From the IMG/VR virus record IMGVR_UViG_3300023179_000161, positions 1 through 49,935 of that record: a stretch of 49,935 nt of DNA. The stretch is one strand, 5' to 3'. Position 1 is the first letter of the stretch. The number at the start of each line of letters is the position of its first letter. Below are positions 1-49,935 of the stretch, one piece after another. A program made the translations under genes and the position numbers. The stretch is from a virus. Below the pieces are notes generated by a model that was not told the DNA's origin, did no database searches, and saw only the letters and a list, made by a program, of their open reading frames with translations.

Positions 1-397
1 TGTAATTTGAAATCTCATCCACTAAACGTGAACGGAAGGATTCTGCTTCTTCTTTTAAAGTTGTTTCATACTTACCTACAACAGCTTCGAGCTTGGCTGT
101 ATGATCTTCGTCGATCTTTGTAAGTACGGCTTTGAGCTTTTGAGCGTGATCAAAATCAATTGTCTCGACGAGCTTTTGAAGCTTTGCTGTGTGATCGGAA
201 TCGATTGACTCGATTAATGACTCGAGCTTAGCAGCGTGGTCTTCATCGAGCTTTGTTGTTGCAGCTTCTACGGCGAGCTCTGCTCTTTGTTCTGCTTTTT
301 CGTTTACGGCAGCTTCGAAGGCTTCGTGTACTGCGGTTAAAGTCTCTTCAGTGATGAGATCTTTGAACTGTTCTTTGAGAATTGATTTGAAGTCCAT
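1..397 (-). CDS. 22: Prohead core scaffold protein, gp22-like (partial, 3' end off window)
   Basis: The first 132 residues are visible, beginning MDFKSILKEQFKDLI; the C-terminus lies beyond base 1. The protein is helical, charged and rich in Ala, Glu and Lys. Residues 51-110 are four tandem 15-residue repeats with core DxDHxAKLxxLVxxI, which should form a long coiled coil. In T4, gp22 is the main internal scaffold of the prohead; it is cleaved by the gp21 protease and lost before DNA packaging. The assignment rests on composition, coiled coil and position directly downstream of gp21, as in T4, rather than on a recognised catalytic motif. A late-promoter-like AT motif precedes the ATG. The 45-nt periodicity is also visible in the DNA. 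Confidence 0.72.
   Translation of the reverse strand, partial: MDFKSILKEQFKDLITEETLTAVHEAFEAAVNEKAEQRAELAVEAATTKLDEDHAAKLESLIESIDSDHTAKLQKLVETIDFDHAQKLKAVLTKIDEDHTAKLEAVVGKYETTLKEEAESFRSRLVDEISNY
68..247 (-). repeat. Four tandem 45-nt (15-residue) coding repeats in gp22
   Basis: Four consecutive 15-residue units in the scaffold protein share Asp-x-Asp-His and Lys-Leu at fixed positions. A 15-residue period over four turns (3.75 residues per turn) suggests a near-straight or right-handed coiled coil rather than a classical heptad one; that geometry is inferred from the period alone. Confidence 0.8.
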
Positions 398-409
398 ATT
401 AGTTGTGTA

Positions 410-420
410 TATTTATTTAT
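410..420 (-). promoter_or_regulatory. Late-promoter-like motif upstream of gp22
   Basis: Two overlapping ATAAATA heptamers on the minus strand lie 13-23 nt upstream of the gp22 ATG. They resemble the T4 late element TATAAATA. The distance leaves a very short leader and no obvious Shine-Dalgarno sequence is seen. Confidence 0.45.
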
Positions 421-430
421 TCTAAAAAGG

Positions 431-580
431 TTAATTTTCTTCTTGATTTACGTAATTACGGATTTTATTTTTTATCTTAGCTTCAACGGCATCTTGTAAA
501 GCTTGTTGTGCTTCGGAGTAATCTTTATTGGCAATCTTACCAATAAAGCCTGTAATAGTCTTTTGTTCTTCTTGTGTCAT
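431..580 (-). CDS. Small prohead-core-type protein, 49 aa
   Basis: A 49-residue open frame begins MTQEEQKTITGFIGKIANK and ends NYVNQEEN. It lies between the gp21 protease and gp22: the gp21 stop is 3 bases upstream of its ATG, so translation is probably coupled. It is predicted helical and charged. In T4 the short prohead core proteins gp67 and gp68 are encoded beside gp21, and this gene may be a reduced counterpart, but no sequence identity can be claimed. Tight packing between two head-assembly genes and coding-like composition support it being a real gene. Confidence 0.6.
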   Translation of the reverse strand: MTQEEQKTITGFIGKIANKDYSEAQQALQDAVEAKIKNKIRNYVNQEEN

Positions 581-583
581 ATG

Positions 584-1258
584 TTAACCTAATTTAATCT
601 TGTTAATGAAACCAATCAAGGCCTCTCTTAAGAATGTATCTGTGCCATGCTTAGGCATGTTAGAAAGTTTTTCACCGAGTTGAGCTCTGGCAGCGGCAGA
701 GCACTCAATAATTGTGCCATCAGGACGGATCATATATTCTCTTGATTCCATGACAGATTCAAGCATGGCGTTCTGTACTGAAGGTTGATGAACAACGTCA
801 AGACAAATAAGATGAAAATTTGAAACGTGCTTGGCGTCTGACATCTCTTGAATGTTACCTAAAGCTCGAGAAGAGATACCCATTTTAATTCCGTCAGTAA
901 TAAGGGACTTAAGAAGTTGACCCATTGGTGTGTTAAGTACCTGGGACTTACCCATAAAGTAATTACCGTTTTGTTTTAATTCAGTTACAAGGTGGCAGGC
1001 ATTAACAGGATTAACTTCAGTTGATTGTGGGTGATTCATTTCACCAATAGCTCTACGGGACTTAACCATCTCATCAGTGTAGCGGTTAACCTCTTTAACC
1101 ATCTCGTCTAGCTTATAGATACGACCGTTTTGATTCTTTTGCTCGGCCATTAAAAACGGCCCAGTAATAAAAAGTTTTTGTTCTCCTTGACGATTTTTTT
1201 CTTCGATCATGAAATCAAGTCCGTCATGGATGTCTTCGACTAAAAATTTAAGTCCCAT
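584..1258 (-). CDS. 21: Prohead core protease, gp21-like (peptidase family S77)
   Basis: This 224-residue protein matches the size and motifs of T4 gp21, the serine protease that processes the prohead scaffold and capsid proteins before packaging. The GEMNHP motif near residue 76 carries the probable catalytic His. The segment NTPMGQLLKSL and the following GISSRALG (Ser 129/130) correspond to the conserved region around the catalytic Ser. The start is the ATG at 1258. It is followed closely by a 49-residue gene and gp22, its expected substrate. An A/T-rich element (TTAAATA at 1269-1275) lies just upstream. In T4 the protease digests itself after cleaving the core; the same role is inferred here. 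Confidence 0.93.
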   Translation of the reverse strand: MGLKFLVEDIHDGLDFMIEEKNRQGEQKLFITGPFLMAEQKNQNGRIYKLDEMVKEVNRYTDEMVKSRRAIGEMNHPQSTEVNPVNACHLVTELKQNGNYFMGKSQVLNTPMGQLLKSLITDGIKMGISSRALGNIQEMSDAKHVSNFHLICLDVVHQPSVQNAMLESVMESREYMIRPDGTIIECSAAARAQLGEKLSNMPKHGTDTFLREALIGFINKIKLG

Positions 1259-1308
1259 AGGTTTCTATTATTTAATCTAACAGGACACAATTTCTCCAGT
1301 TAAAATAG

Positions 1309-1316
1309 CATAAATA
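1309..1316 (+). promoter_or_regulatory. Late-promoter-like CATAAATA
   Basis: CATAAATA on the plus strand ends 9 nt before the ATG of the membrane-protein gene at 1325. It is one base from the T4 late element and recurs before many structural genes in this window. Confidence 0.45.
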
Positions 1317-1324
1317 TTGCCAGT

Positions 1325-2206
1325 ATGTTTACAGCATTGTTAGCCTTTACAGCATTATTAGTAGCAGGGTGCGGAGCTTATTTTTCCGTACTTGGTATTG
1401 CAACACTATTTTCTGGTCACTTCTGGCAGGTGGCTATAATGGCCGGGTCCTTGGAATTGGGTAAATTAGTCGCCACATCATTCTTGTATCGTTATTGGAA
1501 GAAGGTAATTTGGTTCTTAAAGGTATATATGATAACAGCCGTTCTCGTACTCATGTGTATTACATCGATGGGTATCTTTGGCTATCTATCATCTGGATAT
1601 CAGGTTAACGCTGGTAAAACAGAACTCATTGACAATAAAGTAGTATTAATAGAACAACAAAAGACAAATATTAAAAATGAAATTGATCAAATTAACTCGC
1701 GTATTACAACCCTTAATGAAGCTCGTAAATCTCAAGAAGCTCGTCTTCCGGAAATGTCGCGCGCTGCAGCAAAGCCGGTCTATGAAGATATGGCAAGAGC
1801 TGCAGAGGAGATCAAAGGTTTAACAGCAAGAGTTCAGCAACTTCAAACAACTCAATTCGAAAAAGATAACGAACTCATTGCACTTAAGACAGATGGTAAT
1901 TCAGTTCATGATATCGGTACGTTTAAGTTTGTGGCTGAATCTGTTGGTTTACCTCTTGATACAGTTGTAAAGATTTTTATTATCTGTATTGTAGCTGTTT
2001 TTGATCCTTTAGCTGTAGCCTTAGTATTAGCTTACAATATTGCTAGAGGTGGTTCAATGTTAAAAGAAACTAAAACAACAAAACAGCTTTTAGTCGATGA
2101 ACCTATTTCAGCTCAACCTAAGACTAAGACAATTATAACAGAAGAGATTATTGAAGAGGTAGTTCCTGATTCCGGAAAGACTAGAAAGTATTCTTCAAAG
2201 GCCTAA
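1325..2206 (+). CDS. Membrane protein with central coiled coil, unknown function
   Basis: A 293-residue protein. The N-terminal ~90 residues hold about three hydrophobic segments (roughly 1-30, 34-55, 62-88), including SLELGKLVATSFLYRYW. Residues ~95-190 form a charged Gln/Glu/Lys-rich coiled coil. A further hydrophobic helix lies at ~212-240, before a polar C-terminal tail. Similar proteins occur, to my recollection, in marine T4-like and other marine phages without assigned function. It is alone on the plus strand amid minus-strand head genes and overlaps the end of gp4 convergently by 12 bases. A late-type promoter motif precedes it. A role in the host envelope (lysis, exclusion or infection) is possible, but nothing here fixes it. 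Confidence 0.75.
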   Translation: MFTALLAFTALLVAGCGAYFSVLGIATLFSGHFWQVAIMAGSLELGKLVATSFLYRYWKKVIWFLKVYMITAVLVLMCITSMGIFGYLSSGYQVNAGKTELIDNKVVLIEQQKTNIKNEIDQINSRITTLNEARKSQEARLPEMSRAAAKPVYEDMARAAEEIKGLTARVQQLQTTQFEKDNELIALKTDGNSVHDIGTFKFVAESVGLPLDTVVKIFIICIVAVFDPLAVALVLAYNIARGGSMLKETKTTKQLLVDEPISAQPKTKTIITEEIIEEVVPDSGKTRKYSSKA

Positions 2207-2644
2207 ATGCTTTTCGGTTAGGATAGTAAACTCATAACCTTTCTTCTTACACCATTGCTCGGCTGCCTGCCACTTTGCTCTATTCTTCACGTACTCGGCC
2301 TGACGTCTTAATAATGCTTTTGTATTTTTACCTGGTTTAGGAGGCTGGGTTTGAATAGAGGGTTTAATTTCTATAAGGTATTTTTTACATTCACCATTCT
2401 TTGTTTTAAGAGTTATATTAGAATCAACAAAGTAACGAGATACTTTTCCAGTAAGAGGGTTCTGATAAGGTACTATAATTGATTCTGATCCCCAACTTAT
2501 TACAGCTGGGTTATAATCACACCACCTAAAATATTTTAATTCGTAAGATGAGCGATAAAGAATAGGTAGAGTACCTTGGTACTTTTCCGGATGATTAGGC
2601 TTAAAGATGCCTTGTTTAAACTTAGATGTTCTTTTACGATTCAC
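2195..2644 (-). CDS. 4: Head completion protein, gp4-like, PD-(D/E)XK fold
   Basis: With the GTG start at 2644 the product is 149 residues, almost exactly T4 gp4 (150). Shared signatures are LYRSSYELKYFRWCDYN, ISWGSESIIVPY, SRYFVDSNI, and LIEIKPSIQTQPPKP near the middle, with a C-terminal ILTEKHLGL. The Asp in YFVD and the EIK pair form a PD-(D/E)XK-like nuclease core. In T4, gp4 acts with gp50 and gp65 to complete packaged heads so that tails can join. A longer frame opens at a TTG (2677), but the GTG lies 2 bases after the upstream stop, has GGAAG eight bases before it, and gives the family length, so it is preferred. Confidence 0.9.
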   Translation of the reverse strand: MNRKRTSKFKQGIFKPNHPEKYQGTLPILYRSSYELKYFRWCDYNPAVISWGSESIIVPYQNPLTGKVSRYFVDSNITLKTKNGECKKYLIEIKPSIQTQPPKPGKNTKALLRRQAEYVKNRAKWQAAEQWCKKKGYEFTILTEKHLGL

Positions 2645-2646
2645 TT

Positions 2647-2952
2647 TTAGCACTTCCAGCGTCTTCTTGCAGCACAACCTCTTGTGTCTTTACCTGCACA
2701 ACCACCTGCTGGAATCCATGCTTTACTTCGAGCACAAAAGCTTTTTCTGCGCTTAGATGCTTTAGAACCTTTTTTAACCTTACCGGTAACAGGAGCTTTA
2801 AGATTAGAGCCAGTAGCGCGATTATATTTTGCTCTACCTTTAGCTGTTAATCCTCCACCACGGCTTACAGGTAATTTTTCACCACGTTTAATAGAAAGGC
2901 TAGGTGCTTTTTTTTCTTCTAAAATTTCTAATACTATATTGTTAAAATTCAT
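2647..2952 (-). CDS. Small basic Cys-containing protein (DUF6321-like)
   Basis: A 101-residue basic protein. A conserved-looking core contains SLSIKRGEKLPVSRGGG, LTAKGRAKYNRATGSNLKAPV and KSFCARSKAW. The end, KDTRGCAARRRWKC, has two cysteines. This arrangement (GRA-x-YN, GSNLKAPV, RKSFCAR, C-terminal RRRWKC) is recognisable in small proteins of marine phages, which I recall as DUF6321; no function is established. The spaced Cys and Arg/Lys-rich surface could suggest nucleic-acid or metal binding. It sits between the homing-type nuclease and gp4, and its stop is 2 bases from the gp4 GTG start, so the two are probably co-translated. Confidence 0.78.
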   Translation of the reverse strand: MNFNNIVLEILEEKKAPSLSIKRGEKLPVSRGGGLTAKGRAKYNRATGSNLKAPVTGKVKKGSKASKRRKSFCARSKAWIPAGGCAGKDTRGCAARRRWKC

Positions 2953-2958
2953 ATAACG

Positions 2959-4047
2959 TTATTTAATTAAATTTACAAAATTTGAAAAGTTATTGTCAAT
3001 AATTAAACAATAATTGTAACCTGCTTCTATTACTCCTAACTTTTTATTATTTAAATTATTTTCTGTTTGTAATTTTGCTATATACTTACTTTTTATTTCA
3101 ACAATTAAATTATATTTCGGTATATAGAAGTCGGGGTAGTAGTATCTTACTTTATTATCTTGAAAGTACTTGATACGTTTAGGGGAATAATTTATATCTT
3201 TTTCGTTTAATAAATTATTATTAAACACGAAATCTAAAAATTGAGGTTCATAACCTTTAAGTTTTATTATTTTATTAGATGGTAAAGTATAATTTTTAAT
3301 TTTATGTAAGTTTTTAAAACGTTTACGTGCTATAGTTTCATTTTGATTGGTTAATATAACAGATTCAGTTTTAGATCTTCTAGGTATGTTATGTTTATCA
3401 AAAAATAAAGCAACTGTAGGAGCGCTACAATTATATAAATCCCCAATACTTTTAAGTGTTAAATTATCGTTGTAGTGCAATTTATAAACTTTTTCTTTAT
3501 CTGATACTGGTATTGCGTTATTAGGTTTGCTTCTATAAGCGGGGCTATGAATATTGTTTTGTGTTAAAAATCTAGCTAAAGAAAGATCAGGTACATTAAA
3601 GGTATTAGCAATTTGTTTTATAGAAATGTTGCTATTGTATAATTGTATTATTTGTTCTTTAAAGGGAGCTAGTGTTTTTTGATAATTTAAAGAAAGTCTT
3701 AATGAGCTATATTTTTTAATGAGAGTTTTTATAGAAGTGACATCGACATTATATTCATCCGCTATAGCTTTTAAGGAAATATTATTTTTATATTTTTTAA
3801 TAATATTATCTTTTTCTTTATATATAACAGATAGTTTAGGTTTTCTAATAAGAGTAGATTCAAAGCGGTCAAATGTCTGTATATTATTTGACGTAAGTAT
3901 CCTTTTAATATGACTTTGAGACTTTTTAAATTTTTGAGAAACTTTTAAAATAGAGTTTGTCTCTCTATAATAATTTATAATTTCTTTTAAAATGTCTTGA
4001 GTGAAATATAATATATTTCTTTTACTTGTGAAAGGATTTATATACAT
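2959..4047 (-). CDS. Homing-type endonuclease: four HTH repeats plus PD-(D/E)XK nuclease
   Basis: A 362-residue, very AT-rich gene. Four helix-turn-helix-like units of ~35 residues occur at about 20-56, 80-113, 131-166 and 185-221, each of the pattern I-x2-Y-x-N-x-(I/L)-(T/S)-(L/I)-K-x-I-A-x-x-(Y/F)-N-V/C followed by a second helix and NNI. The C-terminal third (255-362) looks like a small nuclease: GYEPQFLDFVF, then YYPDFYIP (Asp 306) and LIVEIKSKY (Glu 317, Lys 319), as in Vsr/PD-(D/E)XK enzymes. This matches free-standing phage homing endonucleases that copy themselves into intergenic sites. It starts inside the last codons of gp13 (10-base overlap). Low GC and lack of a virion role suggest a mobile insertion. 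Confidence 0.82.
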   Translation of the reverse strand: MYINPFTSKRNILYFTQDILKEIINYYRETNSILKVSQKFKKSQSHIKRILTSNNIQTFDRFESTLIRKPKLSVIYKEKDNIIKKYKNNISLKAIADEYNVDVTSIKTLIKKYSSLRLSLNYQKTLAPFKEQIIQLYNSNISIKQIANTFNVPDLSLARFLTQNNIHSPAYRSKPNNAIPVSDKEKVYKLHYNDNLTLKSIGDLYNCSAPTVALFFDKHNIPRRSKTESVILTNQNETIARKRFKNLHKIKNYTLPSNKIIKLKGYEPQFLDFVFNNNLLNEKDINYSPKRIKYFQDNKVRYYYPDFYIPKYNLIVEIKSKYIAKLQTENNLNNKKLGVIEAGYNYCLIIDNNFSNFVNLIK

Positions 4048-4958
4048 GTATTTAAAAATGGCAAAACTATACTTGCAGCCGGTATTAAAGTTTTCATTAT
4101 AGCTCCTATAAAAAACATAGCACCAGTGACATCTTCATAAGTGTTTTTTAATTCAGCTTCTAAAGCGTCTCTTTCAGCAATACCCTGAGACATAAAGTCT
4201 TGATAGTTGACCTGACCACCACCAAAGAGGTTTGTGCCACCAAATTTACCTCTTACGTTACCAACAGTTATTTTACTAAGTGCTAAAGAATATCTATAAA
4301 TCCATCTTTCGTTAATGAGGTCCTTAACGGGTCTTTCTAAATAACAACCAACAACACCAAGATAGGTCTGTTCAGGAATAGGTTCAGGTATAATTCTAAG
4401 AACTTGATTTTTAGGATCAAATCTAAAGTGAGGTGTCATTGCTAAAACTTTTGTTCTTGTATCAATAAATCCTTTAAGTATCTCCCAACTTACAAGATCA
4501 AATCCAAAGTTACCAATCATATAACTAGAATAAATTTGCTGAGCCATAGCCTGCTCTAACGTAAAGAGTGTATTAATACCTGTAGTTTCACCGTATGTAA
4601 AAGAGAAACAATCAAGTACTCTTCTATAAGAGTTTAAATCATAATCGTAACCAGCTGATAGACCATTTGTAACTGTAGTCATTTCTGATGTTTGATTAAT
4701 AAGAGTTGCTACATTTATTCCAACCCCTCTTATATATTTTGTAGAATCAAATACTAAAAACTCTTCTGTATACCCGGCATATTTGGTGAAGAACTCCATT
4801 GCCTGGGCAATACAGTCATAAATTTGCTCGTTAGCTATTTCAACATTAACCAAAGGTTCGCCCATTTGTCTACGGATTCTCTGGGCTAAAGCATCATAAC
4901 TTGTAATAACAGAGTTAAAATTAGTAGAACCGGAAGTGTATCTTGGCAAAACGTTCAT
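4038..4958 (-). CDS. 13: Neck protein gp13-like
   Basis: The 306-residue product follows T4 gp13 (309 aa): near the N-terminus LAQRIRRQMGEPLVNVEIANEQIYDCI parallels the T4 segment around [21 protein letters not shown]. Near the C-terminus the pattern NERWIYRYSLALSKITVGNVRGKFGG corresponds to the T4 stretch ending in a Gly-rich loop. In T4, gp13 and gp14 form the neck that seals the portal and joins head to tail; gp14 is encoded immediately upstream here. After a family-like end near VTGAMFFIG there are about 20 extra hydrophobic residues (AIMKTLIPAASIVLPFLN...), which run into the start of the nuclease gene. This extension may result from the insertion of that gene. Confidence 0.9.
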   Translation of the reverse strand: MNVLPRYTSGSTNFNSVITSYDALAQRIRRQMGEPLVNVEIANEQIYDCIAQAMEFFTKYAGYTEEFLVFDSTKYIRGVGINVATLINQTSEMTTVTNGLSAGYDYDLNSYRRVLDCFSFTYGETTGINTLFTLEQAMAQQIYSSYMIGNFGFDLVSWEILKGFIDTRTKVLAMTPHFRFDPKNQVLRIIPEPIPEQTYLGVVGCYLERPVKDLINERWIYRYSLALSKITVGNVRGKFGGTNLFGGGQVNYQDFMSQGIAERDALEAELKNTYEDVTGAMFFIGAIMKTLIPAASIVLPFLNTCI

Positions 4959-4971
4959 ATTAGTTATTTAA

Positions 4972-5676
4972 TTATATTTCTTTTAACCCTCCGTAGTAAC
5001 CGTAAATAGCTGATTTATCTGAAGCATCTTGATCAACAATACATTTAGCGGCCTTGTCGTTTGATTGTTCGTAAGGCTGAACAAGTTCTTCGGGGTTAGC
5101 ACCGCCTGCTTCTCTTCCATATTCTTCATCATCATTAAACTGAATATTAAGAGGTTCTGCTTTTGTACCAGGTTCGTATGAGTACTCCCAGCGCTTACAC
5201 TTTATAACCCAAATATAATGACCCATAAGAGCATTAGCATTAAACTGTAAATTTTGATCATCTCGTTCGGTTATTTCATAAACCGGGGCACCTCTACCAC
5301 CTGGTCTATCTCCGTACCCACCATACTCAGCTAACTCAATAAGGTCACCAGCTTTTGGTTCTCTATACCGACCAAAGAATTCTTGAAAAGAAGAAATATG
5401 CAATACACAAGTCATATCACAATCAGCCATAATACCAAACTTTGAAAGCATTATTGCATCGTTTGTAATATCAGTTAACATTACGATGGGCCCGGCTGAT
5501 ACAAAAGGGGTTGTTGGATCTTCTCCATAAAGGTAATAATGAGAAGAAAGAGTGTAGCCATGAGTGTAGTAAGTTACTTCAGCTCCATAATGCTCAATCT
5601 GTTCTTTCCAATAACCGGAGACTAAATTTCTCTCGTTATCGTTTATTGTTTTGTTTAGATAACGGACTTTTTCCAT
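4972..5676 (-). CDS. 14: Neck protein gp14-like
   Basis: A 234-residue protein directly upstream of gp13, as in T4 (gp14, 256 aa). Recognisable features are an N-terminal segment with EQIEHYGAEVTYYTHGYT and LYGEDP, a central PKAGDLIELAEYGG, and the following interface strand VYEITERDDQNLQF. A Pro/Glu/Asn-rich tail follows. T4 gp14 has the same order: IQMRGVECYYVPRE, FGEDL, PKEGDLIYF, FEINWVEPYD. With gp13 it forms the neck that closes the filled head and accepts the tail. The gene is 13 bases from gp13 and 1 base from the upstream gene, so it is part of a tight operon. Confidence 0.9.
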   Translation of the reverse strand: MEKVRYLNKTINDNERNLVSGYWKEQIEHYGAEVTYYTHGYTLSSHYYLYGEDPTTPFVSAGPIVMLTDITNDAIMLSKFGIMADCDMTCVLHISSFQEFFGRYREPKAGDLIELAEYGGYGDRPGGRGAPVYEITERDDQNLQFNANALMGHYIWVIKCKRWEYSYEPGTKAEPLNIQFNDDEEYGREAGGANPEELVQPYEQSNDKAAKCIVDQDASDKSAIYGYYGGLKEI

Positions 5677-5677
5677 T

Positions 5678-6247
5678 TTAGATTGTTGTTAGTTTTTTAA
5701 AGCCTTTTTTTAAAGATTGTTTGTATTTCTTTTTAGTTGGATCTTCAGATAATTTTTTTAAATTTTCACCAAGAAATCTAGGCTTCTTTACCCATTTTTC
5801 TGTAAAGGGATGGTAAACGGCGGGGTATCTCTCCTGATCTAAATCTCTAATAGTAGGAATATAATGAATAGGATGCTGAGTACCGGTGGCAAGTTTTCCA
5901 TTTAGTTCTTTAATTGTTTGGAGAATTCTCTCTTTAAGCATATCATCCAAATTTGTTTTATTAATCAAGACTAGAATGTTTATAGAACATTTTTCAGATG
6001 AATTTTCTTCTAATACGGGGCCAACAATAAAGTAATCCCAAACTCTTTTTCTAGCATATTCTTGTTCGGCAGAATTAATACGATCAATATCTTGAAGTAT
6101 TTGAGTTTTTATACCAGGTTGTAATTTTGGATCTCCTCCACCAGGAAGGAAATACCAAACACGAGGATCTAAAGAATTAGGAGATACGGGGTCTGTATGA
6201 TATGGGAGATAAGCTTTATCGAATTCCTCTTGAAACAATTTCTTCAT
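5678..6247 (-). CDS. Conserved-looking protein, possible nucleotidyltransferase-like fold
   Basis: A 189-residue protein of unknown function. The central stretch DYFIVGPVLEENSSEKCSIN followed by ILVLINKTNL resembles the strand-loop-strand layout of minimal nucleotidyltransferase folds (D-x-F-I-V-G-S... then D-x-x-V), but the usual catalytic acidic pair is not evident, so an enzymatic role is doubtful. N-terminal residues 1-45 are Pro-rich (DPVSPNSLDPRVWYFLPGGG) and the C-terminus is very basic (Lys-rich last 30 residues). It is packed directly upstream of the neck genes (1-base gap to gp14) and downstream of a hairpin terminator. An assembly or DNA-binding accessory role is conceivable but not demonstrated. 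Confidence 0.6.
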   Translation of the reverse strand: MKKLFQEEFDKAYLPYHTDPVSPNSLDPRVWYFLPGGGDPKLQPGIKTQILQDIDRINSAEQEYARKRVWDYFIVGPVLEENSSEKCSINILVLINKTNLDDMLKERILQTIKELNGKLATGTQHPIHYIPTIRDLDQERYPAVYHPFTEKWVKKPRFLGENLKKLSEDPTKKKYKQSLKKGFKKLTTI

Positions 6248-6280
6248 ATATTGTATTTAAGCTTTTCTCTATAAACAGAA

Positions 6281-6300
6281 ACGGCCCCTTGCGGGGCCGT
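6281..6300 (-). terminator. Strong hairpin terminator between structural genes
   Basis: An 8-bp GC stem (ACGGCCCC paired with GGGGCCGT) with a four-base loop. On the minus strand it is followed by TTTCTGTTT; on the plus strand by CTTTTT, so it could work both ways. Outer flanks AACAGAA (6274-6280) and TTCTGTT (6310-6316) are also complementary. It is the most GC-rich spot nearby and lies just after the 257-residue acidic protein gene. Confidence 0.8.
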
Positions 6301-6324
6301 CTTTTTAATTTCTGTTAATACTTC

Positions 6325-7098
6325 TTACTTGAAGAATTCGCCTTTTTTAACTGTTGATTTAACAGTGTGACTTTTTGTATTTTGAAGAGATTTATCAAAC
6401 GATTTAGCTGGCTTAAGCTCTGGATCTGATTCAACATTACCACCATGGGCTTTACCACCATGTGGCTTTACTGAACCAGCTTTGTTATTTTTGTTTTGAA
6501 GAACTTTACTCTTATCACCGAGTGGTTTTAATTCAGTAGCTTCACCCATTGGCTTTTCTTCTTCTGATTCAACTTCCTCTTCAGGTGTTTCTTCATCGCC
6601 AAATTCAGCTTCTACCTCTTCAGTTTCTCCTGAACCAGCTTCATCAGAAATTTTGTCAAGAATATTTTGAAGATGATCCATTACAGCTTTAAGATCAGAA
6701 ACGAGATCAGATACTTCATCTTTTTCTCCCTCTAACTCATCAACCATATCTTCACTTGATGTTGGTACTTCAATCTCCATATCAACAACAGGCTCTTCAC
6801 CCATCTCTTCGTTAATAGTTGCTTTGAAAAGCTTTTCAAATGAGCCTTCGAATGATTTTTTAGGTGCTTCCATAGAATCGTTTAGTTTTTTTGGTTCACC
6901 AGTAAGAACTTTTGTACCTTCAGCTTCTTCTGGGTTTTCTAAATCTTTTTTAGCTTTTTCAGCGCCACCGCCGGCAGTAAAGCCAACTTTATCACCTTTA
7001 GCAATTTGCTGCTTACCAGCTGGAACTACCACATTATCTTTCTCTTCATTGAGAAGAATTTGGGATGTATAAATTTCTTCGAGAGGATTTTTCTTCAT
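6325..7098 (-). CDS. Acidic probable virion or assembly protein, unknown
   Basis: A 257-residue, strongly acidic protein. The N-terminus, MKKNPLEEIYTSQILLNEE, is followed by a Gly/Lys stretch (VGFTAGGGAEKAKKDLENP). Residues ~105-150 form a short acidic coiled coil (EDMVDELEGEKDEVSDLVSDL...). Residues ~155-190 are almost all Glu/Asp/Pro/Gly. The C-terminal ~70 residues switch to a basic, His/Lys/Gly-rich tail ending KKGEFFK. This acidic-core/basic-tail layout is common in scaffold or capsid-decoration proteins, but I do not recognise the family. It has a late-type AATAAATA 13 nt upstream of its ATG and a strong terminator behind it, so it is probably expressed as its own late unit. Confidence 0.65.
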   Translation of the reverse strand: MKKNPLEEIYTSQILLNEEKDNVVVPAGKQQIAKGDKVGFTAGGGAEKAKKDLENPEEAEGTKVLTGEPKKLNDSMEAPKKSFEGSFEKLFKATINEEMGEEPVVDMEIEVPTSSEDMVDELEGEKDEVSDLVSDLKAVMDHLQNILDKISDEAGSGETEEVEAEFGDEETPEEEVESEEEKPMGEATELKPLGDKSKVLQNKNNKAGSVKPHGGKAHGGNVESDPELKPAKSFDKSLQNTKSHTVKSTVKKGEFFK

Positions 7099-7110
7099 AT
7101 GTTATAATTA

Positions 7111-7118
7111 TATTTATT
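7111..7118 (-). promoter_or_regulatory. Late-promoter-like AATAAATA
   Basis: AATAAATA on the minus strand, 12 nt upstream of the ATG at 7098. It lies in the short gap between the 62-residue gene and the acidic protein gene and fits the motif family seen elsewhere in the window. Confidence 0.45.
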
Positions 7119-7134
7119 CTTTTTGTGTTATTTT

Positions 7135-7323
7135 TTAGCTAGGTAGATTGTTTAAAGTATTTTTAAGAGTTGCTAAATCATTGGAAATAGTTGTTAGAGA
7201 AGTAAGATCTATATCTTTAAATACCTCGACTACAGCATTTAAAGCAGCAAAATTTTTATTTATTTGCTCTAAAGAATCTCCTATACATTGATTTTCGTTA
7301 ATTTGGTTTATTTGAGCTGACAT
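7135..7323 (-). CDS. Small structural protein with CIGxSLxxIN motif, 62 aa
   Basis: A 62-residue protein whose N-terminal half (NQCIGDSLEQINKNFAALN) closely resembles the start of the adjacent 245-residue protein (TECIGNSLNTINSNYQSLR). The remainder, through a Leu/Thr-rich helix (LTTISNDLATLKNTLNNL), looks like a small coiled coil. Motifs of the type SLxxINxNFxxL occur at the N-termini of tail-fibre or head-fibre proteins in marine phages, where they probably act as a trimerising or attachment helix. The gene is 3 bases downstream of its relative and probably arose by partial duplication, giving a headless attachment segment. No enzymatic function is suggested. Confidence 0.65.
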   Translation of the reverse strand: MSAQINQINENQCIGDSLEQINKNFAALNAVVEVFKDIDLTSLTTISNDLATLKNTLNNLPS

Positions 7324-7326
7324 AAA

Positions 7327-8064
7327 TTATATTGAAAGTTTATAAATATCGAAATTAAACAAAACACATTCTCCGGCAACTGAACTTGGAAAAGCTGCAC
7401 AAATTGGAAAATTACTTGATCTATTAAATCTAAAAACTATAGAATATTTTGTAGATGTATCTGTAATATTAATACGACCATTAAGTACCGGTTTACTCAA
7501 ATCTTGTTTTCTATCAAACCAATACGGTATACTATTAAGTATAACTGCACCATTATCATCAAGTAGTTGTATATCAGCTGATCCGCTTCCTCCCCAGTTT
7601 TGTGTAACAATATTTGGACCTTCAATATTTATTTCATATGTACCAGTATCTGGGAACTGTATAGTTCTATCAGCATTTTTCACCATACCGATAGTGTCTA
7701 CATATGTACCAGGGGTTGCATCAAATTTTAATAATCTTGAATCTCTAAGAGAAGTTGTCGCTGCTAAAGGAAATAAATTTTGAGCTACTATATCTCGATC
7801 GGCTCCGTTAGAATTTGTTATCGTTCTTAAATTACTAATACTAGTATCTTCTCCTGATCTTTCGACGAGGCGAGCATATGGAACATCTAAAGTTGTGTTT
7901 GTCATATTACTACTTAATTGATAAAGCAGAGTTCTTAAAGCATTTATTTGATCTTGATTGTCACAAACACCTGTTCTAAGAGATTGATAATTAGAATTAA
8001 TAGTATTTAAGGAATTACCAATGCATTCAGTAGGCAAAATTGTTGTAACTGTTGGACAAGACAT
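7327..8064 (-). CDS. Fibre-like structural protein, possible C1q/TNF-type head
   Basis: A 245-residue protein. Residues ~12-50 carry the CIGNSLNTINSNYQSLRTGVCD motif and a short coiled coil. The rest is beta-rich: a segment NADRTIQFPDTGTYEINIEG, a strand-loop SADIQLLDDNGAVIL, and a final Cys-containing strand (VAGECVLFNFDIYKLSI). The Gly-Tyr-containing strand and overall pattern resemble C1q/TNF-like jelly-roll heads found on phage fibres, but this is a pattern-level judgement. It follows the six large tail proteins and precedes a truncated relative. An adhesion tip or decoration role is inferred. A CATAAATA motif overlaps the end of the upstream gene. Confidence 0.62.
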   Translation of the reverse strand: MSCPTVTTILPTECIGNSLNTINSNYQSLRTGVCDNQDQINALRTLLYQLSSNMTNTTLDVPYARLVERSGEDTSISNLRTITNSNGADRDIVAQNLFPLAATTSLRDSRLLKFDATPGTYVDTIGMVKNADRTIQFPDTGTYEINIEGPNIVTQNWGGSGSADIQLLDDNGAVILNSIPYWFDRKQDLSKPVLNGRINITDTSTKYSIVFRFNRSSNFPICAAFPSSVAGECVLFNFDIYKLSI

Positions 8065-8075
8065 ATTATGTTATA

Positions 8076-8083
8076 TATTTATG
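8076..8083 (-). promoter_or_regulatory. Late-promoter-like CATAAATA
   Basis: CATAAATA on the minus strand ends 12 nt upstream of the ATG at 8064 and overlaps the last codons of the 1242-residue gene. Confidence 0.42.
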
Positions 8084-11000
8084 TTGTTGTTCTTGTTGGG
8101 CAAGATGAATCAAAAAAATCTATTAATGTTATAAAGTTTTCCCACAAATAACTTAAACTTCTATTTATAACCGTTGAAGTAACAATTTCATTTTGTCCAA
8201 CTAAAATATCTTCTTTTAAGTATTTAGGTGGTTTATATTGTTTACAAATACCCTGATTGTTAGTAAACATCACTGTTGAACGGAATATTTCTATACAATC
8301 CCAAAGTCTTTGTAAAGATTTATTATAAACCCAGTTTTGTACATACTCTTCTGGGTGAATATAAAGATCTTCAAGTTTCCAGTAATAATCAGGTAGTTTT
8401 CCTTTTAGTGGAGATATTTTCATTAAATCAGAAAATTTTAAAATATTTTGATTTGAAGTTATTAATAAATTGCGGTATTCATCTTGATAAACTGATGTTA
8501 TATTATTTACACATCTTTTTGATTTAATAATATAACCATTAAACGCTCCGTTTCTAAAAAATTTAATAACTTGGTTATTAGTACAAAGATATATAATCTC
8601 TCTATTGTAAGATGTATTAATACGAACTGCAGTACCAGATACATATGATTTATAATCATAACTATATAAATAAGTTCCTTGTGTAGTATATACACTTATT
8701 TGTTTACTTGTAAGAACATGAATATTATTTTGAGAATCTACACATAGGGATATAGGTACATCTGTTACAAATTCATCATTTTTTATAGTAATAAGCCATG
8801 TACCTGTGTTTGAAAAGCCTTTAATTGCTTTTAAACCAATATCTGTAACCCAAATATTATCAAGTTGGTCTACATGTATATCATTTGGAGATAAAAATCT
8901 TGATTTTGAATTTACTGAACCCACACCGCCCCATGAGGTGAATAATTCCCAGGTGTTATTAGTTATAGTGTAAATACCGACTTGTGTTAAATCTGCATCA
9001 AGAACAATAATTCTATTTTGAGAATCTATACATATATTTTTAATATTACTAAATGCAGTAACATCATCAAAAAGATTTTCAAAACTATAAAAAGTTGCTT
9101 CGTAATTAGAAGATAAAACTTTAACTTGTGTTTTTTGTGCTGCGTATATAATATTATTGCGAGAAACAACACTACAATAATTACATGAATTTAATGTTTG
9201 TGTTTGATAAAAAGGACTAGTATATAAACGGTTTAAATCACAGAAAGAAAGTGGGGTATAATATCTGTTTAGTTTAGGTATATTAACATTCCAGTGTCCT
9301 TCATCACAATTTGTTGGTGGGGATAACTCACACGGTTCATAACTCCATTTTTTAGCATACGCTTGATTACTTTTTGTTTTTTTCCAAGTAATATCAATAT
9401 TAGAATTATCTTGTTTTCTTGCATACCACTGCCATAGTAAACAATATTTTTGTAAACAGTTTGGAGCAATTCTACTACCTATACAAGTTTGTTGCTTCCA
9501 GGTACCACAAGAAGCAAAACTACCTACATATCCTCCAGCGGATAGGGCATTATTCCAAGTAATATTTCGGTATGGGGGAATGTTGCAGTTAACATCCTGC
9601 CAAGTATGTATAGGGCATGAAGTAACAGTTTCTAGTGTAGTAGAAGTTGTTGTAATTAATGGCCCGAGCCACCCTATATAGTCTGAATATGTTCCGTTAT
9701 ACGGATTACCTAGACTTTCTAAATACTGTAAATTTTTATAAAACTTTTCAATACAAGAATTAAATACATCAGCTACTGCCCAATCATTAGGTGCAATTTG
9801 TATTTTATTTGAAAAAGGTAAACTAAAAGGAGAGGATGTTGAGTAGTAAGAATCAGGGTATACAGAGTCATATTCTGGAGTTACTACAACAACATCAGTT
9901 AATGTTAGTGTAATTGGTGTTGGTGTATAATTTATTATACCGGTCGCTTTAATTGTTTTAGGTCCTAAACTATTAAATGTTGTATAAAAGCTATTTGAAA
10001 CCTTTGCTCCTGATAAAACTATTGTTGGGGTCCCGTCATTAAAAGTTATTGTCACAGAACATAAAGAATTTGTTCTAGTACTAATATTTTCAAACTTAAC
10101 AGGTACACCTGTTAGAACATATTTATTTGGTGTATAAAACTTTAATTCTGATGGTGCTTTTGAAGTTATTTTATATGATAGATTGAGATTAGTAGTTTTG
10201 CTTCGCCAATCACTTGAACCACCATAAGAAGGAACATTTATTTTGCAGGTTATAAATTTAGTAGCGTTTAAATAAACTAATGTGTCATTATAATAAGAAA
10301 CAGTTGAAGGGATAAAGCCGTCACCAGAAAGTCGCAAACTATATAAATACTCTGCAGGATTAAGAGCTGGAAGACTTATTTGAGTTGGTGCTTCCCATAA
10401 ACTTGTATTGAGACTCCAAACAGTAGAGCTGAGTGTATAATAAGTAGGGTTATTAGTAAAATCAGATCCGTTGCTAACCTTAACAGATAAAGATGCTGTA
10501 TACGTAACAGGTATACTATAGCCGAAATTACTTGTTGAAATATCGACAGGTAAATTTATAGTACTTGATATACCTGAATTAAAAGAATATTTAACACTCG
10601 GGTACGGATTAATAACAATAGAACTAAAATACTTACTTGTAGAAAGTTCATCTCCTTCTGGACTTACAGTGGAGTTAATATACGGGTAAAATGTTTTTTC
10701 TCCTGTAGTATCATCCCGATAAAAAAGAGGACTACCACTCGGAAACGTTGTATTACAGGCTTGTAATTGTATAGGTATTCTAGGGTAAGAACCTATAGTA
10801 GATGAAATACCGACAACAGAAGAAAAGTTTGTAAAGTCTGTAGAATCAACTACTCCAGTATATACATCTGTAAAATTACCGAACTTCCAAGCATATTTAG
10901 TTATAGGGCCAGCGACAGGTATGGTGCTGAGGTAAATATATTCTGTATGTCCTTCACCTATAAATCCTAGACCCGGTGAATTAGCTAAATTTGCAGGTGT

Positions 11001-11807
11001 TATAGCAGCTCGGGTAGAAGGTGTATTAAAATATTCTCCGGGGTAAGCTATAAAATCTGGAGCTGTTATAAAACTACTTACAAACTTAGCTGATAATGAT
11101 CTTTCAAATATGTGTGGGGAATACCATTTCGAGAAGGATCCAATAGCGCTTAAAGCAGATAAAACAATATTAACACTTGAAATGCATGGTGTAGATCTTC
11201 TAAAACTGAAAGTAGATAATGTAGTATATTTTGTACTTTGTTCGTTTAAAGTAAAATATGTTTTATAAAAATTTTTAGTGAAACTTGAAGATAGATTAAA
11301 AGATGTTGAACTTAACGAAAAAATAGCACTATAAGGTGTTGCAGAAGTTAATCGAAAAAAATAATAATCAGATTCTGTATTTTCGTAATTTAAAAAAGCA
11401 CTTAATGATACATAGGGAAAAGAATCATAATCAATACTATAAGTAGCAAAGGAAATTGATGATAAGGGTGTACCCGATAAAAATGTAGCATTAATACTTA
11501 AATTATATAGAGTATAATTTTCTATTAGATAGTTGTAGGTCGGAGCAGTAAATTTTGCAATAATAGTGCCAAAAGAAGATATAGGGGAAGTATCTACACC
11601 TGTGTAAGATAAACCAGAAAGATTGGTAATTGTTATCTCGGTGCCGGGATTATATAAAAATGACCATGAAATTAAACTTGAACCAGGCATTACTAACGTC
11701 GCAGGGGTAAAGGTAGTTCCTACTTTACTCATTAAAGTCGCAGTTAATGAACGTGTAAAAGGTTCATTATCGAAATCAATTGCGCTTATGGAAATACCGT
11801 GTTGCAT
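8079..11807 (-). CDS. Giant tail/baseplate structural protein, 1242 aa, PKD-like domains and beta-propeller
   Basis: A Ser/Thr/Tyr-rich, beta-dominated protein. The first ~650 residues are repeated Ig/PKD-like strands, with PKD-type signatures YAWKFGNFTD (~309) and SVTITFNDGTP (~580). A segment at ~676 (NDWAVADVFNSCIEKFYKNL) is typical of large virion proteins of marine myoviruses. At ~780-830 lies a Cys/Trp module (CLQKYCLLWQW ... TWKKTKSNQAY ... KWSYEPCE) also present in the 658-residue protein. Residues ~880-1120 look like an NHL-type beta-propeller, with repeats such as IKNICIDSQNRIIVLDA and PNDIHVDQLDNIWVTDIG. The C-terminus holds two related segments, NKSLQRLWDCIEIF and NRSLSYLWENFITL. 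No signal peptide. It is likely part of the distal tail or baseplate periphery. Confidence 0.75.
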   Translation of the reverse strand: MQHGISISAIDFDNEPFTRSLTATLMSKVGTTFTPATLVMPGSSLISWSFLYNPGTEITITNLSGLSYTGVDTSPISSFGTIIAKFTAPTYNYLIENYTLYNLSINATFLSGTPLSSISFATYSIDYDSFPYVSLSAFLNYENTESDYYFFRLTSATPYSAIFSLSSTSFNLSSSFTKNFYKTYFTLNEQSTKYTTLSTFSFRRSTPCISSVNIVLSALSAIGSFSKWYSPHIFERSLSAKFVSSFITAPDFIAYPGEYFNTPSTRAAITPANLANSPGLGFIGEGHTEYIYLSTIPVAGPITKYAWKFGNFTDVYTGVVDSTDFTNFSSVVGISSTIGSYPRIPIQLQACNTTFPSGSPLFYRDDTTGEKTFYPYINSTVSPEGDELSTSKYFSSIVINPYPSVKYSFNSGISSTINLPVDISTSNFGYSIPVTYTASLSVKVSNGSDFTNNPTYYTLSSTVWSLNTSLWEAPTQISLPALNPAEYLYSLRLSGDGFIPSTVSYYNDTLVYLNATKFITCKINVPSYGGSSDWRSKTTNLNLSYKITSKAPSELKFYTPNKYVLTGVPVKFENISTRTNSLCSVTITFNDGTPTIVLSGAKVSNSFYTTFNSLGPKTIKATGIINYTPTPITLTLTDVVVVTPEYDSVYPDSYYSTSSPFSLPFSNKIQIAPNDWAVADVFNSCIEKFYKNLQYLESLGNPYNGTYSDYIGWLGPLITTTSTTLETVTSCPIHTWQDVNCNIPPYRNITWNNALSAGGYVGSFASCGTWKQQTCIGSRIAPNCLQKYCLLWQWYARKQDNSNIDITWKKTKSNQAYAKKWSYEPCELSPPTNCDEGHWNVNIPKLNRYYTPLSFCDLNRLYTSPFYQTQTLNSCNYCSVVSRNNIIYAAQKTQVKVLSSNYEATFYSFENLFDDVTAFSNIKNICIDSQNRIIVLDADLTQVGIYTITNNTWELFTSWGGVGSVNSKSRFLSPNDIHVDQLDNIWVTDIGLKAIKGFSNTGTWLITIKNDEFVTDVPISLCVDSQNNIHVLTSKQISVYTTQGTYLYSYDYKSYVSGTAVRINTSYNREIIYLCTNNQVIKFFRNGAFNGYIIKSKRCVNNITSVYQDEYRNLLITSNQNILKFSDLMKISPLKGKLPDYYWKLEDLYIHPEEYVQNWVYNKSLQRLWDCIEIFRSTVMFTNNQGICKQYKPPKYLKEDILVGQNEIVTSTVINRSLSYLWENFITLIDFFDSSCPTRTTT

Positions 11808-11824
11808 TTATAATACTTAAACTA

Positions 11825-14260
11825 TTAATCTACCCATTCTACTTTTAAAAGCTTAGAATAACCAGGTTGTATTTGAGAAATGACAGAACGAATTTGATTC
11901 TCAATACGAGTTCTAAGTGCTGTATCAGTGATTTTAAGACCTGATAATTTTATATTGTAAAATGGAGATTTTGAACCAGGCAACCTATGTTTAAAAAATC
12001 TTTCAATAGTTTCTACATACTCAAGAGGCGCTGTTGGTATATTCCATATAATATCACTTGCTGATATTTTAGAACGATAAGTAGCTTGAATATTTTTTGG
12101 CTCTAATCCGTAATCATATACTTTGATAGAATCAATATATCCATTCCAAATTAAAGATTTAGAATTTATTTCATTATTAAAATTTTCTATTTTACCACAC
12201 GGGCAACCAACATAAAGATCATTCTTGTAACCGTAAAATAAATTATAGTTATCAGGTATTTTTTTGGTGCTTTGTAATGTGTTATTAATATATAATTTCA
12301 TTTGATTATTTTTAAAGACACAAGTTATAAGATACCACGTGTTATCAACGAAATCATCGATTGGGGTAGATAAAGTAAAATATGACGGATTAAACCCTAA
12401 TGTTGGTTGATCAGCTGCTATATTGAACTGTAATTGAAATTTATTATCATATAAAACGCTATTAAAAATTCTTTTCCATTCATAACCTGTATAGTCACCT
12501 TTACAGTTAAAGGATAAAAATTTTGAATTTTCTTCCTTTGTTAAGGGGTAATTTATATTCAAAAATTCAGGTAAAAATATAGAAGTTACAATATCTCCTT
12601 CTAAAGTTGTTTGATAAAGAGCTTGCTCCTTACTAAAAGTTATTAAACAATACCAAGCAAATGTATTATTTTCACGATTGTATTGATGTAAAAATGTTAT
12701 ATTTTTTGTATCCGGGTAAACAGAATCTATACCTACTTTAAAGTTATTTACAACAGTTTTAGTTAAAGGGGAATACTGATAAATATCATTTGCATCTGCT
12801 AAAACCCAAATAAGATTATTAGGATCAATAGCTATATTAGTTGCGCTAATTCCTGGAAATTCTACAGCTACATTATTGCAATACAGTTTTCGATTTGTTT
12901 TTATAACCCATTTATTGTTTAAATTATCAAATTTTGCATCAAAACAATTTTGTTCTCTTACTAAATTACCTAATGTATTAAAGGCTAAAACTTCGTTCTG
13001 TACATATGGTTGGGTTGTTAAAGATTGTGTTAAAATTAAATCTTGATTAAAAATATAAGTTCCTGAAGTAGTTACTACATGAGTATTATTAGATCCGTCT
13101 ATTATTGCTGTTTTTGGAGTTCCAGGTATTGTGTAAAACGTTCCATTTGCTAATTTTGATTGTGCTAACACATCCCCTAAATGACTATACTTATAAATTT
13201 TTTGAGAGGTTAAATCTACAACAATTGTTTCAAAATTTGAATTAAGCCCTGTAAAAATTGGTTTTGCTCGTTCTTGAGCTGTTATTTGTATGTTTTTTTC
13301 AGTATAAACTTTAATTTCTGGATTCAAATAAAATAAATGACCGTATGTTGTTTCAGGTACAGTGAAGTATGGATAAGATTTTAAATTATTATAAAACACT
13401 CCGTAACCACCACGATTTAAATTACTAGCTAAATATGTTGCTGGAGCAGTTTGCCAATTTTTATTGTGTATCCAAAATTGTAATGAAAATTCATTTAAGA
13501 GGTTATATGAATCATTATATGTTATATGGCAATTTATAAAGGAATTATTATCGAAGTTTAAAATATTCCTTTCAACAAATCCCGGATCTGAATAATTTTT
13601 TGTCCATTCAGATTCAAAATTATCAATAGTAATTGTATTTTGATAAATAGAATTATCTGTAAACTGTGCAGACCAATCATCAACGTTTAATCTAATTCTA
13701 TTTCCTGAAACACCATTAAAAGTAGTAACTAAATCTTGATTAGTTTTTTCGCCTTGATGAAAATATTGATACCAAACTCCTGGTTCAAGTAACATTTGAG
13801 AAGGTACATCATAGATTATTGGATCGTGTTTAATATATATATTCGGATCATAGGATAGGGCGTTATTTATAGACATATGTCCGGGGTCATAGTAACGATC
13901 TAACCAACGAGGTTGTTGATCTGGTTCAGCGTAAAGCCAGGAACAAAGCCATGTACCATTTTTTAACTGAGTAGTATTTCCCCAAGGTGTATTTTTACCG
14001 TAACCCGATTGCTTTTTAAAAATTCTATCAGCCATAGCAGGAATTGGACCAGGTGTAGCTCCATTAGCTATAAGTGTTGAATCTGTAAGTTTTTGTGGCT
14101 GTGAAAAAAAAGGTACATGAAAGTATGTTGTTTTATTTCTTTTTAACGTTGTTTCAAAAGCACTACTTTCATAACCTAAATGGATTTTATCATGACCTTC
14201 AGCTTGATTAGATCCGGTAAAAATTTTATAATAGTTGCGTTGTAGTAAATTTGTTGCCAT
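11825..14260 (-). CDS. Tail structural protein, 811 aa, LamG-like domains and propeller-like middle
   Basis: The N-terminal 200 residues are Trp/Tyr-rich (KNGTWLCSWLYAEPDQQPRW). A concanavalin/LamG-like strand is seen near 263 (NEFSLQFWIHNKNW). Residues ~330-560 contain short propeller-like repeats (TAIIDGSNNTHVVTTSG, ATNIAIDPNNLIWVLADAND). A second LamG signature follows at ~640-720 (DNTWYLITCVFKNNQMKLYIN, then WNGYIDSIKVYDYGL). The C-terminal ~60 residues (ETIERFFKHRLPGSKSPFYN ... IRSVISQIQPGYSKL) look like a conserved anchor. LamG domains bind glycans, so an attachment role in the tail is plausible. It is encoded 17 bases from the next gene and 1 base from the upstream one. Exact T4 equivalent not recognised. 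Confidence 0.72.
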   Translation of the reverse strand: MATNLLQRNYYKIFTGSNQAEGHDKIHLGYESSAFETTLKRNKTTYFHVPFFSQPQKLTDSTLIANGATPGPIPAMADRIFKKQSGYGKNTPWGNTTQLKNGTWLCSWLYAEPDQQPRWLDRYYDPGHMSINNALSYDPNIYIKHDPIIYDVPSQMLLEPGVWYQYFHQGEKTNQDLVTTFNGVSGNRIRLNVDDWSAQFTDNSIYQNTITIDNFESEWTKNYSDPGFVERNILNFDNNSFINCHITYNDSYNLLNEFSLQFWIHNKNWQTAPATYLASNLNRGGYGVFYNNLKSYPYFTVPETTYGHLFYLNPEIKVYTEKNIQITAQERAKPIFTGLNSNFETIVVDLTSQKIYKYSHLGDVLAQSKLANGTFYTIPGTPKTAIIDGSNNTHVVTTSGTYIFNQDLILTQSLTTQPYVQNEVLAFNTLGNLVREQNCFDAKFDNLNNKWVIKTNRKLYCNNVAVEFPGISATNIAIDPNNLIWVLADANDIYQYSPLTKTVVNNFKVGIDSVYPDTKNITFLHQYNRENNTFAWYCLITFSKEQALYQTTLEGDIVTSIFLPEFLNINYPLTKEENSKFLSFNCKGDYTGYEWKRIFNSVLYDNKFQLQFNIAADQPTLGFNPSYFTLSTPIDDFVDNTWYLITCVFKNNQMKLYINNTLQSTKKIPDNYNLFYGYKNDLYVGCPCGKIENFNNEINSKSLIWNGYIDSIKVYDYGLEPKNIQATYRSKISASDIIWNIPTAPLEYVETIERFFKHRLPGSKSPFYNIKLSGLKITDTALRTRIENQIRSVISQIQPGYSKLLKVEWVD

Positions 14261-14261
14261 A

Positions 14262-15161
14262 TTATTCGGGTAAATTATTTACTGGAGTAGGTGCACCAAA
14301 AGGTGTAACACATGTTTTAAGATTAGCTATATTAATATGTGCTTGGCCAGTTTTTATTGCTTCTTCAACAGGAAAATCTATAAAATAATTAGTTGGAGCT
14401 AAAAATTCTTTATTAATAGCGAGTGTTTTATTTTCTTGTTCTTGTAATAAAGAATTATAATACGTAAGCCACTTATTTTCAGGTTTAAAATTAATTTCTA
14501 AGGTATTTTTTGTTACTGGTATACATTTAAAAACATAGTCATTAACTATTGTATTGTTTAAATTAATTCCTGTAGCTCTTAATATATTATCGTTATTAAA
14601 TGCAAGATAGCGGTACCCTTGAGAGGTTCTTGTTTTAAACGTTATAGTATTATTTTGGAAAACACATTCAAATCTTTGTCGGTAAGTTTCTGAGCCAACT
14701 AAAGAATATTTACTTAAAGTTACAAGATAAGGATAGGAAGGAGATACTTGTAAATATTCACCATTCACTAAAATTTCAATATTATTTGTTCCAGTAACTG
14801 GTAGTAAATAAAAATGAGACCCTGTTAAGGAAAGATTTATAGTTTTTGTACTACTATTATACACAGCATAATAGGTATTAGTGTTACGTGGTTGCAATAA
14901 AATTGTTCCGGGTAGTTTACCGTAAATATACTTTGTTGGTAAAGGGAAAATATTTTGTAGTGGTATAGCAGATGTTAAAACAAAAACAGAATCTCTATTA
15001 ATAGTAGTATCTTGATAGTTAACTAGTGAGTTGTATTTATATAAAGTATATCCGTCAGTATAAGAAACTTTTGTGTTTTTAAACTCTTCGTCTCTATAAT
15101 ACTGATATTTTAATTCTACTGGTTGTAAAGTAGAAAGAGATTTGTAGGTAATACTAGCCAT
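14262..15161 (-). CDS. Beta-rich tail-associated protein, 299 aa
   Basis: A 299-residue protein made almost wholly of short strands rich in Tyr, Asn and Thr. A segment around residues 165-220, RQRFECVFQNNTITFKTRTS then GYRYLAFNNDNILRATG, has the rhythm of a beta-trefoil (fascin-like) repeat, but only part of the fold is visible. The C-terminal 50 residues (FLAPTNYFIDFPVEEAIKTGQ ... VTPFGAPTPVNNLPE) look like a linker or docking tail. It has the only perfect TATAAATA late motif found, 10 nt upstream of its ATG. It lies inside the block of giant tail proteins and is probably a virion component; I do not recognise its family. Confidence 0.6.
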   Translation of the reverse strand: MASITYKSLSTLQPVELKYQYYRDEEFKNTKVSYTDGYTLYKYNSLVNYQDTTINRDSVFVLTSAIPLQNIFPLPTKYIYGKLPGTILLQPRNTNTYYAVYNSSTKTINLSLTGSHFYLLPVTGTNNIEILVNGEYLQVSPSYPYLVTLSKYSLVGSETYRQRFECVFQNNTITFKTRTSQGYRYLAFNNDNILRATGINLNNTIVNDYVFKCIPVTKNTLEINFKPENKWLTYYNSLLQEQENKTLAINKEFLAPTNYFIDFPVEEAIKTGQAHINIANLKTCVTPFGAPTPVNNLPE

Positions 15162-15170
15162 TACTAGTAT

Positions 15171-15178
15171 TATTTATA
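15171..15178 (-). promoter_or_regulatory. Perfect T4-type late promoter element TATAAATA
   Basis: TATAAATA on the minus strand, 9 nt upstream of the ATG at 15161, in the 46-bp gap after the 658-residue gene. It is identical to the T4 late -10 element. Confidence 0.55.
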
Positions 15179-15207
15179 GTTTAAAATTGGTTCTATAAAC
15201 AATATTA

Positions 15208-17184
15208 TTAACAACCTTGTACTGTATATATTTGATATGTTGTTCCATTATTTCCTGAATAAAGTACAGGTAAATTATAACTATCTTGTAAACTGTTACT
15301 AGGACGGGTAGGTATTGTTGGAAAAATATTATTTTGCGAGCTAGATGTATTTGTTACAAATGAACATGTATTATTACATTGAATACTATATAAAACTCCG
15401 CTAGAATTGTTTTTACTCTTTAAAAATTTTATTTCATTTGCTGAAAGAGTTGGAAGATATATAGGACCAATTGTAGTAGAACAGGAACTATAAGATCCTG
15501 TATTTCCACTATAAGCAGTAATTGACGGATAAAAAACGGGGTATATGTTTATATCTCTACTATATGTATGTACAATATCAAAATTACGCGGACAAAGCGG
15601 GTCGTCGACATACGATCGAGTATTAACAAGTTCTGGATCTGTTGAATTACTACCTTGACGCACAACAGTTTTTATAGGTGTACCGTCACCGAGGTCCCAA
15701 TCAATTCTATCTATAGGGAAAGATCCGGTTTTTGTTGCGAGTGGCGATAACCTAACAGTGAGATCATATATACCTGTATAAGGACGAGTTTCACAATGCA
15801 GTTGTGCTGTTGGTAGAATTTCTTTAACTTCAACAATATATTGTTTTGTTGAAGTTTGAGTATTAGTAGAAGTAGAAAGAGTTGTATTAAAATTACATAG
15901 ATACTCGCTTGGTTCATAGAACCATCTTTTTTGAAATACATTATTAGTTTTTGCTTGTTCCCAAGTAACTCTATTAGCGAGATTACTACAAGCAAGTTTT
16001 TCCCATATCCAATATTTACAATATTTTTGTAAACACCTATCGAGTGGTGTTATAATAGCTTGAATGGTACTTACTGTAATAGTTTGAGTTTGAGTCAAAG
16101 AAACAGAGTATTTACCCGGCATTATAAATATATGTTCAATAGGGGTAGTACAAGACAGTGATACTAGATTTCCGCTATCATTATAATAATCTCCAAAATT
16201 CCAATTATAATTTATATCATTATCAATAGAATTTGTTGGGGGGTTATTAGCAGTTGAGTTATTGTCAAAAACAACTTTTAAGCCTGGAGCGTAACCTGAA
16301 ATGTAAGAAGTTGTTGCATTTGCTTTAATCCAAGTTTGACCAGAAGTAGCATATAAAGTTTCATCAATTGCATCCGGTATGCTAGTTTGTAGAATGTATA
16401 TAGGTACGTTTACCGGTAAAGTATCGTAAAATGCAAGTCTACGTCTTGCAACATCATGTACATAAGAAGAAGTTGGCTGAAACACCCCACCAACATTTAC
16501 TATAAAATCAGAATTTTGTGTTATTTTATAGTTGGGATCTCCTGCTAAAGATAAAAATGCTGTAGGAGATGTTAATTCGTAATTCCAATTTGCTGGTGCA
16601 TTAAGTTTAGGTAAATATGTCACTAATAATATAGTATTATCAGGTACTGGAGAACTAAAATTAACAGTTTGATTGGAGGTATTTATAGTATATGATTCTG
16701 TAGATTGTAATATACCATCAATAGAAACAATATAATATTTTGAATCAGCTGAAAGGGAAGTAGTGCCAGGTAAATAAAAAGATCTTGTTTGAAAAGGGGC
16801 TGAAGAAACCCATGTTTTAAGAGAACTAATATATTCACTTGGTAAGAAAGGATTGAATAACTGTACAACATTAATTTGTATATTTTGAGCTGATACACTA
16901 TTTGTTATTAAAAACTGAAGTGTTTTATTAGTAGCATTTATTGTGTAGGTGTTTGGGGGCTGTATTACACCGCCTACACTAACAATATAGTTATTTTCAT
17001 TATCAGATAAAGGTATTGTGCTTGCTAATTTATAAGTATTAGTTGATAGTAGAGTTGTATTAGTATTTAAAAGTGTGGTAAGAAAAGCTTTTTCAAAGGC
17101 AAAAGTAGATAATGGTGTACCAGAATCCCAAGTGTAATTACTAGGTACTGTTAAACCTGAAATAATTGAAAAGTTTGTTGTCAT
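15208..17184 (-). CDS. Tail structural protein, 658 aa, triple-repeat cassette plus PKD domains
   Basis: Residues ~31-280 are copy A of the 250-residue cassette shared with the next two upstream genes; it contains three units with the core YIVSVGGVIQPP...Y-x-I. A PKD-like domain follows at ~300-375 (INYNWNFGDYYND, then HIFIMPGKYSVSL). The Cys/Trp module at 383-428 (CLQKYCKYWIW ... RVTWEQAKTNNVF ... RWFYEPSE) is shared with the 1242-residue protein. A second PKD-like domain lies at ~458-575 (DRIDWDLGDGTP, DIVHTYSRDINIYP). The C-terminus is Cys/Ser/Asn-rich. The ATG overlaps the stop of the upstream 1913-residue gene (ATGA), so the two are translationally coupled. Probably a fibre or baseplate-peripheral adhesin. 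Confidence 0.75.
   Translation of the reverse strand: MTTNFSIISGLTVPSNYTWDSGTPLSTFAFEKAFLTTLLNTNTTLLSTNTYKLASTIPLSDNENNYIVSVGGVIQPPNTYTINATNKTLQFLITNSVSAQNIQINVVQLFNPFLPSEYISSLKTWVSSAPFQTRSFYLPGTTSLSADSKYYIVSIDGILQSTESYTINTSNQTVNFSSPVPDNTILLVTYLPKLNAPANWNYELTSPTAFLSLAGDPNYKITQNSDFIVNVGGVFQPTSSYVHDVARRRLAFYDTLPVNVPIYILQTSIPDAIDETLYATSGQTWIKANATTSYISGYAPGLKVVFDNNSTANNPPTNSIDNDINYNWNFGDYYNDSGNLVSLSCTTPIEHIFIMPGKYSVSLTQTQTITVSTIQAIITPLDRCLQKYCKYWIWEKLACSNLANRVTWEQAKTNNVFQKRWFYEPSEYLCNFNTTLSTSTNTQTSTKQYIVEVKEILPTAQLHCETRPYTGIYDLTVRLSPLATKTGSFPIDRIDWDLGDGTPIKTVVRQGSNSTDPELVNTRSYVDDPLCPRNFDIVHTYSRDINIYPVFYPSITAYSGNTGSYSSCSTTIGPIYLPTLSANEIKFLKSKNNSSGVLYSIQCNNTCSFVTNTSSSQNNIFPTIPTRPSNSLQDSYNLPVLYSGNNGTTYQIYTVQGC
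15901..16038 (-). other. Cys/Trp module shared by two tail proteins (copy in 658-aa protein)
   Basis: Encodes residues 383-428. Pattern: CLQKYC-x2-W-x-W, about 15 residues, (V/I)-T-W-x3-K-x-N, K-x-W-x-YEP-x-E. The second copy lies at about 9330-9470 in the 1242-residue protein. Spacing and Trp/Cys positions are preserved although the flanking domains differ. Confidence 0.7.
16345..17094 (-). repeat. Cassette copy A (~250 codons, three internal units)
   Basis: N-terminal position in the 658-residue protein. Units share Y-x-(V/I)-S-(V/I)-(G/D)-G-(V/I)-(I/L)-Q near strand 1 and (T/R)-(L/V)-x-F near strand 3. Most diverged of the three copies except near its 5' end, where it resembles copy C closely. 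Confidence 0.85.
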
Positions 17185-20100
17185 ATTGCGTTAACTGTTA
17201 AAGTATAATATGTTGGGCCTACATTATTATTTACGATAAAAGATAAAGAATATACCCCTGTGGTAGGTATTTGACCGGTAACTAGACCAGTTCTTGATAG
17301 ATTAGCCCAAACCGGAAATGATAATTTTGTATAAGTAGCTGACCCGTTTTCAGCTATTAACTGCACGCTGAGAGGGGTTGAATATTTTTGTGTAACTAAT
17401 AACGGTTGTGTAATAACAGGTGGTAGTGTTTGGCTTGTTTTACTTCGTGGGTTATAAACTGTTATATTTTTTATTTCTAAAACTGAGTAATCATTAATAA
17501 AAATTTCTATAATAGTGTCTTGTTTATTTTGATTTTGTGCTTGTAAGGTTAATAAAAATTCCTTTTTAAGATTATTGTAGGTTAATAAAACAGTATTAAT
17601 AGTCTGTAAGTTTAAAGAAGAAAGGGTATTTAAAGTTGTAATATCAGCTTGTTTAAATGGGAAAATTTTAGTAAGCTTTATAGAGTTTAAATCGTATAGG
17701 TATAATTCAGGATATATTATTTTATTAAACATACCACAGGTGCCTTGAACTATCTGTTTGCGATTTGGGAAAAACCACGGTTCGCTTATTTTTGCAAATA
17801 AAGACTCATCAACTGTATCAGGTATACTAGTTTGCGTAATAATAATTGGTACATTAGTGGGTAAAGTGTCGTTAAAAACTAGACGGCGTCTTGCGACATC
17901 ATGAGTATAAGAAATTGTAGGTTGAAACACTCCACCGATGTTTACAAAAAAGTTAGAGTCTAAACTCGCTTTATAAGCAATATCTCCGGTTAGTGGTAAT
18001 AGTTTTGTAGATGTTTTTAATTCATATGTCCAACTAGCAGGTGTATTAAGTTTAGGTAAAAAGATTATCTGTATAATTGTATTTTCAATTACAGGGGAAC
18101 TAAAGTTTATTGTCCTATTAGAAGTGTTTATTGAATATGTGTAAGGAGATTGTAAAACACCGTCTATAGAAACAAAATAATATTTTGAGCTTGTAGAAAG
18201 ATCGTTAGTTCCTGGTAAATTGAAAGATGTAGTTTGAAGAGGGGATGTTAATATCCAGGTAGTAATTGTATTAATATATTCTTCAGGTAAAAACGGATTA
18301 AAAAGTTGTACAACATTTACCCGGGCACTTGGATGAGGTGTAATATTTGGATCTAAGAATCGTATTGTACGATTTTCTGTATCAATTACAAAACTACTTG
18401 GTGGTTGTATTACACCGCCTACACTAACAATATAGTTATTTTTGTTATTTGATAAAAAGTATGTACCACTGAGATTATAACTATTATTTGATAATAGTGG
18501 TGTTGTAATATCAAATGTTGTAACAAAAAAAGCTTTTTGAGATAAAGCAGTATTTATATTACTTTCATTCAAATTAGTTGTTACAGGTAGTGCTAAAGAA
18601 ATTACACGAGCGTCATCAATTAAACTAAAAATATAATCATTTTCATATTCATATATTAAACGTTCAAAAATGATATTATTTTTTGTTTGTATATACAAAG
18701 TATCATAAAAAACATCTAGTCGATAAACACCGCTACCCGTTAATTCATCATATAATAATGTGTTTTTGTAGGTGTCAAATACTCCAGATAAAGCTTTAGA
18801 GGCTGGTAAAACAGCTTGAGAATTTTTACGAACCCAAATTTCTCCTGATGTATTTTTACGATTTCCTGGCTGTACACCGGTTAAGTTTTTATACACACCA
18901 TACTGATTACCAAATATATCTGTTGCCCAATCATCAAGCTGTAACCCAAAACGTTTTAAAATTTGATCATCAGCCCACTTATCAACATTAACCTCCCCGG
19001 TAAATGAAACAGGGTAATTTTGTACATCTTTCCAATCTGTGTCAGTAGGTCCAGTCCAGGGTGTTTGTAAAGAGCTTGGTGTTATTAAACCATATCTGTA
19101 ACGAGGGTTAGATTCATAACGAGTTTGATAAGGTATAAATTTTTGATATTTTTTAAAGATGTTTTTATTAACTGTACCAGCGATTGTACCCGCAATTACC
19201 GGTTCTTTTACCCAAGTATTATTATCATATAAAAGCTCAAAAGGTGTTTGTTGATCTTCTTTAGTTAAACCTCTACCAGCAATATAACTATTATAATTTT
19301 CATAAATGCCTGTTAGAGCAGATGAAGTTATAGTATTATTAATTGTGTAATTCTTATTAATGTATTGTGTGGCCCCTAAATTTTGTGGCACAAAGAACCC
19401 ACCAAAATTTACTACACTAGATAAACTTTGTACTGTAGGTAAAATAGCAACATTTGGGTAATACCGAGAAGGGAAATTAGCCCAAGGTTGTTTTATATTA
19501 GTAATTTTATCTCCTGTAATTGTAGTAGTAACAGTATTTGATATAATAGGTGTTGCAGATATTGACCAAGTAAACGGTGAGATTGCGTTATAATAAACTT
19601 CAACGGGGTTATTATTAATGTAGTTTTCAAGTTGTAAAGAAGAGCTTGATAATGTAGCTTCTACAATAAGTTCTAGTGGATTATTATCTAAAATAACATT
19701 TAAGTTAGAAACAGAGGTAGTAGTGAATTTAAGAGTAGACCAAATATTTTTATCAACTGTAACTCTTTGTTTTAATGGTTGGGACCAAACCATATTAGAA
19801 TCTGTTGTACGCTCATATTCAACATAATTTCCTGTATCTAATGTTAAATTAGAAATTTCAGGTTGAGAAATAATATTATAACCGTCTATAAGACGTAAAT
19901 AATTACCCCAAGAATTTATACCTTTATAACCAGTATATTCATTTTTAGTGTTTGCAGTAGTTGCCCAAAAAGGTTTAGCTCCATAATTTCCTAAAACTGT
20001 ATTTGATGTATAGCTTGAAGTATTATAATCCCACCCATAAAGTGGTGTATTAAGTACAAAACCAGGTGCAGGTGTTAAGAACGCTGTTGTAGGATAAACA

Positions 20101-22922
20101 ATAGTTGTACCAGATATTGCTGTTACAGCAGGTATGTTATTAAATGTATAAAGCGCGGTATTAGCGTAATAAAAAGATGATGTGTTAGGGAAAATAGTTG
20201 CAGGGGGTATTGATGCAGCAGACATTACAACTACTGCAAAAGTATATATTCCGGTTAGTATTGGAGTTATTGCTAAAGATTGAGATTTATAAGTATAAGA
20301 ATTTCCAAGCGGGTCAGTTACAGTCCAAGAAATGACTTTAACAAAATTATTATAAAGGGTATTAACAGCTGGATACTGAGAGTTACTTTGTCCAATAACT
20401 GTACTATTAGGTTGTGGGTAATTTAATATAAATGATTGTGTTGGAGTATTAGGGTCGCTGTAGCCGTCGGGTACCGTTAAATAATCATAGTTAGTCCATA
20501 TTGATCCTTTATTTTGATTTATTATTTGTGTTTGTAATGCTGAATTAGCTTTTGTAAAAGTAGGTCCTAAAATATGGGAGTAAATTAAATTTTCTCCTGA
20601 ATATAATGTCATAGGCGAAGGAAGATTAGTACTAACCCAATTTCCGCTATTATTTTTAACTGCTTGTATCCATTTAAAATTGTTTGAGTTAAAATTATTA
20701 TAAGAGTAACGCACACAATAATCAGGAAATGAATTAGTTTGAGCATTTTGATCTCTTATATTTTGTCTAAAGTAAAAATATGATTTACCTGTTTTTAATA
20801 TTAGACCTGAGGCTCCATTACCGGTTTTCCAGGTACCGTCCCCAAAACCTATCTTACTATTTGTTTTAAACCATGCAAATTTATTAGTCTGTATTAGTCG
20901 AGAAAAATCTGTGCTATTAGTAAACGGATCTTCAACTATGTAATCACAGTATGCTGCATTATCGGTATATGTATCTCCTGGATGACCGAAAGGTGTAAAT
21001 AAAACGCTGCGACAGGTACATAAACTATGATCCTTATAAGTTGTATTTGAAGTTGTTATAAACTTACAGTCTAAAGCGTGATTTAACGATAGAAAAACAT
21101 TATTAATATTTGTATCATTTTGACCCTGCCAAATAAAACGGGTAAAGTTACCTGGGGTAAATACACTATTAAGACCGGGCTGCAGTGGCATTGTGATTCG
21201 TAGTTCAGGATAATATTTTGTTGCACTGGATAGCCAGGCTCCCTCAGTAGCATATGATCGGTTAAGTTGATAGTTTCCAACTTTTAAGAATAAATCAGCA
21301 CTAGATAATGCATCTGATGCAACAGCATTATTAGACTTAATACTCGAAAGAGGTGTGGGAAGACAGGCTTGAGCCGCATCTTCAGGTATTAACGGAAAAG
21401 AACGACTTGTATCTATAGAGCCATATGGCCAAACAATGGTAGTATCAGAATTTGGCGCTATAGATATATCAGTTTGTGTAAATTTATACAGCCAGGCTTC
21501 AGACGTATCTCCAGTATAGGAAGAGTCTGTATATAGTGGTGGTACAGGCCAAATTCGTATTTTATCAGCTAATTGATATTGAATACTAGGATAAGCTTTA
21601 TTATCTATTAAAGTTGTAGAATTTATATTAATAGATTCGTGAGATGTTAAAGTAATGACTGATGACCAATATATATTTTCTACAGCTTTTTTAGCATCTT
21701 TTGGTAAGTAGAAAAAACGTGAATTTGTTGTTAGGTCATAACCCGTCCAATCTAAATCTCCTCCTGAAAGACCAAAACCAGGAAAAGGAAAACGAAACTT
21801 TGTTGTTTTTTTAGCATTTAAAGTTGCTTTCATGGTTTGATTAGATTCATCATACGGGACATATCTAAGCCAAGCACCTTGTATATCTTTAGCTGTTTTA
21901 ACAAAAATAGTATCAGCTGTTTCTAATGTTTCTCCTCCTGTACCTAAATTTTCAATACCTGCAGCACTTAATGCTATAGGTTCGTACCGTGGTAAATCGG
22001 TAACGTTGTTTTGATATGGACTATTTGGCCAATAAAAATAGTTATTACCAGTTTCTATAGAAATGTTATAAAAATCTTGTTGTGTACTAGTTTTATAAAA
22101 TAGAGAAGTAAATTTATCATTATTTAAATATTTGTTTGTTATTTCTTCAGAGGTTTTTATAGAATCAATAATTTGATTTCCGGATAATTCAAATATTCCG
22201 GTTTTATAAACCCATTCAGTAGAAGTTAATGATAATCCTAAACTAGTAAAATAATCTTCTAATGTTGAAAAATTAATATCATAATATGCAGAAACCGGTA
22301 AAGTTGGAGAATGATCTAAATATTGAAAGGTATCATATAATTCTTCTATTTCAATATTAATAGATTCTTGTATAGCACTTAAGTCTGGTACTGATTTCCA
22401 AACAGAGGCTGGTAAAGTTATATAAGTGTTTGGTTTTTTTGTATAATTTGATAACAAAAAATCTTGTAGTTCAAGATTAATACCAGAATCAGTACCTACT
22501 AAATTATATTTTATTTTTGACTGTTTTACATGTTCACGAAGATTTAAATAATAAAGAGCTATATCTTTTAACTTTTTTGCAAAATATGGTATTGCTAAAA
22601 GTAATTCTTTTTCATTTTGTAAGTTAATACCGTTATACCATGATTGTATTTCTTCTTCGTTAAAAAATAATTGTAGTTGCTGTAATAAATTTAAATAGTT
22701 TAATTTTATTTGAGTTTTTTTATCAATTGTATTTGTTGCTTTATTTTTATACCAATTTGTTAAATATTGATTATACAGACTATACTCTTGACCAGGTATA
22801 ATACCTTTATGAGTACTAGACCAATCACTAAACGAAAAAGGGTAGTCAATATCCTGTATTCCGGTTGTTATGCGAGTGGGTTGCGCATAGCGTTGTAATT
22901 GCTGTTGATTGCCAATATTCAC
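17181..22922 (-). CDS. Giant tail/baseplate structural protein, 1913 aa
   Basis: The largest gene here, starting at GTG 22922; no in-frame ATG is near. The first ~60 residues are followed by a helical segment (~65-160: KLNYLNLLQQLQLFF, ELLLAIPYFAKKLKDIALYY, HVKQSKIKYNLVG) of a kind seen in large virion proteins of marine T4-like phages, perhaps the baseplate-docking part. A long beta-rich region rich in Asn, Tyr and Ser fills ~200-1450. Residues ~1460-1709 are cassette copy B. The last ~80 residues (PPVITQPLLVTQKYSTPLSV, then GLVTGQIPTTGVYSLSF) form an Ig-like putative He_PIG domain. No signal peptide or catalytic motif. It follows the 1311-residue gene by 5 bases in one operon. Likely a baseplate wedge periphery or fibre protein. 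Confidence 0.75.
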   Translation of the reverse strand: MNIGNQQQLQRYAQPTRITTGIQDIDYPFSFSDWSSTHKGIIPGQEYSLYNQYLTNWYKNKATNTIDKKTQIKLNYLNLLQQLQLFFNEEEIQSWYNGINLQNEKELLLAIPYFAKKLKDIALYYLNLREHVKQSKIKYNLVGTDSGINLELQDFLLSNYTKKPNTYITLPASVWKSVPDLSAIQESINIEIEELYDTFQYLDHSPTLPVSAYYDINFSTLEDYFTSLGLSLTSTEWVYKTGIFELSGNQIIDSIKTSEEITNKYLNNDKFTSLFYKTSTQQDFYNISIETGNNYFYWPNSPYQNNVTDLPRYEPIALSAAGIENLGTGGETLETADTIFVKTAKDIQGAWLRYVPYDESNQTMKATLNAKKTTKFRFPFPGFGLSGGDLDWTGYDLTTNSRFFYLPKDAKKAVENIYWSSVITLTSHESININSTTLIDNKAYPSIQYQLADKIRIWPVPPLYTDSSYTGDTSEAWLYKFTQTDISIAPNSDTTIVWPYGSIDTSRSFPLIPEDAAQACLPTPLSSIKSNNAVASDALSSADLFLKVGNYQLNRSYATEGAWLSSATKYYPELRITMPLQPGLNSVFTPGNFTRFIWQGQNDTNINNVFLSLNHALDCKFITTSNTTYKDHSLCTCRSVLFTPFGHPGDTYTDNAAYCDYIVEDPFTNSTDFSRLIQTNKFAWFKTNSKIGFGDGTWKTGNGASGLILKTGKSYFYFRQNIRDQNAQTNSFPDYCVRYSYNNFNSNNFKWIQAVKNNSGNWVSTNLPSPMTLYSGENLIYSHILGPTFTKANSALQTQIINQNKGSIWTNYDYLTVPDGYSDPNTPTQSFILNYPQPNSTVIGQSNSQYPAVNTLYNNFVKVISWTVTDPLGNSYTYKSQSLAITPILTGIYTFAVVVMSAASIPPATIFPNTSSFYYANTALYTFNNIPAVTAISGTTIVYPTTAFLTPAPGFVLNTPLYGWDYNTSSYTSNTVLGNYGAKPFWATTANTKNEYTGYKGINSWGNYLRLIDGYNIISQPEISNLTLDTGNYVEYERTTDSNMVWSQPLKQRVTVDKNIWSTLKFTTTSVSNLNVILDNNPLELIVEATLSSSSLQLENYINNNPVEVYYNAISPFTWSISATPIISNTVTTTITGDKITNIKQPWANFPSRYYPNVAILPTVQSLSSVVNFGGFFVPQNLGATQYINKNYTINNTITSSALTGIYENYNSYIAGRGLTKEDQQTPFELLYDNNTWVKEPVIAGTIAGTVNKNIFKKYQKFIPYQTRYESNPRYRYGLITPSSLQTPWTGPTDTDWKDVQNYPVSFTGEVNVDKWADDQILKRFGLQLDDWATDIFGNQYGVYKNLTGVQPGNRKNTSGEIWVRKNSQAVLPASKALSGVFDTYKNTLLYDELTGSGVYRLDVFYDTLYIQTKNNIIFERLIYEYENDYIFSLIDDARVISLALPVTTNLNESNINTALSQKAFFVTTFDITTPLLSNNSYNLSGTYFLSNNKNNYIVSVGGVIQPPSSFVIDTENRTIRFLDPNITPHPSARVNVVQLFNPFLPEEYINTITTWILTSPLQTTSFNLPGTNDLSTSSKYYFVSIDGVLQSPYTYSINTSNRTINFSSPVIENTIIQIIFLPKLNTPASWTYELKTSTKLLPLTGDIAYKASLDSNFFVNIGGVFQPTISYTHDVARRRLVFNDTLPTNVPIIITQTSIPDTVDESLFAKISEPWFFPNRKQIVQGTCGMFNKIIYPELYLYDLNSIKLTKIFPFKQADITTLNTLSSLNLQTINTVLLTYNNLKKEFLLTLQAQNQNKQDTIIEIFINDYSVLEIKNITVYNPRSKTSQTLPPVITQPLLVTQKYSTPLSVQLIAENGSATYTKLSFPVWANLSRTGLVTGQIPTTGVYSLSFIVNNNVGPTYYTLTVNAI
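17795..18543 (-). repeat. Cassette copy B (~250 codons)
   Basis: Located in the last quarter of the 1913-residue protein. It shares a 50-base identical block (17836-17885) with copy C (24660-24709) and a further identical ~45-base block around 17906-17950 (24731-24775 in copy C). Between these blocks the sequence differs. Confidence 0.88.
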
Positions 22923-22927
22923 TTAAA

Positions 22928-25900
22928 TTATTTAAGAAACAAATTTTTCGTTAACAAGTAATTAAATGTTAATTCGAGTATGCCGTTATCCCCATACCAT
23001 TCCTCAAAACTTGAATTTGTCGGGTTTAAGGTAGTAAACTCAGAATCCCAATCTATAATATTTTCAATGTAGTTATTAGCATAATAAGGTTTAAAGGTAA
23101 AAAATTGGTAGTTATTTGTAATAGGTTGAGCAAAATTATAACCTTGAAGTTCAGAAAGCGGGTAAACAAATGTATTGTTTTGTATCTGTATAGTTAAAAG
23201 ATTATATGTATTATCAAGTTTTGATCTTAAAATAATTTGTTTTCCTGCAGTTAAATATGTAGTATATGGGTTAAGCTCTTCACCTAAAGATCTATTTAAA
23301 ACAGGTTTAACATCTTGTGTACCAAAAAGTTTATTTTTAGAAATAGAACCTATATCAAGCATTCTTTTAATTTCAGCAGGTATTTCTGTTATATAATTTG
23401 CCGCGAAAACATTTGTTTCATTAGCAAGAGATATTAATTGTTCAATATTACATGTATCAATATCAGCGTGATTGTATAAAAAGTTTGCTATTTTTTCATA
23501 AACATTTTGACCTAAATCTTCACTAGTACTTGATTCGGCATTACCAACAGTAGCAGGAATAAATTTGTCCCACAAAAATGTATTACTTTTGAGTATTTCG
23601 GGTAACGCTAAAGATTTTAAGTATTCAGCATTATTAAAAGATTCATTCACCCGTCGAATATTATTTTTATTTTCAAAGTTTATTATACTGAACGGTGTTG
23701 CTTTTCCTGTAATAATATCTGGTTCTTGATTTGAAAAAATATATTTTTGATACCATTTTATTCCAGTCCAGTCCCCACTAGCTTGAGCAGAACGATATTG
23801 ATATATAGGGTTACTTTCAGTAATAGTTGCTCCGGTGTTTAAATCAACATAATACCCAAATACACTATTAGGGCGTACAACAAAGGAGTAAATATCTGAA
23901 TTAGTAAAATTAGGGGTTGAGTTAATTATAGTATTAATAGTATTTGTGTACGAGTTTATAAACCATACTCGATTAAACCCATCAATACCGAGTCCGCCTA
24001 TTTCTTCATCATTTTTAAAAACATCAGGAGATGTGCTTAAGGTTGCTACACTAGATACTGAAGTAGCCTGACTATTATTAATTGTCCATAAACGAAGAGT
24101 ATCTGTATTTAAATTATAATACCCTAACCCGTTTATACTATGGGTAAACCATAAGTTGTTATAGTTATCAATAGCAAGATAGCTCGGACGAGGTATACCT
24201 GTTATAGATTTTATTAATGTATAATTATCATTATCATATAATTGTATATTTCCAGTTGCTGATAAAACGTTTGTTATATTTGCAACCCAAATATTATTAT
24301 CTAAAGTTATTGCTAAACTTACTGGCACAGAATAATTTTTAAGATTAATTTGTTTTAAAATATTGCCGCTTGAATCGTATTTTAACAAACAAGAACATAA
24401 AGGATGTGCATAAGTTACCCAACAGTTATTATTTCTATCCGTTTCAGCTGTAGAGGGTTTTAATAAAAAGTCACTATTAAACTCTTCGCTACCTGGTGTA
24501 GGTAAGCCAGGTATTTTAATAACATTAAAATTAGAATCAAATTTAACAATAAAAAGATTATTAAAAAATGTAATCCAAAAATTATAATTTTCATCCATAG
24601 TAACTGATGAAGGTGTAAAATAACCTACGCTTTCTATTTCATCAGGTATGCTAGTTTGTGTAATAATAATTGGTACATTAGTGGGTAAAGTGTCGTTAAA
24701 AACTAGACGACTGTTTATAATGTCGTGGGTATAAGAAATTGTAGGTTGAAACACTCCACCGATGTTTACAAAAAAACTAGAATCTTGAGTTGCCTTATAA
24801 GCAATATCCCCTGTTAGTGGTAAAAAGTTGGTTGAGGTGTTTAATTTGTACGTCCAACTGGCAGGTATATCAAGCTTTGGTAAAAAAGTAGCTTGTATAG
24901 TTGTATTTTCAGGTATTGGAAAGTTAAAATTTATTGTTCTATTTGTAATATTTAAAGTGTAAGTAAATGAAGACTGTAAAACGCCATCTATAGAAACAAA
25001 ATAATATTTTGAGTTAGTTAAAAGAGATGTAGTTCCCGGTAAATAAAAAGACGTAGTTTGAAGAGGTGATGATGATACCCAGGTAGTGATTGTATTAATA
25101 TACTCTTCTGGTAAAAGCGGATTAAAAAGTTGTACAACGTTTATGCGTGCATTAGAATTCGGTGTAATATTTGGTACTAAAAATTGTATTGTTCTAGTTA
25201 TAGAATTTATATGATAGCTATTTTGAGGCTGTATTACACCATCTACACTAACAATAAAGTTGTTTTCATTATCAGATAAAGGTATAATACTACTACTGAG
25301 ATTATAACTGTTAGTAGACAACAACGGTGTAGTAATATTAAATGTATTAACAAAAAAAGCTTTTTGTGTTTCGAGACTAGATAAATTAAAAGTTTTTAAC
25401 AAAACCCCGTTAGATGAAAATTTATAAATACGTTCTAATTCTGCATCACAAGCTATTACACTATAATCTCTTGGATCTATAGCCATGCTATAAATTCCAG
25501 AAAACCCTGACATATTGTAATTAAAAGTGTCATTACTGTTTTTTGTAGGTACAGGGTATTGTTTAACATCTCCATATGCTAAAATGTTTAAAGCTTTATA
25601 GGCATTTATTTCCGGACAAGAATTAATAATTGGGGCTAAACTTATTTTATTAAGAGCGCCTCTTTCTGGGTTAGAAACAAAAACAAAAGGATTGGGGAGA
25701 TAATTATTTAACCGTTCTTGAAATACTGTAGGTTGAGGTATATTAGCGCTAACTTGTAAAACAGTATTTGTTGCGGTTTGAGAAGGAGTAAGAGTAGTAA
25801 ATATATAACCCCCGGTACGAAAATTGTTTTGATCAGTTGTTTGAAAATAAAGCGGGGCTTCATCTAATGTGTATTGAGACTTTGTTAATTTAGTTAATGT

Positions 25901-26863
25901 AGCACTAATAGGGTAATTAGAGCCAATTAAATTTGTTGGTGGGTACGTAAAAACAATATCTGACAATTCGTTTTCTGCACCGTTAAGGTTATTAATTCGA
26001 TTGTAATGGGTAGTTATTAAAAAGGGTATTTTGCTATCTTTCCAATATTGAGAATACATATTTTTAAGATAGTTACTAGTAACTTTAAGTTGATTGGGGT
26101 ATACATTATTAACATACCAAACTGCAGCTCCCTTAACGTTTTTATTATTAGTATATGTCGGATAAGGATAAACACTAGATTCTAACGGATAAGGAAATGC
26201 TGATGTTTGTAAAGTGCAGGTTAATAAAAGAGGACAACTCTGACCATAATATCCGGGTGATTTTGAATCAATAAAGTAAAATTCTAACTCTGCTGAAAGA
26301 GCGACTACCCGTTTATTTTTATAAATGGGGATACCTTTTGCAGAAAGACTTGTTATAACATTATCTTTAGTATCAGTAAAACGCCATGTTGGGTTTAAAA
26401 AAGACCATCTTTTTGGTACATACTGATAAGGTATAGATTGAGAATTTATACAAAATAAATCTACTACAATAGGGGCTGGCGCTATAGAGGATAAAAGATT
26501 AACTTGAGATGTTAATACATTAATTTTAAAAGGTTTGTCTGTTTTCTTTCCAGGGTTAGGGTATTCATCTGGTATTTGAGTAAATAAAATATAATCTCTA
26601 AACAAAAGATTAGCTGTTATTTGTTTTTGAAAAGTATCTGTTTCACCGAGTATATTAGCGGAAGTTATTTTTATTGTGTAGGTGCCTGGATACTGATAAA
26701 CATGAGTTGGTTGCTGTATATTATAAACGTAGTTAGAATTATCACCAAAATCCCAAACAGTGTATTTAACCCTTGCAGTTGATGTAGTTGTATTTACAAA
26801 AGTAAAATCAGTACTAAGAACATCACCTACACTCGGGGTTACAGTAAAACTTACATCAATCAT
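22928..26863 (-). CDS. Tail/baseplate structural protein, 1311 aa, PKD, split propeller, cassette
   Basis: N-terminal residues 1-90 form a clear PKD domain (YTVWDFGDNSNYVYN, then HVYQYPGTYTIKIT). Residues ~460-495 contain one propeller-type blade (YSMAIDPRDYSVIACDAELE). Cassette copy C follows at ~498-745, then more blades (SSVTMDENYNFWITFFN, AETDRNNNCWVTYAH, LAITLDNNIWVANI, LAIDNYNNLWFTHS). The C-terminal ~240 residues are a conserved-looking domain: NIRRVNESFNNAEYLKSLAL, YEKIANFLYNHADIDTC, DWDSEFTTLNPTNSSFEEWY and LTKNLFLK at the very end. Position directly after gp6 parallels T4 gp7, but homology to gp7 is not claimed. Probably a virion baseplate protein with exposed adhesive modules. Confidence 0.75.
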   Translation of the reverse strand: MIDVSFTVTPSVGDVLSTDFTFVNTTTSTARVKYTVWDFGDNSNYVYNIQQPTHVYQYPGTYTIKITSANILGETDTFQKQITANLLFRDYILFTQIPDEYPNPGKKTDKPFKINVLTSQVNLLSSIAPAPIVVDLFCINSQSIPYQYVPKRWSFLNPTWRFTDTKDNVITSLSAKGIPIYKNKRVVALSAELEFYFIDSKSPGYYGQSCPLLLTCTLQTSAFPYPLESSVYPYPTYTNNKNVKGAAVWYVNNVYPNQLKVTSNYLKNMYSQYWKDSKIPFLITTHYNRINNLNGAENELSDIVFTYPPTNLIGSNYPISATLTKLTKSQYTLDEAPLYFQTTDQNNFRTGGYIFTTLTPSQTATNTVLQVSANIPQPTVFQERLNNYLPNPFVFVSNPERGALNKISLAPIINSCPEINAYKALNILAYGDVKQYPVPTKNSNDTFNYNMSGFSGIYSMAIDPRDYSVIACDAELERIYKFSSNGVLLKTFNLSSLETQKAFFVNTFNITTPLLSTNSYNLSSSIIPLSDNENNFIVSVDGVIQPQNSYHINSITRTIQFLVPNITPNSNARINVVQLFNPLLPEEYINTITTWVSSSPLQTTSFYLPGTTSLLTNSKYYFVSIDGVLQSSFTYTLNITNRTINFNFPIPENTTIQATFLPKLDIPASWTYKLNTSTNFLPLTGDIAYKATQDSSFFVNIGGVFQPTISYTHDIINSRLVFNDTLPTNVPIIITQTSIPDEIESVGYFTPSSVTMDENYNFWITFFNNLFIVKFDSNFNVIKIPGLPTPGSEEFNSDFLLKPSTAETDRNNNCWVTYAHPLCSCLLKYDSSGNILKQINLKNYSVPVSLAITLDNNIWVANITNVLSATGNIQLYDNDNYTLIKSITGIPRPSYLAIDNYNNLWFTHSINGLGYYNLNTDTLRLWTINNSQATSVSSVATLSTSPDVFKNDEEIGGLGIDGFNRVWFINSYTNTINTIINSTPNFTNSDIYSFVVRPNSVFGYYVDLNTGATITESNPIYQYRSAQASGDWTGIKWYQKYIFSNQEPDIITGKATPFSIINFENKNNIRRVNESFNNAEYLKSLALPEILKSNTFLWDKFIPATVGNAESSTSEDLGQNVYEKIANFLYNHADIDTCNIEQLISLANETNVFAANYITEIPAEIKRMLDIGSISKNKLFGTQDVKPVLNRSLGEELNPYTTYLTAGKQIILRSKLDNTYNLLTIQIQNNTFVYPLSELQGYNFAQPITNNYQFFTFKPYYANNYIENIIDWDSEFTTLNPTNSSFEEWYGDNGILELTFNYLLTKNLFLK
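24628..25372 (-). repeat. Cassette copy C (~248 codons)
   Basis: Lies between propeller-like blades of the 1311-residue protein. Its downstream two-thirds closely match copy B, while the beginning (SDNENNFIVSVDGVIQP) matches copy A better, giving a mosaic. Confidence 0.88.
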
Positions 26864-26865
26864 AA

Positions 26866-28701
26866 TTAATACTCAATAGTTTCAAAATTTATTGTCTGAG
26901 ATGCAATTGTAATTTTTTGTGCTAAGTTATTAATATTTTCAAAATATAAATACTCAAAATTACGAAGAGAAACATTATTAGTAATAAATTGTTGATCGGC
27001 AAGTGGGTATATTGGATTTTTAATTAAAAATGATAAACCTTCTACTTTAGTATTACTATCATATAAATTAACAGTGTAAAACGTTTCAACACCGTCAACT
27101 TCTAAAATTTGTTGTGTTAAATTTTTAACATCAAATACTTGACCTAATTTAATACTGTCTCTTGAAAAATAAGTTGTAAATACGTTAACTATACCGTTTA
27201 TTATTGATTGATCACTACGACGAGAGTTAGGTTTTTTAACTATTTCAAGACCGTAATTACTTTCTTCAAATTCGAGTTCTGAACTATCTATTAATTTTGA
27301 TAAACTAAAATCAACAGCTTTATAAACAGGATCTACAAAAACGGTTTCTGTAGTAGCCATTTTACTGTTTAAAACAGAAGAATGAATTAATTCTTTTTGA
27401 GCAGGTACTAAATAATTTAAATTTTCAAAATTACTAGAACGTGGTACAACAATTAAATAAATGTTATTAAAATTACAAGAGTCAGCATATAAAACTTGAT
27501 TTAAAAGGGCTCGTTCGGTTTTTTGAGGGTCTTGTATACCGATATCATAAAAATATTTTAAATAACTTGAAACATAATCCCAGTTATTCATAGCTTTAAC
27601 TTCGGTTATAAGGTTAGCAAAATTTGTAGTTATAAATGTTTCATAATCTCTTGTTGTTACTAATCTATATTGTGTTTTATAATTAGATGGCGCTGCTTGA
27701 CGGATTTCTTCTGTTGTCTCTATTTCTTTAACAGGTGTGGAACTACTTTCATTATCAAATAGTAAGTAACTTGTTTCATTAGAATTTATTAAACGATATT
27801 GATCGTATAATATATCAGTTAAAATTGTATTAAATTGTGGAGTATTATAAAGAACAAAAAATGTTCGATTAAAACTTAATGCACGGGCACCAATTTCCCC
27901 TTTTGTTCCAGATGATTGAAGGTAATAAATTGCTACAATATCCCCGGGTTCAAGTTTTTTTCCGTTTATATTATTACCAAATTTAATTTCGTATCGTTTA
28001 TTACCATTAAGTCTAATTTCGTATTTTTTAGCGATACTACTTTCTAAATACAAACTAGAGGTTTTACTATATTGTTCCCAAACCCCGGTTGATTTTGGTT
28101 TAACATAAACATCTATATTAAAGTGATCAACGTTTTCATTTTTTGTGTTTAAAATTAAAAGTTCATTATTGTCTCCAATAGCTGTGTAAAGAGGATATTC
28201 TTCATACTTGCCTTGGAATAATAATTTTTGTCGAGAAATTTCATCTAAACTTTCTATTCCGCCAACGTTAAATTTATTAAAAGTAATTTCTTCGTTAAAA
28301 GAAAAAGGTATATTGTTTATAACAATATAAGAGTAACGTGGTATTGTATAGATACCATTAGAAAAAGTTGTAGCAGAACATTTAAAACTTAACGTAGATG
28401 TTTGATAACCAATAGGAGAATAATCAACAAGTTTTACAATACGGTTCATATTTTCATAAAGCTGTGCTTCTGAAAACATAGATTCTGTTGAGGTTTTATT
28501 TAGGTAATATATTAAAGTATGATATGAATAAGCTATAATATCAATAATAGATGCTAAATTCGAGCCAATAAAATTTTGATCGGTAAAAACGTTTTGTTCG
28601 TTAAGACGGTCAATTATTAATTGACGCAAAGACATAGCGTCAAAAGCTATATACCCATCTTTAGGTATAGAAAAATTATCTGTATTATTAGTTGTTGACA
28701 T
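26866..28701 (-). CDS. 6: Baseplate wedge protein gp6-like
   Basis: A 611-residue protein matching T4 gp6 (660 aa) in layout: an N-terminal segment LRQLIIDRLNEQNVFTDQNF, then SNLASIIDIIAYSYHTLIYYLNKTSTES, and YENMNRIVKLVDYSPIGYQTSTLSF. Mid-protein are KRYEIKFGNNINGKKLEPGDIV and YRLVTTRDYETFITTNFANLI, the baseplate_J-like core; T4 has RCVTATDYDTFVSERFGSII at the matching place. In T4, gp6 dimers form the inner ring that ties the six wedges together and opens on contraction. It is encoded directly after gp25, its structural partner, with one base between them. The C-terminal third shows strand-rich gp6-specific sequence (DVKNLTQQILEVDGVETFY). Confidence 0.92.
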   Translation of the reverse strand: MSTTNNTDNFSIPKDGYIAFDAMSLRQLIIDRLNEQNVFTDQNFIGSNLASIIDIIAYSYHTLIYYLNKTSTESMFSEAQLYENMNRIVKLVDYSPIGYQTSTLSFKCSATTFSNGIYTIPRYSYIVINNIPFSFNEEITFNKFNVGGIESLDEISRQKLLFQGKYEEYPLYTAIGDNNELLILNTKNENVDHFNIDVYVKPKSTGVWEQYSKTSSLYLESSIAKKYEIRLNGNKRYEIKFGNNINGKKLEPGDIVAIYYLQSSGTKGEIGARALSFNRTFFVLYNTPQFNTILTDILYDQYRLINSNETSYLLFDNESSSTPVKEIETTEEIRQAAPSNYKTQYRLVTTRDYETFITTNFANLITEVKAMNNWDYVSSYLKYFYDIGIQDPQKTERALLNQVLYADSCNFNNIYLIVVPRSSNFENLNYLVPAQKELIHSSVLNSKMATTETVFVDPVYKAVDFSLSKLIDSSELEFEESNYGLEIVKKPNSRRSDQSIINGIVNVFTTYFSRDSIKLGQVFDVKNLTQQILEVDGVETFYTVNLYDSNTKVEGLSFLIKNPIYPLADQQFITNNVSLRNFEYLYFENINNLAQKITIASQTINFETIEY

Positions 28702-28702
28702 A

Positions 28703-29215
28703 TTATGTTGTTACGGGTTGATTTCTACTTGTTGGAACAAATATAAAAGATTGTTTTTTAATATCAAAAATAGTTGGTATTTCGGTTGTTAGTTTCAATA
28801 TTGGTATTTCAATAATTATTGTAATATTATAATAACTATCGTCTGGTATTGCAGTTACATTTACTTTTAGAATTTGAACACGAGGTTCATATAATTGAAT
28901 CTTTTGATAAATTGCATTACCAATAAGATTAGCATTATCAAGTGTTATTGGTTGAAACAAAAATTGATAAAGGTCTAAACCATATTGTGGAAATAAAAAT
29001 CTTTGACCGGGTAAAGTGTTGAATAAATTTTGTAAAGAGTTTTTTATAGCAGCTAAATCAAACGAAGCTTTAATATCTGATCCATTAATTGATTTAGAAA
29101 AACCTGCAGAAACAATTGCATTTTCTTTTATATCTAATGAAAGATCTTTATAAATATACTTTTGTTCGGTATAGGTTTTAGATAAACGTTCAAAGTTTTT
29201 TAACTGTATGGCCAT
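28703..29215 (-). CDS. 25: Baseplate wedge protein gp25-like (GPW/gp25 family)
   Basis: A 170-residue protein with the family signature DLAAIKNSLQNLFNTLPGQRF followed by LFPQYGLDLYQFLFQP (residues ~53-88) and later PRVQILKVNVTAIPD. T4 gp25 (132 aa) binds gp6 and gp53 at the start of sheath assembly. N-terminal ~35 residues (LKNFERLSKTYTEQKYIYKDL) are longer than in T4. The gene begins 50 bases from a divergent plus-strand gene; a CTAAATA element (29226-29232) lies in that gap on the minus strand. It leads an operon through gp6 and the giant tail proteins. Confidence 0.92.
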   Translation of the reverse strand: MAIQLKNFERLSKTYTEQKYIYKDLSLDIKENAIVSAGFSKSINGSDIKASFDLAAIKNSLQNLFNTLPGQRFLFPQYGLDLYQFLFQPITLDNANLIGNAIYQKIQLYEPRVQILKVNVTAIPDDSYYNITIIIEIPILKLTTEIPTIFDIKKQSFIFVPTSRNQPVTT

Positions 29216-29225
29216 TTTACACTAT

Positions 29226-29232
29226 TATTTAG
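29226..29232 (-). promoter_or_regulatory. CTAAATA late-type motif before gp25
   Basis: CTAAATA on the minus strand, 10 nt upstream of the gp25 ATG. This heptamer resembles late promoter elements described in cyanophages. Position in a divergent gap favours function. Confidence 0.38.
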
Positions 29233-29243
29233 TACAAGAATTG

Positions 29244-29251
29244 CATAAATA
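29244..29251 (+). promoter_or_regulatory. Late-promoter-like CATAAATA
   Basis: CATAAATA on the plus strand, 14 nt before the ATG at 29266, back to back with the gp25 motif. The two suggest a divergent late control region in only 50 bases. Confidence 0.45.
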
Positions 29252-29265
29252 ATATCAGAATTACT

Positions 29266-29811
29266 ATGGAAACTAAATTTGATGTTTTATTTGAAAATTT
29301 ATTGGAACGCTATCAACAGGGTGGTCTTATAATTGGTGACCGTGTTCGTTTTAAAAAAGACGCTCTTAATCACGAATTCTTTAAAGGTAAAGGTACAAAT
29401 TTCCTTGATGTCGTTAAATCCTGTATGGATCCAAAGTTTGATCTTAATTTAAGAGTTTCTGCAATTAAATCAATCTATCCAACAACAACTCAAAATTATC
29501 GCGGAGGTACTGAATCTCCTGATAAAATTTATGCTGATGTTATTGTTGAATACGCTCCAGGCCTATATCGTACACCTATGACAGTGCCTATCGAGGTTCT
29601 CGAATTACAAGATGATGGTATTAATACCGGTCCTGTTCCTGATTCAATACGTCGTAAATCAAAAATTCAAATTAAACCAGAAGACGAAAAAGCAAAACAA
29701 GATGCTAAATTCGAAATTAATCTCGATAATAAAAATGTTCAGCTTCCTGGTGGCACAAAATGGAATGATTCTAAGCCAGGTGCCGGTAATATGCCAAAGA
29801 AAAAATACTAA
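29266..29811 (+). CDS. Conserved-looking hypothetical protein, 181 aa
   Basis: A 181-residue protein. The N-terminal half contains DVLFENLLERYQQGGLIIGD, then RVRFKKDALNHEFFKGKGTN and a segment ending in DPKFDLNLRVSAIKSIYPT. A beta-strand run YADVIVEYAPGLYRTPMTVPIEVLE follows, suggesting a small SH3/KOW-like barrel, though I cannot confirm it. The C-terminal 50 residues are polar, Lys/Asp/Asn-rich and probably flexible (KWNDSKPGAGNMPKKKY). It is the first plus-strand gene after the divergent gap and has a late-type motif, unlike the reductase downstream, so it may be a late structural or assembly protein. Function not recognised. Confidence 0.68.
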   Translation: METKFDVLFENLLERYQQGGLIIGDRVRFKKDALNHEFFKGKGTNFLDVVKSCMDPKFDLNLRVSAIKSIYPTTTQNYRGGTESPDKIYADVIVEYAPGLYRTPMTVPIEVLELQDDGINTGPVPDSIRRKSKIQIKPEDEKAKQDAKFEINLDNKNVQLPGGTKWNDSKPGAGNMPKKKY

Positions 29812-29876
29812 GTAGATTTACTAGTTTTTTGGCGTAGAATAGCTTAAGTTATTCACACACATTCTTTGTCAAATTT

Positions 29877-32800
29877 ATGATTACAAACTATACCTCTGAG
29901 CTGTTACCGGAAAAGTTTTTACAAAAATATATCAATAAAGAAGTACCTTGGGGCTTCAATGGTTTAGGATATATTGTCTATAAAAGAACATATGCTAGAA
30001 AAATAGAGGGTACCGATAATACAGAGGAGTGGTGGCAGACTGTTGCACGCTGTATTAACGGCGCACAAGAAATTGGTGCTGACTATACTTCGGAAGAAGC
30101 ACAACGCTTGTATGATTTAGTTTTTAATCTTAAGTGTAACTTTGCTGGTAGAATGCTTTGGCAGCTGGGTACCGAGACGGTTAAGAAATTTGGTGCTAAC
30201 TCTTTGCTTAACTGTTTTAGTGGAGAAACAGAATTTATTACAGCGCAAGGTATTAAACAATTAAAAGATTGTGTTGGTCAAGATATAGAAGTTTTAGCGG
30301 CAAAAGGAGGTTGGAAAAAAGCTACGGTAGAAAAATTTGGTAAACAGCAACTACTAAAACTTACTATAAAGAGAGGTAGAACAGAAAAAGATATTTTTAC
30401 AACAGCAAATCATAGATGGTTTGCTCGCTCAGAAACTAGAAAAACTACTGATTTATATTCAGGGTTTAATGAGCTAGTTACAACAGACCTAAGACCCGGC
30501 ATGCACTTAAAATATATGTTTGGTCAGGGAATTAAAAATTTACTTCCCTCGTCATATGGTGTTAGTCATGGTATAACATATGGAGACGGTAATTACAATT
30601 CAGCTACAAAATATTGTCAAGTAACTCTTTGTGGAAAGAAAAACGAAAAACTTAGAAAATGGTTTGCTCCTAGTCCAGTTTATGAAGTTCCGAACGCATG
30701 TAATGAAGGGGCATTAGTGATATCACATCTTCCAGGTAACTGGAAAGAGGCGCCATCTTTTAATGAATCAAAACCATATTTGTTAGGTTTCTTAATGGGA
30801 TATTTTGCTGCTGATGGTGGTATTTCAAAAAGAAATGGCTTCCCGACACTTTATAGTAAAAAGCAGAAAGATATACTTTTAGTAAGAGATATATGTTCTT
30901 TGTTGGGTATAGGTACTAAAAACATTAAGAGTCAAATAATTGAATCTGAATTTAATACTAATAATACCCCTTTATATAATATAGGTCTTGAACCGACTGA
31001 TCTTACTGCTGATTTTTTTATTATACCTGAACATAAAGAAAAGTATTTACTACATTATACCGAAACCGGTCAAGATCTTAATCTTTTAAATTCCCAACAA
31101 GGTTCGCGAACACATTGGGAAGTCGTATCTGTAGAGAAAACAAATCGGGAAGAAATAGTATATTGTGTTGTTGAGCCTGAAACACATACATTTACCTTGG
31201 TTGATAATATTTTAACAGGTAATTGCTGGTATGTCTCAATTAACGATCCGAAGACCTTTCTCTTTATCTTTGAAAATTTAATGCTCGGGGGCGGAGTTGG
31301 TTTTTCTATTCGTAGAGAAGACATTCATGAACTACCTAAGATCAAGAAAGGGGTATCAATTGAACATCAGTGCACTAAAGATGCTGACTTTATTGTTCCG
31401 GATTCTCGTTCTGGCTGGGTTGAATTGCTTCGTAAAGTTCTTGATGCTTATTATACAACAGGTAAATCGTTCTCTTATTCGACTATCTTAGTTAGAGGGT
31501 CAGGTGAACGTATTTCAGGTTTTGGTGGTACAGCTTCTGGACCTGGTATTCTTATTGAGGGTATTGAAAAGATTTCTAAGATCTTTCAATCAAGAGAAGG
31601 TAAAAAGCTTCGTTCTACAGATGTTCTCGATATCTGTAACATTATTGGTTCGATTGTTGTAGCTGGTAACGTTCGTCGCTCGGCACAGATTGCTCTTGGA
31701 GATCCAGACGATTATCTTTATCTCAGAGCTAAAAACTGGTCGTTAGGTAACATTCCTAACTGGAGAGCTATGTCCAATAATACAATCTATGCTGATGACT
31801 TCTCTCATATTTCTAGTGAGATTTGGACGAATGGTTATATTGTAGATAAAGAGACAGGTTTTGCTAAAGGTGAACCTTATGGCTTCTTTAATCTTCCTTT
31901 ATCCCAAAAGTTTGGACGTCTTAAAGACGGACCTATGAAGAGTTCTAAGCTCTATCCTACAAACGAAGATAACGTACTAGGTACTAATCCTTGTGCTGAA
32001 ATTTCGTTAACATCTTATGAGTGCTGTAATTTGTCTGAGCTTTATCTTAATAATATCTCTTCTGTTGAAGAGCTAATCGATTGTACAACCCTTCTTTATA
32101 AAACTCAAAAAGCAACAGCAGCAATGCCCTTTATTCATGAAGAGACGAACAAGATTGTTCATAAAAACATGCGTTTAGGTCTTGGTGTTACCGGCATCTG
32201 TCAGTGTTCAGATGAGAAGATTGAATGGCTTGATAAGGGTTATGAAGCACTTCGTAAGTTTGATAAAGAGTGGTCAGCTAAGAAAGGCTATCCTGAATCA
32301 ATCAAACTAACAACAGTTAAACCATCTGGTACTTTGTCCTTATTAGCTGGTTCAACACCCGGTGTACATCCTGCTTATTCACCTTTCTATATCCGTAGAG
32401 TCAGAATGGGTTCAGGAGATAAGCTCGTCGGTATTTGTCGGGAGCTTGGTTACCACGTTGAATACGTTCGTGGGTTTGATGGTAAAGATGACCATACAAC
32501 TGTTGTAGTAGAGTTTCCTTGTTATGCAGGTGAAAGCTGTGTTGTGGCTAAGTCTATGTCGGCTATCCAGCAATTAGACATTGTTAAGAAGCTTCAAACT
32601 TATTGGTCAGATAATGCAGTCTCGGTTACTGTTTATTACCGTCAAGAAGAGCTAGAAGAGATTAAAGCATGGCTTGAACATAATTATGAGACTTCAATTA
32701 AATCAGTTTCGTTTTTGCTTCACAGTGAGCACGGATTTGCTCAAGCTCCTTACGAAGAAATAACAGAGGAAGAGTATAAGAAGCTCTCCGAGAAAGTAAA

Positions 32801-32879
32801 GTCAATTACTTCGATTAATATCGGTCAAGGAGATATTGAAAGTATGGAATGTGCTGGTGGCGCTTGTCCTATTAAGTAA
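29877..32879 (+). CDS. nrdJ: Class II (B12-dependent) ribonucleoside-triphosphate reductase with intein
   Basis: A 1000-residue precursor; removing the 337-residue intein leaves a 663-residue reductase. It makes deoxyribonucleotides using adenosylcobalamin, like the monomeric Lactobacillus RTPR. The NPCAE motif (Cys 706, Glu 708, Asn 704) corresponds to the thiyl-radical Cys408/Glu410/Asn406 set, and ECCNLSEL (Cys 717) to redox Cys419. The intein ends before Cys 450, which corresponds to Cys119, the other redox Cys. The C-terminal CAGGACPIK (Cys 992, Cys 997) is the shuttle pair. LGTGGGVGFS-type glycine loops are represented by LGGGVGFSIR. It lies upstream of dUTPase on the same strand, a joint dNTP supply set. 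Confidence 0.95.
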   Translation: MITNYTSELLPEKFLQKYINKEVPWGFNGLGYIVYKRTYARKIEGTDNTEEWWQTVARCINGAQEIGADYTSEEAQRLYDLVFNLKCNFAGRMLWQLGTETVKKFGANSLLNCFSGETEFITAQGIKQLKDCVGQDIEVLAAKGGWKKATVEKFGKQQLLKLTIKRGRTEKDIFTTANHRWFARSETRKTTDLYSGFNELVTTDLRPGMHLKYMFGQGIKNLLPSSYGVSHGITYGDGNYNSATKYCQVTLCGKKNEKLRKWFAPSPVYEVPNACNEGALVISHLPGNWKEAPSFNESKPYLLGFLMGYFAADGGISKRNGFPTLYSKKQKDILLVRDICSLLGIGTKNIKSQIIESEFNTNNTPLYNIGLEPTDLTADFFIIPEHKEKYLLHYTETGQDLNLLNSQQGSRTHWEVVSVEKTNREEIVYCVVEPETHTFTLVDNILTGNCWYVSINDPKTFLFIFENLMLGGGVGFSIRREDIHELPKIKKGVSIEHQCTKDADFIVPDSRSGWVELLRKVLDAYYTTGKSFSYSTILVRGSGERISGFGGTASGPGILIEGIEKISKIFQSREGKKLRSTDVLDICNIIGSIVVAGNVRRSAQIALGDPDDYLYLRAKNWSLGNIPNWRAMSNNTIYADDFSHISSEIWTNGYIVDKETGFAKGEPYGFFNLPLSQKFGRLKDGPMKSSKLYPTNEDNVLGTNPCAEISLTSYECCNLSELYLNNISSVEELIDCTTLLYKTQKATAAMPFIHEETNKIVHKNMRLGLGVTGICQCSDEKIEWLDKGYEALRKFDKEWSAKKGYPESIKLTTVKPSGTLSLLAGSTPGVHPAYSPFYIRRVRMGSGDKLVGICRELGYHVEYVRGFDGKDDHTTVVVEFPCYAGESCVVAKSMSAIQQLDIVKKLQTYWSDNAVSVTVYYRQEELEEIKAWLEHNYETSIKSVSFLLHSEHGFAQAPYEEITEEEYKKLSEKVKSITSINIGQGDIESMECAGGACPIK
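30213..31223 (+). mobile_element. LAGLIDADG-type intein in the reductase
   Basis: Precursor residues 113-449 (337 aa). The first residue is Cys (CFSGETEF, block A). Block B is TTANHRWF with the conserved T-x-x-H. The endonuclease signature YLLGFLMGYFAADGGI is a LAGLIDADG block C. The C-terminal splice block reads THTFTLVDNILTGN, followed by Cys 450 as +1 nucleophile. The penultimate residue is Gly rather than the usual His. Joining the exteins gives NSLLN-CWYVSIND, which is the normal reductase sequence. Confidence 0.93.
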
Positions 32880-32886
32880 TATAATA

Positions 32887-33378
32887 TTACTCTTTTTCTT
32901 CTATAACAACAGATTCAATCATCTCTATTGATTCATCTTTAACGTCGTTTAAAAGTTGTTTAAAAATTTCTTCTCTAGAAGCTACTAAATTAACAGTATT
33001 ATTTGTAATATTACCTGGTAAAGAACCAGCTATAGCTTTTTTACCTTCAATATCAATAGCTTTAAGTTCTTTATCTATTTTAGCTTTTTTATTCTGTAAG
33101 TTAATTTTATTGAGAGCTTCAATTGCTTTTGTAGTAGATGAAATAAGTTCTGAAAGAGCTGCTATTTCATCCGGGTTTTGACCTTGTACAATAAAATCTT
33201 TTAAATCACTAACAGCACCAAGACCGGCATCAATTAAGTTACCTGTTTTTTGTAAAATATAATCGTTAATATTGTCTTCAGTAATCTGAGTAGGAGTACC
33301 TCTAGGAACAGACTTAGCTGTTGTTTGAGGGAACGAAAATGAAGACAATTCATCTAAAAGAGTATCTAAATCTGACAT
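32887..33378 (-). CDS. 16: Terminase small subunit, gp16-like
   Basis: With the ATG at 33378 the protein is 163 residues, the length of T4 gp16 (164). The order of features agrees: an acidic N-terminus (MSDLDTLLDELSSF), a central helical hairpin with DAGLGAVSDLKDFI and NPDEIAALSELISSTTKAIEAL, then NKKAKIDKELKAI, and a tail NITNNTVNLVASREEIFKQLL like T4 NIQNATVFMGSPTELMDEV. T4 gp16 forms rings that recognise DNA and stimulate gp17. A TTG at 33381 just before the ATG is a less likely start. It is separated from gp17 by about 13 kb and sits between the reductase and dUTPase on the opposite strand. Confidence 0.72.
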   Translation of the reverse strand: MSDLDTLLDELSSFSFPQTTAKSVPRGTPTQITEDNINDYILQKTGNLIDAGLGAVSDLKDFIVQGQNPDEIAALSELISSTTKAIEALNKINLQNKKAKIDKELKAIDIEGKKAIAGSLPGNITNNTVNLVASREEIFKQLLNDVKDESIEMIESVVIEEKE

Positions 33379-33432
33379 CAAATTAATTAAGCTGCTAGTT
33401 GCTTTTTATAAACTTCATAGTATTATATCAAA

Positions 33433-33597
33433 ATGGAAACTATTATTAATACAATTAACGGAACATATATTGTTCCTGCTGATAAACAAGATCAATTAAT
33501 TCAGTGGCTAGAAATTAATGCCGTTAGACCAGGTCAAAAACCGATTGGAGAAATTAAAGAAGGTCAGTATACTGGGCGTCAGTTAATCAATGAATAG
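33433..33597 (+). CDS. Small hypothetical protein, 54 aa
   Basis: Begins METIINTINGTYIVPADKQ and ends QYTGRQLINE. It overlaps the dUTPase start by 8 bases (ATGAATAG), strongly suggesting translational coupling. The sequence shows a beta-hairpin-like N-terminus and a helix (DQLIQWLEINA) followed by a Pro/Gly segment (RPGQKPIGEIKEGQ). Small proteins of this form are common next to nucleotide-metabolism genes in marine phages, but no function is known to me. Codon-like composition and tight overlap support it being a gene despite its size. Confidence 0.65.
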   Translation: METIINTINGTYIVPADKQDQLIQWLEINAVRPGQKPIGEIKEGQYTGRQLINE

Positions 33598-34063
33598 TTC
33601 ATTTACATATACAACAAGCCCCAATTCAGGTGTAAAGTTTCTTAAAACTCATCCTGATGCAGTTTTACCTGAACGTAATCATAAAGATTCTTTTACTGGA
33701 GATTCTGGCTATGATGTAACAGCTGTTGAAGATACTGTTATACCAGCAAGAGGTGCCGCTATTGTACCTGTTGGTCTTAAACTAGCTTATCTTCCACCAG
33801 GTATTTGGATTAGAGTTGAGTCTCGCTCTGGTTTGCAATTTAAATACGGCCTTCAAGCCTTCAACGGGATTATTGATAATCAATATAGGGGAGATTTAGG
33901 TATTCGGGTTCTTAATCATTCTGATAACGATTATACAGTTAAGAAGGGTGATAGAGTAGCACAATTTGTTCTTTACCCTCTTGTTACTTTAGAATCGTCT
34001 TGGTCTGAATCTATTCATGAAACTGAACGCGGGGAAAAAGGATTTGGCAGTTCCGGTCATTGA
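33590..34063 (+). CDS. dut: Deoxyuridine triphosphatase (dUTPase)
   Basis: A 157-residue trimeric-type dUTPase that hydrolyses dUTP to dUMP and pyrophosphate, preventing uracil incorporation and feeding thymidylate synthesis. All five motifs are visible: 1 DSGYDV (38-43), 2 RVESRSGL (75-82), 3 GIIDNQYRGDLG (93-104, with the catalytic Asp and Tyr), 4 GDRVAQFV (120-127), 5 RGEKGFGSSG (147-156). Motif 2 has an unusual Glu-Ser in place of the common Pro-Arg, a variation I would not over-interpret. Its start overlaps the 54-residue gene. It is followed after 34 bases by the clamp loader. Confidence 0.96.
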   Translation: MNSSFTYTTSPNSGVKFLKTHPDAVLPERNHKDSFTGDSGYDVTAVEDTVIPARGAAIVPVGLKLAYLPPGIWIRVESRSGLQFKYGLQAFNGIIDNQYRGDLGIRVLNHSDNDYTVKKGDRVAQFVLYPLVTLESSWSESIHETERGEKGFGSSGH

Positions 34064-34072
34064 TAGTATAAT
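34044..34072 (+). promoter_or_regulatory. Sigma70-type promoter for the clamp loader
   Basis: TTGGCA at 34044-34049 (five of six bases of the -35 consensus) and TATAAT at 34067-34072 (perfect -10) are separated by 17 bp. A transcript would begin near 34079, about 18 nt upstream of the ATG at 34098. The -35 box lies in the last codons of dut. Confidence 0.7.
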
Positions 34073-34097
34073 AACTTTTTAAAAATAAAGAAAAGAT

Positions 34098-35003
34098 ATG
34101 TTTAATAACTTATATGTAGAGCGTTACCGGCCTAAAAAGCTTGAAGATATTGTCTTAACTGAAGACGAAAAACAGTACTTCGAGTCTTTAAAAGAGAAGG
34201 ACGAAGTACCAAATCTTTTATTTGCTGGTAACCCAGGTACCGGCAAGACTACTCTTTCTAAGATCATTGCAAATGATATCTTAGATTGTCAGTACCTTTA
34301 TATTAATGCTTCTGACGAGAATGGTATTGATACAATTCGTTCTAAGGTTATCGGGTTTGCATCCACTAAGTCGTTAGATGGTAAGTTAAAGATAGTACTC
34401 TTTGACGAATGTGATGCCCTTACCCTTGACTCTCAGAAAGCTCTTCGTAATGTTATTGAAGAGTATTCACATAACACGAGGTTTATCTTTACTTGTAACT
34501 ATCTATTTAAAATCATTCCAGCTCTGCAATCTCGCTGTCAGATCTTTAATCTAACACCTCCTTTAGATGGAGTATTGAACAGAATCGTAGCTATACTTAA
34601 ACATGAGGGAATTGCCGTTCCTGATACCGAGAAACCAAAGCTCGTAGAGCTTGTTAGGTCTGGTTACCCTGACTTACGGCGTATTATTAACGACATTCAG
34701 AAGTTTTCTTATACCGGAACTTTAACGATTAAAGATAATCAAGTTAAAGGCATTGCTAATAAGGTCGTTGAGAAGATTAGAGGTAGGGTATCTCCTCAAG
34801 AACTTCGTAAGTATGTTATTGAAAGAGAACAAGAGTTTTCTGGGGATTATCTTCAACTTCTTAAAGAGATGTTTGAAGTAATGTTTGAGACTGATACAGA
34901 TGCCAATAACCTTCTTATAATTTCTGAAGGCATGTATAAGGATGCCATAGTAATTGATAAAGAGATTAACTGGTTTAGTACTTGCTTAAAATTATACAAT
35001 TAA
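34098..35003 (+). CDS. 44: Clamp loader large subunit, gp44-like AAA+ ATPase
   Basis: A 301-residue AAA+ protein similar to T4 gp44 (319 aa) and replication factor C small subunits. It opens the gp45 ring and places it on primed DNA. Walker A is GNPGTGKTT (44-52), Walker B LFDECDAL (101-108, DECD), and the arginine finger SRC lies at 145-147. The N-terminal ERYRPKKLEDIV is the classical clamp-loader start. Sensor-type segment FTCNYLFKIIPALQSRC is intact. gp62, its usual partner gene, is not found directly downstream, where a convergent gene abuts instead. The promoter is sigma70-like, consistent with early expression. The clamp gene gp45 is 14 kb away on the other strand. Confidence 0.95.
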   Translation: MFNNLYVERYRPKKLEDIVLTEDEKQYFESLKEKDEVPNLLFAGNPGTGKTTLSKIIANDILDCQYLYINASDENGIDTIRSKVIGFASTKSLDGKLKIVLFDECDALTLDSQKALRNVIEEYSHNTRFIFTCNYLFKIIPALQSRCQIFNLTPPLDGVLNRIVAILKHEGIAVPDTEKPKLVELVRSGYPDLRRIINDIQKFSYTGTLTIKDNQVKGIANKVVEKIRGRVSPQELRKYVIEREQEFSGDYLQLLKEMFEVMFETDTDANNLLIISEGMYKDAIVIDKEINWFSTCLKLYN

Positions 35004-35242
35004 CGACCACAGCAACGTCTTATCATCGGTTGAGATGCTTGTGGCTGAGGTGTAGAGGTTTGGGTTTGTTGTTCTGTTATTGAAGGTTGTTCTGTATGAA
35101 TATATGTGTTAACATCCATCATGGCTTGCATTTGACTAGGATATGGTTTGGAGCGATATACAACTATGTTATTGGTAGAGTTATGTACAGAACCAATATA
35201 CTCATTATTTTCTAAATTTATAGATGTATAATAATTTCTCAT
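35000..35242 (-). CDS. Small hypothetical protein with RRCCGR end, 80 aa
   Basis: An 80-residue protein. N-terminal half is beta-like (NLENNEYIGSVHNSTNNIVVY) and the C-terminal half is Gln/Thr/Ser/Pro-rich (SITEQQTQTSTPQPQ), ending MIRRCCGR. The paired Cys at the extreme end is distinctive and may be a disulphide or metal-binding tip. Its stop overlaps the gp44 stop by 4 bases in convergent orientation. It follows the baseplate hub-like gene on the minus strand and could be a late accessory protein; no family was recognised. Confidence 0.6.
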   Translation of the reverse strand: MRNYYTSINLENNEYIGSVHNSTNNIVVYRSKPYPSQMQAMMDVNTYIHTEQPSITEQQTQTSTPQPQASQPMIRRCCGR

Positions 35243-35282
35243 ATAATAAAATTAATTATCTTTATAAAAATTAAATTCAAAT

Positions 35283-36941
35283 TTATGCTAAATTACCTGT
35301 AGTTATACCTTGTATAGGTGTGGATACAGCAGAACCGTTTGAAGTAGGTAAATTAGATAAAGATTGATATCTATGTACTTTTACTGCTGTAATATCGTTA
35401 TAGTAAACCTCTGCTTCAAAAATATGTTTTATATCTATTATAAACCATTGACCAAAAAATTTATCTTCAAAATGTCCGGGTGGCACTCCTTGAGTTTTAT
35501 CTATAGCTATAAACCTTCCTGTCTCTCGACTTGTTAAACCAAGAACACGAAAGTTTACAGCTGCATTTTGAAATACACCTAGATATAAAAGTTTTTGTAT
35601 ACCTGGTAGTTGTCGTAGAGTGCTATCGTTGTCATTAAAATCACCATATAAAGAAAACATAGGAACAATATTTTTAGATTTTTTATCTTCGTTTAAATTT
35701 ACTAAAAATAAATCATCACTACTGCCAACTTTATATAATTTTTCGATATATTGTTGAGAGATGTAATCTTTTGCTTTATACACAGTATTTTTTGCAAAAT
35801 CGGTTCTAAAAATTCTATTTTTAAAGTCGTATGAATAAACAGGAGAAGTACAAAACCCTTTTTCGTTCATTAAGGCTGCAATATCAACAAACCTATAATT
35901 TGTAATTTGATTATATTTAAATATTTTAACATCAACAGTATCACTGTCGTCTTGACTTATTGGTGCTTTTAAAGCCCGGGTCGGGTTATCAGATGTTGAT
36001 ACATAGCTTTGTAAGAAAAAATGCTCAATTTGCCATTCACCTGGAGCATTACCATTTTTTGTTGATTGTTCAAAATAATATTTGAGTGGTCGAAGTGTGA
36101 AGTAGCCAAGATCAGTATAATCAGGACCTCTTTCTTTTATAAGAATACTAACATCATTAATATTTTCTTCATTACTTGTACTACTTAAATGTTGTTCGTA
36201 TACGTACATTAAACTTTCATAAGCGGTTGTTTGTGCTGGAGCTGTATAAAAAAGACGGCCGGCTCCATTATCCCATGCTTCTTCATTTCCTAATGGATTA
36301 TTATTAATACCATCTAAACCTTTTAATATAATTTCTTTAATTGCTTGTCCTGTTGGTATCATTCCATAATTAGAATATATACCAGCTCTTTTATCTCCTT
36401 CAATATCTGCAAGAGGAGAAAGAGCTGTTGAGTACTCCATTATATTGGTATTAAGTTTTTGATACCAGTAATCCCAAAAATATACTTTCAAACATTTTAA
36501 ATCCGCGGAAGCAGCATTTTGTGCACCTGGAGGTAAATCAACATCTTCGATATCATAAATTGAAAAAAGGTATGAAAGAGTCCAGTGTGTTTTATCTCTT
36601 ATAACAAAATCATTTACAGCCTCACCCACAATTTTCGGTGTTACTCTTATTCTTAATAAATCTTTTCCGTCATTGGTAAAGTTATAAATTCGTCCTGTAC
36701 TAGTTCTTAGCCCGGTTTGTGCTGTTGAATATTGCCCGGTAATACTGCTAAATAGTTCATCTCCTGCTTCTGGATAATAATAAAAAGACAACGTGCCACG
36801 AACAACCCATTCCGATAAGGTATCTTGTATTGTTAAATTAACAATTGCATTTGGGTTTATAGAGAATTGTTCAATACCATTATCTAAATAAATTTCACAC
36901 TCATGCTGTGTTTGGTTGTACTTTGTATCAAAAATAGCCAT
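35283..36941 (-). CDS. Probable baseplate hub protein, gp27-like
   Basis: A 552-residue protein. The N-terminus has a beta-rich core (CEIYLDNGIEQFSINPNAIV, then NLTIQDTLSEWVVRGTLSF) and the C-terminal quarter a second related barrel: NAAVNFRVLGLTSRETGRFIAID followed by GQWFIIDIKHIFEAEVYYND and ITAVKVHRYQSL. This ending, with a Gly-Trp-Phe-Ile strand, His and a Tyr-containing final hairpin, is typical of gp27/gpD-type hub proteins, which form a trimeric tube-like ring. T4 gp27 is smaller (391 aa), so there is extra sequence in the middle. It follows gp53- and gp48/54-like genes, which supports a baseplate role. Homology is inferred from pattern and context. Confidence 0.6.
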   Translation of the reverse strand: MAIFDTKYNQTQHECEIYLDNGIEQFSINPNAIVNLTIQDTLSEWVVRGTLSFYYYPEAGDELFSSITGQYSTAQTGLRTSTGRIYNFTNDGKDLLRIRVTPKIVGEAVNDFVIRDKTHWTLSYLFSIYDIEDVDLPPGAQNAASADLKCLKVYFWDYWYQKLNTNIMEYSTALSPLADIEGDKRAGIYSNYGMIPTGQAIKEIILKGLDGINNNPLGNEEAWDNGAGRLFYTAPAQTTAYESLMYVYEQHLSSTSNEENINDVSILIKERGPDYTDLGYFTLRPLKYYFEQSTKNGNAPGEWQIEHFFLQSYVSTSDNPTRALKAPISQDDSDTVDVKIFKYNQITNYRFVDIAALMNEKGFCTSPVYSYDFKNRIFRTDFAKNTVYKAKDYISQQYIEKLYKVGSSDDLFLVNLNEDKKSKNIVPMFSLYGDFNDNDSTLRQLPGIQKLLYLGVFQNAAVNFRVLGLTSRETGRFIAIDKTQGVPPGHFEDKFFGQWFIIDIKHIFEAEVYYNDITAVKVHRYQSLSNLPTSNGSAVSTPIQGITTGNLA

Positions 36942-36950
36942 AATAAAGCT

Positions 36951-37304
36951 TTATTTAATTTGACTTTGTATTTCAGTTAAAATTGTTCTTACTACTGATG
37001 TTTTAAAAACTTTTATAATGGTTCCTTGTTCAGGTAAATTAACAGGGTTAATAATATTATTAGCTGCTAATACTATCCACCATAAATTTGGAGTTTCATA
37101 AACTCTATATGAGATTAACGGCCAGGTATCACCATATTTTATCAAATATTCATTATAATATCCACCCGGTAAATTTGTCGGTATATTTATGTTTTGAAGT
37201 ATATTATAATAATATCTTTCATTTTCATCTTGATAAATTTGAAAAATATTTTCATAATTATCAGAAGCTAGTTTTGGTAAATCTTTTATCTTATTTTGAT
37301 ACAT
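36951..37304 (-). CDS. 53: Baseplate wedge protein gp53-like (LysM-type core)
   Basis: A 117-residue protein with an LysM-like core: YLIKYGDTWPLISYRVYETPNLW followed by WIVLAANNIINPVNLPEQGT. The order matches T4 gp53 (196 aa), which has AIYGNPQLYWVLLMCNDNYD. In T4, gp53 locks neighbouring wedges around gp25 and gp6. The N-terminus here is shorter (KIKDLPKLASDNYENIFQIY). It lies between the hub-like gene and the gp48/54-like gene, consistent with one baseplate block. The assignment to gp53 rather than to another LysM baseplate protein is based on length and neighbours. Confidence 0.7.
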   Translation of the reverse strand: MYQNKIKDLPKLASDNYENIFQIYQDENERYYYNILQNINIPTNLPGGYYNEYLIKYGDTWPLISYRVYETPNLWWIVLAANNIINPVNLPEQGTIIKVFKTSVVRTILTEIQSQIK

Positions 37305-37306
37305 AA

Positions 37307-38440
37307 TTAATCTCCTGGTTGTGGTGTTATTCTCGGTCTAGTTGTTTGAGGTGGGACAGGGGAAGGAATAGTTTGAGATGGATTAGGTAGAGGGTAGTTA
37401 GGTGCACGATTAAGAATAGTTTGTGCAAATCCTTGAACGGTATTAGCAGCACCAGCTTCTATATCTGTAATAGTCTGATCTGCACCTTGAAAAATTGAAG
37501 CGGTAATATTTTGATTTTGTACGCTTTGAAATTGATTTTTACTAGGAATAACCATATCTAATAAAGTTATATCAATTTCATAAACATCTGGTACATTGCA
37601 TAATGAACCATCGTCGTTTCGAAGTAGTCGCACATTTCCTCGGTTATAAATTGTTAAATTAGTTACACAAGAAGCATAACTATAATGTTGACCTATAACT
37701 AAAACTTCATAATATACAGGTGGTATACTAGTTATAAAATCTCTTTTATTATAAAGGTTTTGATTGACTAATAACTCACACAATAAACGGTTTTTTTTCC
37801 AATCATCAGGAGCTAGAGTGTTATATAGAGGAAATACAATACGAATACTTCTAGGATCATGACTCTGCCAAAGCCTTGGTCTATCGCTTATACCTATTTT
37901 AGGGTAAGCAGCCACCGCGGCGGCCATTGTGCCTGATTCTGCTAATTTAAATATATCATCAATAACACCAGTAAATTTATTAGCACCAGGTATTTTATCT
38001 ATAGCCCCTGCAATTCCTCCCGTTGCTTTTTTAAAAGCTTCAACACTGTCTAAGGCTACCCAAGGATCGGTATTTACTTCAAAATTAATTTCTGAAAAAT
38101 ATGGCATATCATAAACAAAACCTGTAGGTTTATCTCTTGGATAAAGTTGTTCATATGGTGACAAAATATCACCTGTACCATCAACATCACCTGCTGCAAA
38201 TTGTTGTAACCCATTTAAATAAAAATAATATTGTCTTTTTATGGTTGTCTCTAATACTTGATACTCTCTTAGTATTACTCTCCCCATTGTTGTTTTTACT
38301 GATTGACTAACAGTCCAAGGATAATCTCTAGTAATATTAACATAACCATATCTACCATCAGCAGGTACATAAATATTAGCTAGACCACCCTTGCCGCCAG
38401 CAATTGACTGTTGTACTGTAGTAAAAAGGGCATTAACCAT
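37307..38440 (-). CDS. Baseplate-tail tube junction protein, gp48/gp54-like
   Basis: A 377-residue protein from the ATG at 38440 (a TTG at 38446 is an unlikely start). Its first half contains YVNITRDYPWTVSQSVKTTMGRVILREYQ and a collapsed Ala/Gly-rich stretch near 150 (DKIPGANKFTGVIDDIFKLA). The second half holds a tube-type barrel: PVYYEVLVIGQHYSYASCVTNL, then RNDDGSLCNVPDVYEIDITLLDM. A Pro/Thr/Gln-rich tail follows. T4 gp48 (364 aa) and gp54 (320 aa) have this fold and sit between baseplate hub and tube. Position next to the tape measure and gp53-like genes supports it. Which of gp48 or gp54 it represents cannot be decided. Confidence 0.65.
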   Translation of the reverse strand: MVNALFTTVQQSIAGGKGGLANIYVPADGRYGYVNITRDYPWTVSQSVKTTMGRVILREYQVLETTIKRQYYFYLNGLQQFAAGDVDGTGDILSPYEQLYPRDKPTGFVYDMPYFSEINFEVNTDPWVALDSVEAFKKATGGIAGAIDKIPGANKFTGVIDDIFKLAESGTMAAAVAAYPKIGISDRPRLWQSHDPRSIRIVFPLYNTLAPDDWKKNRLLCELLVNQNLYNKRDFITSIPPVYYEVLVIGQHYSYASCVTNLTIYNRGNVRLLRNDDGSLCNVPDVYEIDITLLDMVIPSKNQFQSVQNQNITASIFQGADQTITDIEAGAANTVQGFAQTILNRAPNYPLPNPSQTIPSPVPPQTTRPRITPQPGD

Positions 38441-38455
38441 ATACAATTACTTAAT

Positions 38456-40363
38456 TTAAAAATCTGGTATAAACTGACTTCTTACAGCTCTTATTGGATC
38501 AACATTGTTAGCAGCTACTAAAGAAGCTGGTGGGGAAGGAGAAGACTGAGTATTATTAATAGCGGGCATTACAATATTAGGGGCTGTATTTGATTTTGAT
38601 CCAAAAGCCCGAGCTAATGCTAAAATGGCTTCACTTAAAAGTTTAACAGAGCTATTAGTTACTTCTGTGTTACTAGCAATTTTATCTAAAGTTTTGTTAT
38701 TAATATTTATATTATCTGTATCGACTGAATTTTTTAAAGAGGGTATAGGTTCTTGAACAACACTTTTAACTAAAGGATTTATTGTTTTAACTTTTAATGG
38801 TTTTACAGGTTTAATACTTTCAGTAATTTCTAAATTTTCTGTTAACGAATCTGTAAAATTGTTTATTTGTTTATTTGACCAATCGTAAAGATTATCTGTC
38901 CATTCAGTTAATTTTGTTGTTGTGGTATTTTTAAGTTCGTCATTTAAATCAGTTAATGGGTTTGTAAGATTTGTTGTTTCTATTATAGGTTTAGATTTAG
39001 TAGATAGAAATGATAGTACAGGTTTAAGGGACGGTGCTAGATTAGACATTTCTTTTAGTCCGTCTATAACTTTATTACTTTTTATTTTCTCTAACCCTTT
39101 TGTTAAAGAGTTAACAATAGGCATTTGTTCTATTTTATTAGAAACTTCTTTCGTTATATCTTCTGATAAATTTATATCTTGTGCTACAGGTACACCTTCT
39201 TTTGAAACTAAACCACTGACTGTAGCGGGTCTTAATAAAGGTGAAACAAGCTGTCTTAATGGAGATGTTTTTCCTTTTTGAAGTTCTTTAATAGTATACA
39301 TTAAACCTTCTAGCTTAGATTTTTCCATTAAGCTTTGAAACTTTTTATCCTCCTCTCCTCCGGTAAGAATGTCCCATTTATCATTATATTGATAATTTTT
39401 TTTGTCTTTTGTTTCAGATAGATAAACCCCTCTTAAAAAATCATGTACCCCTACTGCTGATTTATCATTTATTTTTTTTGCTATAGTAATTTTATTTTCA
39501 GGGGTCTCGGTTAACGTGTACTGTTTAGGTGTTAATTTACGTAAATTTTCACTCGTAGTGCGAGATGGTAAATCAAACATTTCTCTATAAAGAATATCTC
39601 TATCTGATGCATACTCTTGGAGTGGCATATCGAATATTTTCGGACCAATATCTTTTAAAATAGTTTTTATTGTGTCTTTTAAGAAAGGTACTGTTTCTTT
39701 AAAATTTCGCTCTTTTAGTTCTTCTTTTAAAGTATCATAACCAACAGGGGCTTTTATATTAGTAGCATACCTGCCCATAAACTGTGCTAATCCTTTTCTG
39801 ATACGTTCAGTCATAGCATCATCTTCACCTTTTAACATTTGATAACCAATTGATGTGCCGGGTGTAAGTTCCCAAGGACGGGGTATTTTCTTAACTGTTT
39901 CTTCTAATTTAGAAGTTGTTTTTTCTATAGCTTTTGCAAATTTATTTAAAAAATTATTTTTATTTTCTGTATTTAAATCAGTCTCTTTAGTTTCTGTATT
40001 TGTGTTTATAACAGGCTCTTTAGTCTCCGGAGTAGTTAAAATTTTAAAAGTATTGTTAGTGACACTCAAAAGTTTATTAGTGTCAGCTTGCTTATACAAA
40101 GATGATTGAGTGTTTTCTTTATTTTGTGTTTGTTTGGTATTAGTTTTATTAGCTTCTGTCGTTTTAGTTTTATTGTTCTTTAAGCTATCAATTTTAGCAC
40201 TTATTTTTTTATCGTTTATTTCAATCTTACTACTAACAGTGGATAGAGCTTTATCTACAACATCATTTAAAAACTTAGAATTTATATCTAATTTAGAAAG
40301 TAATGTATTAGCTAAATCTTCTTTAAGAGAAAAATTATTTGCTGAGCCTGTGTTGGTTTCCAT
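38456..40363 (-). CDS. Probable tape measure protein, gp29-like
   Basis: A 635-residue, Lys/Asn/Thr-rich, mostly helical protein with long charged N-terminal coiled-coil segments (KLDINSKFLNDVVDKALSTV) and a Pro/Asn/Ser-rich C-terminus ending IRAVRSQFIPDF. No catalytic motif is visible. Length is close to T4 gp29 (590 aa), and it lies between the tape-measure-chaperone-like genes and the gp48/54-like gene, as gp29 does between gp28/gp51 and gp48. A tape measure sets tail length and travels through the tube. The ATG is directly preceded by AAGGAG. Helicity and position support the call; sequence identity is not claimed. Confidence 0.6.
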   Translation of the reverse strand: METNTGSANNFSLKEDLANTLLSKLDINSKFLNDVVDKALSTVSSKIEINDKKISAKIDSLKNNKTKTTEANKTNTKQTQNKENTQSSLYKQADTNKLLSVTNNTFKILTTPETKEPVINTNTETKETDLNTENKNNFLNKFAKAIEKTTSKLEETVKKIPRPWELTPGTSIGYQMLKGEDDAMTERIRKGLAQFMGRYATNIKAPVGYDTLKEELKERNFKETVPFLKDTIKTILKDIGPKIFDMPLQEYASDRDILYREMFDLPSRTTSENLRKLTPKQYTLTETPENKITIAKKINDKSAVGVHDFLRGVYLSETKDKKNYQYNDKWDILTGGEEDKKFQSLMEKSKLEGLMYTIKELQKGKTSPLRQLVSPLLRPATVSGLVSKEGVPVAQDINLSEDITKEVSNKIEQMPIVNSLTKGLEKIKSNKVIDGLKEMSNLAPSLKPVLSFLSTKSKPIIETTNLTNPLTDLNDELKNTTTTKLTEWTDNLYDWSNKQINNFTDSLTENLEITESIKPVKPLKVKTINPLVKSVVQEPIPSLKNSVDTDNININNKTLDKIASNTEVTNSSVKLLSEAILALARAFGSKSNTAPNIVMPAINNTQSSPSPPASLVAANNVDPIRAVRSQFIPDF

Positions 40364-40386
40364 CTCCTTATATATTTAAGAAGAGG

Positions 40387-40394
40387 TATTTATT
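40387..40394 (-). promoter_or_regulatory. Late-promoter-like AATAAATA
   Basis: AATAAATA on the minus strand, 23 nt upstream of the tape measure ATG, overlapping the end of the preceding gene. This spacing leaves room for the AAGGAG ribosome-binding sequence. Confidence 0.45.
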
Positions 40395-41214
40395 AAGCAT
40401 TAAAAAATGTAGCGTCAAAAGGGAGTTCTTTTTCTAAAACTACGATATTATCAGTATTATCTTTAATTTCAAATCTACAAACTAGTAATTGTTTTACAGT
40501 GTCTCTATAGTTTTCAATATATTTTATAACTTTATTAATTAAAGAAACTGGTAATTTTTCAATAATTTTAATACGATCTTTAAAATTATATTCAAGTAAG
40601 TTTATTGGTGTATTGTTAAGAGTAATAGATGATATAAATTTTGTAACTTCGTTTACAAAAGTATCTCCAATTATATCTCTTAAGTCAGTTGGATTTGAGA
40701 TATTATTAATATTTTTATGAAGTTCGTTTTCTAATTTGTTTTCAGTATCTAATGTTGGAAGATTGCAGGTAATCGAACAATTATCATTTGTAAATATTTC
40801 TGAATTAAAAGTAATTTGTTTATCTTGAAACTGATTTAAAATATCATTTATAGAAACAGTTTTTTGTGTTGTATCTATACTATCTTCTAAAATATTAAAT
40901 GTATATTCGGGGGAAATACACTCTATACGGGTTTTTAAAAAAATAAAAATTTTATCATATACTGTAAAGAGACTTGTATTTATTTCAGGATGTAAACAAT
41001 TTTCTTTAATAATAGCATTAAAAGTGAGAGTAAAATCAGTATTATAAAGTTGAGTGTCAAAAACAGTTCTAAGTAAACGTTTTAATTGTTGAGTGGTAAG
41101 TTGTTTAAACTTAACCTCTTGATTTAAAGAGGGGATAAAAATTAAAAAACTACTATTAGTATCTAACTGTTGTAAAAGAGAGATTATATTGTTTACATTG
41201 TTAGTTTCTGTCAT
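40393..41214 (-). CDS. gp26-like baseplate hub/tape-measure chaperone candidate
   Basis: A 273-residue, very AT-rich gene. The N-terminal part has the pattern of the T4 gp26 family: FIPSLNQEVKFKQLTTQQLKRLL, FNAIIKENC, then a helix ending in DKIFIFLKTRIECISPEY. A later segment (LDTENKLENELHKNINN) and a C-terminal helical stretch (LINKVIKYIENYRDTVKQLL) follow. gp26-family proteins sit in the T4 hub operon and are thought to assist hub or tape-measure assembly. Its upstream neighbour has the same N-terminal pattern, so the two appear to be paralogues, comparable to the paired tail assembly chaperones of other phages. An AATAAATA motif precedes it. Confidence 0.55.
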   Translation of the reverse strand: MTETNNVNNIISLLQQLDTNSSFLIFIPSLNQEVKFKQLTTQQLKRLLRTVFDTQLYNTDFTLTFNAIIKENCLHPEINTSLFTVYDKIFIFLKTRIECISPEYTFNILEDSIDTTQKTVSINDILNQFQDKQITFNSEIFTNDNCSITCNLPTLDTENKLENELHKNINNISNPTDLRDIIGDTFVNEVTKFISSITLNNTPINLLEYNFKDRIKIIEKLPVSLINKVIKYIENYRDTVKQLLVCRFEIKDNTDNIVVLEKELPFDATFFNA

Positions 41215-41219
41215 AGGGG

Positions 41220-41227
41220 TATTTATT
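41220..41227 (-). promoter_or_regulatory. Late-promoter-like AATAAATA
   Basis: AATAAATA on the minus strand, 5 nt upstream of the ATG at 41214, in the 34-bp gap between the two chaperone-like genes. Confidence 0.35.
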
Positions 41228-41248
41228 ATAGATTATTTTTAGGTTCCA

Positions 41249-42145
41249 CTAAACTAAATCGTTATTAATAGGATTAAAAAATTCTTCAGTAGCATTTTTA
41301 GGATCGTTATTTTGATTTAAAATAGAATTTAATTTTTTGACAAATAATATATATTCTCCTGGGGTGCAGTTTTCTATATACTCAGGTGTAAAGTTACCAA
41401 GTTTACAAAGCATAAAGATATTTTCATATAAAAGCATTAACTGTTCTCCAAATAAAACTTTAATTAATTCTGTTAAAGTTTGAATATTAAAATTAAAAGG
41501 TAAAAATTTATCCTTTAAACCTGGTATATTGTGTAATAAATTTATTTTATTAATACTTTCTAAAAATATATTAATTTTTTTATAAAAAGAAGATGTTACT
41601 TTAATCGGTAGTTGTTCAAAAATTTTTGTCTTATCAATTTCAGTTAATTCTTGAAAATTAAAACTTATTTCATTTATTTTTATTTTTTTTATAAAAAATA
41701 AATATGTTTTGTCAAATGACAAGTTAAATAAATTATAAATATTTTTAAGAGTAGGTAAAGTGTAGGTAACTTCTATATTTTTAAATAAATCAGCCTGTAA
41801 AATATTTTGCTTTTTAAAATTATTTAAAGTCTCAATAAATTTATATAAGTTTATTTCTATTTTGGTATTTTGTTTGTCTTGAGGTTGAACATATATTACA
41901 TTTCCTATACTTGTGCAGCGTATTTCTAAGAGCAACAAAAAACAATCTAAAACTGTTAAACTATTTAATTCATTTTTACTTAAAGAAGTTATGTCCTGTA
42001 AAATTTTTATTAAATTAATAAAAACTATTTCTGGTTCTATAACATTTCCTATTAAACATTTATAAAGAGTTTTTAAATGTTTTACTTGTAACTCTTTAAA
42101 ATGAAAAGAATTTTCCTCTGTGGAAAATTTGCTAATTAAATTCAT
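41249..42145 (-). CDS. Second gp26/gp51-like assembly chaperone candidate
   Basis: A 298-residue, extremely AT-rich gene (Lys, Ile, Asn, Phe, Leu dominate). N-terminal residues follow the same pattern as the next gene: FHFKELQVKHLKTLYKCL, VFINLIKILQDI, then SLTVLDCFLLLLEIRCTSIGN. The C-terminal domain (LMLLYENIFMLCKLGNFTPE, then YIENCTPGEYILFVKKL) resembles the LG-x-(S/T)-P...TP-x-E motif of tail assembly chaperones. Location between a tube-like gene and the tape measure supports this. It may load or guard the tape measure in the cytoplasm and be absent from the virion. gp51 is one possible T4 counterpart. Confidence 0.5.
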   Translation of the reverse strand: MNLISKFSTEENSFHFKELQVKHLKTLYKCLIGNVIEPEIVFINLIKILQDITSLSKNELNSLTVLDCFLLLLEIRCTSIGNVIYVQPQDKQNTKIEINLYKFIETLNNFKKQNILQADLFKNIEVTYTLPTLKNIYNLFNLSFDKTYLFFIKKIKINEISFNFQELTEIDKTKIFEQLPIKVTSSFYKKINIFLESINKINLLHNIPGLKDKFLPFNFNIQTLTELIKVLFGEQLMLLYENIFMLCKLGNFTPEYIENCTPGEYILFVKKLNSILNQNNDPKNATEEFFNPINNDLV

Positions 42146-42181
42146 TTATTAAATTTATTACTGAAATAATAATTATACAAC

Positions 42182-42976
42182 TTATGGTGTTACTGATTGA
42201 GCTTGAGCTACATTAACCGAAACATTTTGTCTTCTAGTAGCAAGTGGTACTGGTATTAGAGAGGAGTTTTGTGTGATTGCAGGATTATTTTGACTGGTAG
42301 TAATAGTATAATAATGATAAATGAAAGAAGCGGTTTTAATTATAGGGGAAGATGTAGCAACATAACTATAGTCTTCCCCGCTTACTTCAACCGGACAAGC
42401 ACCAAAAAAAGTATATTTACATGCAACGTATGGGGATTGATTTATAGAAAATACTCCTAATTTATAAATTGTAATATTACAACGATAATTATCCCTACCT
42501 GATCGTGCAAGTAGTCCAAGATGAGAAGTAGCAATTACCCAAGGACGTATTACATTTTCGACAAAACTTACGTTAGTTTCTAAAAACGAAATTTGTAAAG
42601 GAAGAAAGGAGTTTCGTCCACCGCCAGAAAAAGTGCGGATAAAACCATTTGTCTGTATACCTTCTGGGTTAGCTTGAGAAGATTCTCCAGGTATTGATAC
42701 AGCTTGAGCAAACAAACATCCTTTTGTTTGTTGATAGTCTCTAGCTAGTAGAGTGCCTAACCCTCTTTGTATATCCCATTCTCCTGGTTCAAACTGAGTA
42801 CCTCTTAATATTGCCGTTACAGGTACAACACTATTAGTAGCTATAGATTGTTCTCCAGGGGCTAAATACGAACCATCAAATGATAATACCCATAAAGAAC
42901 CTTTTGGTAAAGCAGTTGCTGGTTTACTTAAAAAGGAATTTAAAAAGAAAGGTATTTGACTGTTTAGTTCGGCCAT
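42182..42976 (-). CDS. Tail-tube-fold protein, 264 aa (gp54-like or second tube)
   Basis: A 264-residue protein. After an N-terminal stretch (PFFLNSFLSKPATALPKGSLWVLSFDG) the core has tube-type features: AVSIPGESSQANPEG, FLPLQISFLETNVSFVENVI then RPWVIATSHLGLLAR, and CNITIYKLGVF with a following CKYTFFGACPVEVSGEDYSYV. The order strand-(F/N)-x-x-R-P-W-helix-strand-GACP is that of T4 gp19/gp54-type barrels. It is placed between the tube gene and the assembly chaperones, so it may be the tube initiator (gp54-like) or a decoration ring. The C-terminus is a flexible Asn/Val/Gln tail. Confidence 0.55.
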   Translation of the reverse strand: MAELNSQIPFFLNSFLSKPATALPKGSLWVLSFDGSYLAPGEQSIATNSVVPVTAILRGTQFEPGEWDIQRGLGTLLARDYQQTKGCLFAQAVSIPGESSQANPEGIQTNGFIRTFSGGGRNSFLPLQISFLETNVSFVENVIRPWVIATSHLGLLARSGRDNYRCNITIYKLGVFSINQSPYVACKYTFFGACPVEVSGEDYSYVATSSPIIKTASFIYHYYTITTSQNNPAITQNSSLIPVPLATRRQNVSVNVAQAQSVTP

Positions 42977-43020
42977 ATAGTATTAATACTTATGGTAAAA
43001 ACTTCAATCAAAATATTAAA

Positions 43021-43560
43021 TTAGAAAGGGGTTTGAGTAGTTGATGTAACTCTCCAGTACTGATAAGCTAAACTAGTTGGCACCTTAACAATAGAACCGG
43101 CATCACTTAAATCGTAAGATATATCACCAACGTTTACAACATAAGCACCATAAAGTGTATATTGACGAACAGTGCCACCTGTTTTATTAAGAAGATTTAA
43201 TGTTATAACAGATGAATTTCTTGCGATATTATAATCCCCTGTAGAAGTGCCGTCATCAAATGTGTTGAATGTAGCATTTTCTAGAGTTGATCGAATATCG
43301 TAATTTTGATCACATCTAAACGTTACACTCCAGTTATCAGAATTAGGATATTTTGCTGTACCAGGTACATTAAAATCTAACCCCATAAATGGTACAGTCT
43401 GATTTACGATTGTTCTACCAGGTAAAGATGCTGTTTCTAAATAAACCAATTGGCTTTCACCAAAGTTAGTATTTGCAAGCTGTACCACTCTAAATTGAAA
43501 TGTACGTGCAAAATCGTTTTGTTGTACTGATCTATAAAAGTCTGAGATGTTTTGTGCCAT
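43021..43560 (-). CDS. 19: Tail tube protein gp19-like
   Basis: A 179-residue protein, near T4 gp19 (163 aa), immediately downstream of the sheath gene as in T4. Features: MAQNISDFYRSVQQNDFARTF, FRVVQLANTNF, YLETASLPGRTIVNQ, then VPFMGLDFNVPGTAKYPNSD and WSVTFRCDQNYDIRSTLENA. Late residues VVNVGDISYDLSDAGSIVK and ISYDL-type strand close the barrel. Hexameric rings of this protein stack into the inner tube through which DNA leaves. An AATAAATA motif is present 7 nt upstream of the ATG. Confidence 0.92.
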   Translation of the reverse strand: MAQNISDFYRSVQQNDFARTFQFRVVQLANTNFGESQLVYLETASLPGRTIVNQTVPFMGLDFNVPGTAKYPNSDNWSVTFRCDQNYDIRSTLENATFNTFDDGTSTGDYNIARNSSVITLNLLNKTGGTVRQYTLYGAYVVNVGDISYDLSDAGSIVKVPTSLAYQYWRVTSTTQTPF

Positions 43561-43566
43561 ATAAAA

Positions 43567-43574
43567 TATTTATT
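43567..43574 (-). promoter_or_regulatory. Late-promoter-like AATAAATA
   Basis: AATAAATA on the minus strand just upstream of the tube protein ATG (43560), overlapping the sheath stop codon. It could give the abundant tube protein its own late transcript. Confidence 0.4.
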
Positions 43575-45687
43575 ATATTAATTCTTGGAAGTTTTGTCCG
43601 GTGCGAGTAGCAATAAAGTTAACTAAAATAAATTCAGCAGCTTTAACCGGTTTAATATAAATGTCTACTGCAAGTTCGTTACGATCAATAACATCAGGTG
43701 TGTTATTTCTTTCATCACAAACAATTAGATAGTCATAAAGACCTTCAGTATTTTTAGCTAAATCAAAAATAGGATTAATAGTATTTTTGAGTCTAGTGCG
43801 TGTAAATTCTGTGTTTGGTTCAAATACAAAATATCTTAATGATTGTTGTGTTGCTTTTTCAAGGGTTAAGAATAACCGACGTACATTTACTCTATCAAAA
43901 GCAGATGGCTTCTTTTGTAAAGTTTTTTGACCAAAAACTGTAAAACCATCTCCTGAGAAAAATACAACAGGGTTTACAGATATTGTATAAAGAGCATCTC
44001 TTTGTTTTTGATTTGGATTAATTGCTATATCTAAAATATTTGGGATAATACCTCTATTTAAACCTGCAGGAGCATACCAAGGCTGAGTATTAAGATCGGT
44101 TCTTGCATAAATAGCAGCTGCTAAGCCAGAAAATGGCATCCAGATATTTTTATCTGAGAATGTATCGTACATTTTAACCCAGTTACCATAAGTTACAGCA
44201 TAGTTACTATTAATAGTTTCAAATAATGTTTTATGGGTATTAAAGATAGTTTGTGTAAACGTATTAGATCTAATTGATAACGTTTTTGTATTTTCACCGG
44301 TTACAAATATTTGACGTACCGGGTCTGCAATAAATACACAATCTCTACGTGTACTTGTTACAAATGTATTAAAAATGTTTAATAATGTTTTATATCTTGA
44401 TGTGTAGGCATTATCAAATTTACTAAAAGCAGATGTTTCAATATATGTTGTTTCATCGTAAATTCCGCCCGATGCTGTAGTATAAATAGTTGTTAAACCA
44501 GCATCACAAACAATATCAAGCGGTACTGTTTCTGGTGTTTCTATTAATGTTAATACTCTTTCTACCTTATCAACTAAATTACCTACTGTTTTATTAGAAG
44601 GTGCAAGGTATGAAGGAGTCCATGCACTACTTGGATATAGTGCTTTAACTTTTGGTAAAAGTCTAACTTTTGGTAATGTATTTTGAGACCAAGCATTATT
44701 TACAGCAATATTTGGGTTAATAAATAGTTTTAAATTACGAGAATTATTATTTACAACACTTTCTAAGAAAAATGTCTTAGGTGTTAAACCACCGGAGAAT
44801 TTAACATCTCCTGATTTAAAAGAACCAAGATAATTTTCTACAGGAGAAAATGTTAATACTGAAGGATCGTAGATTGATTTGCGTACTTTAAATAAGTTAA
44901 TTGAAAGTATGTTATTATAAAATTCTTGATTTAATGTCCAATCATATTGTCTTTCAATAACCTCTGAAACTGATCCGCCGCCGGCAGTATCTCTTGAACC
45001 TGATAATGCAAATTCATATCTACTAGAAGGTACAGTATAATATGGTGTGCTTCTACCAGTTAAAGCATAAAATTCCGTTACAGCTGTAAAATCAGAACCT
45101 TGAGCAAACTCAGCATTATCTGTTACTGATAAATAATAACCTTCATAAGATTCATTTTGAGCTGTTTTACTTGAATTTAATACTACAAAACCTGCGGTAA
45201 TATTATTTGTACCAGGGTTCCAAGAAGCTTGAATATTAGTTGCAGAAGTAATTTCAGTCCATGTTATATTTGCTTGTATTATATTATTGTATTCATCTTC
45301 AGATAAATTTACAACAGAAGGTGTACCAACAACAAATTCACCGATACCGTCTCCTGATAAAGCAGAAGCTACAGGAAAAAATAATGCACTATATGTATTT
45401 GCAAATCCTTCACCGTAACCAGAGCCATAAGGTAATCTGGTTGTTAAAAGAGTAGCTGGGGAATTAAGAACTTCTTTAGCAGAATAGTAAAAGTATCTTT
45501 CAGCAGCAGTTGTTGGTGTACCATAAATTTGTTCAAATTCTGATATTGTTGTTACTTGTAAAACTTCATCAGTTGGTCCTTGAGACGCAAATCCTGGTAT
45601 AAAAACAGTGGTTCCGCCGCCAAAAGTTTGATATTGAGATAAATCTGTTTCAATTATTTGTACTCCTGGTGAATTAATTGCTCGCAT
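43573..45687 (-). CDS. 18: Contractile tail sheath protein gp18-like
   Basis: A 704-residue protein, slightly larger than T4 gp18 (659 aa). The N-terminus has the sheath signature SPGVQIIETDLSQYQ, then GGTTVFIPGFASQGPTDEVLQ and SEFEQIYGTPTTAAERYFYYSA. The C-terminal domain includes NKIWMPFSGL-like VKMYDTFSDKNIWMPFSGLAA, LNRGIIPNILDIAINPNQKQ, FFSGDGFTVFGQKTLQKKPS and FDRVNVRRLFLTLEKATQQSLR, FVFEPNTEFTR. The sheath contracts to drive the tube into the host. An insertion-like variable middle region (residues ~90-330) is probably surface-exposed. CATAAATA lies 15 nt upstream of the ATG. Confident assignment. Confidence 0.96.
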   Translation of the reverse strand: MRAINSPGVQIIETDLSQYQTFGGGTTVFIPGFASQGPTDEVLQVTTISEFEQIYGTPTTAAERYFYYSAKEVLNSPATLLTTRLPYGSGYGEGFANTYSALFFPVASALSGDGIGEFVVGTPSVVNLSEDEYNNIIQANITWTEITSATNIQASWNPGTNNITAGFVVLNSSKTAQNESYEGYYLSVTDNAEFAQGSDFTAVTEFYALTGRSTPYYTVPSSRYEFALSGSRDTAGGGSVSEVIERQYDWTLNQEFYNNILSINLFKVRKSIYDPSVLTFSPVENYLGSFKSGDVKFSGGLTPKTFFLESVVNNNSRNLKLFINPNIAVNNAWSQNTLPKVRLLPKVKALYPSSAWTPSYLAPSNKTVGNLVDKVERVLTLIETPETVPLDIVCDAGLTTIYTTASGGIYDETTYIETSAFSKFDNAYTSRYKTLLNIFNTFVTSTRRDCVFIADPVRQIFVTGENTKTLSIRSNTFTQTIFNTHKTLFETINSNYAVTYGNWVKMYDTFSDKNIWMPFSGLAAAIYARTDLNTQPWYAPAGLNRGIIPNILDIAINPNQKQRDALYTISVNPVVFFSGDGFTVFGQKTLQKKPSAFDRVNVRRLFLTLEKATQQSLRYFVFEPNTEFTRTRLKNTINPIFDLAKNTEGLYDYLIVCDERNNTPDVIDRNELAVDIYIKPVKAAEFILVNFIATRTGQNFQELI

Positions 45688-45701
45688 AATCTTTGTATTA
45701 T

Positions 45702-45709
45702 TATTTATG
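45702..45709 (-). promoter_or_regulatory. Late-promoter-like CATAAATA before sheath
   Basis: CATAAATA on the minus strand, 14 nt upstream of the sheath ATG, in a 38-bp gap. The gap position and the product's abundance favour real promoter activity. Confidence 0.5.
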
Positions 45710-45725
45710 CTTTTTATGGTAATTT

Positions 45726-46334
45726 TTAGTTAGATAAATTAACATCAATTTGACTATATTGAAATTCAGCAGTACTTTCTATTATTTCATTATCGCGATA
45801 ACTATAATTAATACCCCCTAGATTTGTTATAAAGCTATTATAATAAACAAACTCTATAGCTTTTTCATTGTATTCGTTTAAACCTATAATAGAAATATTA
45901 GTTTGATATTCAGTTAAAATACCGTCTTCTAAACGATCTTTCCAAGTTTCAAGTTTAGGATTAGTTCCAGAGTAATAACTTGTTTTTGGGTCATTTAAAA
46001 TAGATAGCCATTTCCATAATAACCAGTAATTTCGAAATTTATTATCGATAATAAAATTAACAGTTAAAGGTGGATAATTAGGACGGGTATAAGATGAAAC
46101 ATTATATGATTGACCACCAAAACGAACTTCAGTTGGAGGTACTGGTATTGGTGGTACAATGGCTCCATGAACACTTATTTGCAAAGGAGTAAGATTAATA
46201 AGATTATTACTAATGGATTGTTTATTTAAAACTTTTGGTAAATTTAAAACTAATAAAAATTTATCTTTACCAGTTCTATTAAGAACTGATTGCTGAGTAG
46301 GTTGTGGAGTCTCACAAAGGTCGTTGTCTGCCAT
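45726..46334 (-). CDS. Tail-tube-fold protein between terminase and sheath, 202 aa
   Basis: A 202-residue protein with a gp19-type core: DKFLLVLNLPKVL, then ISVHGAIVPPIPVPPTEVRF, GGQSYNVSSYTRPNYPPLTV and FIIDNKFRNYWLLWKWLSIL, followed by EYQTNISIIGLNEYNEKAIEF and LGGINYSYRDNEIIESTAEF. The strand order, Pro-rich loop, and the NLGGINYSY ... E-x-x-F-x-Y ending match the tube superfamily. It is wedged between gp17 and gp18, each gap being short (1 base to the terminase stop). It may be a tube terminator or a minor tube protein; T4 has no gene exactly here. A third tube-like paralogue lies at 42.2-43.0 kb. Confidence 0.6.
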   Translation of the reverse strand: MADNDLCETPQPTQQSVLNRTGKDKFLLVLNLPKVLNKQSISNNLINLTPLQISVHGAIVPPIPVPPTEVRFGGQSYNVSSYTRPNYPPLTVNFIIDNKFRNYWLLWKWLSILNDPKTSYYSGTNPKLETWKDRLEDGILTEYQTNISIIGLNEYNEKAIEFVYYNSFITNLGGINYSYRDNEIIESTAEFQYSQIDVNLSN

Positions 46335-46335
46335 A

Positions 46336-48117
46336 TTACATTGGTTTCCAGCCCTGGGACATTAAATCGTCTATATCAGAGGTATCAAACATTCTTTCAA
46401 ATTCTTTTTCTGAAATTAATGGTTGATACTTTGACTCTTCAATGTTACCTAGAGTTGTTATATTATTACTATTATTTAAGTCTTTTATTTTGTAAAGGCT
46501 TTTATCAGATTCGTAGTAATCGAGATTTCCAATTTTTAAAGGTTTATTTTGGTCGTCAAATTCTTTTACTTCAAAATATTGCTGACAAATTTCTGGTTCA
46601 AGAATAAACAAAGCCCAAACAAGAGACATAACTCTGTCGTCATAAAACAAATCGTTTTTCTTTCTATAAGTCCCGTTTGGATAGCGAATAAAAGTTTCAA
46701 ACTCTTTAATAGTGTCTAAATCATTGACATGTACTACTTGTAAAAAGTTAACCCAGTAACGCATATTAGCTACTCCAGCAAAACGAAGATTATTATGTGA
46801 AAGAATTCCTAAGTGTCTTGTATTAGAGAATGAGCCTGTGTTAGCTAATTTTGAACATGATACTATTTTTTCGTACATATGTTTGTGAAAGAGAGCATCA
46901 ATAATTTGAGCGCCGCAGTTATTTCTTTCTACAAGTAAGGGTGGATTACCCCACTGAGAGCAAAGATTAACTAATTTGTTGGCGTAATGATAGGGTTCTA
47001 CTGTATTAGTTCCGTATACAGCTACTTGTTTTATGTCGGTTAAGTCTGTAACATCAAGTACTTGGGCCACAGAGGAGGCTCTCCCAATACCTTCTCCAAC
47101 GTCAACACCAATTGCATATAATTTATTAATATCTGGAATATCAAAAACTTTGTAAGCGCCTTCATCACTTGTATGAATAGCAGGTTTTTTATTTTCTTTA
47201 AATCTCTCAATAACAGAAGCACCGACTGCAGAATTACCAGCATCAAGAAATGTATTACCAAACTCTTGCTGAAAGGCTTCATCAGACCCGAGAGCGGCAA
47301 CCATTTGTTTGCGCCACTTTTCACCTCTTCCTGGGACATCCCACCAATCAATTCTTTCGGCTTTCCAACCGTTAGTTTCTTTTTCAGCACCTGAATAAAT
47401 TTCGTAAAATTTGTTACCAGTACCATTTGGGGTACTGACCATAAAGATTTTTGTCTTCTTACCGGATGAAACAATCGGGATAACAGATTTCCAAAACTCT
47501 TCCATGAAGTGAGGATCAATAAAAGCTGCCTCGTCAATACAAAGAATAGAAGCCGTGTCACCACGAGCTGCCGTCGAGGTTGTGGTTGAAATACCTATAC
47601 TGGAACCATTAGCAAAAGTGACACCAGTCTTGCCATATTCTTTAACACCGGGTTTGAGATAGTTTGGAAGTAGTTCATAAGCCATTCTTATTCTTTTAAA
47701 AATATTGATGGCTGTACTTTCTTTATTGGCAACAATAATAACTCTCTGGTCGTCAAAGAAGCAAGTGTTCCAAAGTGCGTATATTGTACTAATTGTTGTC
47801 TTACCGCATTGACGAGAGGCTAAAACACAGACAAACCTATTGTCAGCTAGGGACTTAAGAGCACGTTTTTGAGCTTTATAGAGCTCAATCTTCATTTTAC
47901 CTTGATCGAGGTTTACAATCCAAAAATGATTCTCGGCAAAATGTGTAATATTTTCTCTACACTTTTTGATTTCCTTGACCATCTTAGGTGTCCATTCAAA
48001 CTGGGCATCCTCTTTTGGTACATTTTTATCACCTCTATAGTATTGAGAGTCGTCTATAGGGTTTTCAATTATAATATCTTCGTAAGGGTCTTTAAATACT
48101 TCTTCGTTTTTTGGCAC
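46336..48117 (-). CDS. 17: Terminase large subunit gp17-like
   Basis: A 593-residue packaging motor and nuclease, starting at GTG 48117 (T4 gp17, 610 aa). Walker A is SRQCGKTT (101-108), Walker B ILCIDEAAF (191-199), and the coupling motif STPNGTGN begins at 228. The nuclease domain has YAIGVDVGEG (Asp 339) and LVERNN (Glu 397), followed by a late YDDRVMSLVWALF. The ATPase pumps DNA into the prohead and the RNase H-like nuclease cuts headful lengths. The overall order is standard. The upstream gene stops 8 bases before. The likely small subunit is encoded 13 kb away. Confidence 0.97.
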   Translation of the reverse strand: MPKNEEVFKDPYEDIIIENPIDDSQYYRGDKNVPKEDAQFEWTPKMVKEIKKCRENITHFAENHFWIVNLDQGKMKIELYKAQKRALKSLADNRFVCVLASRQCGKTTISTIYALWNTCFFDDQRVIIVANKESTAINIFKRIRMAYELLPNYLKPGVKEYGKTGVTFANGSSIGISTTTSTAARGDTASILCIDEAAFIDPHFMEEFWKSVIPIVSSGKKTKIFMVSTPNGTGNKFYEIYSGAEKETNGWKAERIDWWDVPGRGEKWRKQMVAALGSDEAFQQEFGNTFLDAGNSAVGASVIERFKENKKPAIHTSDEGAYKVFDIPDINKLYAIGVDVGEGIGRASSVAQVLDVTDLTDIKQVAVYGTNTVEPYHYANKLVNLCSQWGNPPLLVERNNCGAQIIDALFHKHMYEKIVSCSKLANTGSFSNTRHLGILSHNNLRFAGVANMRYWVNFLQVVHVNDLDTIKEFETFIRYPNGTYRKKNDLFYDDRVMSLVWALFILEPEICQQYFEVKEFDDQNKPLKIGNLDYYESDKSLYKIKDLNNSNNITTLGNIEESKYQPLISEKEFERMFDTSDIDDLMSQGWKPM

Positions 48118-48125
48118 GAAGTTAT

Positions 48126-48500
48126 TTAACCTTGTGGATTGATAATTCCAAGTAAGGTTGTTCTCATATGCTCTACAAGTGCATCTCTATCATGAGGGCT
48201 TGTAGCATGCATTATAAGAACTTTTTCACCATTTATATCGTAACCTAAGACCATAAACGTATCTAAGTATTCTGTTATAACAGAATCAAGTTGTTCAAGA
48301 TCTTTTACTTTATATTGTTTTAGAGTAGCGTTGTCGTAGAAGCGAAGAAAAGCTTGTTTAATTACATCTTCAACCTGTGCTAGTTGCTTGGCGGGTAAAA
48401 TTTGGTCTTCAGTATTCAGGGCACTTAATCCCATGACATCTGTTTTCTTTTTACGATAAGCCCGTTTGGGTTTCTTTTTATTTTTATCGTCCCCGGGCAT
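48126..48500 (-). CDS. Conserved-looking hypothetical protein, 124 aa
   Basis: A 124-residue protein with a basic, Lys-rich N-terminus (DDKNKKKPKRAYRKKKTDV), suggesting nucleic-acid or chromatin-like binding, followed by a helical region (EDVIKQAFLRFYDNATLKQY) and a compact C-terminal segment: VLGYDINGEKVLIMHATSPHD then ALVEHMRTTLLGIINPQG. It is encoded directly upstream of the large terminase with an 8-base gap, so a role in packaging is possible. It is not obviously gp16, for which a better candidate exists at 33 kb. An AATAAATA motif is found just upstream. Confidence 0.65.
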   Translation of the reverse strand: MPGDDKNKKKPKRAYRKKKTDVMGLSALNTEDQILPAKQLAQVEDVIKQAFLRFYDNATLKQYKVKDLEQLDSVITEYLDTFMVLGYDINGEKVLIMHATSPHDRDALVEHMRTTLLGIINPQG

Positions 48501-48504
48501 ACAA

Positions 48505-48834
48505 TTATTTATTAAATTTTTTATTATACCCTGGTGCTTTATTATTAATATTATATTTGACTAAATGTTCAACAAGTACTTCAAAAGAGGAAGTAGAAAT
48601 TTTTAAACGGCCAGGAATTCTTTGATCTCCATCTGTTAATTCAAAATAAGAATCACCATAAAAAGGTTCGTTAACAAAACAGGTACAAAATACTGATGAA
48701 ACGCCTGGATCAATTACAATTGTCCAAGCACGAGGATCAGCATCGTTATATTCAGTAAAAAGTTTATGAGCATAATACCCGGAGTCCCGTAATCTCTTTA
48801 ATGTGTACCCTAATGTTGACAATTTATTTGACAT
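48505..48834 (-). CDS. Conserved-looking hypothetical protein, 109 aa
   Basis: A 109-residue protein. The N-terminal half reads LGYTLKRLRDSGYYAHKLFT, then EYNDADPRAWTIVIDPGVSS and VFCTCFVNEPFYGDSYFELT. The IDPGVSSVFCTCF core resembles small proteins of marine T4-like phages whose function is unknown. Two Cys are close together (CTC). It lies between the sliding clamp and the 124-residue gene, within a continuous minus-strand block. The final 15 residues (NKAPGYNKKFNK) are basic and flexible. No enzymatic motif seen. Confidence 0.65.
   Translation of the reverse strand: MSNKLSTLGYTLKRLRDSGYYAHKLFTEYNDADPRAWTIVIDPGVSSVFCTCFVNEPFYGDSYFELTDGDQRIPGRLKISTSSFEVLVEHLVKYNINNKAPGYNKKFNK
48506..48513 (-). 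promoter_or_regulatory. Late-promoter-like AATAAATA
   Basis: AATAAATA on the minus strand, 5 nt upstream of the ATG at 48500, overlapping the end of the 109-residue gene. It could start a transcript for the packaging gene block. Confidence 0.35.
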
Positions 48835-48857
48835 ATTAAGACTTATACCTCAAGGTG

Positions 48858-49595
48858 TTATTTTACAAGCGCCGATATAATAAATTTTATATCAATGTCT
48901 TTTTCTTCAATTTGAAAAAGAGTTACTTTTAGTTCGTTGTTAATCTTCACAGTAAATTCATTGCATTTAGTACCAGCAAGTAGACGAATATTTTCTAAAT
49001 TAAGTGGTAAAGTATTTTTAATATTTTCTCCAACAAACTTCTCAGCTACGAGGTAGGTTATATTATTAATATTCTGTCTCTCGAGATCGTTGAGCTCACA
49101 ATACACTTTATCGTCTTTAGTATAGAAGTAAAGCTTATCAGAATCTGTAGCAATAGAGCTACCTTTTAATACTTCGTTAAACTTTGCATTAGGTAAGATA
49201 AAAGCAGTGTCGTATTTTAATTGTTTAATCTTATCAGGGTTAACTGGGCATCTTTGCATGTAACTATCTTCCAGTAAGAAGTAATTAAACTTAAAAGAAG
49301 GAGTAGTATATTTGAGATGATTATTCTCAATTGTTAAAGCTATATTATCCTGGTCAACGCAATCAAGAAGTCTAACAAACTTTTTAACATCAGGGAGATT
49401 AATTCGAGGGATGCCTCTTACCGCTGTATCAGTTTTATAACTAGCCAGGAGTACAATTGAGCCGTCTTGAGAGGCACAAGTAGTAAATACCTCATCATCA
49501 TTAAATGAGATAGAAACGTTATCAGCTAATTTGCTGATAGGTGTTAGAAACTTTTGAACAAAAGATTCTTTATTAAGAGACAGAATGTTTGTCAC
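48858..49595 (-). CDS. 45: Sliding clamp, gp45-like
   Basis: A 245-residue protein, close to T4 gp45 (228 aa), starting at GTG 49595. Signatures include the first helix-strand region SLNKESFVQKFLTPISKLAD, then LASYKTDTAVRGIPRINLPD with VKKFVRLLDCVDQ and IENNHLKYTTPSFKFNYFLL. Its trimeric ring tethers the polymerase, and in T4 it also activates late transcription through gp33/gp55. The C-terminal strand EEKDIDIKFIISALVK is typical of the clamp's end. The start overlaps the upstream Gln-rich gene by 23 bases. Its loader gp44 is on the opposite strand at 34 kb. Confidence 0.93.
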   Translation of the reverse strand: MTNILSLNKESFVQKFLTPISKLADNVSISFNDDEVFTTCASQDGSIVLLASYKTDTAVRGIPRINLPDVKKFVRLLDCVDQDNIALTIENNHLKYTTPSFKFNYFLLEDSYMQRCPVNPDKIKQLKYDTAFILPNAKFNEVLKGSSIATDSDKLYFYTKDDKVYCELNDLERQNINNITYLVAEKFVGENIKNTLPLNLENIRLLAGTKCNEFTVKINNELKVTLFQIEEKDIDIKFIISALVK

Positions 49596-49935
49596 GGCTT
49601 AAAATCTTATCTAATTTGTTGTTAATAGAATACAGGTAATCAACAATTAAATCCAGCTGTTTGAGTGACTTTTTCTGTGTAGCTTCGTCAATAAAATCAA
49701 AAGTTAATTGATTAGGATCTTGTCCTGTAAAGGTCTGAGGTTGTGGTTGTGAAACAGTTTGAACAACTGGTGCTTGTTGAATAGGTATTTGCTGCTGAGG
49801 TAACGGATGAGCCATCATAGCTTGTCTATTAAGCTCCTCTATCATTCTTTGCTGTTGATTTTGCTGCATTTGTTGAACACCAGGAAGAAAGTTCTTCGGA
49901 TCAATTCTTGTAGCTGGGCCAGTAGAAGATTGAGA
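49573..49935 (-). CDS. Gln-rich hypothetical protein (partial, 5' end off window)
   Basis: The frame is open to the right edge: upstream of the ATG at 49867-49869 there are 22 more in-frame codons reading SQSSTGPATRIDPKNFLPGV and then QQ, so the true start is probably outside. The visible product is 120 residues plus: a Gln/Pro-rich stretch (QQNQQQRM, PLPQQQIPIQQAPVVQ) and a C-terminal helix (LDLIVDYLYSINNKLDKIL). The helix could bind a partner, with the clamp as an obvious candidate because the stop overlaps the gp45 start, but this is speculative. No family recognised. Confidence 0.6.
   Translation of the reverse strand, partial: SQSSTGPATRIDPKNFLPGVQQMQQNQQQRMIEELNRQAMMAHPLPQQQIPIQQAPVVQTVSQPQPQTFTGQDPNQLTFDFIDEATQKKSLKQLDLIVDYLYSINNKLDKILSRDKHSVS

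Follow-up and report, generated by a model that had tools for sequence, protein, structure and literature searches.

Three consecutive tail genes of the virus studied here, designated A, B and C, each carry one copy of a homologous cassette of about 241 residues. The reading that we favour, and that we consider moderately probable, is that both genes downstream of C gained a copy of its module, a change confined to this lineage, and that the copies then went through a long constrained divergence with some homogenisation of B and C, and serve a docking role. The window, meaning the whole stretch of DNA that was analysed, is a virus record of 49,935 bases with T4-like morphogenesis genes, among them those for the terminase large subunit and the tail sheath. 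Because the terminase is less than 60% identical to that of every matching phage record (about 36% for the best among the matches listed), the virus is a member of an uncultured group. The genes, cassettes and approximate units are as follows.

26866..28701, minus strand: baseplate wedge protein, conserved neighbour of C
22928..26863, minus strand: gene C (open reading frame), tail/baseplate protein of 1311 residues with an N-terminal PKD-like domain and a modelled NHL-type propeller interrupted by cassette C
24641..25366, minus strand: cassette C, residues 500-741, probable source copy
25115-25339, 24872-25090 and 24644-24862, minus strand: units of cassette C
17181..22922, minus strand: gene B (open reading frame), tail protein of 1913 residues
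17817..18539, minus strand: cassette B, residues 1462-1702, an insertion
18291-18512, 18048-18266 and 17820-18038, minus strand: units of cassette B
15208..17184, minus strand: gene A (open reading frame), tail protein of 658 residues with a PKD domain
16372..17094, minus strand: cassette A, residues 31-271, an insertion
16846-17067, 16603-16821 and 16375-16593, minus strand: units of cassette A

The open reading frames and the alignment agree with the original prediction that each of these consecutive genes holds one cassette, and by residue coordinates the cassette lies at the N-terminus of A, in the last quarter of B and in the middle of C, as had been proposed. The claim of three related units per cassette, nine overall, was also borne out: each unit has about 75 residues, and the unit profiles match one another at 97-99% probability in profile-profile comparison. 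Cassettes A and B are 60% identical in amino acids and 68% in nucleotides, A and C 62% and 69%, and B and C 75% and 79%, all far beyond chance (blastp 9e-81, 1e-79 and 4e-95). When the window was compared with itself by blastn, the three cassettes were the sole repeats, 68-80% identical and in the same orientation. The base composition of the cassettes is that of their host genes.

Two other origins were rejected. An assembly chimera was set aside, as the copies differ by 20-33% and each lies inside an intact gene with native flanks. A mobile element was likewise rejected; the cassette edges show no target duplications or inverted repeats, only chance repeats of 5-10 bp.

Other features of the window were recorded along the way. 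A second, shorter module of 44 residues (43% identical, E 2e-7, CLQKYC...W...YEP) is common to A (residues 384-427, 15904-16035) and the gene at 8079-11807 (residues 784-827), and the latter gene is also matched by the A genes of relatives. The plus-strand gene at 29877-32879 encodes a B12-dependent (class II) ribonucleotide reductase with a probable in-frame intein at about residues 115-449 (RNR_Alpha 4e-21, RNR-II_ins_dom 8e-10, LAGLIDADG_3 8e-5, and a weak Intein_splicing match). Among the head and neck genes, a 362-residue protein (2959-4047, minus strand) with several helix-turn-helix matches and DUF7487 (7e-18) is possibly a free-standing homing endonuclease.

Fold and possible function of the cassette

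The model of the cassette was confident (pLDDT 89, pTM 0.83) and contained three units, the number found in all 14 cassettes compared, including an independent insertion in a related B gene. DUF4183 (PF13799) was detected in 11 of the 14 at E <= 0.05 (best 2.3e-7), mainly over the middle unit, and the window copies scored at or below its curated cut-off: the isolated C cassette reached 25.1 bits, equal to the cut-off of 25.1 bits, and the whole A and C proteins scored 16.1 and 14. The tail fibre family phrog_18673 (PHROG) was detected in six of the 14 (best 8e-7), and sequence searches of the PDB gave no significant match. With Foldseek, the best PDB match of the model was CBA120 TSP4-N335 (E 2e-5, probability 1.00), which extends over just part of the module (TMq 0.24). 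Tail fibre and baseplate proteins are among the best viral structure matches, several of which extend over the whole module (TMq 0.62-0.69).

The setting of cassette C was examined in a model of residues 400-1015 (pLDDT 75, pTM 0.59), which matches NHL propellers (E 2e-10). This suggests, with moderate confidence, that the cassette sits between blades of an NHL-type beta-propeller, located as follows in a moderate-confidence model.

25373..25510, minus strand: predicted propeller blade of C immediately preceding the cassette, residues ~452-497
23864..24631, minus strand: other predicted propeller blades of C, following the cassette, residues ~745-1000

These matches suggest that the units belong with DUF4183 and T4 gp10 XD-like beta domains, both of which are assembly modules. 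The cassette most likely provides a platform on which another tail component docks or is assembled, and the description as a docking platform would suit it better than the "adhesin-like" receptor-binding module first proposed, given that the families nearest to it consist of fibre subunits (DUF4183) and assembly domains (gp10-like). The same duplication history could also have spread host-binding modules (adhesin or glycan-binding) that provide avidity for a receptor. Such a role would fit the tail location adjoining the baseplate wedge gene and the presence in neighbouring tail proteins of domains of the PKD-like and concanavalin-like types; we judge it rather unlikely, since the nearest relatives in sequence and fold are assembly modules and the copies are constrained and not diversified.

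A more specific form of the docking reading, which we offer tentatively as a possibility with the odds against it, is that the cassette is a putative single-chain pseudo-trimer. Three XD/DUF4183-like units around a pseudo-threefold axis would present a docking face that is built elsewhere from three chains, and moving this platform between genes would multiply the attachment points on one baseplate. The invariable presence of three units, the confidence of the three-unit model and the whole-module structure matches favour this arrangement. Three other loci (L182:14185-15186, L161:11368-12363 and L166:12095-13099) are open frames of roughly 333 residues in which one unit of this family lies close to the C-terminus; as homotrimers, their products could show a three-unit head formed from three chains.

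Distribution in relatives and probable order of copying

Related loci were retrieved from IMG/VR with the terminase (65 loci) and the wedge protein (80 loci) as baits, and the comparison of cassette presence rests on about 20 related IMG/VR loci. A search of IMG/VR with gene C returned one relative; gene B, cassette A and the three-cassette alignment returned none by that route, and a 299-residue gene was unsuccessful as bait. In addition, cassette A had no match at 1e-5 when 50,697 phage records were searched with tblastn, and one GTDB scan with a five-member cassette alignment gave no match; the 14-member alignment was too variable for a pattern search. The gene order wedge-C-B-A is kept in nearly all related loci that include the tail region, and in one of them (L194) additional sequence separates C from B. 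In a comparison of the window with L100 and L039 (G025), the terminase of G025 was 95% identical to that of the window, yet identity fell to about 40-48% for proteins A, B and C. The tail genes have thus undergone divergence or exchange far beyond that of the packaging genes.

The cassette is present in C of ten loci (L097, L098, L099, L100, L105, L124, L188, L189, L198 and L199) and missing from C in another ten (L101, L102, L190, L191, L192, L194, L196, L197, L200 and L201), of which L101 and L191 are near-copies. On a tree built from the remainder of C, its presence is clustered, and the pattern needs two or more gains or losses. The A orthologues (17) and the intact B orthologues (17) are all without a cassette at the sites occupied in the window. 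The window copies are 60-75% identical to one another in amino acids versus at most about 42% to the cassette of any relative, and they group together in the tree with weak support, B joining C. Because the three copies are closer to one another than to those of relatives, cassettes A and B are most simply explained as lineage-specific duplications of the module of C. The comparison with related genomes agrees with the original prediction in that the module was copied between genes; no relative has more than a single copy, unless an unrelated second one is counted. IMG/VR searches found no close strain carrying both the A and B copies, and no relative with the B copy alone, which would be the middle step.

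In terms of the insertion sites, the cassette junctions are clean when compared with the relatives. The A proteins of relatives read M.T.F...VPSNY.WD.G.PL, a short linker and YISGYAPG, and cassette A lies inside that linker. Their B proteins read SL.LPV...L.REF...FAKVGETWFFP, and cassette B precedes the equivalent SLFAKISEPWFFP in the window. Cassette C lies between YKFSSNGVLLKTFNLSSL and FTPSSVTMDENYNFWI. Two short segments bear on the order of copying.

17775..17807, minus strand: native B junction ESLFAKISEPW, residues 1706-1716 (FAKVGETWFFP in relatives)
16330..16362, minus strand: ETLYATSGQTW in A, residues 275-285, a likely scrap of the native flank of B carried with the copy

The second of these directly follows cassette A and resembles the native B junction and nothing in the A proteins of relatives. 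C is probably the source copy, as it is the sole cassette site shared with relatives, and cassette A was probably derived from B, as the best match of the A flank among 6740 in-frame windows is the corresponding place in B (28/48 bases; runner-up 26). We infer the order of the copying events from these two observations. Against this derivation stand the shortness of the flank match and the tree, in which B joins C. The derived residues shared by the copies, 12 by B and C and three by A and B, do not favour the derivation of A from B unless B and C were homogenised later; either that homogenisation extended over most of the cassette, or the footprint in the A flank arose by chance.

The B orthologue of L188 has its own strongly diverged three-unit insertion (L188:12580-13305, plus strand). 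It lies after the GETWFFP..VCS motif, whereas cassette B of the window lies before that motif, and the difference in site indicates that the insertion in L188 is a separate event. This insertion shows that such modules do enter these genes, and together with the weak support for the window clade it lends something to the idea that cassettes A and B were acquired from another virus with a similar module and not from the C gene of the same genome. We regard this as improbable, given that the window copies are much closer to one another than to any other known cassette, that their composition is the same as that of the host genes and that the flank of A looks like that of B. An ancestral cassette in A, B and C is far less probable still: loss does occur, as C orthologues with and without the cassette are separated by at least two changes on the tree, but this explanation requires every relative seen to have lost the cassette from both A and B with the native linkers left in place, and the three window copies are closer to one another than to any C orthologue.

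Age of the copies and exchange between them

The overall dS was 0.72 for B and C, 1.23 for A and B, and 1.18 for A and C; dN was 0.14-0.29 and dN/dS about 0.2. The copies are old and under purifying selection. Four blocks of identity stand out on this background.

17836..17885 = 24660..24709: 50 bases identical in B and C, exact
17905..17951 = 24729..24775: 47 bases identical in B and C
16961..16997 = 18406..18442: 37 bases identical in A and B
16994-17016 = 25263-25285: 23 bases identical in A and C, adjoining the 37-base A/B block

The first block had been predicted as it was found, and the second, which had been put at about 45 bases, is slightly longer. Recombination was assessed by permutation and 3SEQ-like tests in place of GARD. 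Where B and C encode the same residue, the positions with identical codons were clustered (like-neighbour P 0.003, and 0.006 under permutation within amino-acid classes). The two longest runs of identical codons gave P 0.018 (0.013 within amino-acid classes) and the longest run alone P 0.1; when silent sites were taken from A, B and C together, the two longest runs in which B equals C gave P 0.02. The dS of B and C was 0.43 over the last 60 codons versus 0.85 over the first ~180. Local clustering of silent identities, as expected from gene conversion between paralogues, was found for B and C only; silent identities were not clustered between A and B or between A and C (P > 0.25), which leaves the predicted exchange unsupported where A is involved.

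The predicted resemblance of C to A near its start received moderate support, with P 0.0007 for a mosaic C composed of stretches like A and stretches like B in one of six 3SEQ-like tests, before correction for the six; these tests used all sites, so selection could contribute. In summary, the mosaicism is real but modest, and the B/C clustering lies mostly in the last unit. One homogenised tract in B and C is reasonably supported, and the homogenisation probably occurred by gene conversion or recombination. Of the exchange between genes first proposed, the copying of the module and the homogenisation of B and C remain.

The original prediction had gone on to suggest an intragenomic system for diversifying receptor-binding modules. 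A diversity-generating retroelement is ruled out for the window, where neither a reverse transcriptase match (PF00078) nor a template or variable repeat by self-blastn was detected, and invertase-driven switching of tail genes is ruled out likewise, with no resolvase/invertase serine recombinase match (PF00239) and all cassettes in the same orientation; the record may be a fragment. Conversion, moreover, makes copies more alike and not more diverse. An active system that repeatedly shuffles the cassettes, as the identical 50- and 47-base blocks and the clustered silent identities of B and C might suggest, is thus very improbable in view of the age and constraint of the copies, the lack of clustering with A, the absence from the record of a reverse transcriptase, resolvase or template repeat, and the at most one copy, or unrelated second one, in relatives.

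On the reading that we favour, the starting copy would be a three-unit structural module between two propeller blades of C, and this module would have been copied into the two genes just downstream of C in the lineage of this virus only. The copying from C to B probably came first, followed by that from B to A, with a few codons of the flank of B. A long divergence of the copies under purifying selection would have followed, in which B and C were partly homogenised, most recently in the last unit and probably by gene conversion or recombination. Three neighbouring tail proteins may now present related docking sites.

Comparison with known systems

Before and after states in related viruses make this a well-resolved case of a tail domain copied as a unit into neighbouring genes. 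If the docking reading is true, the case shows how a virus can gain further attachment points from a domain that it already has. It also indicates that stretches of local identity in repeated tail modules are not by themselves a sign of an active diversification device.

Among the closest parallels are the T4 gp10-like XD domains of CBA120 and RaK2. Those of CBA120 TSP4 bind partner tailspikes (PMC8825819), and such domains in RaK2 have been proposed to branch fibres (PMC10253068). CBA120 TSP4 and TSP2 (XD2/XD3) and RaK2 gp528 and gp531-533 resemble the cassette in having tandem small beta domains in tail proteins. However, their XD domains are N-terminal in trimeric tailspikes and number one to five per chain, whereas the cassette always has three units and is internal in other tail proteins; the likeness to CBA120 TSP4 covers only part of the module. 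The DUF4183 domains of F-ENA trimerise and stack, and F-Anchor-3 has three in one chain (PMC11952670). Most of the cassettes (11 of 14) match DUF4183 in sequence, but F-ENA are bacterial spore fibres of Bacillota.

Tail-associated domain arrays are also formed by the tandem BACON repeats of crAss-like phages, whose origin lies in the duplication of domains or in the transfer of individual ones (PMC6949934). BACON is a different domain and its arrays grow within proteins, whereas here a fixed three-unit block is found in three neighbouring genes. In Kuttervirus, the same module occurs on different tailspike genes (TSP1, TSP3 and TSP4), and recombination between genes has been proposed (PMC8432352). 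There the C-terminal receptor-binding part moves; in the virus of the window it is an internal, assembly-like part. In this company, the three cassettes look like a new example of modular tail evolution of a kind that is already known.
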